Notes under the pieces: generated by a model
The model's database searches: none
What the model was told of the DNA's origin: nothing
What the model saw: only the letters and a program-made list of their open reading frames with translations
Position numbers and translations under genes: made by a program
From: Thiohalocapsa sp.
Lineage (GTDB): Bacteria > Pseudomonadota > Gammaproteobacteria > Chromatiales > Chromatiaceae
Assembly: GCA_021736785.1 (NCBI GenBank)
Contig: JAIPFF010000013.1
Coordinates: 43,936 to 107,935, forward strand
Direction: 5' to 3'
DNA length: 64,000 nucleotides
Part shown: positions 1 through 64,000 of the stretch, in pieces
Position numbering within the stretch: position 1 is the first letter of the stretch
Layout: each line of letters starts with the position of its first letter

Positions 1-2
1 CG

Positions 3-1646
3 GAGCCGACGCAAGCGCAGGAGCCGACGCCGGCACCGCGGACGGGAATACCCTCGTTCTTTAAGCCGTTCCGGCGCTCCGAGGCCAAGACCGAGAAGGG
101 CCGAACGGATCTGCCTGAAGTCCGCGACGAGCGTCCGCCGCTCGAACTGCTGGATGCGCCGCGACGCAGCGGTACCGCCGTGAGCCCGCTGCAGTTGGAA
201 GAGATGTCGCGCGAGCTCGAGGCGCGCCTTGCGGAGTTCGGCGTTGCCGCCGAAGTGGTCGCGGTGCACCCGGGGCCGGTAGTCGCGCTGTTCGAATTGG
301 ATCTCGCGCCCGGCCTCAAAGTCAGCAAAATCACCGGCCTGGCCAAAGATATCGCCCGTGCGCTGTCGAAAGTCAGCGTGCGCGTGGTCGAGGTCATCCC
401 CGGCAAATCGGTGATCGGCCTCGAAGTGCCCAACGATCATCGCGAAATGGTAGTGCTCAGCGAGATTCTGGGCTCCAAAGCCTACGCCGACGCGGCCTCG
501 CCGCTGACCATCGGCATGGGCACCAACATTTCCGGCGAGCCGGTAGTTGCGGACCTGGGTCGCATGCCGCACGCGCTGATCGCCGGCACCACGGGCTCGG
601 GCAAGTCCGTCGCCATCAATGCCATGATTTTGAGCCTGGTCTACAAGGCCGGCCCGGAGGATGTGCGGCTCATCATGGTCGACCCGAAGATGCTGGAGCT
701 GTCGGTCTACGAGGGCATTCCGCACCTGTTGACGCCGGTGGTCACCGACATGAAGGAGGCCGCCAATGCGCTGCGCTGGTGTGTCGGCGAGATGGAACGC
801 CGCTATAAGCTCATGGCGAGCCTAGGCGTGCGCAACATCGCCGGCTACAACCGCAAGGTTCAGGAGGCCATCGACGCCGGCGAGCCGTTGCCGGACCCGA
901 CCTACCACCCGGAGCCGGGCGATGCCGGTTTCGGCACGGAAGACGGCCTGCGCATCCCGACGCTGGAGCGCCTGCCCTATATCGTCGTCATCATCGATGA
1001 GCTGGCCGACATGATGATGGTGGTCGGCAAGAAGGTCGAAGAGCTCATTGCGCGTCTGGCACAGAAGGCGCGCGCATCGGGCATTCACTTGTTGCTGGCC
1101 ACGCAGCGCCCGTCGGTGGACGTGCTGACCGGCCTGATCAAGGCCAATATCCCGACACGCATGGCCTTCAAGGTGTCGGCGCGCGTCGACTCGCGCACGG
1201 TGCTCGATCAGATGGGCGCCGAGCACCTGCTCGGTCACGGCGACATGCTGTATTTGCCCCCCGGCGGCAGCATCCCGCAGCGCGTGCACGGCGCCTTCGT
1301 CGACGATCACGAGGTACACCGGGTGGTCGACTATCTGAAGCAGCAGGGCGCGCCGGACTATATCGATACGATTCTGCAGGAGCCTTCCGAGCACCTGCCG
1401 GGGATCGATCCGGAACCTCGCGGCGGCGGTGACGTCGAAGACCAGGACCCCCTGTTCGACGAGGCGGTTCAGATCGTCGTGGAGAGCAGGCGGGCGTCGA
1501 TCTCGGGCGTGCAGCGCAGGCTCAAGATCGGCTACAACAGAGCGGCGCGTATGATCGAAGAAATGGAGCGCATCGGCGTCGTCGGTCCGGCCGAGACCAA
1601 CGGCAACCGCGAAGTGCTGGCGCCGGCGCCGCAACGCGACAATTGA
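3..1646 (+). CDS. ftsK: DNA translocase FtsK, C-terminal part (5' end outside window)
   Basis: Frame is open from the window edge through PPLELLD; Walker [13 protein letters not shown], Walker [37 protein letters not shown]-terminal gamma-like winged helix. The track start at 180 is internal. Confidence 0.95.
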
Positions 1647-2321
1647 ATGCCCGCAAAGAGTCTATCCGTGACCCCATATCCTAATCGCCGACCCGCCGGC
1701 CTTCTGCTGCGGGGCCTTTCGCTCCTGTTTCTGCTGACACTCTCGGCGGCTGCCTCGGCCGACGACGGCGTGGCGCTGGTGAAAGACTATCTGCGCGGCC
1801 TGAATAGCCTGCAGGCGGATTTTCGCCAAATCACGCTCGGCGCTTCCGGCGGCGACATGCTGGAGTCGACCGGCACCTTCTATCTATTGCGTCCGAATCG
1901 CTTCCGCTGGGATTACCGAACGCCCACGGACCAGCAGATCGTCGCCGACGGCAGCCGCATCTATGTCCACGACAAAGAGCTGAGCCAGGTCACGCATCGC
2001 AGCCAGAAGCAGATCCTCGACGGCACGCCGGCGCAGCTGCTGGCCAGCAACGAGCCGCCGGAAAAGTATTTTACGATCAGTAATCTTGATCGCGGCGACG
2101 AGCGCACTTGGGCCGAGCTGATCCCGAAGACGTCCGACACCGATGTCGCAAAGCTTCAGATCGGCTTTGTCGACGGCGAGCTGGACACCTTGGTCATGGA
2201 AGACCGCTTCGGTCAGCTGACGCGCTTCATTTTCACCGACATCGATCGCAACCCGCAGCTGCAGTACGCGATGTTCCGCTTCGAGCGGCCAGCCGGCGCG
2301 GATTTCCTGCAGATCGATTGA
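1647..2321 (+). CDS. lolA: Outer-membrane lipoprotein carrier protein LolA
   Basis: Signal peptide, then LQADFRQ...GTFYLLRPNRFRWDY; directly after ftsK as in many gammaproteobacteria. Confidence 0.93.
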   Translation: MPAKSLSVTPYPNRRPAGLLLRGLSLLFLLTLSAAASADDGVALVKDYLRGLNSLQADFRQITLGASGGDMLESTGTFYLLRPNRFRWDYRTPTDQQIVADGSRIYVHDKELSQVTHRSQKQILDGTPAQLLASNEPPEKYFTISNLDRGDERTWAELIPKTSDTDVAKLQIGFVDGELDTLVMEDRFGQLTRFIFTDIDRNPQLQYAMFRFERPAGADFLQID

Positions 2322-2439
2322 GCCGGCCTGCACATCGGCGACGCAGCTAGGCTGCGCGGGGGCGTGCCGCTGTCGACTTTCGCAAAACGGCGCTCGGCCG
2401 CCGGTTGCGCCGGTAAGCCGACACGGTTCGCAAAACAAC

Positions 2440-2628
2440 TCAGTCGCCCGCCGGGCGGGCCGGCTGACGTGATTCCTTGATGCCTTGCGCCGCACTGCGC
2501 CGGTCTTCCCGCCGGCGGCGCAGGCGGGTGCGCACCTTGATCGCTTCCGTATAGTCCCTGTGCTCCATGTTCGCGTGGCCGCGCTTGCCGCCGGAGCCGC
2601 CCTCGGTGGGTCCTTTGCCGATTGCCAT
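2440..2628 (-). CDS. Small conserved basic protein (GGKRGHxNMEHxDYTE motif)
   Basis: MAIGKGPTEGGSGGKRGHANMEHRDYTEAIKVRTRLRRRRED; strong GGAGG just upstream of the ATG on the minus strand; resembles a small proteobacterial hypothetical family. Confidence 0.6.
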   Translation of the reverse strand: MAIGKGPTEGGSGGKRGHANMEHRDYTEAIKVRTRLRRRREDRRSAAQGIKESRQPARPAGD

Positions 2629-2908
2629 ACATCCCCCTCCAGCGTTGCGATTCGACGTCGAGTTTCCGGCTGACGGCAGCTCTTGTAAAGTGAACCGGGC
2701 CGATCCTTGCGGGACGAGCGGAGCCATCGCTGCTCGCCGGCGGGCTCGGCGCTAAGGGTCAGCCGGCAATTGCCGCAGCCACGCGCCTCCGACACCCGGT
2801 GCCGTCGCCCGCCACCGTGTCGGGGCGCATGACGTTTGCTGCTTGGTCTCACCGATCGATCCGCGTCTCCCGTCGATTTCTCCTGATTCAAGGTTCTTCG
2901 CTGCCGCC

Positions 2909-4336
2909 ATGCCATCGCGCTCGCCACAGTCCGTGTCGCCCCGGCCGCCGCTGGCGCCGCTCGCCGAGCGGATGCGACCGCGCGGCCTCGACGACTTCGT
3001 CGGTCAAAGTCACCTGCTCGGCGAGGGACGGCCGCTGCGGCGTGCGATCGGCGCCGACCGGCCTCATTCGATGATTTTTTGGGGACCGCCGGGCACCGGC
3101 AAGACAACGCTGGCGCGGCTGATCGCGCACAATTCCGACAGCCACTTTCTCAAGCTGTCGGCCGTGCTCGCGGGCGTCAAGGATATCCGGGCCGCGGTGG
3201 ACGAGGCGCGTGCGGTGCGCGAGCGCGAGGGCAGGGGCTGCATCCTGTTCATCGACGAGGTACACCGGTTCAACAAATCCCAGCAGGATGCCTTTTTGCC
3301 GCACGTCGAAGACGGCACCGTCGTGTTTATCGGCGCGACGACGGAAAACCCGTCCTTCGAGCTCAACAACGCGCTGCTGTCGCGGGCCCGGGTGTATGTG
3401 CTGAAGGCGTTGGAGCCGGCGGATCTGGAGCGGGTGATCGATCGCGCGCTGGCCGACAGCGAGCGGGGACTCGGCGAAGCGGGCCTCGGCATCTCGGCGG
3501 ACGCGCGTGCCCTGATCGCCGCGGCCGCCGACGGCGATGCGCGCCGAGCGCTGAACCTGTTGGAAATCGCCGCCGACTTGGCGGTCGAGCCCGGCGCCGA
3601 CGCGGCCGGGCAGCGAGGCGGCGCATCGCAGACGCGCCCGAGCGAGCAGTCGGCCGCGTCGTGCATCGACGCCGACGTCGCGCGGCAAGTCATCGAGGGG
3701 AGTTTCCGGCGCTTCGACAAAGGCGGCGAGGCCTTCTACGACCAGATCTCCGCGCTGCACAAGTCCGTGCGGGGCTCGGCACCCGATGCCGCCTTGTACT
3801 GGCTCGCGCGGATGATCGACGGCGGTTGCGACCCGCTCTACCTCGCCCGGCGCATCGTGCGCATGGCCAGCGAAGATATCGGCAATGCCGACCCCCGTGC
3901 CCTGCAGATGGCCATGGATGCCTGGGACGCACAGCAGCGCCTCGGCAGCCCCGAGGGCGAGCTGGCACTGGCCCAGGCCGTGGTTTATCTGGCCTGCGCG
4001 GCCAAGAGCAATGCTGTTTACACGGCCTGGAAGGCCGCGCTGGCGGATGCCAAGGAAATGGGATCGTTGGACGTTCCGCTGCATCTGCGCAATGCGCCGA
4101 CCCGGCTGATGAAGGAGCTCGGTTACGGCAAGCGCTACCGCTATGCGCACGACGAGCCGGACGGCTATGCCGCCGGGGAGCAGTATTTTCCGGACGGCGT
4201 TGCGCCCCGGCGCTATTACGCGCCGGTCGAGCGCGGCCTCGAAATCCGGATCCGAGAAAAGCTCGAGCGCCTGCGAGCGCTCGATCGGGCCCATGCCGAG
4301 CCCGCCCGGGCGGCGAAGCCGGGTAGCGACCATTGA
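2909..4336 (+). CDS. rarA: Replication-associated recombination protein A (RarA/MgsA AAA ATPase)
   Basis: [61 protein letters not shown]. Confidence 0.95.
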
Positions 4337-4622
4337 GCCCGAAGGCGATGGCTTTACAGCCCTTCGGGCCGATGGCGGAAGCCGCGGCTGCACGCGCTCC
4401 ACTGGCGGGCCGTCGAGCGGCCCTCGATGGTCGACGCCGGGCTCGGAGGTGTAGCGGGCAACCTGCAGGGGCGCGCAACGCGCACTGAAACGCTTTCGGT
4501 CGCATCGGGCGTCGGCGAGCGCGGGATGCGGCCGCTGCGGGAGTCGGCCGGTGCAGTATTCGGTTAGAATTGCGGCGATTGACCGAACAGCGCGGAGCGG
4601 AGCCGTCCTCCACTTGTTGCAG

Positions 4623-4988
4623 ATGTTTGCCATCGCCGGTGGCGGGGCCCTCGGCGCGTTGTCGCGGTTCTGGGTATCGAACGGCGTCTACGGACTTTTC
4701 GGCCGCGATTTCCCCTGGGGCACCCTCGTCGTGAACGTACTGGGCTCGTTCGCGATGGGGTTCTTGTTCGTGCTGCTGCTCGAGCGCAGCATGATGAGCC
4801 CGGAGCTGCGCGCGGCATTGTTGGTGGGTTTTCTCGGCTCGTTCACGACGTTTTCGACCTTCTCGCTGGAGACACTGACGCTGATGCAGCAGGGCGAGAT
4901 GTCGCGCGCATTGCTCAATATCGCTGTCAGCGTGCTGGTCTGCTTACTTGCATGCTGGATCGGCCTCGTTGCCGGGAGGGCATTGTGA
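4623..4988 (+). CDS. crcB: Fluoride exporter CrcB/Fluc
   Basis: GGALGALSRFWV, GTLVVNVLGSFAMGF, GFLGSFTTFSTFSLE. Confidence 0.93.
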   Translation: MFAIAGGGALGALSRFWVSNGVYGLFGRDFPWGTLVVNVLGSFAMGFLFVLLLERSMMSPELRAALLVGFLGSFTTFSTFSLETLTLMQQGEMSRALLNIAVSVLVCLLACWIGLVAGRAL

Positions 4989-5362
4989 GTCAGAAAGACC
5001 GGCCTGCGCCGGAGGATGTGCGGACCGACGGCGAGAGGCCCGTCATCCGGGCGACGATGGTCCGCGTTTACTTGACCGAGTCCGACCACGGGCTGAAGCC
5101 GCTGCTGAAATGCCTGCACGACGAGCTCAAGGTCTGCGGCGCGACGGTGACGCGCGGTGTTGCCGGTTTCGGTGCGTCGGGCGTCGTGCACAGTGCCGGG
5201 CTGGTCGACCTGTCGACGGACTTGCCGCTGGTGCTGGAGTTTTTCGACCGGCCGGAGCGTGCACGCGCGGCCATCGAGCGCATCAAAGACTTCGTCGAGC
5301 CCGGCCATGTCGTCTCCTGGAGCGTCGGCGTCGAGGCCGCCGATCCGCGTTGGTCGTCTTGA
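4985..5362 (+). CDS. DUF190 family protein
   Basis: GTG start overlaps the crcB stop (GTGA at 4985-4988); VRVYLTESD...GASGVVHSAGLVDLSTDLPLVLEFFD is typical of DUF190. Confidence 0.85.
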   Translation: MSQKDRPAPEDVRTDGERPVIRATMVRVYLTESDHGLKPLLKCLHDELKVCGATVTRGVAGFGASGVVHSAGLVDLSTDLPLVLEFFDRPERARAAIERIKDFVEPGHVVSWSVGVEAADPRWSS

Positions 5363-5481
5363 GCCGGCAAGCGCTTTCGTCGCTCCACCAATAACCATCG
5401 GCGCCGATTTGCGCTCGGTCGCGGGCCAAACGGTTCACTCGCAAGCGTCGTGCGGCGTCGAAACCATAGAAGACCAGGTAA

Positions 5482-6777
<1,296 letters not shown>

Positions 6778-7059
6778 GAATGCGACGATCCTCCCGCGGC
6801 AGCCGGCTATCCGGGCGCGAACGCTCCATCGAGTCAGCGCGCCCGCGCGGCTGCCGAAGCGCGCCAACGAGAGAAGGGGTTCGTGAAGCAATATCGATGA
6901 CCGTTCCCGGGCGCTTGCGCGCCGGCCGCGCCGTGCTCCGCGGCGGCCGGATCGTTTGCTGCGAGTAATCGCGCCAGGCAAGGTCTTCCGAGGGGCAAAG
7001 GCCCCGCAGCCCCCGGTGAGGCGATACGCAATCGGAACATAAACCAGAGGAGTCTTCCA

Positions 7060-7410
7060 ATGGACGCAAACCGCTCCGACGAAGCATCGGTCTCCAATGC
7101 ACGGATCATCTACATCTTGTATCTGATCAGCCTCGTCGTCGGCATTACCGGCCTGATCGGCGTGGTGATGGCCTATATCTATCGTGCCGATGCGCCGGAT
7201 TGGATGCAGAGCCACTATGGATTTCTGATCCGCACCTTCTGGATCGGCCTGCTTTACGTGATCGTCGGCGCCTTGCTCACGTCGGTTGCCGTGGGCTTTC
7301 TGATTTTGCTGTTCTGGCTGGTCTGGCTGATTATCCGCTGCGTCAAAGGCCTGCAATACTTGGAGCGCCGCGAGCCGCACCCGGACCCTGAAACCTGGAT
7401 GTTCGGCTGA
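7060..7410 (+). CDS. DUF4870-like small membrane protein
   Basis: Three hydrophobic segments; YILYLISLVVGITGLIGVVMAYI...RCVKGLQYLERREP. Confidence 0.75.
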   Translation: MDANRSDEASVSNARIIYILYLISLVVGITGLIGVVMAYIYRADAPDWMQSHYGFLIRTFWIGLLYVIVGALLTSVAVGFLILLFWLVWLIIRCVKGLQYLERREPHPDPETWMFG

Positions 7411-7433
7411 TCGGCGGGCCGCAGACAGCGGAG

Positions 7434-8474
7434 TCACGACCGAGGGCCGGCTGCGGCGCCCCGACGCCCCTTGGTCAGCGCGCGCGCGAGCTCCGCCAGC
7501 GTCAGCGGCGAAGAGCCCTCCGCCTTATTGTTGACGATCACGAACACCTCGCGCCCGCCGGCAAGCGCCTCGCCGACCATCTCGGCGATGGCCGCGCGGG
7601 TTTCGGAATCCGGCTCGCTCAGCCGGTCGAACGGGGCATATCGATCGCGGGCCTCCGCATAGCCGCGGTTGCGGCGAAGAAGCCAGCGGACCACCAACGG
7701 TCCCTGCGGCGCCGCGCCGTCGGCCGAGCCGGCGAAAAGATCCCGCTGGCGGGCAACGAACGGCAGCCGCGGGTGGGCCGCAAGTCCGGGAAGCGCACCG
7801 CCATGGCGCAGCGCCGCCGCCAGATCCGGGGTCAGCAACTCCGGGTCGCGGAGCTCGACCGCATACACGGGACCCTTCGGCAGCCGCCGTAAGAAACGGT
7901 AGAGGTCCTCCGCAAAGCGACGCGGCGCGTCGGTGATCGCACGACCGAGGGGCGGAAACTGGAACAACAACACGCCGGCACCATCGCCGAGCCCCTCGAC
8001 GAATGGCGCCGCGGCCGCGGCGATGGCGGTCTCGGGATCCATAAAGGCCGGGTTTTCGCTCGGGCCGCGACCGCGGCCGTCGCGCCTGAATCGGTCGGTC
8101 ACCAGGGCCGGGGCTTTGACCAAGAAACGGAAATCCTCGGGCACCTGCGAGGCGTAGCCCGCAAGGCGGCGGCGATCCAAGGGCGCATAGAACCCGCTAT
8201 CCACGCCCACGGTGCGCAGCAGCGGATGCGCCGAGTAGGCGCGCAATCCTTCGCGGGACAGGCTTTGCTTCGGCGCACCTGCCGCATAGACAAGACCGGC
8301 CCAGCCGGGAAAGGACCAGGACGACGTACCCAGTCGCAGGCCGAGCGGGAGAGCCGCTGCCAGCGCCGCTAATTCGGGAGCCACCGGCGCCGGCTCGACG
8401 GTCGCCGACCTCGCGCGCTCATCGTCCGGCCGGTCGTCTGGCCGGTCGTCGTCGATCAAGCTGAGCTGCTTCAT
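7434..8474 (-). CDS. DUF72 domain-containing protein (YecE-like)
   Basis: LRLGTSSWSFPGWAGLVY, LVKAPALVTDRF, VLLFQFPP, VYAVELRDPELLTP, FVIVNNKAEGSSPLT. Confidence 0.9.
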   Translation of the reverse strand: MKQLSLIDDDRPDDRPDDERARSATVEPAPVAPELAALAAALPLGLRLGTSSWSFPGWAGLVYAAGAPKQSLSREGLRAYSAHPLLRTVGVDSGFYAPLDRRRLAGYASQVPEDFRFLVKAPALVTDRFRRDGRGRGPSENPAFMDPETAIAAAAAPFVEGLGDGAGVLLFQFPPLGRAITDAPRRFAEDLYRFLRRLPKGPVYAVELRDPELLTPDLAAALRHGGALPGLAAHPRLPFVARQRDLFAGSADGAAPQGPLVVRWLLRRNRGYAEARDRYAPFDRLSEPDSETRAAIAEMVGEALAGGREVFVIVNNKAEGSSPLTLAELARALTKGRRGAAAGPRS

Positions 8475-8549
8475 GGTCCCTCGTGCCGGGTTTCGCGGCG
8501 CCCGGAGCGCCGGTTCTGAGTTTGTTCCCGTGCTCGGCGCGGCGTCATT

Positions 8550-9974
8550 TTATTGCCGCGCCAACAGGAGCAGCTGTCCGTCGCGCAGGACGCGGGCGCT
8601 GTAGATGGCGCCCGCGCCGCGAATCGCGCGCCGCAGGTCCGTCAGGGATCCGACCGTCTGGCGATTCATCTCCAGGATCAGGTCGCCCTCCCGCAGACCG
8701 GACAGCCAGGCCGGGCTGCCCGGGCGCAGCGGGCCGACCAGAACCAGCCGGCGGCGCCCGTGCGGCGACTGCCGCAGAACCTCGCCGATTAGGGCCCCTT
8801 CGAGCACCGGATCGAGCGCTTCGCCCTGCTGGAAATCGGCGTAGGGGTCGTCGACTGTGCCGCGCAGACGTTTGCGCTCGCCGTTGCGCAGAATCTCCAG
8901 TTGCAGCTCGCTGCCGGCGCGAAGCAGCCCGATCACGGTGCGCAAGTCCGCCGAGTTCCCGATCGGGCGGCCATTGACGGCGGTCACGACATCACCCGGC
9001 TTCAGCCCGGCGCGCTCGGCGGCGGAGTCCGGATCCACCGAAGAGATCACGGCGCCCCGGAAGAGCTCGATGTCCAGCGCCGAGGACAGTTCCGGCGTCA
9101 GATCCTGTGCCGCGGCGCCGAACAGGCCGCGGCGCACCGAGCCATGCTCAAGCAGCTGGTCCACGACGGTACGCACCATATTGATCGGGATCGCGAAGCC
9201 GATGCCCACGTTGCCGCCGCCCGGCGCGAGGATGGCCGTATTGATGCCGACGAGCTCGCCGTTGAGATTCACCAACGGACCGCCGGAGTTGCCGGGATTG
9301 ATGGACGCGTCGGTCTGGATGAAGCTCTCGTAGCCTTCGATACCGAGCCCGCTGCGCCCGAGCGCGCTGACGATGCCCGAGGTAACGGTCTGGGCCAGTC
9401 CGAAGGGGCTGCCGATGGCGACGACGAAGTCGCCGACCTGCAGGGCATCGGAGTCCGCCAGCGCGACGGCGGTGAGGTCGTCGGCGGCTACCTGCAGCAC
9501 GGCGATATCGGTCTCGGCATCGGAGCCGATCAAACGGGCGTCGACGCGGCGCCCGTCGTGCAGCGTCACACGGATACGATCCGCGTCGGCGAGGACGTGG
9601 TGATTGGTGACCACGAGGCCGCGCGCGGCGTCGACGACGACGCCGGAGCCGAGACTCTGATTCTCTCGCTGCGGGGGTCGGCCCGGAATGTCGAAAAAGC
9701 GCCGAAAGAACGGATCGCGCAGCAACGGATGTTCGTCGGCGGCAATCCGAGTCACCGTGGAGATGTTGACGACGCCGGGCATCACGCGCTTGAGCATCGG
9801 CGCGAGGCTGGGCAACGGCTGACCATCCACCCGAGCCGGCAGTGCGGCGGACGCCGCGGCAGGCAGCGCCGAGAGTCCGATGAGCAGCGCGATCAACAGA
9901 GCGATCGACGCTGCCGGGACGGCGCGTGATCGACCGCGCCGGTGGGCTGGTCTGCGCAAGGGGGCGGGGGTCAT
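8550..9974 (-). CDS. DegP/DegQ-type periplasmic serine endoprotease with two PDZ domains
   Basis: TNHHVL, DAETDIAVLQ, INPGNSGGPLVNLNGELVGINTAI triad motifs, PDZ segments (ERAGLKPGDVV; GSPAWLSGLREGDLI). Confidence 0.95.
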   Translation of the reverse strand: MTPAPLRRPAHRRGRSRAVPAASIALLIALLIGLSALPAAASAALPARVDGQPLPSLAPMLKRVMPGVVNISTVTRIAADEHPLLRDPFFRRFFDIPGRPPQRENQSLGSGVVVDAARGLVVTNHHVLADADRIRVTLHDGRRVDARLIGSDAETDIAVLQVAADDLTAVALADSDALQVGDFVVAIGSPFGLAQTVTSGIVSALGRSGLGIEGYESFIQTDASINPGNSGGPLVNLNGELVGINTAILAPGGGNVGIGFAIPINMVRTVVDQLLEHGSVRRGLFGAAAQDLTPELSSALDIELFRGAVISSVDPDSAAERAGLKPGDVVTAVNGRPIGNSADLRTVIGLLRAGSELQLEILRNGERKRLRGTVDDPYADFQQGEALDPVLEGALIGEVLRQSPHGRRRLVLVGPLRPGSPAWLSGLREGDLILEMNRQTVGSLTDLRRAIRGAGAIYSARVLRDGQLLLLARQ

Positions 9975-10132
9975 GCTGAGGATACGGGCATGTCGGAACA
10001 GGTCGGGCCGAGTCCGATCGAGTCGATTCGGGCCAGGCTCGGCAGCGCTTTCGCCGGCCGCACCGGACGATGCGCGGGTGCCCCCGGATGCGCCCGGTCA
10101 TGCCGGTTTGGGCAAGGACACCGGCGCATGGC

Positions 10133-10597
10133 TCAGCTGCCTGCATTGCCGTCGATCGCCGGCCGGTTGCCGGAGCGAATCGTGATCTTGCGAGGCTTCA
10201 TCGACTCCGGTACCTCGCGCACCAAGTCGATGTGCAGCAAGCCGTTTTCGAGCCTTGCATCGACGATTTTCACATAGTCCGCCAGCTGAAAGCGACGCTC
10301 GAAGCTGCGCGTTGCGATCCCCCGGTGCAGGAAGCGCCGATGTGCGTCCTGCGGCTCTTCCTTTCGGGCACCGCTGACGGTGAGGAGGTTCTGGGCTGAC
10401 TCGAGACTGAGATCTTCGCCGGTAAAGCCGGCGACAGCCATCGTGATGAGATAGCGATCCTCGCCGCGCAATTCGACGTTGTAAGGCGGATAGCCGCCGG
10501 AATCCGCGCGGTATGCACTTTCCAACGAGGAGGCCAGCCGATCGAAGCCGATCATCGAGCGAAACAACGGAGAGAAGTCGATCGTTGTCATGGGCAT
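10133..10597 (-). CDS. Hsp20 small heat-shock protein (IbpA-like)
   Basis: YPPYNVELRGEDRYLITMAVAGF, FLHRGIATRSFERRFQLADYVKI, LENGLLHIDLVREVPES. Confidence 0.94.
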   Translation of the reverse strand: MPMTTIDFSPLFRSMIGFDRLASSLESAYRADSGGYPPYNVELRGEDRYLITMAVAGFTGEDLSLESAQNLLTVSGARKEEPQDAHRRFLHRGIATRSFERRFQLADYVKIVDARLENGLLHIDLVREVPESMKPRKITIRSGNRPAIDGNAGS

Positions 10598-11029
10598 GTC
10601 CTTTGACCGTCGGAGCCGAAACGAACCGTCATTGAAAACGCCGCGGTCGCCGTTAGAGCGATGGCGCTCGCCGGGCGAAGTTAAAGCGGCGCGGGCGCGT
10701 TTTCAACCGACGCCGGAATCGCGCCGGTATAGCGTCGGCAGGGGGCCCGCACGAGCGAACTATACCGGAGACGCAACGCGGTTATAAAAGCGGCGGTGAC
10801 GATCTCCGGCATCGGCCGGGCATGCGCGCAGAGCGCGGCCGGCGTGCACCGCTCGCTTGCCTCGGCGCATACCCGGATCGAGCGCTGCACCCGGCTTGGC
10901 GGGCACGCGGTACACGGCGCACGGCGAAGGCGAAATCTCTATACTCGGTGACCGTGTCCGAGCGCGGCTGCGGCTGAAAGTATCCGCCCGCGACCGGGCG
11001 CTATCCCCGCAATACGACAGGAGCGATCC

Positions 11030-11683
11030 ATGAACCAAACCTACAAGCCGCTGGCCGCGGCGAGCGTTGCAGCGCTGCTGTACACCGGCACCGCTCAGGC
11101 CTTCGAATTAAAAGACATTTTCAATCCCACCACATGGTTCGGCGTGCCGGAGCAGCAGAGCCAGCCCGCGCCTGCGCAGCAGGCTGGCTATGAAGTGACT
11201 CCGCCGGTGGGAACGCAGCCTGCGCCTGCCCCAACTCCGGCCTCGACTCCGGCACCGGCACCGACTCCGGCAGCCGCCCCGCAATCGACTGCCGCCGCGC
11301 AGCCGGCCGCTGCATCACAGCCCGCACCGGCTGCGCCCGTTGCACAACCCGTCGCAAAGCCTGCCGCGCAGCAGGGCGAAGAAACGGCAGCTGCCGAGCC
11401 GGCCCCGGCGAGCGCCGACACGGACACCGCGCAAACCGGTCAGTCGATGCAGCCGCCGCGCTACCCGATGCCCCGCGGCTATGGCGTCGCTCCCGGCTAC
11501 GGTGTTGCCCCGGGTTATTACGGGATGCCGGCCTACGGCCCGCCGATGGGATACGGCATGCCGGTTTACCGTGCGCCGGTCTATGGCCCGCCCCCGGGCT
11601 ACGGCATGCCGCCCGCTTTCGGTATGCACCCCGCTTACGCGGCCCCGCAATCGGGTGACGGCAGCGACGCCGGCACGCAATAG
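11030..11683 (+). CDS. Exported low-complexity Pro/Ala then Gly/Tyr/Met/Pro-rich protein
   Basis: Signal peptide ending AQA-FELKDIFNPTTWFG, then a PAPTPAS...AAAP linker and a YGMP/YGPP/GYG-rich tail. Confidence 0.75.
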   Translation: MNQTYKPLAAASVAALLYTGTAQAFELKDIFNPTTWFGVPEQQSQPAPAQQAGYEVTPPVGTQPAPAPTPASTPAPAPTPAAAPQSTAAAQPAAASQPAPAAPVAQPVAKPAAQQGEETAAAEPAPASADTDTAQTGQSMQPPRYPMPRGYGVAPGYGVAPGYYGMPAYGPPMGYGMPVYRAPVYGPPPGYGMPPAFGMHPAYAAPQSGDGSDAGTQ

Positions 11684-11685
11684 TC

Positions 11686-11755
11686 GGACAGCCCGTGTTC
11701 GGCTGTCCCGGCCGAACATCGGTTCGGAAAGCGCCCGCTGGCCAACAGCGGGCGC
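11686..11755 (+). terminator. Two consecutive hairpins after the Pro/Ala-rich gene, terminator-like
   Basis: GGACAGCC-N7-GGCTGTCC (11686-11708) and GCGCCCGCTG-gccaa-CAGCGGGCGC (11731-11755); weak U-tract only. Confidence 0.5.
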
Positions 11756-11879
11756 CGTGTGTTTCGGTACAGGTTCCATCTGCTGGGCACGGCGCGACCT
11801 GGCCCTCCTCGAAACGCCGAATTTCGCCTCAACCTTTTCCGTGCTTATTCAATTCCGTCCGCAAGAGGTATCTGACCGT

Positions 11880-12236
11880 ATGGAGTTCCGACCCGTCATC
11901 AAGACCGCCATCCCGAAGCATCGGTATCAGATCGGGGATTTCTCGGCCTCGGTGCTGGGCGATATAGAGAGCGGCGACCAGCGCCGATACCGCTACATCA
12001 TGGCGATGGTGCCGATGGGCAGCGCCGAGCCGACGCTCTATGTGTGCTGCGAGCATGCGCCGCCGGCGCGTGCGTCCGAGGGGCGCTACGACATCCGCGT
12101 GGTCAACGACGCAATGGGCGAGATCGTCGACAGCGCCGACCATTGGGGCGATCTCGAGATCTTCTCGGAGCAGGCCATCGATTTGGCCAAGCAGATCCTC
12201 GGCCTGCGCAACGAGCAGGTGGTGAAGTTATCGTGA
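11880..12236 (+). CDS. Conserved hypothetical protein
   Basis: MEFRPVIKTAIPKHRYQIGDFSASVLGDIES...; compact globular composition. Confidence 0.65.
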   Translation: MEFRPVIKTAIPKHRYQIGDFSASVLGDIESGDQRRYRYIMAMVPMGSAEPTLYVCCEHAPPARASEGRYDIRVVNDAMGEIVDSADHWGDLEIFSEQAIDLAKQILGLRNEQVVKLS

Positions 12237-12251
12237 CGGCGCTCGGCGTCG

Positions 12252-14678
12252 TCAGCCACGCGCCAACAGCAACGTGTCGAGTCGCTCGCGGTGTTGAGCA
12301 ACGCGCCGGTCGACCATCGCCGCTTCCGACGCCAAAGCGTCGTGTGATTGCCGTAGCGCGTCGTGCTCCGCCTGCAGCGCGAGCAGTTCCGTGTGACGCA
12401 GGTCGCGGCGGCCTGCCAGCTCCTTGTGATCGCGCTCCAAGACCTTCAGCTTGCGCTCCGCGTTGCGCCGCGTGATCGCGGCCGGGCTATCACTACCGAA
12501 CAGGCGCAAGGCCCGCGGAGCGACTTCGGCAGCCTCGTCGATGCGCGATTGCAGTACCTCCATGCGCTCCTTTTTCTCCCGCAGCCGCTCGTCGAGCTGG
12601 CGCAGGTCGTGCTCGACTTGATTGATCTTGCCCGTGCGCTCGGCAATGCGCATGCGCAGATCGCCGAGGGCAGCGTGCTGCGTCGCTTGCTGGGCCTGCT
12701 CTTCGGCGAGCAACTCGCGGGTCTTGTCGATGCGAAGGCGTCTTGATTCGCGATCCTGCCGCCGCGTCATCTCGTCCCCGGTTTGCCGCAGCTCGAGCTC
12801 GCGCAGCCGGCGCTGATCATCGAGCGCCATCTGACGGAGCCGCGTCTCTTCGCGCGCGGAGCGGCGCGCATCCTCGTAGGCACTGCGCCGCTGGCGCAAC
12901 TCCTCTTCCTCCACCGCGCGCTGCTGCTCCCAGGCCTCGCTTTTTCGGGCCAGCTCCGTGTCCAGCCGCTCGCGCTCGGCGGCGTACTCGTGCTCGAGCC
13001 GTTGCAGGGCGAGGTCGTGCGCTCGCTTGGCCTCGGCGCGCTGCTGCTCTAGGCGCTCGACCTCGAGACGCGTCTCGCCGTCGAGGCGCTTGCGCTTTTC
13101 CTCCAATTGCAGATCCAACTCGCGGCGGCGGGCGTCGAGCTCCGCTTCCCGGTGCTTGCGCTCCAGCACCAGGCGCTCGTCGATGTCCCGGCGCTGGCGC
13201 TGCAGCAGCTCCAGCTCGTAGTCGCGGTCGGAGAGAAGCCGTTGCACCCGGGCTTCGGCGGAAACGACGGTCTTGATCTGTTCGAAGTAGGCGTCGGGGT
13301 CGCGCTCGTACAATTCCCAAAGCCGGGCGAACTCGACCGGCGACAGGCGCTTGTGCGGCTCGTCGTGATCGTCGAATCCTGGTATGTGGCCGAGGCCGCC
13401 GGCCAAGTACTTCGCGTATTGCAGCTGTGTCGTCTCGCTGTAGTAAGCGTGAACGGAAGAAGGCTCGAACAGCTTCAGTGCGATCAACGCGAAGAACAGA
13501 ATGCCCAGCGCCGCTTGGGCAAAGCCCTCGACGGTCTCGAAATGGGGGACGCCCACTTCACCGGGGCTTTCGCGCAGCGCGCTCAGGGCCTTCGAGCGTG
13601 CGGCGAACGTCAGGCGCGGGGGCGACGCCGGCGGCTGCTGCGCGATGACCTCGTCGGTGAGCCGCTCGATCAGCCGCCGTTGCTCGCTGCGCGTCTCCTG
13701 CAGCGCGTCGGAGCGCTGTTCGAGGCGTTGCTGTTGCTCGTCGATGGCCGCTTCCACATCGGCCAGTCGGGCGTCGCGCTCGGCTTGTATCTCCGCCAGC
13801 GTGGCCTGCAGCAGGTTGGCGCGCTCGTCCCACTTGCGCGCTTCCGGCCCGTAGCCCTCGGGGCGGCCTTCGCGGCCGAGCACCTCGTCGCCGACACGGG
13901 CGCGGGCCGCGGCCAGGTCGCGGGTCAGCACCTCGATCTCGGGTCTGTACTCGGCCTCGATGCGGGCGCGTCGCTCCTGCTCGCCCTGCAGCGTCTCCGA
14001 CAGCCGCTCGATCTCCTGCTCAAGGGAGGCGATGCCGGCCGCGAGTCCGGCGTCGATTTGCGCCGCGCGGGCCTGGACCTGCTCGCGGATGGTGGCATCG
14101 CGTTGCTTGAAATACTGCTCGACTTGCGCCTCGTGATAGCCGGCGATGTCATCGGCGCGAATGAGCTTCTCGATGAAGGGGGCGGTGACATACAGAGACA
14201 CGGCGACGATGCCGACGCGCGCGACGATGCCGAGTGTCCAGCGCAGAACCGGCCCGATGCCGGACGCGCCGCGGGCGTCGCTGCCGCGCAGGGACGGGCG
14301 CTCGGACATGATCAGCGACGAGTCCACGATCCAGACGATCGAGAACATCAGCAAGAACATGAACGCGGCCACCGGCAGCGCGAGCCAGCGGCTCGCCTCC
14401 GGCACGATGGAACTGCCGACCGCGGCCCAGACGAAACCCTCGATGCTCGCCATCAGCATGATGACGATCCAGGCCGACCAGAGCCAGACCGAGACCGCCG
14501 GCGTGATCAGGCGCCGCCCGTAGGGACGCAGCGTGAAATAGTCGCGCAGACGCAGGCCGCGGTCCGTGTCGTCCCCGTCGGCGTGCGGGTCGGCGCCGGA
14601 TCCGGAACCGGAGGCAGCGTCCGAGCCGCCGGCCTCTTTCCGGCGTCGGCGGCGGACGTTTCGCAGAAAGTTCAACAT
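12252..14678 (-). CDS. Large membrane-anchored coiled-coil protein, DUF4407-like
   Basis: N-terminal TM segments (WLWSAWIVIMLMASIEGFVWAAVG), TM WTLGIVARVGIVAVSLYVTAPFIEKLI, coiled coil, another TM (FAQAALGILFFALIALKLFEP), then about 380 aa of charged coiled coil. Confidence 0.7.
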   Translation of the reverse strand: MLNFLRNVRRRRRKEAGGSDAASGSGSGADPHADGDDTDRGLRLRDYFTLRPYGRRLITPAVSVWLWSAWIVIMLMASIEGFVWAAVGSSIVPEASRWLALPVAAFMFLLMFSIVWIVDSSLIMSERPSLRGSDARGASGIGPVLRWTLGIVARVGIVAVSLYVTAPFIEKLIRADDIAGYHEAQVEQYFKQRDATIREQVQARAAQIDAGLAAGIASLEQEIERLSETLQGEQERRARIEAEYRPEIEVLTRDLAAARARVGDEVLGREGRPEGYGPEARKWDERANLLQATLAEIQAERDARLADVEAAIDEQQQRLEQRSDALQETRSEQRRLIERLTDEVIAQQPPASPPRLTFAARSKALSALRESPGEVGVPHFETVEGFAQAALGILFFALIALKLFEPSSVHAYYSETTQLQYAKYLAGGLGHIPGFDDHDEPHKRLSPVEFARLWELYERDPDAYFEQIKTVVSAEARVQRLLSDRDYELELLQRQRRDIDERLVLERKHREAELDARRRELDLQLEEKRKRLDGETRLEVERLEQQRAEAKRAHDLALQRLEHEYAAERERLDTELARKSEAWEQQRAVEEEELRQRRSAYEDARRSAREETRLRQMALDDQRRLRELELRQTGDEMTRRQDRESRRLRIDKTRELLAEEQAQQATQHAALGDLRMRIAERTGKINQVEHDLRQLDERLREKKERMEVLQSRIDEAAEVAPRALRLFGSDSPAAITRRNAERKLKVLERDHKELAGRRDLRHTELLALQAEHDALRQSHDALASEAAMVDRRVAQHRERLDTLLLARG

Positions 14679-14694
14679 GGAAGTAAACAGGGGC

Positions 14695-15567
14695 TCACAC
14701 CATCTTCCTGAGGGCATACTCCAAGATGCCCTCGGCGCCGGCGGCCCGCAATCGGGGAATCAAATCGCGCACGCAGCCCGCATCGACGATGGTCTCGACG
14801 GCCAGCCATTGGCGGTCGTAAAGGTGGCTGACGGTCGGCGCGTGGAGACTCGGCAACAACTCGACGACAGCGTCGACCCGCTCCGCCGGCACATTGCACT
14901 TGAGCGCGACCTTGTTGCGCGCCGCCAAGGCAGCCTGCAGCATCAGCGCGATCTGCTCGATGCGGGCGCGCCGGTCGGGGTCGCGCATCGCGGCGCGGTT
15001 GGCGATCAGTCGGGTGTCGGTGATCAGCAGGTCTTCGACAATGCGAAGGCCGTGCGCGCGAATAGTGCTGCCGGTCTCGGTGATCTCGACGACGGCGTCC
15101 ACCAGCCCGTCGACGGCCTTCGCTTCGGTCGCGCCCCAGGAGAACTCCACGTCTGCCTCGATGCCCCGCTCGGCGAGCCAGCGGCGGGTGAACCCGACCA
15201 GTTCGGTGGCGATTTTGCAGCCGCCGAGATCCGATGCGGCGCGGATCGGCGAAGATTCGGGGACCACGAGCACCCAGCGGCTCGGGTGGTTCGACGCTTT
15301 CGAATAGGTCAGCGTGCAGATCTGCTCGACTTCGGCATCGGTCTCGAGAATCCAGTCGAGTCCGGTCAATCCCAGATCCAGCGTTCCGCGCTGGACGTAG
15401 CGCGCCATCTCTTGCGCGCGGACCAGCGAGCAGCGGATGTTCGGGTCATCGATATCCGGGTAGTAGTTTCTGGAATGCGGCGTAATGCGCCAGCCTGCCT
15501 GCTCGAACAGATGGATGGTCGCGTCCTGCAGGCTGCCTTTGGGAATGCCGAGCTTGAGCGGATGCAT
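14695..15567 (-). CDS. hisG: ATP phosphoribosyltransferase (long form)
   Basis: LKLGIPKGSLQDATIHLFEQAGW, DLGLTGLDWI, C-terminal regulatory ACT-like part. Confidence 0.95.
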   Translation of the reverse strand: MHPLKLGIPKGSLQDATIHLFEQAGWRITPHSRNYYPDIDDPNIRCSLVRAQEMARYVQRGTLDLGLTGLDWILETDAEVEQICTLTYSKASNHPSRWVLVVPESSPIRAASDLGGCKIATELVGFTRRWLAERGIEADVEFSWGATEAKAVDGLVDAVVEITETGSTIRAHGLRIVEDLLITDTRLIANRAAMRDPDRRARIEQIALMLQAALAARNKVALKCNVPAERVDAVVELLPSLHAPTVSHLYDRQWLAVETIVDAGCVRDLIPRLRAAGAEGILEYALRKMV

Positions 15568-15649
15568 AGGGGATACCGGCGCTGTGATCGTGCTGAGGGC
15601 CGATTATCCCGTAAAACTACGAGGGTGACTAAGTTTGCGCTGCTCTCGG

Positions 15650-18151
15650 TCACTGCGCCGGCGGCGTTGGGTCCGAGATCGCAACACCAGGCGGCTGCCA
15701 AAGGAGCGCGCCCGAGAGCATACCGGCCGCCGCCTCGGCGCTGCAGGGCCGCGCGAACAAATACCCTTGCCCCAAATCGCACCCGATGGCGTGCAACGCC
15801 GCCGCGGTTTCTTCGCGCTCGATTCCTTCGGCCACGACGGCCAAACCCAGACTATGGCCGAGGGTGACGATGGTGGCGATGATATTGCGCCCGCTCGCCT
15901 GTTCTTGCATGTCGTGGACGAAAGAACGGTCGATTTTGAGCGTGTCGAGCGGGAACTGGTGCAGGAAGCTCAACGAGGAATAGCCGGTGCCGAAATCGTC
16001 CATGCTGAGCCGGATGCCGAGCGAGCGCAGCGATTCCAGCGTTGCGCGTGCCTGCGCCGGCGCATCCATGATGGTGCTCTCGGTAATTTCCAGGCAGAGA
16101 TTACGCGGATTGCAACCGGTGCGGTGCAGAATGTCGCCTAACAGGTCGCAAAAGCCGGGATCGTCGAGCTGGCAGCGCGAGATGTTGGCGCTGACGCGCA
16201 GGTCGCTGCGATGGGGGAATTGCTCGATCCAGCCGGCCGCCTGCAGACAGGTGTGCTCGATCACCCAAGCGCCGAGCGGCAGGATGAGTCTGCTCTCCTC
16301 CGCCAGCGCAATGAAGCGGTCCGGGGACAGCAGACCCTCCTCCGGATGTTGCCAGCGTACCAGCGCCTCGAAGCCTTCGACGCGTCCCGTGGACATGTTG
16401 ACCAGCGGCTGGAACAGCAGCCGCAGCTCGTTCTCGGCGATGGCGCGCCGAAGCGCGTTTTCCAACCGCAGCCGATCGATGGCGTGGCGGTGCATGCTCG
16501 GATGGAAGCGGCGGCAGCCGCCGAATGCAGCCGCCTTCGCCTCGTACATCGCGAGCTCGGCGTCGCGCAGCATGTCCTCGCCGCGGGCGTTGCCGTCGCC
16601 GTGCACCACGAAGCCGATGCTCGCGCTCGGATGCAGTTCGACATCGTCGATGATCAGCGGCTCCTTCAACGACTTCAGCACCCGCTGAGACACATAGAGG
16701 GCGTCCTCTTCGCGCGAGATGGGGTTCAGCAGGACTGCGAACTCGTCGCCGCCGAGGCGCGCGATGTCGTCGCCCGGGCGCAGACATGTGATCAGTCGGC
16801 GCGCGACCGATTCCAGCAGCAGGTTGCCCGCCTGATAACCGAGGCTGTCGTTGACGCGCTTGAACCGGTCGAGATCCATGACCAGCAACGCAAAGCACTT
16901 CTCCGTTTCACGTGCGGCTTGCGCCAACGCCTGGTCGAGCCGGTCGACCAAAAGGGTGCGGGTAGCGAGACCGGTCAGGCTGTCGTAAAGGGCTTCTTGC
17001 CGGGCGCGTGTTTCCACCAGATGATGCTGCGTGACATCGTTCATGACGATAATCAGCCGCAGCCCGTTGTCGATCGTGGCGGTGCCGAACTGGACGTCAA
17101 GCCAGATCGGCTCGCCGCCGGCGCTCGAGAGCTGCCATTGGGCGCGATGCGTCACGCCGGACTGGATACGGCGCAGCAGCAGCCGGAACGAGCTCGGCTC
17201 ATCGAGCGGGTAGCCGGGGCGAAGATCGGTGATATCCATGCCTATCAGCGTGCCGTTATCGCGCTGCAGAATGCTTGCGGATGCCGGGTTGGCCTCCAGG
17301 ATCCTGCGCGTTGCGATATCGACGATCAGGATGCCCTCGCTGATGCTGTCGACGATGCTGCGATAGCGGGTCTCGGAAGCGCGCAGCGTCGCATTGGCCG
17401 ATTTGACGCGCATCAGCTGCACGAAGAGATCAAGCGCGGCCGAGAACGGAGCGCGGTCGGCGTCCGCGTCGTCGGGCGTCTCCGGCAGACGCGGCTTCGG
17501 CCGTGCGGCGCCGAGCAGCGTCAGGTCGTCGCGAACGGCTTCCAGCACGTACCTTAGCTCGGCGTCGGCCGGCTGCGGGATGATGCGCACGACGGCACCG
17601 TTTGCACCGTCCGGCGACACCTGCCAGTCGTCGCCGTCTTGCGTTCCCGGCGATTGCGTCCCGCGATAGGCCGGGCCCGGTGCCGACGCGTCTTTGGATT
17701 CGGCCGATGTCCACTCTTCGATCCGCGGCCGCGGGGGGTGCCCGAGATGCGGCGGCGGCTCGGCGGCCGATTCCTGTTCCTGCAGCGGCGCGTCCGCGGC
17801 GTCGCCGGATGCCGAATCCAAGGCAGCCGCGAGCAGCGCCTCGGTGTGCTTGCCGACGGCGGCGAGCAGGCGCCGCCGGCCCCCGGGCTCGGTCTTCATG
17901 ATGGCAGCCGAGTCGAGTTGCAGCCGATCGACCAAAATGCGCAGGAAGCGCCTCGCGGCGGTCTTGGCCGGCACTTCGCTTGCGGTCAGCGTGTGGATTT
18001 CGCGCGCCAGCGCCGCCGTCATCCGCTGCCGATGCAGTTCTGCCTTTCCCTCGAGCAGTTGCTGCTGCAGCCTCAGAACTCGCCCGCCGACGCGGTTGCA
18101 TTGCCGGCGCAGGTGCGCCAATTCATCGCGGGCGTCGGCCTCTTTGTTCAC
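15650..18151 (-). CDS. GAF-like/PAS/GGDEF/EAL cyclic-di-GMP protein
   Basis: GTG start overlaps the FIST gene stop; RLGGDEFAVLL, EALVRWQHPEEGLLSPDRFIALAEE, LEITEST, MDDFGTGYSSLSFLHQFPLDTLKIDRSFV. Confidence 0.93.
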   Translation of the reverse strand: MNKEADARDELAHLRRQCNRVGGRVLRLQQQLLEGKAELHRQRMTAALAREIHTLTASEVPAKTAARRFLRILVDRLQLDSAAIMKTEPGGRRRLLAAVGKHTEALLAAALDSASGDAADAPLQEQESAAEPPPHLGHPPRPRIEEWTSAESKDASAPGPAYRGTQSPGTQDGDDWQVSPDGANGAVVRIIPQPADAELRYVLEAVRDDLTLLGAARPKPRLPETPDDADADRAPFSAALDLFVQLMRVKSANATLRASETRYRSIVDSISEGILIVDIATRRILEANPASASILQRDNGTLIGMDITDLRPGYPLDEPSSFRLLLRRIQSGVTHRAQWQLSSAGGEPIWLDVQFGTATIDNGLRLIIVMNDVTQHHLVETRARQEALYDSLTGLATRTLLVDRLDQALAQAARETEKCFALLVMDLDRFKRVNDSLGYQAGNLLLESVARRLITCLRPGDDIARLGGDEFAVLLNPISREEDALYVSQRVLKSLKEPLIIDDVELHPSASIGFVVHGDGNARGEDMLRDAELAMYEAKAAAFGGCRRFHPSMHRHAIDRLRLENALRRAIAENELRLLFQPLVNMSTGRVEGFEALVRWQHPEEGLLSPDRFIALAEESRLILPLGAWVIEHTCLQAAGWIEQFPHRSDLRVSANISRCQLDDPGFCDLLGDILHRTGCNPRNLCLEITESTIMDAPAQARATLESLRSLGIRLSMDDFGTGYSSLSFLHQFPLDTLKIDRSFVHDMQEQASGRNIIATIVTLGHSLGLAVVAEGIEREETAAALHAIGCDLGQGYLFARPCSAEAAAGMLSGALLWQPPGVAISDPTPPAQ

Positions 18152-19407
18152 GGCGTGCGGTCCCTCTCGGTGCCGTCGGACTCCGGGTCGCGCAGCCGCC
18201 ACAAGGTCAGCAAGCCGGTCCAGTCGAGCGGACGGCTTCTTCCCTGCATCGGCGCGATCTCGACGCCCGAATAGATGCCGAGGAACGGCAGGTCTGCTCC
18301 GATTCTGCTGCTCACCAGCGCCGCCTCTTCGGCCTCGCTTCCGAACGCTCGTCCGGAACGCCCTGCACAGTCGATATAGAACGCCAGCAAGTCGCGGCCA
18401 TCGCCGCCCGAGCCCATCAGGGCGCGGGCGCTCGCTTCGGCAGACGCGCACATTTCGTCCTGGTCGGTCAACATCAACTGGACGCGGGTGCCGGGACGAA
18501 AGTCGGCCTCGAACAGCGTCAATGATCCGGATGCAGGGTCTGCGCCGATCACGAGCCGATTAACATAGCTGCCTTCGTCGAACGGCGCGAACGGATCACC
18601 CAGCTTTTCACCCAGTGTCAGGCCGAGCAGCGCGGCGTGCCGCAGGATCGCGCTCGGCTCGAGCTCGAGCAACTCGGCCAGCCTTTGCACGGCGGGCTTG
18701 CCGTCGAGCTGATGGACGGTTGCGCCTTCGATCCAAGTAATCTCGAGGAAATCGCTGGCCGGTACGCAGCCGTGTGTCACGATCGACAGAATATCGAGCT
18801 CTGCGGGAAGCACCATGGCCACGGCGCGGTGACGGGAGACGCCGGTGCCGTCGAAGATGAAGCTGGATTCCAGATCGAAATCCGCGGTCGTTCCGGCCCC
18901 CAAGATGCGCGGTCCGAATTCGCCGAACGCGGGCCATAGCACATCGTAGATGCCGTCCACCAGGTAGCTGCCGACATGTAGACTCGGCCTCGGATTGCTG
19001 TCGGCGACGGAGTCGAAAAGCAGCAGTAGAGTGCTGTCGGGTCCGATATGCGGCGTCAGATCCGTGGCCAGCTGCCGACCGGCGTCGCGCTCGCCGAGGC
19101 GCAGGTCCGGACTGCGGACGACAACAGCGGGTGAGAGCGCGCTCGAGAACAGCAGCAGCACGCATTCGAAGCCGTCGCAGCCGATCATGCCGGCGCCCAT
19201 GGCGCCGGGTGCGGAGCCGCCGACCAGCGGAATGTCCGGCAGGTACTTGCGGAGTGCTCGGACGAAGGCGCGGGGATCATGCCGGCCGCCGCAAAAAGTC
19301 AGGGCGATAGTCGCTTTGCCATCAAGCCCGTCAAGTGCGCTGCGAGCACAACGGCCGGCAGCCGTGACGCTGTCCATGTCGTCGCTGTAGCCTGTGCCGA
19401 TGATCAT
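18148..19407 (-). CDS. FIST-domain (FIST_N/FIST_C) sensory protein
   Basis: VGGSAPGAMGAGMIGCDGFECVLLLFS; C-terminal LLAFYIDCAGRSGRAFG...PFLGIYSGVEIAP typical of FIST_C. Confidence 0.88.
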   Translation of the reverse strand: MIIGTGYSDDMDSVTAAGRCARSALDGLDGKATIALTFCGGRHDPRAFVRALRKYLPDIPLVGGSAPGAMGAGMIGCDGFECVLLLFSSALSPAVVVRSPDLRLGERDAGRQLATDLTPHIGPDSTLLLLFDSVADSNPRPSLHVGSYLVDGIYDVLWPAFGEFGPRILGAGTTADFDLESSFIFDGTGVSRHRAVAMVLPAELDILSIVTHGCVPASDFLEITWIEGATVHQLDGKPAVQRLAELLELEPSAILRHAALLGLTLGEKLGDPFAPFDEGSYVNRLVIGADPASGSLTLFEADFRPGTRVQLMLTDQDEMCASAEASARALMGSGGDGRDLLAFYIDCAGRSGRAFGSEAEEAALVSSRIGADLPFLGIYSGVEIAPMQGRSRPLDWTGLLTLWRLRDPESDGTERDRTP

Positions 19408-19943
19408 GCGAGCCCCCCTTTGGCAGACGCTCCGGGTCCGCGCGTTTCGGTGTCGGCGGGTGCCCACGGTCTGCTTGCCTCGGCGCCCCGTAGGCTGGAA
19501 CAGCGCCGCAGAATTCCAGGCGCCTCGGGTTACCGGCCTTCTCCGTTAAACCTCACTATTGTCGGAGTCTAGCGCACATCCAAGGGAATTCGCGGGGCGC
19601 CGTGTCCAATTGCGCACTGGCCTACAGAATCGGCGAAAACGGGAATCGGCGCGCAAATTCGACCGCAGCGGATCGCGAAGAGGGCGCCTATGGGAGGAAA
19701 GCGCGGCTTGCGATAACCGGTCGCGCGCAACGGCGCTCGAAACGCATGGTCGAAGCGAAGTTAGGGACTGTGGATGCGTCCGCCGGCGGTTCGAAGGGAG
19801 AAAGCCGCCGCGGTTGCCGGGCAACGCGGCAAGACGGGCGGGCAAGATGAGGGATGGCGGTAAGTCGCCGGCGTATGGCTCGCGACATCCCGGTTGCCCG
19901 GGAACGGTCCATCGTTCCCGCGCCTTGGGAGAGCGCGTATTGC

Positions 19944-21326
19944 TCAGGACTTGGGCAGCGTGCCGAGGAAGTTGCCGCCGGTCATCGATTCGGCGTCGGC
20001 CTGCGTGCGAATGCGCCGGTCGAGCAGCTCGCGAATCACTGCGTAGGCGATACCGAGCAATAGACCGAGGAGGGCCGCAAGCAGCAGCGTGCGCGACTTG
20101 CTGGTGCCGCTGCCTTGCGCCGGAACCAGGGCCGGGTTCAGCACTTGAACGTTGGTTTGCGTCAAGCGGCCCCGGGTGCGGAACTGGTTGTAGCGTGCCA
20201 ATCCCTGGTCGTAGTTGCTCTGCGCACTCCGCTGCTCCTCGATCAGCACCGACAGTTGATCGCGAGCCTGCTTCATGCTCATGATCTTGGCTTCGTGGTC
20301 TTTCTCGGTCTCGAGATACGCCTCCGCCCGGGTGCGGGCCTGGTCCAACTGATTCTCTATGCTGCCGACGATGGCATTGATCTCGCCGGCCAAGCGGGCG
20401 CGCAGCGCTTCAACCTCGCGCAGCGTGCTCTGGTATTGCGGGTGATTGCGGCCCAGATCCTGGCGAATTTGAGCGAATTCGCTCTCCTTGGCATTCAGCT
20501 CACGCTTCACGTCGCGGACCGCATCGTTGGTCAGCACTTCGGGCAGTCCTTCCAGGGAGCCGCCGCCGTCGCGCACTTCTTCGAGCCGCTGCAGCCTCGC
20601 CTCGAGGGCGCGGTATTCCGATTCGGCGTCCACGCGGCGGCTCAGGAGCTCCTGCAACCGGGCTGCTTCCAGGTCCAGGCGGTCGTCGGTGACGATGATG
20701 TCGTGCTCACGCTCGTACGCCGTCAACTGGTTTTGGGCGTCCACGACATTCTGCCGCAACTCGGCGAGCAGGCGCTCGAACCCCTGTGCCTCGCGCTGAA
20801 CCGGCTGGGTGTTCATTTCGAGCTTGATCTGCTCGTAGGCGGCGGCAAAGGCATTGGCCAGCTGCGCGGCCTGCTCGGGGTCTGCGGAACGGTAGGCGAC
20901 CTCGACCAAGCGGCTGTTTTTCCCGGGTGTCACGCTGAGCTCGCTCAACAACCGCCCGCCGATCCAATTCTTGATATCGCCGCCGGCTGGGCTTGCTTCA
21001 AAGGCCTTTTGCCACTCCGGGGCCGCGTCGAGGTCGAGGTTCTCCACCACCCGATCCGCAACTCGGCGACTGGCGATGATGCCGAGCTGCGTGGTGAGGT
21101 AATCATCCTGCAGGCCGGCCGCCAATTGCGACGTCGGATCCTCGCTGCTGTTCAGCGGGCCTTGGAAATCGATCAAGACGGTCGCGCGCGCCGTGTAGAC
21201 GGTCGGCTCGTTGAAGGACAACGCCGCGGCGACGGCGACGGAGACCGCCGTGATCAGCACGATCGCCCAGCGTCGGTCCCACAATGATGTCAAAAAGCCA
21301 CTGAAAGTGATCGTACTGTGGTCCAT
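19944..21326 (-). CDS. Wzz/EpsF-type polysaccharide chain-length determinant protein
   Basis: N- and C-terminal TMs, long coiled coil, YTARATVLIDFQGPLNSS, SRLVEVAYRSADPEQAAQLANAFAAAYEQ. Confidence 0.88.
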   Translation of the reverse strand: MDHSTITFSGFLTSLWDRRWAIVLITAVSVAVAAALSFNEPTVYTARATVLIDFQGPLNSSEDPTSQLAAGLQDDYLTTQLGIIASRRVADRVVENLDLDAAPEWQKAFEASPAGGDIKNWIGGRLLSELSVTPGKNSRLVEVAYRSADPEQAAQLANAFAAAYEQIKLEMNTQPVQREAQGFERLLAELRQNVVDAQNQLTAYEREHDIIVTDDRLDLEAARLQELLSRRVDAESEYRALEARLQRLEEVRDGGGSLEGLPEVLTNDAVRDVKRELNAKESEFAQIRQDLGRNHPQYQSTLREVEALRARLAGEINAIVGSIENQLDQARTRAEAYLETEKDHEAKIMSMKQARDQLSVLIEEQRSAQSNYDQGLARYNQFRTRGRLTQTNVQVLNPALVPAQGSGTSKSRTLLLAALLGLLLGIAYAVIRELLDRRIRTQADAESMTGGNFLGTLPKS

Positions 21327-22077
21327 GGAAATGATTAGCCTCTTACAGCAAAGTTCAATGTTAATGCCCGGCGATCGCTATGAAACCGGCCGAGCCGCAG
21401 CCCGGAATGCCCTGCCGGGCAGCGGACTTCCCCCGATCAGTGCTGCCAATCCGCCCGGCGTCGGGCAGCGCCCGGTGAGCGCGGTGCCGACCGGGGCCGG
21501 GCGGCAAGCGGGCGCCGTTTCGCTGCCCGCGAAAGTATCCGCACACGGCTGTCCCGCTGCCGCGCATGGCGGGCGAGTCGTGACCGGCTCGTTTTTCTGC
21601 GAATCGCCGGGACGGCAGCGGCGCCTGCCTCGATTCGTATGGCACCGGGTCATTTGGCGCGGATCCGCCTGCGTTCAGCCATCCCGTGAGGGGACGGAAA
21701 AAGCCCGAGGCCAGTGCGGATTGCAAAACCCGCGACTTTAAGTGGTAAACTAAGCAAAGTTCATGCCTGATAAGGCGTCGAGCGCACCCGCCGGGCAGCG
21801 CAATTTCATCCCGCACGTTTAACGACAATAGCCTAGCCGATTCCATCACTGATTGGACAACGCATGTCGCAGTTTCGCCAACTGCCGCGTCGTGGCTCAC
21901 CCGTATACTCTCGATCTGCAATGCGGCCTCGTGTCGCAGGCGCGCGGGCGACGCGCTCGGGCACGGACAGGACCTTTAACCGGTTGAAACAGGCCGTAGT
22001 TGCGAGGCCGCGGATCGTTCCGGCGCCGCTGTGCCCGGAGCGCGGCCGCTGCGAGCGGGCTATTTGGAGGTGCGATC

Positions 22078-22635
22078 TTGAACGACACGACGACATCGGC
22101 CCGGGATGATTTCGACGCCGTGACGGCCAGATCATCCGTCGACTACATGCTGCGGACTACGCAGCAGGCGCAGATGCAAATGGCGATGTTGGCAGATCAA
22201 AAAGCGAGCGTGGTCATGAGCGTCGCGTTCGTTCTCCTGTCGGTCAGCGCCGGGACACTGAGCGGCGATTCGCTGTCGCCGGTATTGCTGACGGTGGTCG
22301 TCACTTCGGGACTGTCGGCCGCATTTGCGCTGCTGGCGCTGCTGCCGAGTCGCTCGGTCAACGGCACCCGGGCCGACGGGGGCGGGATCAATCCATTGTT
22401 CTTCGGCAGCTTTCGCCAGTTGGATCTGACGGGCTACGAGCGCCACATGGCCATGCTGATGAGCAGCGACGCGGCCGTATATCGGACGATTTCGCGCGAT
22501 ATCTACTTCTCGGGGGCGGTGCTGCGGCGCAAATACCGCCTGCTCAGATACAGCTATCTCGCGCTGCTGGCCGGATTGATCGGCAGTCTCGCGATGGCGG
22601 CATCTTGGCTGGCGCTGACCGGGTCTGTGCTCTGA
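22078..22635 (+). CDS. Pycsar effector-like membrane protein (DUF5706/PycTM-type)
   Basis: TTG start with GGAGG 7 nt upstream; MLADQKASVVMSVAFVLLSVS (ADxKA at TM1), second TM, then NPLFFGSF..LTGYERHMAMLMSSDAAVYRTISRDIYFSGAVLRRKYRLLRYSY and a last TM. Confidence 0.75.
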   Translation: MNDTTTSARDDFDAVTARSSVDYMLRTTQQAQMQMAMLADQKASVVMSVAFVLLSVSAGTLSGDSLSPVLLTVVVTSGLSAAFALLALLPSRSVNGTRADGGGINPLFFGSFRQLDLTGYERHMAMLMSSDAAVYRTISRDIYFSGAVLRRKYRLLRYSYLALLAGLIGSLAMAASWLALTGSVL

Positions 22636-22658
22636 TCCGGCGGTCCTGGCGCCTACGC

Positions 22659-23585
22659 TCAGAAGCGGCAGAAGCTCTCGCCGCCGTGCTCGATCCAGCC
22701 GTGAATCATCTTCGGGGTCGTCATGCCGCTTGCGCAGTTGCCGTGGCGGTCGATGCAAATTGCACCGCCGCGGCCGTTGACCTTGCGCCGTAAGTAGCCA
22801 ATGCCGAAGTCGACGGCGTCGCGTGCGTCGGCGTCGCGGAATTCCACGGCATCGGCGATGGTCTTCGCGAATACCGTGCGCATGAACTCCTCGCCGTAAC
22901 CGGTTGCGGAGACGGCGCAGGTCTCGTTGTCGGCGTAGACGCCGGCACCGATGATCGGCGAGTCGCCGACACGGCCCATGCGTTTGTTGACGATGCCCCC
23001 GGTGGAGGTCGCCGCGGCCAGGTCGCCGTTGCTGTCGCGGGCCACCGCGCCGATGGTTCCGTACTTCTGCGCGTCGCCGTCGGCGTCGTGGTCGAGCATG
23101 ATGCGCCCGCGAAGGCGTGCCTCGTCCAATTGCCGGATGCGGTCGGGCGTGAAGAAGTAGTGGTCGGGTGTCAGCTCCATGCCGCAGTGCTGCGCGAAGT
23201 GCAGGGCGCCCTCGCCGATCAACAGGACATGCTCGCTGCCGTCCATGACCAGCCGTGCGAGTTGCACGGGGTTGGCGATATTGCCGATTGCCGCCACCGC
23301 GCCGGCGCTGAGATCGCGGCCGTCCATGATGCCGGCATCCATCTCGACCTTGCCGTTCTCGTTCAGGACCGAGCCGCAGCCGGCGTTGAACAGCGGGTCG
23401 TCCTCCAGCAGCGACGCGCAGGTTTCCACCGCCTCCACGGCGGTTGCGCCCCGGGACAGGGCGTCGCGGCCGTACTCGAGGATCACGCGGATGCTCTCCA
23501 GATAGCGCACCGCGATGCGCTCGTCCTTGACGTTGTCGAGGGCACCGGCGCCGCCGTGGATCATCAGTGAGAAGTCGTTTCGCAT
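22659..23585 (-). CDS. Isoaspartyl peptidase/L-asparaginase (Ntn-hydrolase)
   Basis: MIHGGAGA, FNAGCGSVLN, nucleophile region KYGTIGAVARDSNGDLAAATSTGGIVNKRMGRVGDSPIIGAGVYAD. Confidence 0.94.
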   Translation of the reverse strand: MRNDFSLMIHGGAGALDNVKDERIAVRYLESIRVILEYGRDALSRGATAVEAVETCASLLEDDPLFNAGCGSVLNENGKVEMDAGIMDGRDLSAGAVAAIGNIANPVQLARLVMDGSEHVLLIGEGALHFAQHCGMELTPDHYFFTPDRIRQLDEARLRGRIMLDHDADGDAQKYGTIGAVARDSNGDLAAATSTGGIVNKRMGRVGDSPIIGAGVYADNETCAVSATGYGEEFMRTVFAKTIADAVEFRDADARDAVDFGIGYLRRKVNGRGGAICIDRHGNCASGMTTPKMIHGWIEHGGESFCRF

Positions 23586-23759
23586 GCGCAAACTGTTGGG
23601 GCGATGGGGCGGAATGTCGAGGCACACGTGGCGCGGCCGCTGCGGCTGCCGCACGGGAGACGGCGTTTGCAGTGCGGTTGCCGGCGCGCCGCGCGGCGCC
23701 GAATGCCGGTCGCCCGCGCTCCGACCGGGGCGACAGCCCCGGGCGCCGCGGCATCGGCC

Positions 23760-24896
23760 TCAAAGGCGTGCGCGCAGCTCGCCGGCGATCGCCTGTTGGC
23801 GCTGCTCGTCGCCCGCAATCAAAGCAAGAAATTTGCCGACCTTAATCGGTCCCCAGTTGATCAGGACGACGCCCTCGCCGGTGGCCGGGTCGAGCTCCAG
23901 GCCGCCGAGATCGAGGTCGGCGAGGCGCCTGTGCCGCGTCTTGAACACCTGCGCCAGCCAGCGGTTGACGCCGAGCTTCTTCGCCACTGCGGTCGGATAC
24001 GAGGCGCCGTTGAAACGCGGATTACACTCGATCGCCAAATGCCGCGTCTCTCCCGCATGCTCGAGCACGGCGACGTCGAAAGCGAACACGCCGCGCATTC
24101 CCTCGGCATGTAGCCATCGCGCCATGGGCTCGACGCAGTCCCAGGGCTCGCAGCGGGCCGGGAAGCGGTTGCCCTGATGCACGCAGCCGTCGAGGACTTG
24201 CTCCGTGGCGGCGTAGCGGCTGAGCGTTTCGCCTTCGACTTCGTACTGCAGGTTCAGGAAAACGTCCGTGGCGACCTCTTCCTGAATCTGTACCGGGGTG
24301 CCGGCGGGATAGCGCTGCATGGCCGCCGCCAGCGCTGCCTTGTCCGCGCAGCGGTAGATCCCGACCCCCGACACGGACACGGCAGCCTTGAGATAGCAGG
24401 GATAGGGCGCCTGCTCGACGTCCGCCGGCGTGATGTCCTCGACCCGGGCGAAGCGCCGCGTGACCGGCACCGGAACCCCGAGCGCCTCGGCGGCCTGCAT
24501 GAACCGGTTCTTGCAGTTGATGTGCTCGACGACGCCGAACCAGCGCCGGTCCGGACGGACGCGCTGCTCGCCGTCGCCGAAGAAGAACACCGAGACCGCG
24601 TGCTCGCGATGCTCCGCGAGCACGCCGTGCGAGGTATCCCAGACCACCTCGTTGCAGTGGTCGAGGCCGATCCGGGCATAATGCGCCCGAATCGAAGGCC
24701 ATTCGGAGCGCAGTTCGGGGTGGAGCTGAATGACGTCGCCCGGCTCGGTGGCACCGAGGGCACGCCCCGAATAGAGATGGTTGCCGGTGACGCCTTCGGC
24801 CGTGCAGCCCATGATGTCGTGGTTGAAGATCCGCCTCGCGGCGGCTGCCGCCGAGTCTCCGGCGGCAGGAGTTACCGAAACCGCAGCCATCCGCAC
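23760..24896 (-). CDS. ATP-grasp domain protein, substrate unknown
   Basis: CYLKAAVSVSGVGIYRC, VQIQEEVATDVFLNLQYEVEGE, VFAFDVAVLEHAGETRHLAIECNPRFNGASYP. Confidence 0.85.
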   Translation of the reverse strand: MRMAAVSVTPAAGDSAAAAARRIFNHDIMGCTAEGVTGNHLYSGRALGATEPGDVIQLHPELRSEWPSIRAHYARIGLDHCNEVVWDTSHGVLAEHREHAVSVFFFGDGEQRVRPDRRWFGVVEHINCKNRFMQAAEALGVPVPVTRRFARVEDITPADVEQAPYPCYLKAAVSVSGVGIYRCADKAALAAAMQRYPAGTPVQIQEEVATDVFLNLQYEVEGETLSRYAATEQVLDGCVHQGNRFPARCEPWDCVEPMARWLHAEGMRGVFAFDVAVLEHAGETRHLAIECNPRFNGASYPTAVAKKLGVNRWLAQVFKTRHRRLADLDLGGLELDPATGEGVVLINWGPIKVGKFLALIAGDEQRQQAIAGELRARL

Positions 24897-25060
24897 GTCC
24901 CTCCGGGTATCGCTGTTGCAAGCCTCAGCTGCAAATTGGATGCCATGGGAAAGCCCGGTGTTTGCGGGCCTCGGGTGGGCGGTGACTGTGCGTCACGGGG
25001 CGGCGGCGCACTGCGCTGGTGCAGGCCGGGACGGAGGCCGCCACCGGCCCCGAGCGCCAG

Positions 25061-25093
25061 CCGTCAGACGTCAGCCGTCAGCCGTCAGCCGTC
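25061..25093. repeat. 7-bp tandem repeat (CCGTCAG)x4.7
   Basis: ccgtcag acgtcag ccgtcag ccgtcag ccgtc read directly; overlaps the stop codon of the 25085-25990 gene. Confidence 0.9.
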
Positions 25094-25990
25094 GAGGAAG
25101 CTACGCCGGAAGCGGTGACACTGATCGATGAGCTCGCGGGCGCTTTTCGGCATCGGCACTCGGGCGCGCACGATATGCGTGACCAGCGCGGTGCCGGCCT
25201 TCAGGATACGGTTGCACTCCTGGGCCTGATGGATCTCCGACATCGACGGCGCCGGCGGCAGCTTCGGCTGAATGGTGCGCAATCGGTCGGAGGCGACGAC
25301 GAAGGCGGGCCAGACGTCGAAGATGACCGGGTCGGTGCGCAGGATCTCGCACTTGCGCTTGGCCGCCTCGCCGAATTCCTGCAACAGCGGGCCGACGTTC
25401 GGGATCTGGCGGCTGTCTTCGAAGGTCGCCCGCAGCGTCATGGTGATGCGGTCGATATCGCGCATCGTCTGGGCGATCTTGATATAGCGGTTCTCGTAGA
25501 ACGAGGCGATGGGCTGGGTGAAGGCCTTGAAGGGCTCGCCCCAGAGCTCGTCGATCCCTTCATCGCCGCCGCGGTGGCGCACCATGTGCCCCAGCTCGAG
25601 GGCCTCGCGCAGGTAGCTGCCGCATTCGCGCATCAGCGCATCGTCGTATTCCACCTCCACGCCGTCGGCCTGCAACTCGACCAGTTTGGTGAAGATGCCG
25701 GCCGCGCGGTTGAACAGGGCGCCGGCGAGCATGGCGCCGTTGACGCGCTTGCGGTCGAGATCCGTCTCGCGCTCGTAGGCGACGCGTGCCTCGGCGAGCC
25801 GAATGCCGGGGATGTTGATACCGTGCTCGACGTGATTGAACAGACGCCTGGTCAGCGCCTCGATCAGACCCTTCTTGGCCTCGAGGCTCTCCGGCGGCGG
25901 CTCGTAATACTTGATCCAGTATCCGTCGTAATAGACGCAGGTACGGCCGTCGATCTCGGCGATCGTTCCGTTCTCGATGTCCTGGGTCAT
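25085..25990 (-). CDS. Conserved hypothetical protein, about 300 aa
   Basis: MTQDIENGTIAEIDGRTCVYYDGYWIKYYEPPPESLEAKKGLIEALTRRLFNHVEHGINIPG... Confidence 0.75.
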   Translation of the reverse strand: MTQDIENGTIAEIDGRTCVYYDGYWIKYYEPPPESLEAKKGLIEALTRRLFNHVEHGINIPGIRLAEARVAYERETDLDRKRVNGAMLAGALFNRAAGIFTKLVELQADGVEVEYDDALMRECGSYLREALELGHMVRHRGGDEGIDELWGEPFKAFTQPIASFYENRYIKIAQTMRDIDRITMTLRATFEDSRQIPNVGPLLQEFGEAAKRKCEILRTDPVIFDVWPAFVVASDRLRTIQPKLPPAPSMSEIHQAQECNRILKAGTALVTHIVRARVPMPKSARELIDQCHRFRRSFLDG

Positions 25991-26235
25991 GGGTCGTGGA
26001 CAGCGCTCCGGAGCTCGGGCGGCAGCGCAGCGATCGTGCCGCGGTCGTTGGCGTGGGTCGTCGGCATTGTCGACCCCGGTTGCCGGCCAATGCAAGCGGG
26101 CGTTGCCGGCGTGCGCGCTGATTTGGCCCGCGTCGACGCCCGAGCGTATGATGGCGCATCGGCGTCGCGGCGCGGCTGTAGGGTGTTCGACCTCACGCGC
26201 CACAACGAGAGGCCGGCACGGTGGGCCGACAGACG

Positions 26236-27063
26236 ATGACAGGATTCTTCTACGCAAGGCGCTTCGGCGCCGGACCGCTCGCGGCCCGAAGGCGCATGCG
26301 CCGCGGGCCGCTGCTCGGGTTGCTCTGCTGCATGGCATTGGCGCTGCAGTGCGCGCCGCTGCCTGCAAGTCAGTCGGTCGCGGCGACGAACGCCGCGCCC
26401 GCGGTCCGCGCGCTGCCGGTGCCGCCGGATGCGCCCAAGCCAAGCCGCACCACCATCAATCAGCTCATCGAGCGCTACGCCGATCGCTACGGCGTCGAGC
26501 GGGATCTGGTGCACGCGGTGGTGCGTGCGGAATCGGCCTACAATCCCCACGCGGTCTCCCATGCCGGTGCCGTCGGCCTGATGCAGGTAATGCCCGAAAC
26601 GGCGTCGGACTACGGCGTGACGTCGGTCGACGCCCTGTTCGACGCGAGCACCAATGTCCGCGTCGGTGTCCGCCATCTCAAGCGCTTGCTGAACCGCTAC
26701 GGCATCGGAAAGGCGGTGATGGCCTACAACGCGGGCGAGGGGGCGCTCGAGCGCCACAACGGCTTCGTCACCTACGCCGAGACCCAGCGCTACACGCACC
26801 GGGTGCTGACCCAGTATCTCCAGAAGAAGGGCGTGTCCCCCTATTCACTGCGCGCACGCGAGGTGACGGGCATCACACTCACGCCGGCCATGGCACAGGC
26901 GCGCTCGTCGGGCAGCGGAGGAGCGCGCCGGGTCGATGTTTCGCGCCTGTCGCTGCGGATCCGTCCGTCGCTGACCGATCGCGCGCTGTCGCCGTCGATG
27001 CACAGCGTCGGTCCCGAGAGCAAGCCGATGTTCGTCCTCGAGCGGCCCACGGCCCTGGATTAG
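26236..27063 (+). CDS. Lytic transglycosylase (SLT domain)
   Basis: LIERYADRYGVERDLVHAVVRAESAYNPHAVSHAGAVGLMQVMPETASDYGV, NVRVGVRHLKRLLNRYG, MAYNAGEGA. Confidence 0.93.
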   Translation: MTGFFYARRFGAGPLAARRRMRRGPLLGLLCCMALALQCAPLPASQSVAATNAAPAVRALPVPPDAPKPSRTTINQLIERYADRYGVERDLVHAVVRAESAYNPHAVSHAGAVGLMQVMPETASDYGVTSVDALFDASTNVRVGVRHLKRLLNRYGIGKAVMAYNAGEGALERHNGFVTYAETQRYTHRVLTQYLQKKGVSPYSLRAREVTGITLTPAMAQARSSGSGGARRVDVSRLSLRIRPSLTDRALSPSMHSVGPESKPMFVLERPTALD

Positions 27064-27269
27064 CGCCTCGCGCTCCCCGCTGCCGACAGGCCGCGGGGCC
27101 CGGCCGGTGCACCCGGCAGCACCCCTCGGCGGTTCTCGCTCGATCGGCGGCACGCCGGTTCCCCGCATCGGGGCGGTCATGGCCCTCGGCGAGGAGCGCG
27201 CCCGTCGCCGCCGGTCGAGGGAGCGCGCCGCGTCGGCGGCAACGGCTCGGCAAATGGCCCGCGCCGGTA

Positions 27270-28583
27270 TCAGATCAATAGCCCGACCACGGCTCCCGTC
27301 ATCAGGGTTGCCATCGTGCCCGCCAGAATCGAGCGCAGGCCGAGCCCGACGATCTCGGAGCGCCGCTCGGGGGCCATCCCGCCCAGGCCGCCGATCATGA
27401 TGCCCAGGCTGCCGAAGTTGGCGAAGCCGCACAGCGCGTAGGTCATGATCAGCCTGCTGCGCTCGCTCAGCGCTTCGTTCGGCAGCGCGGCCAGCTGCAG
27501 GTAGGCCAATAGCTCGTTGAGCACCGTCTTGATGCCCATCAGCTGTCCGGCGATCGCCGCTTCGCTCCAAGGAATGCCGATCAGCCACACCACCGGCGCG
27601 AACAGCCAGCCGAGCAATCGCTCCAATGTCAGCGCCGCGCCCGCGACCGCGGGCAACAGGCCCAGCAATTCGTTTGCGATGCTGACCAGCGCGACCATGA
27701 CCACCAGCATCGCGATGATATTGAGCATCAGCGGAATGGCGTCCAGCGTGCCGCGCGTGACCGCGTCCATTGCACTGTCTGCCGTCTGCGCCAGCGGCCG
27801 CGTCTCGACGCCGTCGCGATCCCCCTCGCCGGACCGGATTCCGGCCGAGCGCGACGGCGGAATGAGCACGCCGGCAACCACCAGCGCCGCCGGTGCGTTG
27901 ATCAGCGAGGCGGTCAGAATATGGCCCATCGCGTTCGGCACCGCGGCGCCGATCAGCGATGCGTACAGCACCATGACGGTGCCGGCGATGGTTGCCATGC
28001 CGGTGGTCATCAGCGCAAACAACTCGCCGCGCTCCAGAGTCTTTAGGTACGGCTTGATCAGCAGCGGCGACTCCACCATGCCGATGAAGATGTTGGCCGC
28101 GGCGCCGAGACCGAGCGCGCCGCCGATGCCGAGGGTGCGGCGCAGCAGCCAGGCCAGAGCCCGCACCAGCAGCGGCAGCACGCGCCAGTAGAACAGCAGC
28201 GCCGACAGCGCGCCGATGACCAGCACCAGCGGCAGCGCGCGAAACGCGAGCACGAAACTGTTCTGCGGGTAGCGTGTCTCGTAGGGTGGCTCGGCGCCGC
28301 CGAGATGCCCGAAGACGAAGCTCGTGCCCGCTTCGGTAGCGCGCTGCAGGGCCAGCACCGCGTCGTTGATGGCGACGAACAGGGCCTGCGCCGGCGGCAG
28401 TTTCAACAGCAGCAAGGCGAGCAGCAATTGCAGCGCGAGGCCGACGACGACGAGCCGCACCGGCACGCGGCGGCGGTCCTCGCTCAGCAGCCAGGCCAGC
28501 ACAAGAATCGCGAAGATGCCCGAGAGGCCCTGCAGAGAGTGAGCGGCGGCTGCATGCATCGTTTCGGGGGCTGCGGCGGTCAA
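27270..28583 (-). CDS. NupC-family concentrative nucleoside transporter
   Basis: FVFGHLGG, NIFIGMVESPLLIKPYLKTLERGELFALMTTGMATIAGTVM, YALCGFANFGSLGIMIGGL. Confidence 0.94.
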   Translation of the reverse strand: MTAAAPETMHAAAAHSLQGLSGIFAILVLAWLLSEDRRRVPVRLVVVGLALQLLLALLLLKLPPAQALFVAINDAVLALQRATEAGTSFVFGHLGGAEPPYETRYPQNSFVLAFRALPLVLVIGALSALLFYWRVLPLLVRALAWLLRRTLGIGGALGLGAAANIFIGMVESPLLIKPYLKTLERGELFALMTTGMATIAGTVMVLYASLIGAAVPNAMGHILTASLINAPAALVVAGVLIPPSRSAGIRSGEGDRDGVETRPLAQTADSAMDAVTRGTLDAIPLMLNIIAMLVVMVALVSIANELLGLLPAVAGAALTLERLLGWLFAPVVWLIGIPWSEAAIAGQLMGIKTVLNELLAYLQLAALPNEALSERSRLIMTYALCGFANFGSLGIMIGGLGGMAPERRSEIVGLGLRSILAGTMATLMTGAVVGLLI

Positions 28584-28733
28584 AGAGTTTGGGCGGTGCC
28601 CGGCGCGCTAGTCTAACCCCAACGCGCGCCGCGCAACTGTACCGCCGTATGCAGTCCCGCCGATCCGCCACGCGTTGAAAACAGCCTTGGAACTGCGCAC
28701 AATCGGCGCCCATCAACCACCGGAGAAGTCACC

Positions 28734-29279
28734 ATGCAGCCGTTTCGACCTTACCTATTGGGCCTGACCCTGCTGCTGTTGTCGGCAGCGCAAGCCGCAA
28801 CGGCCGCTGCGACCCGCGACGCCGGGGAATTCTTCGACCAGACCTTCGGCGACTTTACCGAGGAACTGGAAACGGCCCGTGACGAAGGCAAGCAGGGCAT
28901 CCTGCTGATGTTCGAGATGGACGAGTGCCCCTTCTGCCACCGCATGAAGACCACGGTACTGAACCAGCCCGAGGTGCAGGACTACTTCAAAGAGCACTTC
29001 CTGATCTTTCCCGTCGATGTCGAAGGCGATGTCGAGGTCACCGACTTCCAGGGCAATGTCGCGCCCCAGAAAGACTTCGCGCTGAAGCAATTCCGGGTGC
29101 GCGCGACGCCGGTGTTTGCGTTCTTCGATCTCGAAGGCAATATGGTCGCCCGCTATACCGGCGCGACCCGCGACAGCGACGAGTTCCTGCTGCTCGGGCG
29201 CTACGTCGTCGATCAAGCCTACAAGGACACCACGTTCACGAAGTACAAGCGTGCGCAGGGCGAGCCGGACAAGCCGTAA
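28734..29279 (+). CDS. Exported thioredoxin-fold protein (SoxW-like)
   Basis: Signal peptide; GILLMFEMDECPFCHRMKTTVLNQPEVQDYF; FRVRATPVFAFFDLEGN. Confidence 0.87.
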   Translation: MQPFRPYLLGLTLLLLSAAQAATAAATRDAGEFFDQTFGDFTEELETARDEGKQGILLMFEMDECPFCHRMKTTVLNQPEVQDYFKEHFLIFPVDVEGDVEVTDFQGNVAPQKDFALKQFRVRATPVFAFFDLEGNMVARYTGATRDSDEFLLLGRYVVDQAYKDTTFTKYKRAQGEPDKP

Positions 29280-29291
29280 CGGAGGCGCGCC

Positions 29292-29588
29292 ATGAATGAC
29301 CAGCAAACCGCCGGACCGACACGCCTTGCCATGCGCTGCACCGTGGCGGGACGCGTGCAAGGTGTCTTCTTTCGTGCATCTGCCCGCGAAGAGGCACTGC
29401 GCCTGGGCCTGACCGGTTATGCCCGCAACTTGCCGGACGGGCGCGTCGAGGTCATGGCCTGCGGCGATGCCGACGCCCTCGGGGCGATGCGGGAGTGGCT
29501 GCGCCACGGGCCGCCGCAAGCGGACGTCAGCGGTGTGGCCTGCGAGCCGGTGGAGCCGCGCGGTTTCGCGGGCTTCACCACCGGCTGA
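29292..29588 (+). CDS. acyP: Acylphosphatase
   Basis: CTVAGRVQGVFFRASAREEALRLGLTGYARNLPDGRVEVMACGD. Confidence 0.95.
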   Translation: MNDQQTAGPTRLAMRCTVAGRVQGVFFRASAREEALRLGLTGYARNLPDGRVEVMACGDADALGAMREWLRHGPPQADVSGVACEPVEPRGFAGFTTG

Positions 29589-29601
29589 GGAGGAGCGGGC
29601 G

Positions 29602-30414
29602 CTGCAACTGCCGGCACTGACCGACGGCCATATACTGCGTCGGTACAAGCGCTTCCTGGCCGATGTCGTGCTGGCGGACGGCGAGACCGTGACCGCCCAT
29701 GTGCCGAATACCGGCAGCATGGCCGGCTGCTGGGAGCCCGGCGCACGGGTCCAGTTGAGCCGCAGCAGCAATCCGCGGCGCAAGCTTGCGTGGACGCTGG
29801 AGCGCGTCGACATGGGCGGCGGCTGGATCGGTGTGCACACCGGCAGACCGAATGCGGTGATGGCCGAGGGTATTGCGCTCGGGCGCATCCCGCCGCTGAC
29901 GGGATATTCGACGCTGCGCCGCGAGTTGGCCTTCGCGCCGCCCGGTCACGCCCCCGGCCGGCTTGATATCGCGCTTTACGGCGATGCAGCCGCCGGCACC
30001 GGCGGCGAGGCCGCGTCCCGCCTGTCGCAGCGCGCGCGGCGCCATTTGCCGACCGATATGCTGGCCGATGGACTGCCCGATGTCTTGGTGGAAGTGAAGA
30101 ACGTCACCCTGCTCGACGGCGACTGCCTGCGGTTCCCCGATGCCCGCAGCGATCGCGCCCGCAAGCACCTTGATCTGCTCGCCTCGGCTTGCGCGGCCGG
30201 CCTGCGGGCGGTGATGCTGTTTGCGCTGAATCGCCCGGAGGGAAGCCGCTTCGGGCCTGCCTGGGAGGTGGATCCGGCCTACGCCGAGCGGCTGTGCCTG
30301 GCCGCGGAGGAGGGCGTCGAGCTGCTCGCCGCGCGGCTGCGCCACGACCCGAGCGGGATCGAATGCGGTGAGCTGATACCCGTTGACTTGCGCCGAGGCC
30401 GGGCCGCACCGTGA
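29602..30414 (+). CDS. sfsA: Sugar fermentation stimulation protein A homolog; start codon uncertain (possible CTG)
   Basis: LQLPALTDGHILRRYKRFLADV, VTAHVPNTGSMAGCWEPG, VEVKNVTLLDGDCLRFPDARSDRARKHL; no ATG/GTG/TTG at the expected N-terminus. Confidence 0.92.
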   Translation: MQLPALTDGHILRRYKRFLADVVLADGETVTAHVPNTGSMAGCWEPGARVQLSRSSNPRRKLAWTLERVDMGGGWIGVHTGRPNAVMAEGIALGRIPPLTGYSTLRRELAFAPPGHAPGRLDIALYGDAAAGTGGEAASRLSQRARRHLPTDMLADGLPDVLVEVKNVTLLDGDCLRFPDARSDRARKHLDLLASACAAGLRAVMLFALNRPEGSRFGPAWEVDPAYAERLCLAAEEGVELLAARLRHDPSGIECGELIPVDLRRGRAAP

Positions 30415-30422
30415 GCGTCGAT

Positions 30423-31304
30423 TCAGTAGCCGTCCATGCTCAGACTCAGGGGGTCCGGATAGCCGTCGGTGCGCTCGATACCCGTCTCCAACAGTCCGTC
30501 GTCGTGCAATTCGAGCCAGCGGTAGCCGGGCGGCAGCGTATCCAGCGCAAAGTCTTTGCTGCCGGGCAGGAACTGTACCGATGTCGAAGGCGCCGCCAGC
30601 AGTTGCGCGTGGCCGCTGCGTCCTTGAAAACTCTGGTGGATATGGCCCCAGAGGATTGCGCGCATGTTCGGATGCAGCTCGGCCTGGGCGAGCAGCCGGG
30701 CACCGTTTTCGGCGCCCATGGTGTCGATCCAGCGGCTGCCCACCGGCAGCGGGTGATGATGCAGGAAAATCAGCGCCGGTCGATCCGGATTCGCAGACAA
30801 GTGGCTGTCGATCGCCTGCAACGCCAGCTCGTCGATGGCGCCGCCCTCCTGACCGGGCAGCGTCGAGTCGATGAGCAGCAGATCCCAGGCGCCCAGCGAC
30901 TCGATGCGCAGTCCCGAGCCCGCGCGCGGATCGAGACAGTCGGCGAGCAGCCGGGGGCTGTCGTGATTGCCCGGGATGCAGAAATAGCGCACGTCGAGCT
31001 GTTGCAGGCGCTGCCTCAGGTACAGGTAGGCGTCGCTGCGCTCGTCGTGGACCAGATCGCCGGTCAGCACGACGGCGTCCGGTGGCCAGTGCCGCTGCCG
31101 GGCCAGGTTGAGCACCGATTCGAACGTCGCGCGCGTGTTCTGCCCGAGCAATCGGCCGTCCGACTCCGCGTACAGGTGGAGGTCGGTCAGTTGCAGCAGA
31201 CGTATGGGCCGCGTACCGGCGCCCGCGCGTTGGCCGATCCCGGCAGCGCCGTTGATTTGCTGGCCTGAATTGCCGTCTTCGACCATGACTCGCTGGCGCC
31301 GCAT
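30423..31304 (-). CDS. cpdA: 3',5'-cyclic-AMP phosphodiesterase (CpdA-like metallophosphatase)
   Basis: LLQLTDLHLYAE, VVLTGDLVHDE, CIPGNHDS, LIFLHHHPLPVG, AILWGHIHQSF. Confidence 0.92.
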   Translation of the reverse strand: MRRQRVMVEDGNSGQQINGAAGIGQRAGAGTRPIRLLQLTDLHLYAESDGRLLGQNTRATFESVLNLARQRHWPPDAVVLTGDLVHDERSDAYLYLRQRLQQLDVRYFCIPGNHDSPRLLADCLDPRAGSGLRIESLGAWDLLLIDSTLPGQEGGAIDELALQAIDSHLSANPDRPALIFLHHHPLPVGSRWIDTMGAENGARLLAQAELHPNMRAILWGHIHQSFQGRSGHAQLLAAPSTSVQFLPGSKDFALDTLPPGYRWLELHDDGLLETGIERTDGYPDPLSLSMDGY

Positions 31305-31411
31305 AAGGGAAAGTGATTACTTGATTTTTCAGTTTCTAGCAGCTGAGACCTCGCCCGGCAAGAAGCGACGCGCCGATTCGTGACAATCTCCGCAAATCCC
31401 TTAACCGCAAC

Positions 31412-32365
31412 ATGACACTGAATGAACTTCGCTATGTGGTGGCCGTCGGCCGCGAACGTCATTTCGGGCGCGCCGCCGACGCGTGCTTCGTCAGTCAGCC
31501 CACGCTGAGCGTGGCGGTCAAGAAGCTGGAGGAGGAGCTCGGTGTCAGCCTGTTCGAGCGCGGCGCCGGCGAGGTGACGGTCACCGAGATCGGCGCGCGG
31601 GTCATCGCCCGGGCGCAGCGGGTGCTCGAAGAAGCCCAAGCCGTGGCCGAGCTCGCCCGCGGCAGCCGCGATCCGCTGGTCGGCCATCTGCGCCTGGGCG
31701 CCATCTACACTATCGGCCCCTACCTGCTGCCGCATTTGGTACCGCTGCTGATGCAGCGTGCGCCGAACATGCCGCTGATCATCGAAGAGAATTTCACCGC
31801 CGTTTTGTCCGAGCGGCTCAAGCGCGGCGAGCTGGACGTGATTATTCTGTCGCTGCCCTTCGACGAACCGGGCATGCTGACGCTGCCCGTCTACGACGAG
31901 GACTTCGTCGTGCTGCTGCCCGGCGCGCATCCGTGGGCGCAGCGCGATGGCATCGACCCCGAGCAGCTGGCCGAGGAGCCGGTGCTCCTGCTGGGCCCCG
32001 GCCACTGCTTCCGCGATCAGGTGATCGAGGCCTGTCCGCAGTGCCTGCGCGGCAGCCGCGCCGGCGTCGAGCTGCAGCGCGGCCTGGAAGGCAGCTCGCT
32101 GGAGACCATCCGCTACATGGTGGCAAGCAATCTCGGCATTACGATACTGCCGTGCAGTGCCGCCATTGAGGACCGCATCAGCGCGCGCGTGACCTGCGCG
32201 CGGCCGTTCACGGGCCAGCCGCCGAGGCGGCGCGTTGCCCTGGCGTGGCGCAAGTCTTTCCCCCGGGTCGAGGTGGTCTACGCCCTCGCCCATGCGATCC
32301 GGGCCGCGCAATTGGCTTGCCTCGACTATTTGCCGGTCGCCGCGCGGACGCTCGAGCGGGTCTGA
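31412..32365 (+). CDS. oxyR: LysR-family hydrogen peroxide regulator OxyR
   Basis: MTLNELRYVVAVGRERHFGRAADACFVSQPTLSVAVKKLEEELGVSLFER; redox motif LLGPGHCFRDQVIEACP. Confidence 0.93.
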   Translation: MTLNELRYVVAVGRERHFGRAADACFVSQPTLSVAVKKLEEELGVSLFERGAGEVTVTEIGARVIARAQRVLEEAQAVAELARGSRDPLVGHLRLGAIYTIGPYLLPHLVPLLMQRAPNMPLIIEENFTAVLSERLKRGELDVIILSLPFDEPGMLTLPVYDEDFVVLLPGAHPWAQRDGIDPEQLAEEPVLLLGPGHCFRDQVIEACPQCLRGSRAGVELQRGLEGSSLETIRYMVASNLGITILPCSAAIEDRISARVTCARPFTGQPPRRRVALAWRKSFPRVEVVYALAHAIRAAQLACLDYLPVAARTLERV

Positions 32366-32386
32366 CCGGTTCCCGAGTCTTGCGCG

Positions 32387-32423
32387 ATAAGGGCGGACTA
32401 TCGGCACTATTGGAACAAACAAT
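32387..32423 (+). promoter_or_regulatory. Candidate OxyR tetramer operator
   Basis: ATAA-N7-CTAT-N7-ATTG-N7-CAAT; spacing identical to the ATAG-N7-CTAT-N7-ATAG-N7-CTAT consensus. Confidence 0.65.
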
Positions 32424-32451
32424 TGCCGCTCCATGGTCGCGGGAGTATCGT
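32423..32451 (+). promoter_or_regulatory. Candidate sigma70-type promoter for rubrerythrin
   Basis: TTGCCG (32423-32428), 17-nt spacer, TATCGT (32446-32451), abutting the operator. Confidence 0.5.
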
Positions 32452-32522
32452 CTGGCCGGTCGCAAGCCAACGATTGATCAACCGACGCACGACGTCCCAC
32501 AAGCAACTCAAGAGGAACGAGC

Positions 32523-32942
32523 ATGGACCTCAAAGGCAGCAAGACCGAAGGCAACCTGAAAGAGGCATTCGCGGGCGAGTCCCAGGCCAACCGCCGCTAC
32601 CTGTACTTCGCCTCGAAGGCCGACGTCGAGGGCTACAACGACGTGGCCGCCGTGTTCCGCTCCACCGCCGAAGGCGAGACGGGCCACGCCCATGGCCATC
32701 TGGAGTATCTGGAGCAGGTCGGCGATCCCGCGACCGGTCTGCCGATCGGAGCCACCGACGCCAACCTGAAGTCCGCCATCGCCGGCGAGACCCACGAGTA
32801 CACCGACATGTACCCGGGCATGGCAAAGACCGCCCGCGACGAGGGTTTCGAGGAAATCGCCGATTGGTTCGAGACGCTGGCCAAGGCCGAGCGCTCGCAC
32901 GCCAACCGCTTCCAGAAGGCACTCGACAACCTCGACGCCTGA
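32523..32942 (+). CDS. Rubrerythrin (ferritin-like diiron domain, no rubredoxin domain)
   Basis: [80 protein letters not shown]. Confidence 0.95.
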
Positions 32943-32978
32943 TCTGCGACCCGCACCTGCGACTCGCACCGTGCGGAG

Positions 32979-33005
32979 AAAAGGGGCGCCTGGCGCCCCT
33001 TTTTT
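32979..33005 (+). terminator. Rho-independent terminator after rubrerythrin
   Basis: aaaaGGGGCGcctggCGCCCCtttttt hairpin followed by T6. Confidence 0.88.
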
Positions 33006-33130
33006 ATGGCTCGGGTAAGCGGTGGCGTAATGCTCGATTAACGGGCAAATCCGGACTTAACCCCACCCGACCGGGCCCGATCGGGCCCGTCACGATCCGG
33101 CCGCCCGGCGCGGCTTCGCGGCGGCGGTCC

Positions 33131-34759
33131 TTACGCCACCAACGGGAAGCTCACGGCAATGGCCGTCGCGAACGCCAGCGCATTAGCCAGCGCCGCGATG
33201 ATCGGCTGATTGGTGCTGCGATAGATCCAGCGGCTGAATAGGCCGTAGACGATAAACAGGGCCAGGATCGCCGGGATGATGATCACCAGGAAGAACAACT
33301 CGTTCAGGTTCAGCGCCACGGCCAGCGCCAGCGAGACCAGGAAGAGGAACTTGGTGAACGGGTAGCCGCCCCGCGCCGCCCCCTCGCCACGGGTGAGCCA
33401 TTCATCGGCAACGAACCAGATCAGCGTGCCGACGAAGAGCGCCATCACCGTCGGCAGGCGCTGAGCGCCGGGAAGGTAGCTGGCGACGAACCGATCCACC
33501 GGCAGCGTCAGCGCCAGGGTCTGGAACAGGATCACCGCCGTCACGGCCAAGGCCGCCGCGGCGAAGTATGTCCCACGCAACAGCGAGCCGGGGCGCTCGC
33601 CGATGCGCAGCAGGCCGGCGATCACCAAGATCCCGTAGAGCCCGAAATGCAGCGCGATATAGTCGCCGATGACGATCGACATGAAGTCGGTCGGCAGCGG
33701 CCAGAGGATCAGAGGTGTCAGAATCGCCGGCAGGACCGCGACGGGCAACAGCCGCCGCCAGCCGAGTCCCGCACCCAACGGGAACTCGGCCGCGCGCGGC
33801 AACAACGCCGATAGCGACCACGCCAGCAGCATGACGCCGAGAAAATACAGGCCGAGCCAGGGGCCGCGCCGGTCGACGCCGCTATCCTTCGCCGGGCGTG
33901 CAAACGCCTGATCGAGCCAGTCCACCGCCGCGCGCAGCGAGGTTTCGCTGTAGAGCACGCCGATGTGCTCGACACCCTCGGCAATCACCAGCCGGCGCGC
34001 CGTACCGTCTGCCATGTCGCCGTAGGTCTTGCCGGTCTCGATCTTCTCCGGGGGCGCACCGGCGGCCAGCGCCACCGCCTCGCGCCCCTGCGCCTCGACG
34101 ATGGGCGGCTCCAACGCGCCGTAGATCAGCAGCAAGTTGCGCGGGCGATCGGCTTCGGGGTCTTTCGACAGATAGGGCGAGACTGCAACCGCCGCGGTGC
34201 TGCCGTCGTGCTCCAGCGCATAGCGCACCAGGATGTCGCCGGCCATGGAATGACCCAGCGTCGCCAGACGGCCGTCGCCGCCGGGGAGTGCTCGCGCTTC
34301 CTCGACGACGCGCGCGAAAGCGTCCAGCAAGGCCCGCGTGCGCTCCTCCTCGCCGATCTCGCCGGCGAGCAGGGTGCGGTTGTCGCCGTGGCCCGGGAAG
34401 TCGAAGACGACGGCCGTGTAACCGTTGCGGGCGAGGGTCGTCGCGAACGGCAGCATTAGCTGCCGTGATCCCGCAAAGCCATGACCGATGACGACCACCG
34501 GGGCCGGTTCCGCTAAGCGGTCGGCGAAGACGCTGATCGGGATGCCGTCGACGGCGCGATGGGAAACATCGAGCCCCGCGCGGGCGCCGAACAACTGCCA
34601 CAGGGCCGCGGACATGGCGATGGCGCCGAGCAGCGCCACCAGCAGCCGTGCGATGCTCAAGGTCTTCACCGCGCGCGGGCCGGGACTCCGGGTGTTCGGC
34701 TTTGCCGTGCCTTGATCGACGCGGCCGGTATCGATGCGGCTGGTGGGTTGGCTCGGCAA
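33131..34759 (-). CDS. Membrane alpha/beta hydrolase (N-terminal TM, C-terminal multi-TM domain)
   Basis: [54 protein letters not shown], then several hydrophobic helices. Confidence 0.85.
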
Positions 34760-34799
34760 AACTTGGCGTATCGGGAGTCGGCGGGCAAAGGAAGGCCCA

Positions 34800-35315
34800 T
34801 CAGAATCCTTCGGTGGAGGTGAATAGACCCACGCGCAAGTCCTTCGCGGTGTAAATTTCGCGCCCGTCGACGTCCATGACCCCGTCGCCGATGCCGAGCA
34901 CCAGCTTGCGCGAGATGACGCGCTTCATATCGATGCGGTAGGTGACTTTTTTCGCCGTCGGCAGCACTTGGCCGGTGAACTTGACCTCGCCGACGCCGAG
35001 CGCGCGGCCGTGGCCGGGATTGCCGATCCACGCCAGATAGAAGCCCACGATCTGCCACATGGCATCGAGGCCGAGGCAGCCCGGCATGACCGGGTCGCCG
35101 GGGAAGTGGCAGTCGAAAAACCACAAATCCGGATGGATATCCAACTCCGCGATGATCTCGCCCTTGCCGTTGCTGCCGCCGCTGTCGGAGATGCGGATGA
35201 TGCGGTCCATCATCAGCATGTTCGGCACCGGCAGTTGGGCATTGCCGGGACCGAACATCTCGCCGTGCCCGCAGGCGAGCAGCTGCTCGCGGTCGAAGGA
35301 CTCTGTCTTGCTCAT
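34800..35315 (-). CDS. fabA: 3-hydroxydecanoyl-ACP dehydratase/isomerase
   Basis: [52 protein letters not shown]. Confidence 0.97.
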
Positions 35316-35441
35316 CGGTATGGGATTCCTGTGTGATCGCCCCGGCCGATGCAGACGGCCGGAGCGGGGCGGCGGCGCGACGGCCGGCCTTCGACGGGCC
35401 GGCCTGCGCGAGGCCGCGGAAAAAACGTGATCGGTATCGGG

Positions 35442-37169
35442 TCAGCCGGAGAGGTTGCGCTCGAGGAACGGGACGATCTCGTCGAGCGGGATCAGCTGCA
35501 TGTCGGCGTCTTGCCGGCCCTTGTACTCGACTTTGCCGTCATCGAGGTGCTTGTCGCCGATGACCACGCGATGCGGGATGCCGATCAGCTCCATGTCCGC
35601 GAACATGAATCCGGGCCGCGCGTCGCGGTCGTCCAGCAGCACCTCGATCCCGACTGCGCGCAGACGCTCGTAAAGGTCTTCGACCACCTCGCGGACACGG
35701 AACGACTTGCCGAGTTTCATCGGCAGTAGGGCCACCTCGAACGGCGCCAGTGCCCGCGGCCAGCAAATACCGCGCTCGTCGTGGTGCTGCTCGATGGCGG
35801 CGGCGACGACGCGCGAGACACCGATGCCGTAACAGCCCATGGTCATGGTCACCGCCTTGCCCGACTCGTCGAGCACGACCGCCTTCATGGCCTCGCTGTA
35901 CTTGCGCCCCAGCTGGAAGATATGGCCGACCTCGATGCCGTGCACGATGCTGAGCGTCCCGTTGCCGTCCGGGCTCGGGTCGCCGTCGACCACCTCGCGC
36001 AGGTCGGCGACCTCGGGCAGCGGCAGGTCGCGGCCCCAGTTGAGGCCGAACCAATGCTTGCCGTCCGCGTTGGCGCCGGCACTGAAATCCGATGCCACCG
36101 CCGCGGTTCGGTCGACGATGCAGGGAATCGGCAGGTCCTTCGGGCCGAGCGAGCCGGGGCCTGCCCCCACCGCGGCGCGGATCTCGGCCTCGTCGGCCAT
36201 GCGCAGCGGCGACGCGACGCGCGGCAGCTTGCCAGCCTTGACCTCGTTCAGCGCCTGGTCGCCGCGCATCAGCAGCGCGATCAGGCCGTCTTCTTCGCCG
36301 GTCTCCGGGTTCGCCGCCGCCACGACCAGCGTCTTGATCGTGCGCTCGATGGGCTGGCCGAACTGCTCGACCAAGTCGGCAATGGTCTTCGCATCGGGCG
36401 TGTCGACGATGCGGGCCTCTTCGGTGGGCGGGGCAGGGGCGTCCGCGGGGGGCACCGCCTCCGCCAGCTCGACATTGGCGGCGTAGTCGCCGCTGCTCGA
36501 GAAGGCGATACGGTCCTCGCCGGAGCTCGCCAGCACGTGGAATTCGTGGGACGCGTTGCCGCCGATGCTGCCGGTATCGGCCTGCACCGCACGGAAGTCG
36601 AGGCCGCAGCGGCGGAAGATGCGGCTGTAGGTGTCGTACATGACCTCGTAGGTCTCGGCCAGGGACGCTTGATCCACGTGGAAGGAGTAGGCGTCCTTCA
36701 TCAGGAACTCGCGCGCGCGCATGACACCGAAGCGCGGGCGGCGCTCGTCGCGGAATTTGGTCTGGATCTGGTAGAAATTGATCGGCAGCTGCTTGTAGCT
36801 CTTCAGCTCGTTGCGGGCGATGTCGGTGATGATCTCTTCGTGCGTCGGGCCGAAGCAGAAGTCGCGCTGGTGGCGGTCTTTCAGGCGCAGCAGCTCGTCG
36901 CCGTATTGCTGCCAGCGCCCGGATTCCTGCCACAGCTCCGCCGGCTGCACGGTGGGCATCAGCAGCTCGAGTGCGCCTGCGCGGTCCATTTCCTCGCGCA
37001 CGATGCGCTCGACCTTGCGCAGCACCCGAAGCCCCAGCGGCAGCCAGTTGTAGAGACCGGCGGCGAGCTTGCGGATCATGCCGGCGCGCAGCATCAGCCG
37101 ATGGCTGGCAATCTCAGCATCGGCGGGCGTCTCTTTGACGGTCTGTAAGGGAAACTGGGACGTGCGCAT
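35442..37169 (-). CDS. proS: Prolyl-tRNA synthetase
   Basis: [46 protein letters not shown]; class II motifs plus YbaK-like insertion; C-terminal anticodon-binding domain. Confidence 0.97.
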
Positions 37170-37356
37170 TGGCGTGGGGCGAGGGGGGCGACAAAAACCC
37201 AAGAGTCTACCCAGCGGCTCGTCCACCGACAAGCAACGCCGCACAGCCATCGCTTGCCTGCGCCGGGCCCGGAACGCCCCCGGCGCCGGCCGACCGGACT
37301 CGGGTCGCGCGCCCGCGGACCCGATCGAGGCGGATCGCGGCCGGCGGCGGAGCCGC

Positions 37357-37695
37357 TCAGAACGTGGCGCCGTTGAAGCCGAACAGGTGGCGCGCCGGCG
37401 ACGCGAACTCGATGTAGATCCTGTCGGCGGGCACGCCGAGCTGCTCCGCCATGAGCCCGCACAGGGTCGCCGAGAGCTCGGCCGTGCGCTCCTCGGGCAG
37501 GCCGAGGCTCTTGAGCTCGAGATAGGCGGCCGGCGTGCTCTGTCCGGCGAAACACAATGCCGGCACCGGCTCCAGCAGCACCATCACGTAGCGCTCCGGC
37601 TTGCCGAGCAAGTCGGCGACGGTGCGGGAGGCGGCTACGAGCAGCCCATCGGCGTTGTCCAGGGGTGCGTTGGTCTTGATGATCAGCGTCGGCAT
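37357..37695 (-). CDS. MIF/phenylpyruvate tautomerase-related protein
   Basis: [12 protein letters not shown] (Pro-2), [52 protein letters not shown]. Confidence 0.9.
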
Positions 37696-37764
37696 TCGGT
37701 CGTCTCCGTTGCAGTTGGCCGGTTGCTTGTCGGTATCGAAACCGCTGCGACGTCGAAAAACGGG

Positions 37765-38310
37765 CTACTCGCAGAGCTCGCCGATCTGCGCCCGCGTCTC
37801 GGCGATGAGCCCGGCGCGCTGCTCGTCGGTGGGCCGGATGGTAGTGCCGTCGGGCAGCTTCAGCCGCGTGGCCTGCGAAGACTGCAGCGTTTCGAGATTC
37901 CCGCGCGCCGCCTCGCAGGCCTGCGCCCTTGCGGTTGCGTTCTCCGCCCTGGCGCTGGCCTCGGCGGATTGCTGTTCCTCGAGGCGGCGGTCGAGCTCCG
38001 ACTCCAATTGTCCGCGCAGGCGCTCGCGCGCCGCCGTTGCCTCGGCGTCGCCGGGCCCCGCCGCGGCATCGATGCGCACGGAATTGCCCTCCGGCGGCGG
38101 CGATTGGGAGTAGACCGTTACCCCGGACTCGTCGACGTAGCGGTACATCTGCGCCGAGGCGAGCGGCATGCACAAGGAGCCGGCGACCACTGCAACCGCC
38201 AGCAGCGCCGCGAATCGGGGCAGGGGCGATCGCCGCGCGGGTGCGGGCACCGATTCCGGCGCGGCGGCCAGTCGACGTTGCGTTTGTCCGTAACAGTGCA
38301 TATTGAACAT
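37765..38310 (-). CDS. DUF4124 domain-containing exported protein
   Basis: Hydrophobic N-terminus then AQMYRYVDESGVTVYSQSPPPEG, a DUF4124 signature. Confidence 0.82.
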   Translation of the reverse strand: MFNMHCYGQTQRRLAAAPESVPAPARRSPLPRFAALLAVAVVAGSLCMPLASAQMYRYVDESGVTVYSQSPPPEGNSVRIDAAAGPGDAEATAARERLRGQLESELDRRLEEQQSAEASARAENATARAQACEAARGNLETLQSSQATRLKLPDGTTIRPTDEQRAGLIAETRAQIGELCE

Positions 38311-38722
38311 CCTGCGGTCAATCGTGCGCGCGAAGCATGCGCCTGAGTATCGAAAGCGCAAGCGCGGGCGTCAACGCGGCGGCGGCGTGGCGCGCGGCGG
38401 TTCACGCACAGGCCGACACTTAACTTGACCGCGGCTTGACCGCGGCAATAGGCTTCTTGTATTTTCGATCGTTTCCCAAACCGATTTTATTGTCCAGTAC
38501 GCCCGTAGGTTTTTGCGGGTCGCACCACAGCCACCGGTCCCGCTCCGTCCCGCTTTCCGTTGCGGCGCCGGCGTGTCGAGCGGAGCGGACCCCGCGTCCC
38601 GCGCACGGCAGGCCGTCGATGCCGGTGGCTCGCAAATGGTTGCCGATCCCGCGCGGTTCGGCAGGGCACATGCCCCGCGACCGAGTCAACTGCGCAGCGT
38701 GTCCTGACGGAGGATACCGACG

Positions 38723-40453
38723 TTGGAACTTAGCGGTGCCGAGATCACGATCCAGGCGTTGATCGATGAGGGTGTGGAATTCGTCTTCGGGTATCCCGGT
38801 GGCGCGGTCCTGCACATCTACGACGCGCTGTTCAAGCGCGACGACGCCATCAAGCACATTCTGGTCCGTCATGAGCAGGGTGCCACCCACGCTGCCGACG
38901 GCTACGCGCGGGCTACCGGCAAGGTCGGTGTTTGCCTGGTGACGTCGGGGCCGGGTGCGACCAATGCCGTCACCGGCATCGCCACCGCGTACATGGACTC
39001 GATCCCGATGGTCATCATCACGGGTCAGGTCCCGACGCCGGTGATCGGCAGCGACGCCTTTCAGGAAGTCGACACGGTCGGTATCACGCGTCCCTGCGTG
39101 AAGCACAACTTCCTGGTCAAGGATGTCCGCGACCTCGCCTCGACCATCAAGAAGGCCTTCTTCATCGCCCGGTCCGGGCGGCCGGGCCCGGTGGTGGTCG
39201 ATATCCCGAAGGACGTCACCGACCCCAACATCAAGATCGCGTACGAGTATCCGCGCGAGATCGCGATGCGCTCCTACAGCCCGGCGCAGAAAGGCCATCA
39301 GGGTCAGATCCGCAAGGCCGTGGATGCGATGCTGGCCGCCAAGCGGCCGGTGTTCTACACCGGCGGCGGCGTCGTGCTCGGCGATGCGGCGGCGGAGCTG
39401 ACCGATCTGGTGCGCGCCCTCGGCTACCCCATCACCAGTACGCTGATGGGGCTCGGTGCCTATCCGATGACCGACAAGCAGTTCATCGGCATGCTCGGCA
39501 TGCACGGCACCTACGAGGCCAACATGGCCATGCACGAGACCGATTGCCTGATTGCGATCGGCGCGCGCTTCGACGACCGCGTCACCGGCAAGATCGAGCA
39601 CTTCTGCCCGCATGCGCACATTATCCATGTGGACGTGGACCCGTCTTCGATCTCCAAGAACGTCAAGGTGCACGTGCCCATCGTCGGTCCGGTCGGCAGC
39701 GTGCTGACGGATATGCTCGCCATGGTGCGCGAGGCCGGCGCCAAGACCGACGCCGAAGCAGTCGGCGCCTGGTGGAAGCAGATAGAAGACTGGCGCAAGA
39801 TCGACTGCCTGCGCTACGACCGCGGCAGCGAGCTGATCAAGCCCCAGTTCGCCGTCGAGACGCTGTACAAAGTGACCAACGGCGATGTCTATCTCACCTC
39901 CGACGTCGGCCAGCACCAGATGTTCGCCGCCCAGTTCTATCCGTTCGACAAGCCGCGCCGGTGGATCAACTCCGGTGGTCTGGGCACCATGGGCTTCGGC
40001 CTGCCGGCAGCCATGGGCGTGCAGTTGGCGTTTCCCGATGCGCAGGTGGCCTGCATCTCCGGCGAAGCCAGCATCCTGATGTGCATCCAGGAGATGGCCA
40101 CCTGCAAGCAGTACGACCTGCCGGTCAAGGTGATCCTGCTGAACAACGGCTACATGGGCATGGTGCGTCAGTGGCAAGAGTTCTTCTACGAGAGCCGCTA
40201 CGCCCATTCCTACGTCGACGCGCTGCCCGACTTCGTTTCGCTCGCCAACAGCTTCGGCCATGTGGGCATGCGGGTAGAAAAGCCGGGCGAGCTCGAGGCG
40301 GCCATGAAGGAGGCCTTCGACATGAAGGATCGCTTCGTCTTCCTCGATGTCGTCGTCGACCCCACCGAGAATGTCTATCCGATGATCGCGGCCGGCAAGG
40401 GCCAGCACGAGATGCACCTGCCGCCGACCATGTCCGAGAGGGAGCTGGCCTAA
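38723..40453 (+). CDS. ilvB: Acetolactate synthase large subunit, biosynthetic (TTG start)
   Basis: GAEITIQALIDEGVEFVFGYPGGAVLHIYDAL, HEQGATHAADGYARATGKVGV, GDVGQHQMFAAQFYPF-type TPP region; GGAGG upstream of TTG. Confidence 0.96.
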   Translation: MELSGAEITIQALIDEGVEFVFGYPGGAVLHIYDALFKRDDAIKHILVRHEQGATHAADGYARATGKVGVCLVTSGPGATNAVTGIATAYMDSIPMVIITGQVPTPVIGSDAFQEVDTVGITRPCVKHNFLVKDVRDLASTIKKAFFIARSGRPGPVVVDIPKDVTDPNIKIAYEYPREIAMRSYSPAQKGHQGQIRKAVDAMLAAKRPVFYTGGGVVLGDAAAELTDLVRALGYPITSTLMGLGAYPMTDKQFIGMLGMHGTYEANMAMHETDCLIAIGARFDDRVTGKIEHFCPHAHIIHVDVDPSSISKNVKVHVPIVGPVGSVLTDMLAMVREAGAKTDAEAVGAWWKQIEDWRKIDCLRYDRGSELIKPQFAVETLYKVTNGDVYLTSDVGQHQMFAAQFYPFDKPRRWINSGGLGTMGFGLPAAMGVQLAFPDAQVACISGEASILMCIQEMATCKQYDLPVKVILLNNGYMGMVRQWQEFFYESRYAHSYVDALPDFVSLANSFGHVGMRVEKPGELEAAMKEAFDMKDRFVFLDVVVDPTENVYPMIAAGKGQHEMHLPPTMSERELA

Positions 40454-40454
40454 G

Positions 40455-40946
40455 ATGCGACACATCCTTTCCATGCTCGTCGAGAACGAATCCGGCGCCC
40501 TGTCGCGCATCGCCGGCCTGTTTTCGGCCCGCGGCTACAATATCGAGTCGCTGACGGTTGCCGCCACGGACGACCCGTCGCTGTCGCGCATGACGCTGGT
40601 TACCTCGGGCAACGACGACATCGTCGAGCAGATCAAGAAGCAGCTGAACAAGCTCATCGACGTGGTCAAGCTGCTGGATCTCTCAGACGGACCGCACATC
40701 GAGCGCGAGATGATGCTGATCAAGCTCAAGGCCGCCGGTGCCGACCGCGAGGAGCTCAAGCGCCTGACCGAGATCTTCCGGGCCAAGATCATCGATGTGA
40801 CCGAGGCCAGCTACGTCGTCGAGCTGACCGGCGCCTCGAAGAAGCTCGACGCCTTTATTCAGGCCGTGCCGGAAGGGTTGATCACCGAGGTCGTGCGCTC
40901 CGGACCAACCGGTATTGCCCGCGGCGATAAGGGCTTGACGCTGTAG
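40455..40946 (+). CDS. ilvH: Acetolactate synthase small subunit
   Basis: MRHILSMLVENESGALSRIAGLFSARGYNIESLTVA. Confidence 0.97.
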   Translation: MRHILSMLVENESGALSRIAGLFSARGYNIESLTVAATDDPSLSRMTLVTSGNDDIVEQIKKQLNKLIDVVKLLDLSDGPHIEREMMLIKLKAAGADREELKRLTEIFRAKIIDVTEASYVVELTGASKKLDAFIQAVPEGLITEVVRSGPTGIARGDKGLTL

Positions 40947-41165
40947 GCGTCGGTGGCGGTTGTCTGCCGTGGATGCGCGCCGACGTCGGCCCGTCGATGC
41001 AGGCAGAAGCTCCGCCGCCAATCAACGCGGGCTTGCAAAGCCTTTAAGATGCGCGCGGACACGGACGCGCCTGCGCAATGACCGGCGTACCCGAACGGTC
41101 GTCTCCGCCGGCGCCTCCCCGAGCAAGCATTCGCATCCAACTTCTGCCATGTGGGCCTCTCATGA

Positions 41166-42254
<1,089 letters not shown>

Positions 42255-42561
42255 TTCCCGCCGACTGCCGCCGGCGCAACGCCGGCGGTATCGGGACCGG
42301 GGCCCGCCGCCGCGGCGGCGCGGCTCCGGTTCAGGCTCAGGCTCAGGCGTCGCTTCTGTGCCGGTGCCGGTGCCAATTTAGGGCCTGGCTCCGGCTGGAA
42401 CTGTGGCTCAAACCGGGGCTCGCACTAAGGCTCATCAGGCCGGCTCCAAAGCTCCGAAAATCCCTCTCCCGGTCACCCGACGCGGCAGCAGTCGTCGCGG
42501 CCGCCTGCATCCGAGCAGGCTTCCCGCCCGGCGTCGACGACCTTGCAGGTATACTGCCGCC

Positions 42562-43860
42562 ATGTCCGACGACGCGCTGACCCTGTGTGACGAGTGCGAC
42601 CTGCTGCAGCGCAATCCACCGCTGCCCGAGGGCGGCTCCTCCCATTGCATCCGTTGCGGGCACCTGCTGCACAGGCATCGCCCGGACAGCCTCAACCGCA
42701 CCCTGGCGCTGACGCTGGCCGGGCTCGTGCTCTTCGTCATCGCCAACAGCTACCCGTTCCTGTCGTTTCAGATGCAGGGGCAGGTCACCGAGACGACGCT
42801 GATCACCGGCGTGAAGGATCTGACCGAGCAAGGCAAGGGCGAGGTCGCCGCGGTGGTGCTCTTTACCGCGATCCTGGCGCCCGGGCTGCAGTTGCTGCTG
42901 CTGCTCGTCGTGCTGCTGCCGCTGAAGCTCGGCAAGGCTCTGCCGCCCGGCTTCCCGACACTGTTCCGCTGGTTCAAGACACTGCTGCCGTGGGGCATGA
43001 TGGATGTCTTTATGATCGGCATCCTGGTGTCGGTCGTAAAGCTGACGGACATGGCGACGATCGTGCCCGGGACCTCGCTGTATGCGTTCGTCGTGCTGAT
43101 TTTCGTCCTTGCCGCGGCCCAGGCCGCACTGGATCCCGACATCGTCTGGGCCCGTGTGCCGCTTGCCCCCGAGCACCGCCGCCCGCCGCACAAGGGCGAG
43201 CCCGCGATCGGCTGCGACGTCTGCGAACTGCTGGTGCCGGAGGGCGCCGCCCTGCACGATCATCGCGGCCGGCCGCGCTGCCCCCGCTGCACGGACCTGC
43301 TGCACCGGCGCAAGCCCTACAGCCTGCAGCGCACCTGGGCGCTGGTGATCGCCGCGCTGGTGTTCTACATTCCGGCCAATCTGTACCCGGTGATGTCGGT
43401 AACGTCGCTCGGTCAGACCCAATCCGATACCATCTTCAGCGGCGTTGTCTTTCTGTTGGAGCATGGCATGTGGCCGCTCGCGGCCATCGTGTTTATTGCC
43501 AGCATCTTCGTGCCGCTGCTCAAGCTTCTGATCTTGTTGCTTTTGTTGATCTCGGTGCAGATGCGCTCGTCCTGGCGTCCGCGCGACAGAACGCGCCTGT
43601 ACCGCGTGACCGAGGCCATCGGGCGCTGGTCGATGGTGGACATTTACGTCGTCACCATCCTGGTGGCCCTGGTGCGGCTCGGCAACCTGGCCAGCATTCA
43701 GGCCGAAGCCGGCGCGGTGTTCTTCTGTGCGGTGGTCATCATCACGATGCTCGCCGCGATGTCTTTCGACCCCAGGCTGATCTGGGATGCCATGGAGCAG
43801 CAGCATGCCGGAGACCGACCAGCCGCCCGCGGCGGAAGGCCCGAGCCCCTTGCCGGGTAA
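42562..43860 (+). CDS. pqiA: Paraquat-inducible protein A
   Basis: Two repeats of CDECDLLQ/CDVCELLV + CxRCxxLLHRxxPxSLxRTxAL with four TMs each. Confidence 0.94.
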   Translation: MSDDALTLCDECDLLQRNPPLPEGGSSHCIRCGHLLHRHRPDSLNRTLALTLAGLVLFVIANSYPFLSFQMQGQVTETTLITGVKDLTEQGKGEVAAVVLFTAILAPGLQLLLLLVVLLPLKLGKALPPGFPTLFRWFKTLLPWGMMDVFMIGILVSVVKLTDMATIVPGTSLYAFVVLIFVLAAAQAALDPDIVWARVPLAPEHRRPPHKGEPAIGCDVCELLVPEGAALHDHRGRPRCPRCTDLLHRRKPYSLQRTWALVIAALVFYIPANLYPVMSVTSLGQTQSDTIFSGVVFLLEHGMWPLAAIVFIASIFVPLLKLLILLLLLISVQMRSSWRPRDRTRLYRVTEAIGRWSMVDIYVVTILVALVRLGNLASIQAEAGAVFFCAVVIITMLAAMSFDPRLIWDAMEQQHAGDRPAARGGRPEPLAG

Positions 43861-45523
43861 CCTGCCGGAAGATCGGCCCGGCGACGACTTGCCGCAAGCC
43901 CGTGTCGTCAAGCGCGACCGCATCTCGCTGGTGTGGCTGCTGCCGGTGCTGGCGGTGCTGGTGGGCGGCTGGCTGGCGATGAAGACGCTCTCCGAGCGCG
44001 GGCCGACCATCACCATCGAGTTCAAGACTGCCTCCGGCCTGCAGGCGGGCAAGACCAAGGTCAAGTTCAAGGACGTCGATATCGGGCAGGTGACGCAGAT
44101 CGATGTCAGTCCGGATTTGGCCAGCGTCATCGTCACCGCCGAGCTCACCGGCGGGACCGAGAAATTCCTGTCCGAGGGGACGCGCTTCTGGGTCGCCCGC
44201 CCGCGGGTGACCGCAAGCCGGGTGTCGGGGCTCGAGACGCTGCTCTCGGGCGCCTATGTCGCCATCGATCCGGCACAAGACGGCAAGAGCCGGCGCCACT
44301 TTCAAGGGCTTGCCGATCCTCCCGTCATCGCCACCGATGAGCCCGGCACCCGGTTTCGGCTGCGCGCGCCCACGCTGGGCTCGTTGAATCTGGGCTCGCC
44401 GGTCTACTACCGGCATATCCAGGTGGGCCAGGTCATCAATCACGAGCTGGACAACGACGGCGGTGCGGTGACCATCGACGTGTTCGTTGCCAGCCCGCAC
44501 GATCGGCTGGTGTTCGCGAATACGCGTTTCTGGAACGCGAGCGGCGTCGATTTCAAGCTGACCGCCGATGGCGTGAGCGTCGACACGGAGTCGCTGCTGT
44601 CGGTGCTGCTCGGGGGCGTCGCCTTCGATAACCCGGACACGCTCGATACACGGGGGGCGCCGGCCACTCAGGACCAGTTCTTTCCGCTGTATCCGAGCCG
44701 CGAAGAGGCCCACGAGCGCATCTATATGGACAAGGAGCGCTACCTGCTGATCTTCGACGGCTCGGTGCGCGGGCTCAGCATCGGCGCGCCGGTGCTGCTG
44801 CGGGGGATCGAGATCGGTAAAGTGCTGGACGTACAGCTCAAGTTCGATCCCGATGCGCTCGACTTCTTCATCCCGGTGCTGGTGGAGATCGAGCCGGAGC
44901 GGATCGGCGTCGCCGGCGGGCGCGCGCGGGCGTTGGCCGACAACCCGGATATCCTGGCGCAACTGGTCGCCGCGGGTTTGCGCGCGCAGCTCAAAACCGG
45001 CAGCCTGCTGACGGGGCAGCTCTATGTGGAGCTCGAGTTCCACAAGGACGCACCCGCGGCGACGCTGACCGAGCGTGACGGGTATCGGGTGGTGCCGACA
45101 CTGCCGACGCCGCTCGAAGCTGTGGCCACCAAGGTCAACAGGATGCTGGCCAGATTCGAGCGCTTCCCGATCGAGGAAATCGGCGACGACCTGCGCGCGA
45201 CGGTGTCGGGCGTGCGCGAGATCGTCGACTCCTCGGCGCTGAAAAACTCGCTGACCGAGCTGGAGTTGGCGCTGCGCGAGATCCGCGCCGTCAGCGAGCA
45301 GCTCGACAGCAAGCTCGCGCCGGAGCTGACGGCGACCATGGCCGAGGCGCGGCGCGCGCTGAAAAATGCCAACTCGCTGATCGAGCCCGACGCGCCGCTC
45401 AGCGTCGAGGCGGTGCGTGCAATGCGCGAGGTGAGCGCCGCGGCACGCTCTATCCGCACCATGGCGGACTATCTGGAACGACACCCGGAAGCCCTGCTGA
45501 AGGGTAAGGGAGGAGGGCGCTGA
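43805..45523 (+). CDS. pqiB: PqiB, MCE-domain intermembrane lipid transport protein
   Basis: ISLVWLLPVLAVLVGGWLAMKTL, TITIEFKTASGLQAGKTKVKFKDVDIGQV, repeated MCE units. Confidence 0.94.
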   Translation: MPETDQPPAAEGPSPLPGNLPEDRPGDDLPQARVVKRDRISLVWLLPVLAVLVGGWLAMKTLSERGPTITIEFKTASGLQAGKTKVKFKDVDIGQVTQIDVSPDLASVIVTAELTGGTEKFLSEGTRFWVARPRVTASRVSGLETLLSGAYVAIDPAQDGKSRRHFQGLADPPVIATDEPGTRFRLRAPTLGSLNLGSPVYYRHIQVGQVINHELDNDGGAVTIDVFVASPHDRLVFANTRFWNASGVDFKLTADGVSVDTESLLSVLLGGVAFDNPDTLDTRGAPATQDQFFPLYPSREEAHERIYMDKERYLLIFDGSVRGLSIGAPVLLRGIEIGKVLDVQLKFDPDALDFFIPVLVEIEPERIGVAGGRARALADNPDILAQLVAAGLRAQLKTGSLLTGQLYVELEFHKDAPAATLTERDGYRVVPTLPTPLEAVATKVNRMLARFERFPIEEIGDDLRATVSGVREIVDSSALKNSLTELELALREIRAVSEQLDSKLAPELTATMAEARRALKNANSLIEPDAPLSVEAVRAMREVSAAARSIRTMADYLERHPEALLKGKGGGR

Positions 45524-46311
45524 TGTACCGTATTCGCTTTGTCCCGGCGCGGCCGGCGTCCCGGCGCGCGGCCCGCTCCGCGCCGTTGCTGTCGATGCTG
45601 CTTTCGGGCCTGATGCTGCTCGGCTGCGCGACAACACCGCCGTCGTCCTTCTACGTATTGACGCCGATCCCGGAGGCGACCCAGCGCTTCGGCGAGATCC
45701 AAGGCGGGGGTCTTGCGATCGGGATCGGCCCGGTCGTCTTTCCGCAGTTTCTCGACCGCCCCCAACTCGTTACCCGCGACGGCTCGAACCGGCTGAGAGT
45801 GGACGAGTTCCACCGTTGGGGCGGCACGGTACAGGACGATTTCCTGCGCGTCTGGGGAGAGAACGTGGCGCATCTGCTCGGGACCAGCCGCGTGCTGGTG
45901 TTTCCGTCCGAGTCGCGGATGCCGCTCGATTTCCGCATCACCGCCGAGGTCATCGCCTTCGAGGGCCGGGCGGACGACTCGGCCGTGCTGAAAGTGCGCT
46001 GGGCGGTGATGGACGACCGCTTGGAGCGGGCGCTGGCCGCGCGCGAGGATGCCTATCGTTGCCCGGTGCGGCCGCCGGCCTCGGTGCCGCGACCGGCCGG
46101 CTCGGCAGCGGCGGCATCCGCACCGGCTTCGTCCGGCAACGCCGAGGGCACGGAGGCTCCGGGTGCGCTCGGCGGCGACTCCGAGGCCGTCGTCGCGGCC
46201 ATGAGCCGCTGCCTCGGTGAGTTCAGCCGCGACGTGGCGTCCGTCGTTGCCTCGCTGCCGAAGCCCAAGCCGGAGCAGGAGGCGTCCGCGGTGACCGTTT
46301 CGCCGTTGTAG
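45523..46311 (+). CDS. pqiC: PqiC-family lipoprotein
   Basis: TGATG overlap with pqiB; lipobox LMLLGCATTPPSSFYVLTP; GIGPVVFPQFLDRPQLVTR. Confidence 0.92.
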   Translation: MYRIRFVPARPASRRAARSAPLLSMLLSGLMLLGCATTPPSSFYVLTPIPEATQRFGEIQGGGLAIGIGPVVFPQFLDRPQLVTRDGSNRLRVDEFHRWGGTVQDDFLRVWGENVAHLLGTSRVLVFPSESRMPLDFRITAEVIAFEGRADDSAVLKVRWAVMDDRLERALAAREDAYRCPVRPPASVPRPAGSAAAASAPASSGNAEGTEAPGALGGDSEAVVAAMSRCLGEFSRDVASVVASLPKPKPEQEASAVTVSPL

Positions 46312-46515
46312 TCCCGCCTGGCGCGCTGTTCGGCGTTCCCTGCTCGGGGCAGGTCAAGCCCCCGAATCCTTTGCTGTGATGGAGTTGGCAGATCGGCGCA
46401 TCGCGCCGTCTGCGATGAGCGCGTGTCCGTGCATCTGCCTACAATGCGGACATCGCGTGCGGTTTTGGCCGACGCCGGCCGGCGCGAACCTGACCGACCC
46501 CAACAGGAAACCGAA

Positions 46516-47805
46516 ATGCCCCGTCACTCTTGGTCCTACGACGGCGCCGCCACGACAGGCCGCGCCGCAGTTGCCGGCGCGCTGCTGGCGGCCTTGGCGC
46601 TGCTCTGCGGCGGTCCGGCCCTTGCCGAGTCCGAGCCCCGCCCCGGCGCCGGCGCCGGCGCATCGCCGCCCCCGGCGGTGACGGTCGCCGCGGTGGCGCG
46701 CAAGCCGGTGGACCGCAGCGAGCGCTTCATCGGCAATATCAAGGCGATCCAGTCGGTGGATCTCAAGGCGCGGGTCGAGGGTTTCCTGGAGCAGGTGGCC
46801 TTCGAGCAAGGCTCCATGGTTGCCTCCGGCGATCTCCTGTACCGGATCGAGCAGGCACCGTACAAGGCCGACCTCGACAGCGCCGAAGGCCAACTCGCGG
46901 CAGCGAAGGCGCAGAGCGCGGCGGCGCAGGCCACGCTGCTGGACAAGCAGGCCGATTTCGAGCGCCAGTCCAAGCTGCTGGAGAAGGGCGACACCTCGCA
47001 GACGGCCTTCGACCAGGCAAAGGCGCAGCGCGACGAAGCGCAGGCGAATGTGGAGCAGGCCGCCGCCGCCGAGCAGCAGGCACAGGCGGCCATCGACAAC
47101 GCGAAGATCAACCTCGGCTATACCACCATCGCCAGCCCCATCGACGGGCGTATCGGCGCCACCAATTACACCCAAGGTAATCTGGTCGATCCCGGCAGCG
47201 GCACCCTGGCCACGGTCGTGCAGATGGACCCGATCCGGGCCGTGTTTTCGATCCCGAGCGCGAACTACGTCAACATCATGAGCCGGGTCGGTGCCGAGGA
47301 TCGGGATGCGCTGCGCGAGCAGTTCGCGCTGCGGCTGATCCTGCCTTCCGGCAAGGACTACAACCAAAAGGGCCGGATTGCGTTCGTCGACAACCGGGTC
47401 GATACCGGCACCGGCACGGTCGCCGTCTATGCCGACTTCGCCAATCCCGATCACATCTTGCTGCCGGGCCAGTTCGTGACTGCCGTCGTCGGTATGACCG
47501 ACCAAGCCATGCTGCCGGTGGTGCCGGCGGCCGCCGTACAGCGCACCCGCGACGGCGCACAGGTGTACGTGGTCGGCGCCGGCAATCGGGTCGAGGTGCG
47601 CAAGATCGAAACCGGCAGCCAGGTCGGCAGCGACTATGCGGTGACATCCGGCCTTCAGGAAGGGGAGATGGTCGTCGTCGCCGGTATTCAGAAGATCAAG
47701 CCGGGCGTCGTCGTCGACCCGACGCCCGTCGATCCGAAACCCGCCGGCACGCGGGCAGCCCCGGGCGCGGGCGGCGCTTCCGGCACAGGGGACGCGGCGC
47801 GATGA
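46516..47805 (+). CDS. RND efflux periplasmic adaptor (membrane fusion protein)
   Basis: Signal peptide; [50 protein letters not shown]. Confidence 0.95.
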
Positions 47806-50800
47806 TCTCCAAGGTCTTCGTCGACCGGCCGCGGCTTGCGGCCGTGGTCTCCATCGTGCTGGTGGTGGCGGGACTGCTCGCCATCCAGGCCATTCCGGTG
47901 GCCCAGTATCCGGCCATTACACCGCCGGTGGTGCTGATCTCCGCCACCTATCCCGGCGCCGACGCCGAGACCATCGCCGACACCGTCGGCGGTCCCATCG
48001 AGGAACAGGTCAATGGCGTCAAGGACATGCTGTATATGTCCTCGACCGCCTCCAGCGCCGGTACCTATAGCCTGATGGTGACGTTCGCCGTCGGCACCGA
48101 TCCCGACATCGCCCAGGTCAACACCCAAAACCGCGTCTCGCAGGCGCTGGCCAAGCTGCCGCAGGAGGTGCAGAACCTGGGCGTGACCGTGGAGGCCGAG
48201 TCCACCAATCTGCTGCTGGTGGTGGCGGTGTCGTCGCCGGACGAGAGCCGCGACCCGCTATTTCTGTCGAACTTCGCGACCATCAACATCCAGGACGAGC
48301 TGGCGCGGGTGAACGGGGTCGGCGAAGCGAAGCAGTTCGGTCCGCTGGATTACTCCATGCGTATCTGGCTAGAGCCGACCAAGATGGCCGCGCTCGGCAT
48401 CGCGCCGGAGGATGTGGTCAACGCGATTCGCCAGCAAAATCTGCAGGCGGCGCTGGGCCAAGTCGGCGGACCGCCAATCCCCGACAGCCAGGCGTTCCAG
48501 TACACCATCGTCACCAAGGGCCAGTTGGTAACGCCGCAGGAGTTCGGCCAGATCGTCGTTCGCACCGGCGCCGACGGTGCCATCGTGCGCATCGACGACG
48601 TGGCGCGGGTCGAGCTCGGCTCCGAGTCCTATAACGCCACGTCGTCCTTCAACGGCAAGCCGGCGGCGGCCATCGCCATTTATCAGGCGCCGGGCGCCAA
48701 CGCCCTGAACGTCGCCGATGCCGTGCGCGCGCAGCTGAAGCAGCTCGAGACCCGTTTCCCGGCCGGCGTCGAGGCGACGGTCATGTATGACTCGACGCTG
48801 TTCGTGCAGGAGTCCATCAAGGAAATCGTCCTCACGCTCGCGATCACGGCCGTGATCGTGCTGCTGGTGGTGTACCTGTTCCTGCAGGATCTGCGCGCCA
48901 CCATCGTGCCGGCGGTGACCATTCCCGTCTCGCTGATCGGCGTCTTCATCGTCCTGCTGGCGGCGGGCTTCTCCGCCAACACCATCAGCCTGTTCGCGGT
49001 GGTGCTGGCCATCGGTCTGGTGGTCGACGACGCCATCGTCGTGGTGGAGAACGTCCAGCGCATCATGCTGGAGGAGGGTCTCGACCGCCGCGAGGCGACC
49101 CTGAAGGCCATGCGCCAGGTTACCGGCCCCATTGTCTCCACCACGCTGGTGTTGTTCGCGATCTTCGCGCCGGTGGCGTTCCTGCCCGGCATCTCCGGGG
49201 AGCTGTTTCGGCAGTTCGCGCTGACCATTTCCGCCGCCGTGGCCATCTCCGCGCTGAATGCGCTGACATTGTCGCCGGTGCTGACGGCGCTCTTTCTGGG
49301 CAAGCCCAAGCAGGCCCGCCGCGGGCTGTTCGCGTGGTTCAATGCCGGGCTCGACGGCGCCCGTAACGGCTATGTCTCGGTCGTTGCGCTGATCGCGCGC
49401 CGCTCGCTGGTGGCGGGCGTGCTGATCGTCGCGGTGGGCGCCGCCGCGCTGCTGGTGCTGGACAGGCTGCCGAGCGGCTTTCTGCCGAACGAAGACCAAG
49501 GCGTGCTGTTCGTCGACGTCAGCCTGCCCAGCGCGGCCTCCCTGCCGCGCACGGAGACGGTCCTGGCCCGCGCGCGGGAGATCGCGCTGGCGACGCCCGG
49601 TGTGGCCGATGTGCTGACGGTTTCCGGCTACAGCATGCTCACGAGTGCGCCCTCGTCCAATGCGGGCCTCGGTGTCTTCGTGCTGGACCCCTGGGACGAG
49701 CGCACCACGCCCGAAACGAGGCTAGGCGGGCTCTATCAAAAGCTGAAGGCCGAGCTCGATGCCATTCCGGGTGCCGACATTCTGGTCTTCCCGCCGCCGC
49801 CGATTCCGGGCCTCGGCGCCGCGGGCGGCTTTACCATGCAGATCGAGGCCCTCGGCGGGCAGTCCGCTCGCGAGCTGACCGAGGTATTGAAAGGGGTCGT
49901 CGCGACCGCCAATCAGGACCCGCGCATCGCCAACGCCTATTCCACCTTCACCGCCGACGTGCCACGGCTCTTTCTCGACCTCGACCGCACGCAGGCCGAG
50001 TATCTGGACGTGCCCGTCTCCGACGTATTCCAGACGCTGCAATCGGTCTTCGGCAGCACCTATGTCAATAATTTCACCTATCTGGGCCGCACCTTCCAGG
50101 TGAATGTCCAGGCCGAGGAGTCCGCCCGCCAGCGCGTCGAGGACGTCGGCGAGACCTATGTGCGCAACAGCCAGGGCCTCATGGTGCCGATCTCGGTGAT
50201 CGCCGAGATTCGCGAGGACCTGGGTGCCGACCTGATGTTCCGCTATAACCAGTTCCCGACGGCGGCGATCAACGGCAGCGCCGCGCCGGGCTACTCCGGC
50301 GGCGATGCGATGGCGGCCATGGAGGCGGCGGCGCGCAAGTCGCTGCCGGATGGCTACGGCTTCGAATGGACGGCAATGTCGTATCAAGAGGCGCAGCAGA
50401 CCGCCGGCGGCGAGATCGCGATCTTCGCGCTGGCGGTGCTGTTCGGCTACCTGTTTCTGGTGGCGCTCTACGAGAGCTGGGCGATTCCGTTCGCGGTGCT
50501 CACGTCGGTGGCGGTGGCGATGCTGGGGGCGGCGCTGGCGCTCTGGATCGTCGGCCTAGACAACGACCTCTACACCCAAATCGGCCTGGTGCTGCTGATC
50601 GGGCTGGCGGCGAAGAACGCCATCCTGATCGTCGAATTCGCCAAGGAGCAGCGCGAGGGCGGCATGACGCTTTTCGAGGCCGCCCTGGCCGGTGCCCGAA
50701 TGCGCTTCCGGGCCGTGCTGATGACGGCGCTCGCGTTCATCATCGGGCTGCTGCCGCTGGTGCTGGCCACCGGTGCCGGCGCCAACGCGCGGGTGCATCT

Positions 50801-50969
50801 GGGCTTCACCGTGCTCGGCGGCATGCTGGCGGCGACGCTGGTCGGCATATTGCTGATCCCGGGCCTGTACGTGATGTTCCAGTGGATCGGCGACAGCGTC
50901 GGGGCGTTGATCCGGCCGCCGAGTCGGGACGATCGGCCCGAGCGCACGGACGCCGAAGAGGCACCCTAG
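47802..50969 (+). CDS. RND multidrug efflux permease (HAE1/AcrB family)
   Basis: [38 protein letters not shown], full-length 1055 aa; overlaps adaptor stop. Confidence 0.96.
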
Positions 50970-51010
50970 GGAGGGACTGATTCATTGGTCATCCCGACCA
51001 ACAATCAGAC

Positions 51011-51039
51011 GGAACCAAAAAACGCGGTTTTCGGGTTCC
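51011..51039. other. Hairpin downstream of the RND operon
   Basis: GGAACCaaAAAAC-GCG-GTTTTcgGGTTCC inverted repeat. Confidence 0.5.
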
Positions 51040-51041
51040 TT

Positions 51042-51131
51042 CATTCTCCAAGGCTGAGGCATTCTCCAAGGCTGAGGCATTCTCCAAGGCTGAGGCGTTC
51101 TCAAAGGCTGAGGCATTCTCAAACGCTTGCC
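51042..51131. repeat. 18-bp tandem minisatellite, about 4.5 copies
   Basis: cattctccaaggctgagg at 51042, 51060, 51078; cgttctcaaaggctgagg at 51096; degenerate copy at 51114. Confidence 0.93.
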
Positions 51132-51592
51132 CGCATGAAACTGGCGGAGCGTCCTGCCACGCACGGGAACCGCTGGATATTTCGGCGCGTCCCTTGCGGG
51201 TGCCGGCTCGTTGATCATGCCGGCGGACAATGGACAAAGTCGGGGAAGGGGCTTGTTCCGGAGGTTCGGAATTGTTTCCGGAGTCCGGAGGCTCGGATCG
51301 TTTGCGCGATCCGGTAGGTCACGACGCTTCGTCGGCTGCCATCTTGTGGGTACACGGTGTATTCTGCTGCAATTGTGCGACGTATGGGGAATGTCCGTAT
51401 CCCCCCGGCGCGTGCTGCCGTATAGAGGGTCCCCCCATTTCAATTTGCGGTAATGCCGCCACAATGTGGCGGCGGCCCAACGTGTTGCGAGCGCTGGGGG
51501 ACCGCATAGCGAGCCGGCGATGCTCCCGCCGCAAAGTCCGCCAGACTCCGGCTCGCCTAAGCTGCTCCAAAGCGTCGATAAGGAACAACAAC

Positions 51593-53074
51593 ATGCCGTC
51601 CCTGGCAACCATCCTGGAACTACTGCTGACCACCGGGCTGATTATTCTGGCCGTGATGTCGCTGCATCTGACGACACTGAGCGTCGCTCGTCTGTTACTT
51701 GCGCGGCGTCCGCTGCCCGATCGACTCGCCGAAGGTTTAATCGAGCATCGGTCCGACGACGAGGCGCTGCCGGATGTCCTGATCCAGATTCCCCTCTACA
51801 ACGAGGGCGATCTGATCGAGCGGATTCTGACATCCGTGACGGCGCTCGACTGGCCGGCGCGGCGTCTTCATATTCAAGTGCTCGACGACAGCACCGACGG
51901 CATCTCCCTGGCCGCGAGTCGCGCGGCGGTGGATGCAGTGGCCCGGCAAGGCTGGCAGGTCACGCTACAGCACCGCGCCCAGCGCACCGCCTTCAAGGCC
52001 GGAGCGCTGGCGGAGGGGCTGGCGCGGTGCGACGCTCCCTACGTGGCCATCTTCGACGTCGACTTTCTGCCGCCGCCGGACTTTTTGCGCCGGACCGTCG
52101 GCGTCTTGCTGGCGGACGAGCGCATGGCCTACGTGCAGACCCGTTGGCTGCACGCCAACCGCGAGCACAACCTGCTCACGCGCGCCCAAGGCAGGCTGCT
52201 CGACGGGCACTTTCTGGTGGAGCAGGAATCGCGGCTGCGCCTGGGACTACCAGTGCCCTTCAACGGTACCGGCGGCGTCTGGCGCCGCGCGGCCATCGAC
52301 GACGCGGGCGGCTGGCATGGCGATACCTTGACCGAAGATCTGGATCTCAGTCTGCGCGCACGTCTTCGGGGCTGGCGCTCGGGCTATTTGGCCGACCTCG
52401 GCGTTCCCGGCATCCTGCCCGAGTCTCCGCGCGCATGGCGCATCCAGCAGTTTCGATGGACCAAGGGCTTCATCGAGTGTCTGGTCAAGCTGGCGCCGGA
52501 CATTTGGCGCAGCGACCGACTGCCGCGCTGGCAGAAGTTGCTGATTACGCTGCAACTCACGCAGCCGCTGGCGTTCCTGGTGGGCTTCGCCTCGATCCTT
52601 TGCGGTCTGCCCTTCATTGCCGGGACGTTTGCGGCAGGGCCGGTGCTGTCCACCGTCGCGCTCGGTACCGCGAGTATCGGTTTGCTGGGGCCGATTTCCG
52701 TCCTGACCATCGGCGCTTGGGGTGCACCGCCGCTGCGTATCCTGCGCGAGGGAGCGATTGCGCTGTTCCTGACCAGCGGTTTGATGCTGTCCAATACCCG
52801 CGCCGCGCTGGAGGCGCTGGTCGGGCGCCGCAGTGACTTCATCCGAACGCCGAAGCGCACCGAGCTGCCGGTGGCCGGCGCGGGTACGCGCCCCTGCCGC
52901 TGCGGATTGCTCGAGCTCGCCGCCGGCGGCGGTTTGTTCACCTTCGTGCTACTGGAGCATCCGCTGGCGCTGCTGCCGATGGCGCTGGCCATCGGCGGCC
53001 TGCTCGGCTTCGGCCTGATGCAGATCGACGAGCAGGCGAGCAGCGCACCGCAAATCACCTCCCGCGCCGAATAG
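51593..53074 (+). CDS. Membrane GT2 glycosyltransferase (cellulose/mannan synthase-like)
   Basis: VLIQIPLYNEGDLIERIL, VLDDSTD, FDVDFLPPPDFL, FNGTGGVWRRAAIDDAGGWHGDTLTEDLDLSLR, QQFRWTKGF. Confidence 0.92.
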   Translation: MPSLATILELLLTTGLIILAVMSLHLTTLSVARLLLARRPLPDRLAEGLIEHRSDDEALPDVLIQIPLYNEGDLIERILTSVTALDWPARRLHIQVLDDSTDGISLAASRAAVDAVARQGWQVTLQHRAQRTAFKAGALAEGLARCDAPYVAIFDVDFLPPPDFLRRTVGVLLADERMAYVQTRWLHANREHNLLTRAQGRLLDGHFLVEQESRLRLGLPVPFNGTGGVWRRAAIDDAGGWHGDTLTEDLDLSLRARLRGWRSGYLADLGVPGILPESPRAWRIQQFRWTKGFIECLVKLAPDIWRSDRLPRWQKLLITLQLTQPLAFLVGFASILCGLPFIAGTFAAGPVLSTVALGTASIGLLGPISVLTIGAWGAPPLRILREGAIALFLTSGLMLSNTRAALEALVGRRSDFIRTPKRTELPVAGAGTRPCRCGLLELAAGGGLFTFVLLEHPLALLPMALAIGGLLGFGLMQIDEQASSAPQITSRAE

Positions 53075-53100
53075 CCCGGAGCCGCCCTGCGAATCCGCGT

Positions 53101-54190
53101 CCGTGCTGAAGCCCGGACTCCCCGGAGCGCGGCTTGCTTCCGAGGAGTCTGCGGCTCGCCGCGTATGTGGGTTGCCGGGGTAGGCGCGAATCCTCGTCCG
53201 TGCTGAAGCCCGGACTCCCCGGAGCGGGGCTTGTTTCCGAGGAGTCTGCGGCTCGCCGCGGACGAGGCTTGCGGGCGGCGATGCGGGCCGGGAGTGATCC
53301 TTACGGGCAGCCGCCCACGCTGACGGCGATCTTTGCCGGCGGCGATCCTGGCTGACGGCAATCCGTAACGGCGCCGATCTTTGCCGGCGGCGATCCCGGC
53401 TGTCGGCAATCCGTAACGGCGCCGATCTTTGCCGGCGGCGATCCCGGCTGGCGGCGATCCGTAACGGCGCCGATCTTTGCCGGCGGCGATCCCGGCTGGC
53501 GGCGATCCGCAAAGGCGGCGATCCGTACCGGCTGCGCGGCATCACCCGCGTTCCCGCTTACGTCCGTGCTGAAGCCCGGACTCCCCGGAGCGCGGCTTGC
53601 CTCCGGGGAGTCTGCGGCTCGCCGCGGACGAGGCTTGCGGGCAGCGATGCGGGCGGTGAGTGATCCTTACCGGCAGCCGCCCACGCTGACGGCGATCTTC
53701 GCCGGCGGCGATCCTGGCTGGCGGCCATCCGCAAAAGCGGCGATCCGTAACCACTGTGCGGCATCACCCGCGTTCCCGCTTACGTCCGTGCTGAAGCCCG
53801 GACTCCCCGGAGCGCGGCTTGCCTCCGGGGAGTCTGCGGCTCGCCGCGGACGAGGCTTGCGGGCAGCGATGCGGGCCGGGAGTGATCCTTACGGGCAGCC
53901 GCCCACGCTGACGGCGATCTTTGCCGGCGGCGATCCTGGCTGTCGGCAATCCGTAACGGCGCCGATCTTTGCCGGCGGCGATCCTGGCTGACGGCCATCC
54001 GCAAAAGCGGCGATCCGTACCGGCTGCGCGGCATCACCCGCGTTCCCGCTTACGTCCGTGCTGAAGCCCGGACTCCCCGGAGCGCGGCCTGACTCCGAGG
54101 AGTCTGCGGCTCGCCGCTTATGTGGGTTGCCGGGGTAGGCGCGAATCCTCGTCCGTGCTGAAGCCCGGACTCCCCAGAGCGCGGCATGGG
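53101..54190. repeat. Nested intergenic repeat array (six copies of a REP-like hairpin unit plus 48-bp tandem repeats)
   Basis: Unit CCGTGCTGAAGCCCGGACTCCCCGGAGCGCGGC begins at 53101, 53198, 53564, 53786, 54056, 54153; 48-bp units GCGCCGATCTTTGCCGGCGGCGATCC... from 53323. Confidence 0.95.
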
Positions 54191-54218
54191 TGGTAGGTGG
54201 GCTTGGCGGCTTGCCGGG

Positions 54219-55766
<1,548 letters not shown>

Positions 55767-55813
55767 CGGTGCTTCTCCGTCGGATACATCGGTTGGCATG
55801 GCGCGCGCGGGGA

Positions 55814-56830
55814 TCAGGAATCGGATTTTTCGTGATGGCCGCCGAACTGGTAGCGCATCGCGGACAGGATCTTGTTGGCGAAGTCGGCCTCGCCGCGGGA
55901 GGTGAAGCGCTCGAACAGGGCCGTGGTCAGCAGCGGGGCAGGGGTGCCGGTCTCGATGGCGGCCTGGCAGGTCCAGCGGCCCTCGCCCGAGTCTGAAACG
56001 CGCCCGCCGAAGTTGGACAGATCCTGATCCTGGTGCAGGGCGATGGCGGTCAGATCAAGCAGCCACGAGGCGACCACGCTGCCGCGGCGCCAGACCTCGG
56101 CCACATCGGCGATATCGATGTCGTACTGATAGTGCTCCGGGTTCGCCAGCGGCGCGGTCTCGGCGTCGACGCTGTGCTCCTTGAGGCCGATGCCGGCGTG
56201 CTTGAGCAGGTTCAGGCCCTCCGCATAGGATGCCATCAGCGCGTACTCGATGCCGTTGTGCACCATCTTCACGAAGTGCCCGGCGCCGCTCGGGCCGCAG
56301 TGCAGATAGCCGTGCTCCGCCCTGCTGTGGGGGCCGTCGCGCCCGGCCGTGCGCTCGATGTCGCCGACACCGGGGGCCAGCGTGGCGAAGATCGGGTCCA
56401 GGTACTCCACCGCGTCGGTGTCGCCGCCGATCATCAGGCAGTAACCGCGCTCGCGGCCCCACACACCGCCCGAGGTGCCGCAGTCCAGAAAACGGATGCC
56501 GGCATCTTGCAGCGATTTCGCGTGGCGGATGTCTTCTTGGTAGTGGGAATTGCCGCCGTCGATGATGATATCGCCCGACTGCATGTGCGGCTTGAGATCG
56601 GTGATGACATGGTCGACCACGGCGGCCGGCACCATGATCCAGGCCGCGCGCGGCGGCTTGAGCTTGGCGCAGAAGTCGGCGATGTCCGCGGCGCCCGTCG
56701 CACCGTGCTCGGAGAGGGCCTTCACGGCGGCCTGGTCACGGTCGTAGACCACGCACTCGTGTCCGGCGTCCATCAGGCGTTGAACCATGTTGGCGCCCAT
56801 GCGCCCGAGTCCGATCATTCCGATTTGCAT
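55814..56830 (-). CDS. gnd: 6-phosphogluconate dehydrogenase, short (YqeC/GndA-like) form
   Basis: MQIGMIGLGRMGANMVQRLMDAGHE, IIIDGGNSHYQED, FLDCGTSGGVWGRERGYCLMIGG, GAGHFVKMVHNGIEYALM. Confidence 0.95.
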   Translation of the reverse strand: MQIGMIGLGRMGANMVQRLMDAGHECVVYDRDQAAVKALSEHGATGAADIADFCAKLKPPRAAWIMVPAAVVDHVITDLKPHMQSGDIIIDGGNSHYQEDIRHAKSLQDAGIRFLDCGTSGGVWGRERGYCLMIGGDTDAVEYLDPIFATLAPGVGDIERTAGRDGPHSRAEHGYLHCGPSGAGHFVKMVHNGIEYALMASYAEGLNLLKHAGIGLKEHSVDAETAPLANPEHYQYDIDIADVAEVWRRGSVVASWLLDLTAIALHQDQDLSNFGGRVSDSGEGRWTCQAAIETGTPAPLLTTALFERFTSRGEADFANKILSAMRYQFGGHHEKSDS

Positions 56831-57266
56831 GCTGGTTGCTCCTCTCTGTTTGATTCGCGGGACGGGTTTGAATCGCGGGACGGGGTGGATTGTCGATGTC
56901 GGAGCGCGATTGCGGTCGGCGCGCCTTTACTGCCGCATGGCCGGTCGGAGGCAACCCCTTCCGGCTGCAACTGGGTTTGGCGGCAACCGAGTCCGGCCGC
57001 GCGCAACCGCCGCTGCACCCGGGGCCGACGTCCGCAGGGACCGGACCGCGGCGACACAGCTTTCGCGTCTGACCAATCGGCGCGCCATCGGGTACCCCGG
57101 AATCCTGCGCCTGCCGCTGCCGCAGCTGCGAATCCCGTTCCGTGGCGATCCTTGGCTGGCCGCATTCAGCAATCCTGCGCCTGCGCCTGCGGCCGCCATC
57201 GACACGCGGCGCGTTGCCGGGCCTGCCAGCGGCCGCAGCCGCGCCTCGCGCCGGTCCTTGCGGGCC

Positions 57267-59339
57267 TCAGCGCGACTCCAGCACCACGACGCTGCGCGGC
57301 TCCACACGGACCTTTGCCGAGCCGACCTGCGGCTGCGAGCCCGCCTCCGGCACGCTCGGCTCGCCGGCGGTGTCGACGGCCTTGTGCCAATGGCGGCCGT
57401 CGATGCGGGGCAGGGCGAAGTCGAGCGCGTCGTCCCACATGTTCATCACCACATGCAGGTGCGCATCCGATTCCTCCAGCCCCGCCAGCGTAAAGGCCAG
57501 CACGCGGGCGTTGCCGTCGTCCCAACCCGGGTCGTCCAAGTTGGTGCCGTGCCAGGTGATATCGGGCAAGTGGCCGTCGCGCTGGGGCTTGCCGGTCAGG
57601 AAGCGGTTACGGCGCAAGGTGGCGTGGCGGTGCCGGAACGCGATCATCGCCCGCGTGAAGTCGAGCATGTCGCGGTTGTCGTCGAGCAGGCGCCAGTCGA
57701 ACCAGGACAGGTCGTTGTTCTGGCAATAGGTGTTGTTGTTGCCGCGCTTGCTGTGCAGCACCTCGTCGCCGGAGAACAGCATCGGCACGCCCTGGCTCAG
57801 CATCAGGATGGCCATGAAGTTCTTCGCCTGGCGCCGGCGCAGGGCGATGATCTCGGGGTCGTCCGTCGGGCCCTCGGTGCCGCAGTTCCAGCTGATGTTG
57901 TGGTTGTGGCCGTCGCGGTTGTCCTCGCCGTTGGCGGCGTTGTGCTTCTTGTTGTAGCTGACCAAGTCCATCAGCGAGAAGCCGTCGTGGCAGGTGACGA
58001 AATTAATCGAGTTGGCCGGCAGCCGGCCGCGGCTTTCGTAAAGGTCGCTGGAGCCCGCGATGCGGGTGGCCACGTCGGGGATGATGCCGGGGTCGCCGCG
58101 CACGAAGCCGCGGACCACGTCGCGGTAGTGGCCGTTCCATTCGGCCCAGCGGAAGCCCGGAAAGTCGCCCACCTGATACAGCCCGACCGCATCCCAGGCC
58201 TCGGCGATGATGTGCGCGCGGCCGAGCTCCGGCGAGAGCTCGATGGACCACAGCACCGGCGCGTGATACTCCGGCTTGCCGTCCTCGCCGCGGGCCATGG
58301 CGCTGGCCAGGTCGAAGCGGAAGCCGTCCACGTGCATGTCGTGGGCCCAGTAATAGAGGCAGTCGATCAGGTAACGGGTGACCAGCGGATGGTTGCAGTT
58401 CACCGTGTTGCCGCAGCCGGTGTAGTCGCGGTACATGCCGCGGTCGATGAAATCGAGGTGGTAGAAGACCTCGTTGGCGAAGCCCTTGAAGTTGATGGTC
58501 GGCCCGTCGGCGCCGCCCTCGGCGGTGTGGTTGAACACCACGTCCAGAATGACGCCGATACCGGCCCGGTGCAGCGCCTTGACCATGTCGCGGAACTCGT
58601 CGCGGGCGCGGGCCGGGTCGCAGGCGTAGTGGGGATGCGGCGCGTAGAAGCTGTGGGTGCTGTAGCCCCAGTAGTTCTCGAGGCCCAGGCTCGCCGTCTT
58701 CGGCGGTACGTCCTGCACGTCGAAGGCCATGATCGGCAGCAGCTCCACGTGGGTGATGCCGAGCGCCTTTAGATAGGGGATCTTCTCGGTCACGGCCCGA
58801 TAGGTGCCGGGATGCTCGGTGTCGGCGGAGGCGTGACGCGTGAAGCCGCCCACATGCATCTCGTAGATGACGGCGTCGGCCAGGGGCATGTGGCAGTGGG
58901 TATCGCCCTCCCAGTCGTAGTCGTCGCGGATCAGCTGCGAGCGCATGGCGGTGGCCAGGTTGTCGCCCGGCTCGCCGGCGCGGTGCCGGTCCCAGAGCTT
59001 ATCGCTGACGGTGCGGCACCAGGGGTCGAGCAGCAGCTTCTCCGGGTCGTGCCGGGCGCCGCTCTCGCGGGTGTTCGACGGGCCATCGATGCGCCAGCCA
59101 TAGAGCACGCCCTCGGGCAGGCCCTCCACCAGTACGTGCCAGAAGAAGAAGGTCCGGTGGATCTTCGGGTCCAGCTTGATGGTCGCGAACGGATCGACGC
59201 GGTCGTCGCCGTCGAACAGCAACAGCTCCACGTCCGTGGCGTCGCGCGAGAAGCAGCAGAAATTGACCCCGCCGTCGATGAAATTTGCGCCTGCGCGGTC
59301 CCAGGTTCCGGGCTGGATGATGAGGTTGGTATCTGACAT
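57267..59339 (-). CDS. glgX: Glycogen debranching enzyme / isoamylase-type GH13
   Basis: VIYEMHVGGFTRH, VILDVVFNHTAEG, VDGFRFDLASAMARG, IIAEAWDAVGLYQVG, FVTCHDGFSLMDLVSYNKKHN. Confidence 0.95.
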   Translation of the reverse strand: MSDTNLIIQPGTWDRAGANFIDGGVNFCCFSRDATDVELLLFDGDDRVDPFATIKLDPKIHRTFFFWHVLVEGLPEGVLYGWRIDGPSNTRESGARHDPEKLLLDPWCRTVSDKLWDRHRAGEPGDNLATAMRSQLIRDDYDWEGDTHCHMPLADAVIYEMHVGGFTRHASADTEHPGTYRAVTEKIPYLKALGITHVELLPIMAFDVQDVPPKTASLGLENYWGYSTHSFYAPHPHYACDPARARDEFRDMVKALHRAGIGVILDVVFNHTAEGGADGPTINFKGFANEVFYHLDFIDRGMYRDYTGCGNTVNCNHPLVTRYLIDCLYYWAHDMHVDGFRFDLASAMARGEDGKPEYHAPVLWSIELSPELGRAHIIAEAWDAVGLYQVGDFPGFRWAEWNGHYRDVVRGFVRGDPGIIPDVATRIAGSSDLYESRGRLPANSINFVTCHDGFSLMDLVSYNKKHNAANGEDNRDGHNHNISWNCGTEGPTDDPEIIALRRRQAKNFMAILMLSQGVPMLFSGDEVLHSKRGNNNTYCQNNDLSWFDWRLLDDNRDMLDFTRAMIAFRHRHATLRRNRFLTGKPQRDGHLPDITWHGTNLDDPGWDDGNARVLAFTLAGLEESDAHLHVVMNMWDDALDFALPRIDGRHWHKAVDTAGEPSVPEAGSQPQVGSAKVRVEPRSVVVLESR

Positions 59340-59676
59340 CGGCTGATGGGACGTGATGAGAATGGACAAAGAGGCGCGCGGCGGCGCCCGCGTCCGCAAA
59401 GCCTAACCGGGAATGCCCGGCTCGGCATCAAACAATCCGCAACCCCGGAGTCTTCGGCTCGCCGCGGAAAACCCCCGGACACCTCCCGAGCCAGCCCAAC
59501 CATCCCAATATCAAAGACAACCCCGAGCGCGTCAACGACAGTGACATGACAACGCCGGCTCGTCCCGCACAGGCTGCCCCCCGGAGGGCAGGCCCGGACC
59601 GCCACCATCAGCGCCGGAAACCGGACAAACACCGACAACCGCCGCCGCACGCCGGCGGCCGACAGAGAACATCGCC

Positions 59677-60255
59677 ATGAAGTACTGCAGCCAATGCGGC
59701 GAGCAAGTGACCCTAAAGATCCCCGACGGCGACAACATGCCGCGCCACGTCTGCGGCGCCTGCGGCATCATCCACTACCAAAACCCCAAAATCGTCGTCG
59801 GCGCCATCCCCGAATGGGAAGACCGCATCCTGCTCTGCAAACGCGCCATCGAGCCCCGCTACGGCCTCTGGACCCTGCCCGCCGGCTTCATGGAAAACGG
59901 CGAGACCGTCCAGCAAGGCGCCGCCCGCGAAACCCTGGAAGAGGCCCAAGCCCGCATCGACATCGGCCCTCTCTATGCCCTGTTCAACCTGCCCCACATC
60001 AACCAGGTCTACATGCTCTTCCGCGCCCGCCTGCTCGACCTCGACTTCGGCCCCGGCAGCGAAAGCCTGGAAGTGGAACTGGTGCGCGAAGCCGACATCC
60101 CCTGGGACGACATCGCCTTCCAAGTCATCAAGGAATCCCTGCAACTCTACTACCAAGACCGTGCCAACGGCGGCTTCCGCCAATGGAACGGCGACATCAT
60201 CCGCCTAGACGGACCCGAGCGGCGGTTCGAGACCACCATCTACGCCAACGGGTAA
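59677..60255 (+). CDS. NUDIX hydrolase with N-terminal zinc ribbon
   Basis: [28 protein letters not shown]; Nudix box [23 protein letters not shown]. Confidence 0.94.
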
Positions 60256-60343
60256 AAGGAGCGAGCCGCGCGACACCGGCGTCCAGGACCGAACTCACGG
60301 CCAGTCGACTCCCGACCGAAGAAGCAAACGTGCCGATGCCTTG

Positions 60344-60371
60344 TTGAAAGTATACGCAGGTTGCGTATTCT
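60344..60371 (+). promoter_or_regulatory. Candidate TA-type autoregulated promoter with embedded operator
   Basis: TTGAAA-N16-TATTCT; palindrome ATACGCA-ggt-TGCGTAT (60352-60368) lies across spacer and -10. Confidence 0.55.
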
Positions 60372-60416
60372 TTAGGATGCGATCCAAGCCGAACTGACGG
60401 CCAGGAGGAAAAGTCG

Positions 60417-60479
60417 ATGACGCGCGAACGTAACTTGTTCGACGAGCTAATGGCAGGTGTCGAATATCAAGACCCCTGA
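60417..60479 (+). pseudogene. Remnant N-terminus of a HigA-like/XRE antitoxin
   Basis: MTRERNLFDELMAGVEYQDP*; the RNLFDELMAGVE start resembles HTH antitoxin N-termini but stops after 20 codons. Confidence 0.5.
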
Positions 60480-60840
60480 ATCCCGGCAACGCGCCACCTT
60501 CGACTTCAGTCGCCTCAAGGCGCGCTGGGCAAGCGAAGACGAGCGCATGCGGATCGAGTCCGAGCAACTGATGGCCGACGTCGAGCGCTTGGGACGTCCC
60601 GTCTTCACCGCTTTCGGCGCCGATCGCGCCGTGATCTTCGGCTCGTCCATCAAAGGCCGCGCCCATCCGCGATCCGACATCGACCTGCTCGTCACCGGGA
60701 CCGACCGCTCCGCGTACTGGGATCTGCGCGCGGCGCTGGAGGAAGCGTTCGACCGTCCGGTCGATCTTTTCACCGAGGCAGACAACCCCAAGTTCGTCAC
60801 GAAGATCCTTGAGCGGGGTAGAGTGATCTATGAAGCGTAA
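60457..60840 (+). CDS. MNT-type nucleotidyltransferase (HEPT/MNT antitoxin family)
   Basis: AVIFGSSIKGRAHPRSDIDLLVTG (GSx10DxD); overlaps next ORF by 11 bp. Start position uncertain. Confidence 0.82.
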   Translation: MSNIKTPESRQRATFDFSRLKARWASEDERMRIESEQLMADVERLGRPVFTAFGADRAVIFGSSIKGRAHPRSDIDLLVTGTDRSAYWDLRAALEEAFDRPVDLFTEADNPKFVTKILERGRVIYEA

Positions 60841-61195
60841 TCTCGCGCTGCTGCGCGCCGATGTGCTCGACGAGCTCCAAGCCATCGAGCGCGTCTCGGA
60901 AACCCTGCGAGCAGTCACCGACAAGTTAGCCCTGCCGGCCGAGGAAATAAGCGCCTACGACCGAGGTGCCATCGGCTACCTTCTACACAACTTCTACAAT
61001 GGCTGCGAAAACATCTTTCGCGCAATAGCCGAATACTTCGAAAACGATATCGGCGGCGACGCCTGGCATGCGGACCTCCTCAAGCGCATGCGGCTCGAAG
61101 TCAACGGCTACCGGCCCGCCGTGATCGACGACGAACTCTATAGGCTGCTCAATGACTTTCGCGGCTTTCGCCACGTTTTCCGCAACGCTCCCTGA
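60830..61195 (+). CDS. HEPT-like (HepT) toxin, apparently C-terminally truncated
   Basis: YDRGAIGYLLHNFYNGCENIFRAIAEYFEN...DFRGFRHVFRNAP*; helical HEPT pattern ending abruptly at the catalytic-motif region. Confidence 0.72.
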   Translation: MKRNLALLRADVLDELQAIERVSETLRAVTDKLALPAEEISAYDRGAIGYLLHNFYNGCENIFRAIAEYFENDIGGDAWHADLLKRMRLEVNGYRPAVIDDELYRLLNDFRGFRHVFRNAP

Positions 61196-61358
61196 AACCC
61201 GCCGCCAACTGCTCCTCCTCCTCGGAATCCGCCCGTAGCGCCGCGATCGTCTCCAACTCGTCGACAATGCCATTGCAGCGGTTCCGCAGATCCGCCGAGC
61301 AGCGCTCGAAGGTCGCATCCAACACCTTCCGCGCATCCGCAACAGGCACCGCCGCGGG

Positions 61359-61772
61359 CTACCAGTCGCGCAAATGCTTAACCCAGACGCTTGTTTGGAC
61401 CTTGCGATAGTAGCGCTCGTCCGCGGTAACCAACGTGGCACCACATTCAAGCGCGACCGCGTGGTAAAGCGTGTCGAACAAGTGATGCCGAAGATCTACG
61501 GACAGCCGACATGCTCTCGCGAGAATCGCCGAATCCATCCGCGCCGGCAGCGCTAACGCCTCCAGCATTCGCACATCTTGCTCGGCACGGGCCGGCGTTT
61601 CCCGCGCGATCACCGCGGCCACTTCGAGCAGCCAATGGGGCGGCTGCAAGACATCGCATCCGCCGCGAGCGACGGCGGACATCAGCGCCGTGGCACGGGC
61701 AGTATCGCTCTCGCGCTCTGGGTCGTTGAACAGCCACTTAACGACGACACTGGCGTCGAGGACCAAGGTCAC
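61359..61772 (-). CDS. vapC: PIN-domain toxin VapC
   Basis: LVLDASVVVKWL, WLLEVAAVIARE, HLFDTLYHAVALE, LVTADERYYRKV. Confidence 0.9.
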   Translation of the reverse strand: MTLVLDASVVVKWLFNDPERESDTARATALMSAVARGGCDVLQPPHWLLEVAAVIARETPARAEQDVRMLEALALPARMDSAILARACRLSVDLRHHLFDTLYHAVALECGATLVTADERYYRKVQTSVWVKHLRDW

Positions 61773-62002
61773 GGCCGGCCAGCATCTCGCAGTTCGGCGA
61801 TGGCGGCGTTGCTCAAGCTCGGCCGTTCGGGGCGACCTTCCGTCAACGCCGCGAAAGCCTCCTCGCGCTGGCGCTGCTGCTCGGCCTCCTCGACGGCGCG
61901 ACGCATCAATCGAGCAACTACGGCACTCTTATTCTGGCCGGCGAACTCGCGGTTGAAAGCCTCCTTGACCTCATCCGGGATGCTGAAATTCATCGTCGCC
62001 AT
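61769..62002 (-). CDS. vapB: VapB-like antitoxin (RHH type)
   Basis: MATMNFSIPDEVKEAFNREFAGQNKSAVVARLMRRAVEEAE; ATGA overlap with vapC. Confidence 0.85.
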   Translation of the reverse strand: MATMNFSIPDEVKEAFNREFAGQNKSAVVARLMRRAVEEAEQQRQREEAFAALTEGRPERPSLSNAAIAELRDAGRP

Positions 62003-62311
62003 TGCAAGCCCCGATTGTAGAAAACTTCTACAATAGTAACCCTGGCGTGCGGAGAATCAAGCGCTTGAAGAAATCCACAGTTGGCATCGGTTTCCGCTTT
62101 GGCTTACCGTCACGCGAAACGATTCTGGACTTCAGCGCCTGACCGCATCCCCGCGACGCGCTTCCCGGCGACCCTTGGGACAACGCGGCGAATCGCAAAC
62201 GCGACCGGCGCGACAAGTCGCGACTCGCCCAGCATGACCGCTATACTCAGCCTCGCCAGACCAGCATCCCCGGACAGGCGTAACCAACGTTTACCCCACG
62301 GTCGCGGGCAT

Positions 62312-62624
62312 GACACATTGGCCGACTGGACGAAACAACGCCTGACGAGCGACAGCACGGGCACCATCACCGACCAAGAACACTGGCTGTCCGAAACGAC
62401 GCAAAGGCTGCGGCGCGCCCTCAACCCAAGCCTGATCCTGCTGTTCGGCTCGCGCGCGCGGCACCGCCGCAAGACGCTCCGACGCGGACCTGCTCATCGT
62501 CTGCGAGACCGACGCCGCCCCGCTACAGCGCATCGGCCAAATCCTGCAATTGCTGTCCGACAGCCCGTGGCCGATCGAGCCGCTGGTCTTTACGCTCGCC
62601 GAGATCTCGCGTATCGGGCCATGA
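62312..62624 (+). pseudogene. Frameshifted MNT-type nucleotidyltransferase
   Basis: LRRALNPSLILLFGSRAR in one frame, SDADLLIVCETDAAPLQRIGQILQLLSDSPWPIEPLVFTLAEISRIGP* in another; break in a CG-dinucleotide tract at about 62450-62461. Confidence 0.75.
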
Positions 62625-62664
62625 TCGGTTCCTCTTGCCCCTCGGTGTTCTTAAGAAGCCTAAC

Positions 62665-62723
62665 AGGGACAGGCGACACTTAGCCTGACGGTAGGGGGCC
62701 GTGGGTAACCACTGTCCCTACCG
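62665..62723. repeat. Small nested inverted repeats, possible REP/MITE remnant
   Basis: AGGGACAG (62665-62672) / CTGTCCCT (62712-62719); CGGTAGGG (62689-62696) / CCCTACCG (62716-62723). Confidence 0.55.
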
Positions 62724-62797
62724 GGACCATTCCAACTCCGTCAACTTCGGCCTGAACTTTGCGCACCACACGGCGTTCCACATGAAATCCTGCCGTT

Positions 62798-63571
62798 TCA
62801 GCTGGGTTTCCGCCCGACTGCGACGTACCCGTCTGATAAATCCGTCTCCTCGAACGCGCGGGAAATGACGTTCAACGGTATAAAAGTAATAGGATTAAAG
62901 ACTAAACCCAGCCAAGCCCAATGGCTGGCGATGGGCTTTATCCCGCTGCGCCGCGTTCGCTCGAGCAACGAAATATCAGAATACGAGTCACGTTTAGAGC
63001 TTATCAGAATTCGACCGAAGCGAAACGCCATTATCCACGGGATGCCATAGGAAAACACGCGAATTTCCTCAAGGCCAGCAGCATGCATCAGTTGATACAA
63101 CTCGCTCTTCCCGTACCTCCGCAAGTGTCCCACCATATCGTCATGCTTGCTCCAGAGACGCTCATGCGCAGGTACTGACAAGACACATTGTCCGCCGGGG
63201 CGAATCTGGTTGACGATCTGGGAAAGAAACGCGCTGTCGTCCTCGATATGTTCCAATACTTCACAGGCGATAGCGCAATCAAACGGTTCGGCGCTCAAAT
63301 ACTCTTTGAAATCCCCTAAGTAGAGCGACACACGGGACCGAACACCTTCCGGTATCTTGGTTTCGTACAATGTTTTACTTTCGGGGTGGAATTCGACCAA
63401 TTGTCCTCTTTTAAAGCGCTTGGCAAGCGCAAGCGACAGCTGATACGCGCCTGGTCCAATCTCTAAAAACGACTCAGCAGGCTTTATCTCGCGCAGGAGG
63501 ACATGCCGCCTAAGTAGATAGCGTGGTGGAAAGTAAGTTAACACTTTCGAAAACCTATTCGTATGCGCCAT
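62798..63571 (-). CDS. Class I SAM-dependent methyltransferase
   Basis: ESFLEIGPGAYQLSLALAKRF, FDCAIACEVLEHIEDDSAFLSQIVNQIRPGGQCVLSVPAHERLWSKHDDMVGHLRRY. Confidence 0.88.
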   Translation of the reverse strand: MAHTNRFSKVLTYFPPRYLLRRHVLLREIKPAESFLEIGPGAYQLSLALAKRFKRGQLVEFHPESKTLYETKIPEGVRSRVSLYLGDFKEYLSAEPFDCAIACEVLEHIEDDSAFLSQIVNQIRPGGQCVLSVPAHERLWSKHDDMVGHLRRYGKSELYQLMHAAGLEEIRVFSYGIPWIMAFRFGRILISSKRDSYSDISLLERTRRSGIKPIASHWAWLGLVFNPITFIPLNVISRAFEETDLSDGYVAVGRKPS

Positions 63572-63645
63572 GTCGGTGCTGCAGCGTATCCGGGGTCAAA
63601 GGCATTGCGGCCGAGGGCATGCGCTCTGGTTACTCGGCCACCTAG

Positions 63646-64000
63646 GGAAACCCTGATTTATTCCGCCCAAACCAATAGGGCCAGAATGCTATCATCGTTT
63701 CGTTCACGACGACCAGCCCACGGAGCCGCCGCGCCATGTCCGAAATGCCCAAGCAGCTGTCCTTCGCCGACGCCGAGTATCAGTCCAAGAAGAAGCAGAC
63801 GCGCCGCGAGCGCTTCTTGGCCGAGATGGAGCGGGTGATGCCTTGGGCCGAACTGGTCGAGGAGCTGCGCCCGCACTATTACAAGGAATACGGGCGCGGT
63901 CGCGGACGTCCGCCGATTGCCTTGGAGCGCATCCTGCGCATGCTCTGCCTGCAGCAGTGGTTCACGCTCTCCGACGAGGGGCTCGAGGACGCGGTCTACG
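63646..64000 (+). mobile_element. IS5-family insertion sequence, left end (truncated by window)
   Basis: CTAG (63642-63645) followed by GGAAACCCTGATTTATTC as putative terminal repeat; transposase ORF begins at 63736. Confidence 0.75.
63736..64000 (+). CDS. IS5-family transposase, N-terminal part
   Basis: MSEMPKQLSFADAEYQSKKKQTRRERFLAEMERVMPWAELVEELRPHYYKEYGRGRGRPPIALERILRMLCLQQWFTLSDEGLEDAVY, open to the window end. Confidence 0.92.
   Translation, partial: MSEMPKQLSFADAEYQSKKKQTRRERFLAEMERVMPWAELVEELRPHYYKEYGRGRGRPPIALERILRMLCLQQWFTLSDEGLEDAVY

Follow-up and report, generated by a model that had tools for sequence, protein, structure and literature searches.

The window analysed here (the whole stretch of DNA, 64,000 nucleotides) belongs to a Thiohalocapsa-like Chromatiaceae genome of 5.2 Mb in 96 contigs, and its zwf gene is nearest to that of Thiohalocapsa halophila (89%). 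A convergent gap at 53075-54218 separates a GT2 glycosyltransferase ORF from zwf (Table 1). The initial annotation had described this gap as almost filled by a nested repeat array, and the array does take up about 95% of it, leaving about 55 bp of non-array sequence and lying near the 3' ends of both genes (27 and 46 bp). An exact string search placed the 23-mer CCGTGCTGAAGCCCGGACTCCCC at 53101, 53198, 53564, 53786, 54056 and 54153, the same six positions as annotated before, and the reported spacings (97, 366, 222, 270, and 97 bp) were correct on re-measurement; the true start of the repeat unit is the CGT at 53098, 3 bp to the left of the start used previously, giving units of 97, 366, 222, 270, and 97 bp followed by a truncated sixth copy.

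Table 1. Positions of the genes and array components at the GT2/zwf locus (window coordinates)
Feature	Position	Strand	Details
GT2 glycosyltransferase ORF (left convergent gene; start codon uncertain)	51230..53074	+	Pfam Glyco_trans_2_3, E 7e-24
REP heterodimer 1	53098..53163		REP-A minus 53101-53121, head-to-head with REP-B variant plus, GGAGT at 53144
Short tail-to-tail spacer, first 97-bp form	53164..53194		
REP heterodimer 2	53195..53264		REP-A minus 53198-53218, REP-B plus 53241-53261
Long tail-to-tail spacer	53265..53560		four 48-bp repeats (53323-53514)
REP heterodimer 3	53561..53630		REP-A minus 53564-53584, REP-B plus 53607-53627
Long tail-to-tail spacer	53631..53782		one 48-bp unit (53689-53736)
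REP heterodimer 4	53783..53852		REP-A minus 53786-53806, REP-B plus 53829-53849
Long tail-to-tail spacer	53853..54052		two 48-bp units (53911-54006)
REP heterodimer 5	54053..54118		REP-A minus 54056-54076, REP-B variant plus, GGAGT at 54099
Short tail-to-tail spacer, second 97-bp form	54119..54149		
Truncated sixth copy	54150..54186		REP-A minus 54153-54173 and half of the head-to-head spacer
zwf, glucose-6-phosphate dehydrogenase (right convergent gene)	54219..55799	-	Pfam G6PD_C, E 3e-117

Alignment of the three long spacers, with which TRF agreed, located the 48-bp blocks (each made of three diverged 16-mers) from 53323 (n = 4), 53689 (n = 1), and 53911 (n = 2) onwards. The three inner spacers are one shared long spacer that differs in length by whole 48-bp blocks only, so the rule of 174 + 48n for the long periods (n = 4, 1, 2) holds exactly. 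Both outer periods are the same-length 97-bp short form, as had been claimed, and have the ending TATGTGGGTTGCCGGGGTAGGCGCGAATCCTCGT in common, with one difference immediately 5' of it. Dimers 3 and 4 are identical across 67 nt, which is consistent with the 222-bp module having been recently duplicated. Elsewhere in the window, the heptamer CAGCCGT is repeated about five times at 25058-25093, close to where a possible gene ends, and its 7-base units could cause a frame shift.

Each array unit was found to be a head-to-head heterodimer of two imperfect palindromes, both tagged with GGAGT, namely REP-A on the minus strand (GGAGT-CCGGGCT-TC-AGCACGG-ACG) and REP-B on the plus strand (GGAGT-CTGCGGC-TC-GCCGCGG-ACG), with the GGAG heads facing each other across 22 bp. 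The complementary ends of the head-to-head gap form a perfect 12-bp stem, GACTCCCCGGAG/CTCCGGGGAGTC, in dimers 3 and 4, and this inner dimer folds as a single hairpin with -56.2 kcal/mol on the plus strand (z -6.5 vs. shuffles) and -48.8 kcal/mol on the minus strand (z -5.3); the folding of the outermost 97-bp unit is unexceptional (z -1.6). No promoter was found in the array by a promoter scan, a terminator scan returned one weak hairpin within it with no good U-tract, and Rfam gave only a chance-level match to P33 (18.5 bits vs. a cut-off of 45).

The same elements are dispersed throughout the genome. A similarity search returned 136 places resembling the array, and pattern searches of the genome and of fetched stretches, on which all the genome-wide counts rest, gave 187 exact copies of REP-A and 117 of REP-B (reversed-pattern controls: 0). 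In the sampled stretches of this genome, 366 GGAGT-headed elements of six palindrome families (A-F) were counted, far above chance, as backwards-read patterns yielded 0. The GGAG(T) head is present in all six families, and their stems show compensating two-sided changes at positions 4 (G-C/C-G), 6 (C-G/G-C), and 7 (T-A/C-G). Elements alternate in direction, with 140 head-to-head neighbours (mostly 7-13 bp apart, nearly always from two different families, mostly A with B, C, E, or F) and 148 tail-to-tail neighbours (mostly 27-38 bp apart), and range from lone dimers up to arrays of about 14 units, with a usual period of 80-86 bp. The array in the window follows this alternation with wider gaps, its head-to-head distance being 22 bp vs. 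the usual 7-13 bp; given the genome-wide period, the 97-bp form (tail-to-tail spacer of about 33 bp) departs little from the norm, and it is the long forms that stand out. The long spacer with its 48-bp minisatellite occurs in this genome only at GT2/zwf, and neither the 48-bp unit (p 0.085) nor the whole long spacer (p 0.3) was significantly similar to ordinary tail-to-tail spacers. The minisatellite is a local addition to the array. The initial reading of two repeat levels (a hairpin-bearing module, and 48-bp units whose number varies independently) is retained, but it had missed the genome-wide REP family. An 18-bp tandem repeat in the window (CATTCTCCAAGGCTGAGG, 4.4 copies at 51042-51120, between an RND-type efflux pump ORF and GT2) has CCAAGGCTGA in common with the D-type REP.

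According to rough gene calling, 38 of 43 REP clusters do not overlap predicted ORFs, and the clusters lie between convergent (6), unidirectional (12), or divergent (7) genes with no enrichment of convergent sites. The distribution of REP-A is uneven, as 72 of the 187 copies fall within the first 20 kb of contig C11, and a head-and-stem scan of its positions 1-17800 (L034 in this genome, G000) counted approximately 12 REP arrays with 144 elements, few being present in the remainder of C11. Contigs C11, C24, C30, C47, C52, C63, C65, C67, C74, C78, and C91 start or end in REP arrays. With about 15 clusters at contig ends, the real copy number must be higher, and the assembly was probably broken by the arrays, which would be longer than they appear in it. 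A pattern search of 145 other Chromatiaceae genomes, including five from the same genus, found no REP-A.

Five Y1-type transposases are encoded in the genome, one of which, on contig C74 (the L057 ORF), scored above the cut-off of the NCBIfam model for REP-associated tyrosine transposases (RAYTs; NF047646, 102 vs. 80 bits) and aligned with E. coli TnpAREP (4er8, E 4e-15). REP dimers lie directly on both sides of this gene. They pair A with F (GGAGTGCGTGGCTCCGCCGCGC), and those of the window pair A with B, so the link between the C74 RAYT and the window rests on the common A element and the common head, and mobilisation of REP-B by this enzyme would be an extrapolation. GGAGT palindromes of families A-F were not seen near the other four Y1 transposases (C58, C22, C93, and C16). 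Of 210 genomes from the order, 5 contained the C74-type clade; nine other members of the genus did not, and the clade and REP-A were both missing from the searched same-genus genomes. No RAYT relatives were found in viral contigs.

Taken by its features, the array is a known kind of DNA, a BIME-type REP array in a GGAG-tagged variant. As in REPs in the broad sense, the elements are short imperfect palindromes (20-50 nt) in many copies, mainly intergenic, with a conserved tetranucleotide (GGAG) 5' of the palindrome; the alternating orientation and tandem repetition are those of BIMEs, and the RAYT gene flanked on both sides by its REPs at L057 (A/F dimers) has the layout of a REPtron. Strictly, the units are not part of a larger known insertion sequence, which the initial annotation had named as grounds for abandoning its reading, but repeats of this kind, non-autonomous and transposase-associated, do form a known class. 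A close likeness is to the y/z2 BIME-2/TnpAREP system of E. coli, in which two types of imperfect palindromes also alternate as heterodimers in tandem intergenic clusters and the RAYT is flanked by the same REP architecture; here, however, the tag is GGAG instead of GTAG, the stems are shorter (7-8 bp), the guide-reading segment of the RAYT is altered, and a long unique spacer carries a minisatellite. REPINs (Bertels and Rainey 2011, PMC3116915) are likewise dispersed inverted REP doublets that can form one hairpin as a whole, but mostly long tandem arrays of heterodimers occur here rather than single doublets, with the doublet as the putative moving unit. The RAYTs of TnpA-Y1 subclass 2.8 (PMC6006769) share the HYH motif and W[YH] at the guide-reading site, while differing, when compared by motif, in motif details (DxHYH, NYL.NNP) and host group; their published REPs carry GT[AG]G tags (PMC6006769). 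Membership in the GTAG superfamily (tag GTAG or GTGG) was rejected because the tag is GGAG, and a CRISPR array was rejected on the spacers, which are very unequal in length, mutually related, and internally repeated.

We are confident in reading the array as REP heterodimers clustered in tandem in the manner of BIME-2, which a RAYT would have spread and slippage or unequal recombination enlarged, and which bear a spacer insert with a 48-bp block that would expand on its own. The dedicated transposase of the REP family, which probably spread it, would recognise single-stranded GGAG-tagged hairpins and disperse the dimers, one of which would have landed beyond the 3' ends of GT2 and zwf. The cluster could then have grown via slippage or unequal recombination, the inner units would have gained an insert in their tail-to-tail spacer, and the 48-bp block within this insert would have expanded independently by slippage. 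A rival account, in which hairpins merely promote replication slippage and a plain minisatellite cluster arose with no transposase ever involved, agrees with the confinement of the 48-bp repeat and its spacer to this locus and with the fact that tandem growth can do without a transposase. It appears improbable, as REP dimers flank the RAYT on both sides and keep the same tag, orientation, and spacing across dozens of distinct intergenic sites, a dispersal for which slippage alone is insufficient. An assembly artefact may also be considered, against which speak the position of the array in the interior of contig C25 and the arrays of the same dimers at many other places in the genome.

The elements could instead be CGTC-tagged REPs seen in the opposite direction (CGTCC...GGACTCC), and this class reportedly has no dedicated transposase. 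A and B do start with CGTCC on the opposite strand, and both the published CGTC REPs (Di Nocera 2013, PMC3733652) and the elements here form head-to-head dimers, mostly so in the published class. This, too, is unlikely, since families C, D, E, and F have GGAGT and lack the CGTC end, GGAG is the constant part beside related RAYTs, the stems of A and B begin with C-G and not, as described almost always for CGTC REPs, with A-T, and the GGAGT elements flank a RAYT, which described CGTC REPs do not. The CGTC superfamily as defined (8-9 bp stem, A-T start, no transposase) was accordingly rejected as a class, the CGTC end occurring in some families only and a RAYT being present. That the array is a repetitive protein-coding gene is hardly conceivable: 48 and 174 are divisible by 3 and long mechanical ORFs cross parts of the array, but no frame survives the 97-bp period, and the ORFs, which overlap the 3' ends of genes, are mechanical products rich in arginine that codon-position composition does not mark as genes.

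The BIME-type cluster between two 3' ends may also have a role in RNA. REPs between convergent ORFs are known to sit close to both 3' ends (PMC3733652), and the inner-dimer hairpin, predicted to be stable in RNA from either side, could shield the two convergent transcripts at their 3' ends or set where they end. Selection might then keep the array as a functional bidirectional GT2/zwf transcript end, a proposal compatible with the REP origin, to which the short distances to both genes and the highly stable hairpins on both strands lend weight. We regard it as rather doubtful, however, because clusters elsewhere also lie between divergent and unidirectional genes, a convincing terminator U-tract is missing, and zwf manages without the array in the stretches read of its relatives, where other genes lie beyond it. 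As for GT2, a scan of GTDB genomes found no relative, and the gene was missing from the far side of zwf in those stretches; GT2 may have arrived recently.

The guide tag can be compared with the segment of the RAYT that reads it. The residues at the GTAG contact of E. coli TnpAREP include Q95, residue 100, and R104 (PMC8266576), and W94, E100, and H101 are discussed in PMC6006769. The C74 RAYT has Y at both 95 and 101 in a HMMER alignment to this protein, and the guide-reading segment of its clade is W-x-N-YWDY[CS]PR vs. the canonical WQRRFWEH, with WWNYWDYCPR in three relatives (G002, G127, and G933) and WRNYWDYSPR plus WCNYWDYCPR in a fourth (G384). Automated calling found GGAG-headed flanking palindromes at 4 clade loci and GT[AG]G-headed ones at 10 loci of the canonical WQRRFWEH type, with no crossing (Fisher p 0.001), and GGAG-headed REPs were recognised by reading at two further clade loci (G002, with short stems, and G933). 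Hence all six clade RAYTs examined adjoin GGAG-tagged REPs, and canonical RAYTs with callable REPs have GT[AG]G in 10/10 cases; as the compared loci share kinship and are phylogenetically non-independent, and 17 canonical RAYTs had no callable REPs, this correlation is a lead and not proof. One GGAGT palindrome occurs in 139 copies in G127, which has a clade RAYT, and in 30 copies in its congener G142, compared with 11 copies here; the RAYT of G142 itself is of the WENYWDTCIR form. Two relatives with W[EQ]NYWDTCIR (L105 and L106) lack GGAG REPs, L106 having GTAG-headed palindromes downstream, which limits the correlation to the DY[CS]PR form. The two clade RAYTs of G384 (L099 on C69 and L102 on C82) reside in one genome of another family, and each adjoins its own GGAG-headed REP family. 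A different HYH RAYT (WYNYWETALT; L066, G059:C11) has palindromes headed GGAGTGCGCCGG nearby and is possibly a further GGAG system. The open-access RAYT papers searched do not name GGAG as a tag.

From these sequence comparisons, we slightly favour the view that a rare RAYT clade, with Q95 and H101 replaced, exchanged GT[AG]G for GGAG as its REP guide, and that the array in the window is one amplification product of this system in one species. For genome assembly, the family matters in that about 15 contig ends fall in REP arrays. The arrays of this genome are seen at many stages, and the one at GT2/zwf has a spacer that would grow independently. How RAYTs choose their REPs, and what role the tetranucleotide guide has, has so far been tested on GTAG systems, and attempts to alter the cleavage site via the guide failed in the Ec and Sm systems (PMC8266576). 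A natural clade with both a different guide and altered guide-reading residues offers a direct comparison; if the switch is real, enzyme and guide would have changed in a matched way in nature within a family of single-strand transposases.
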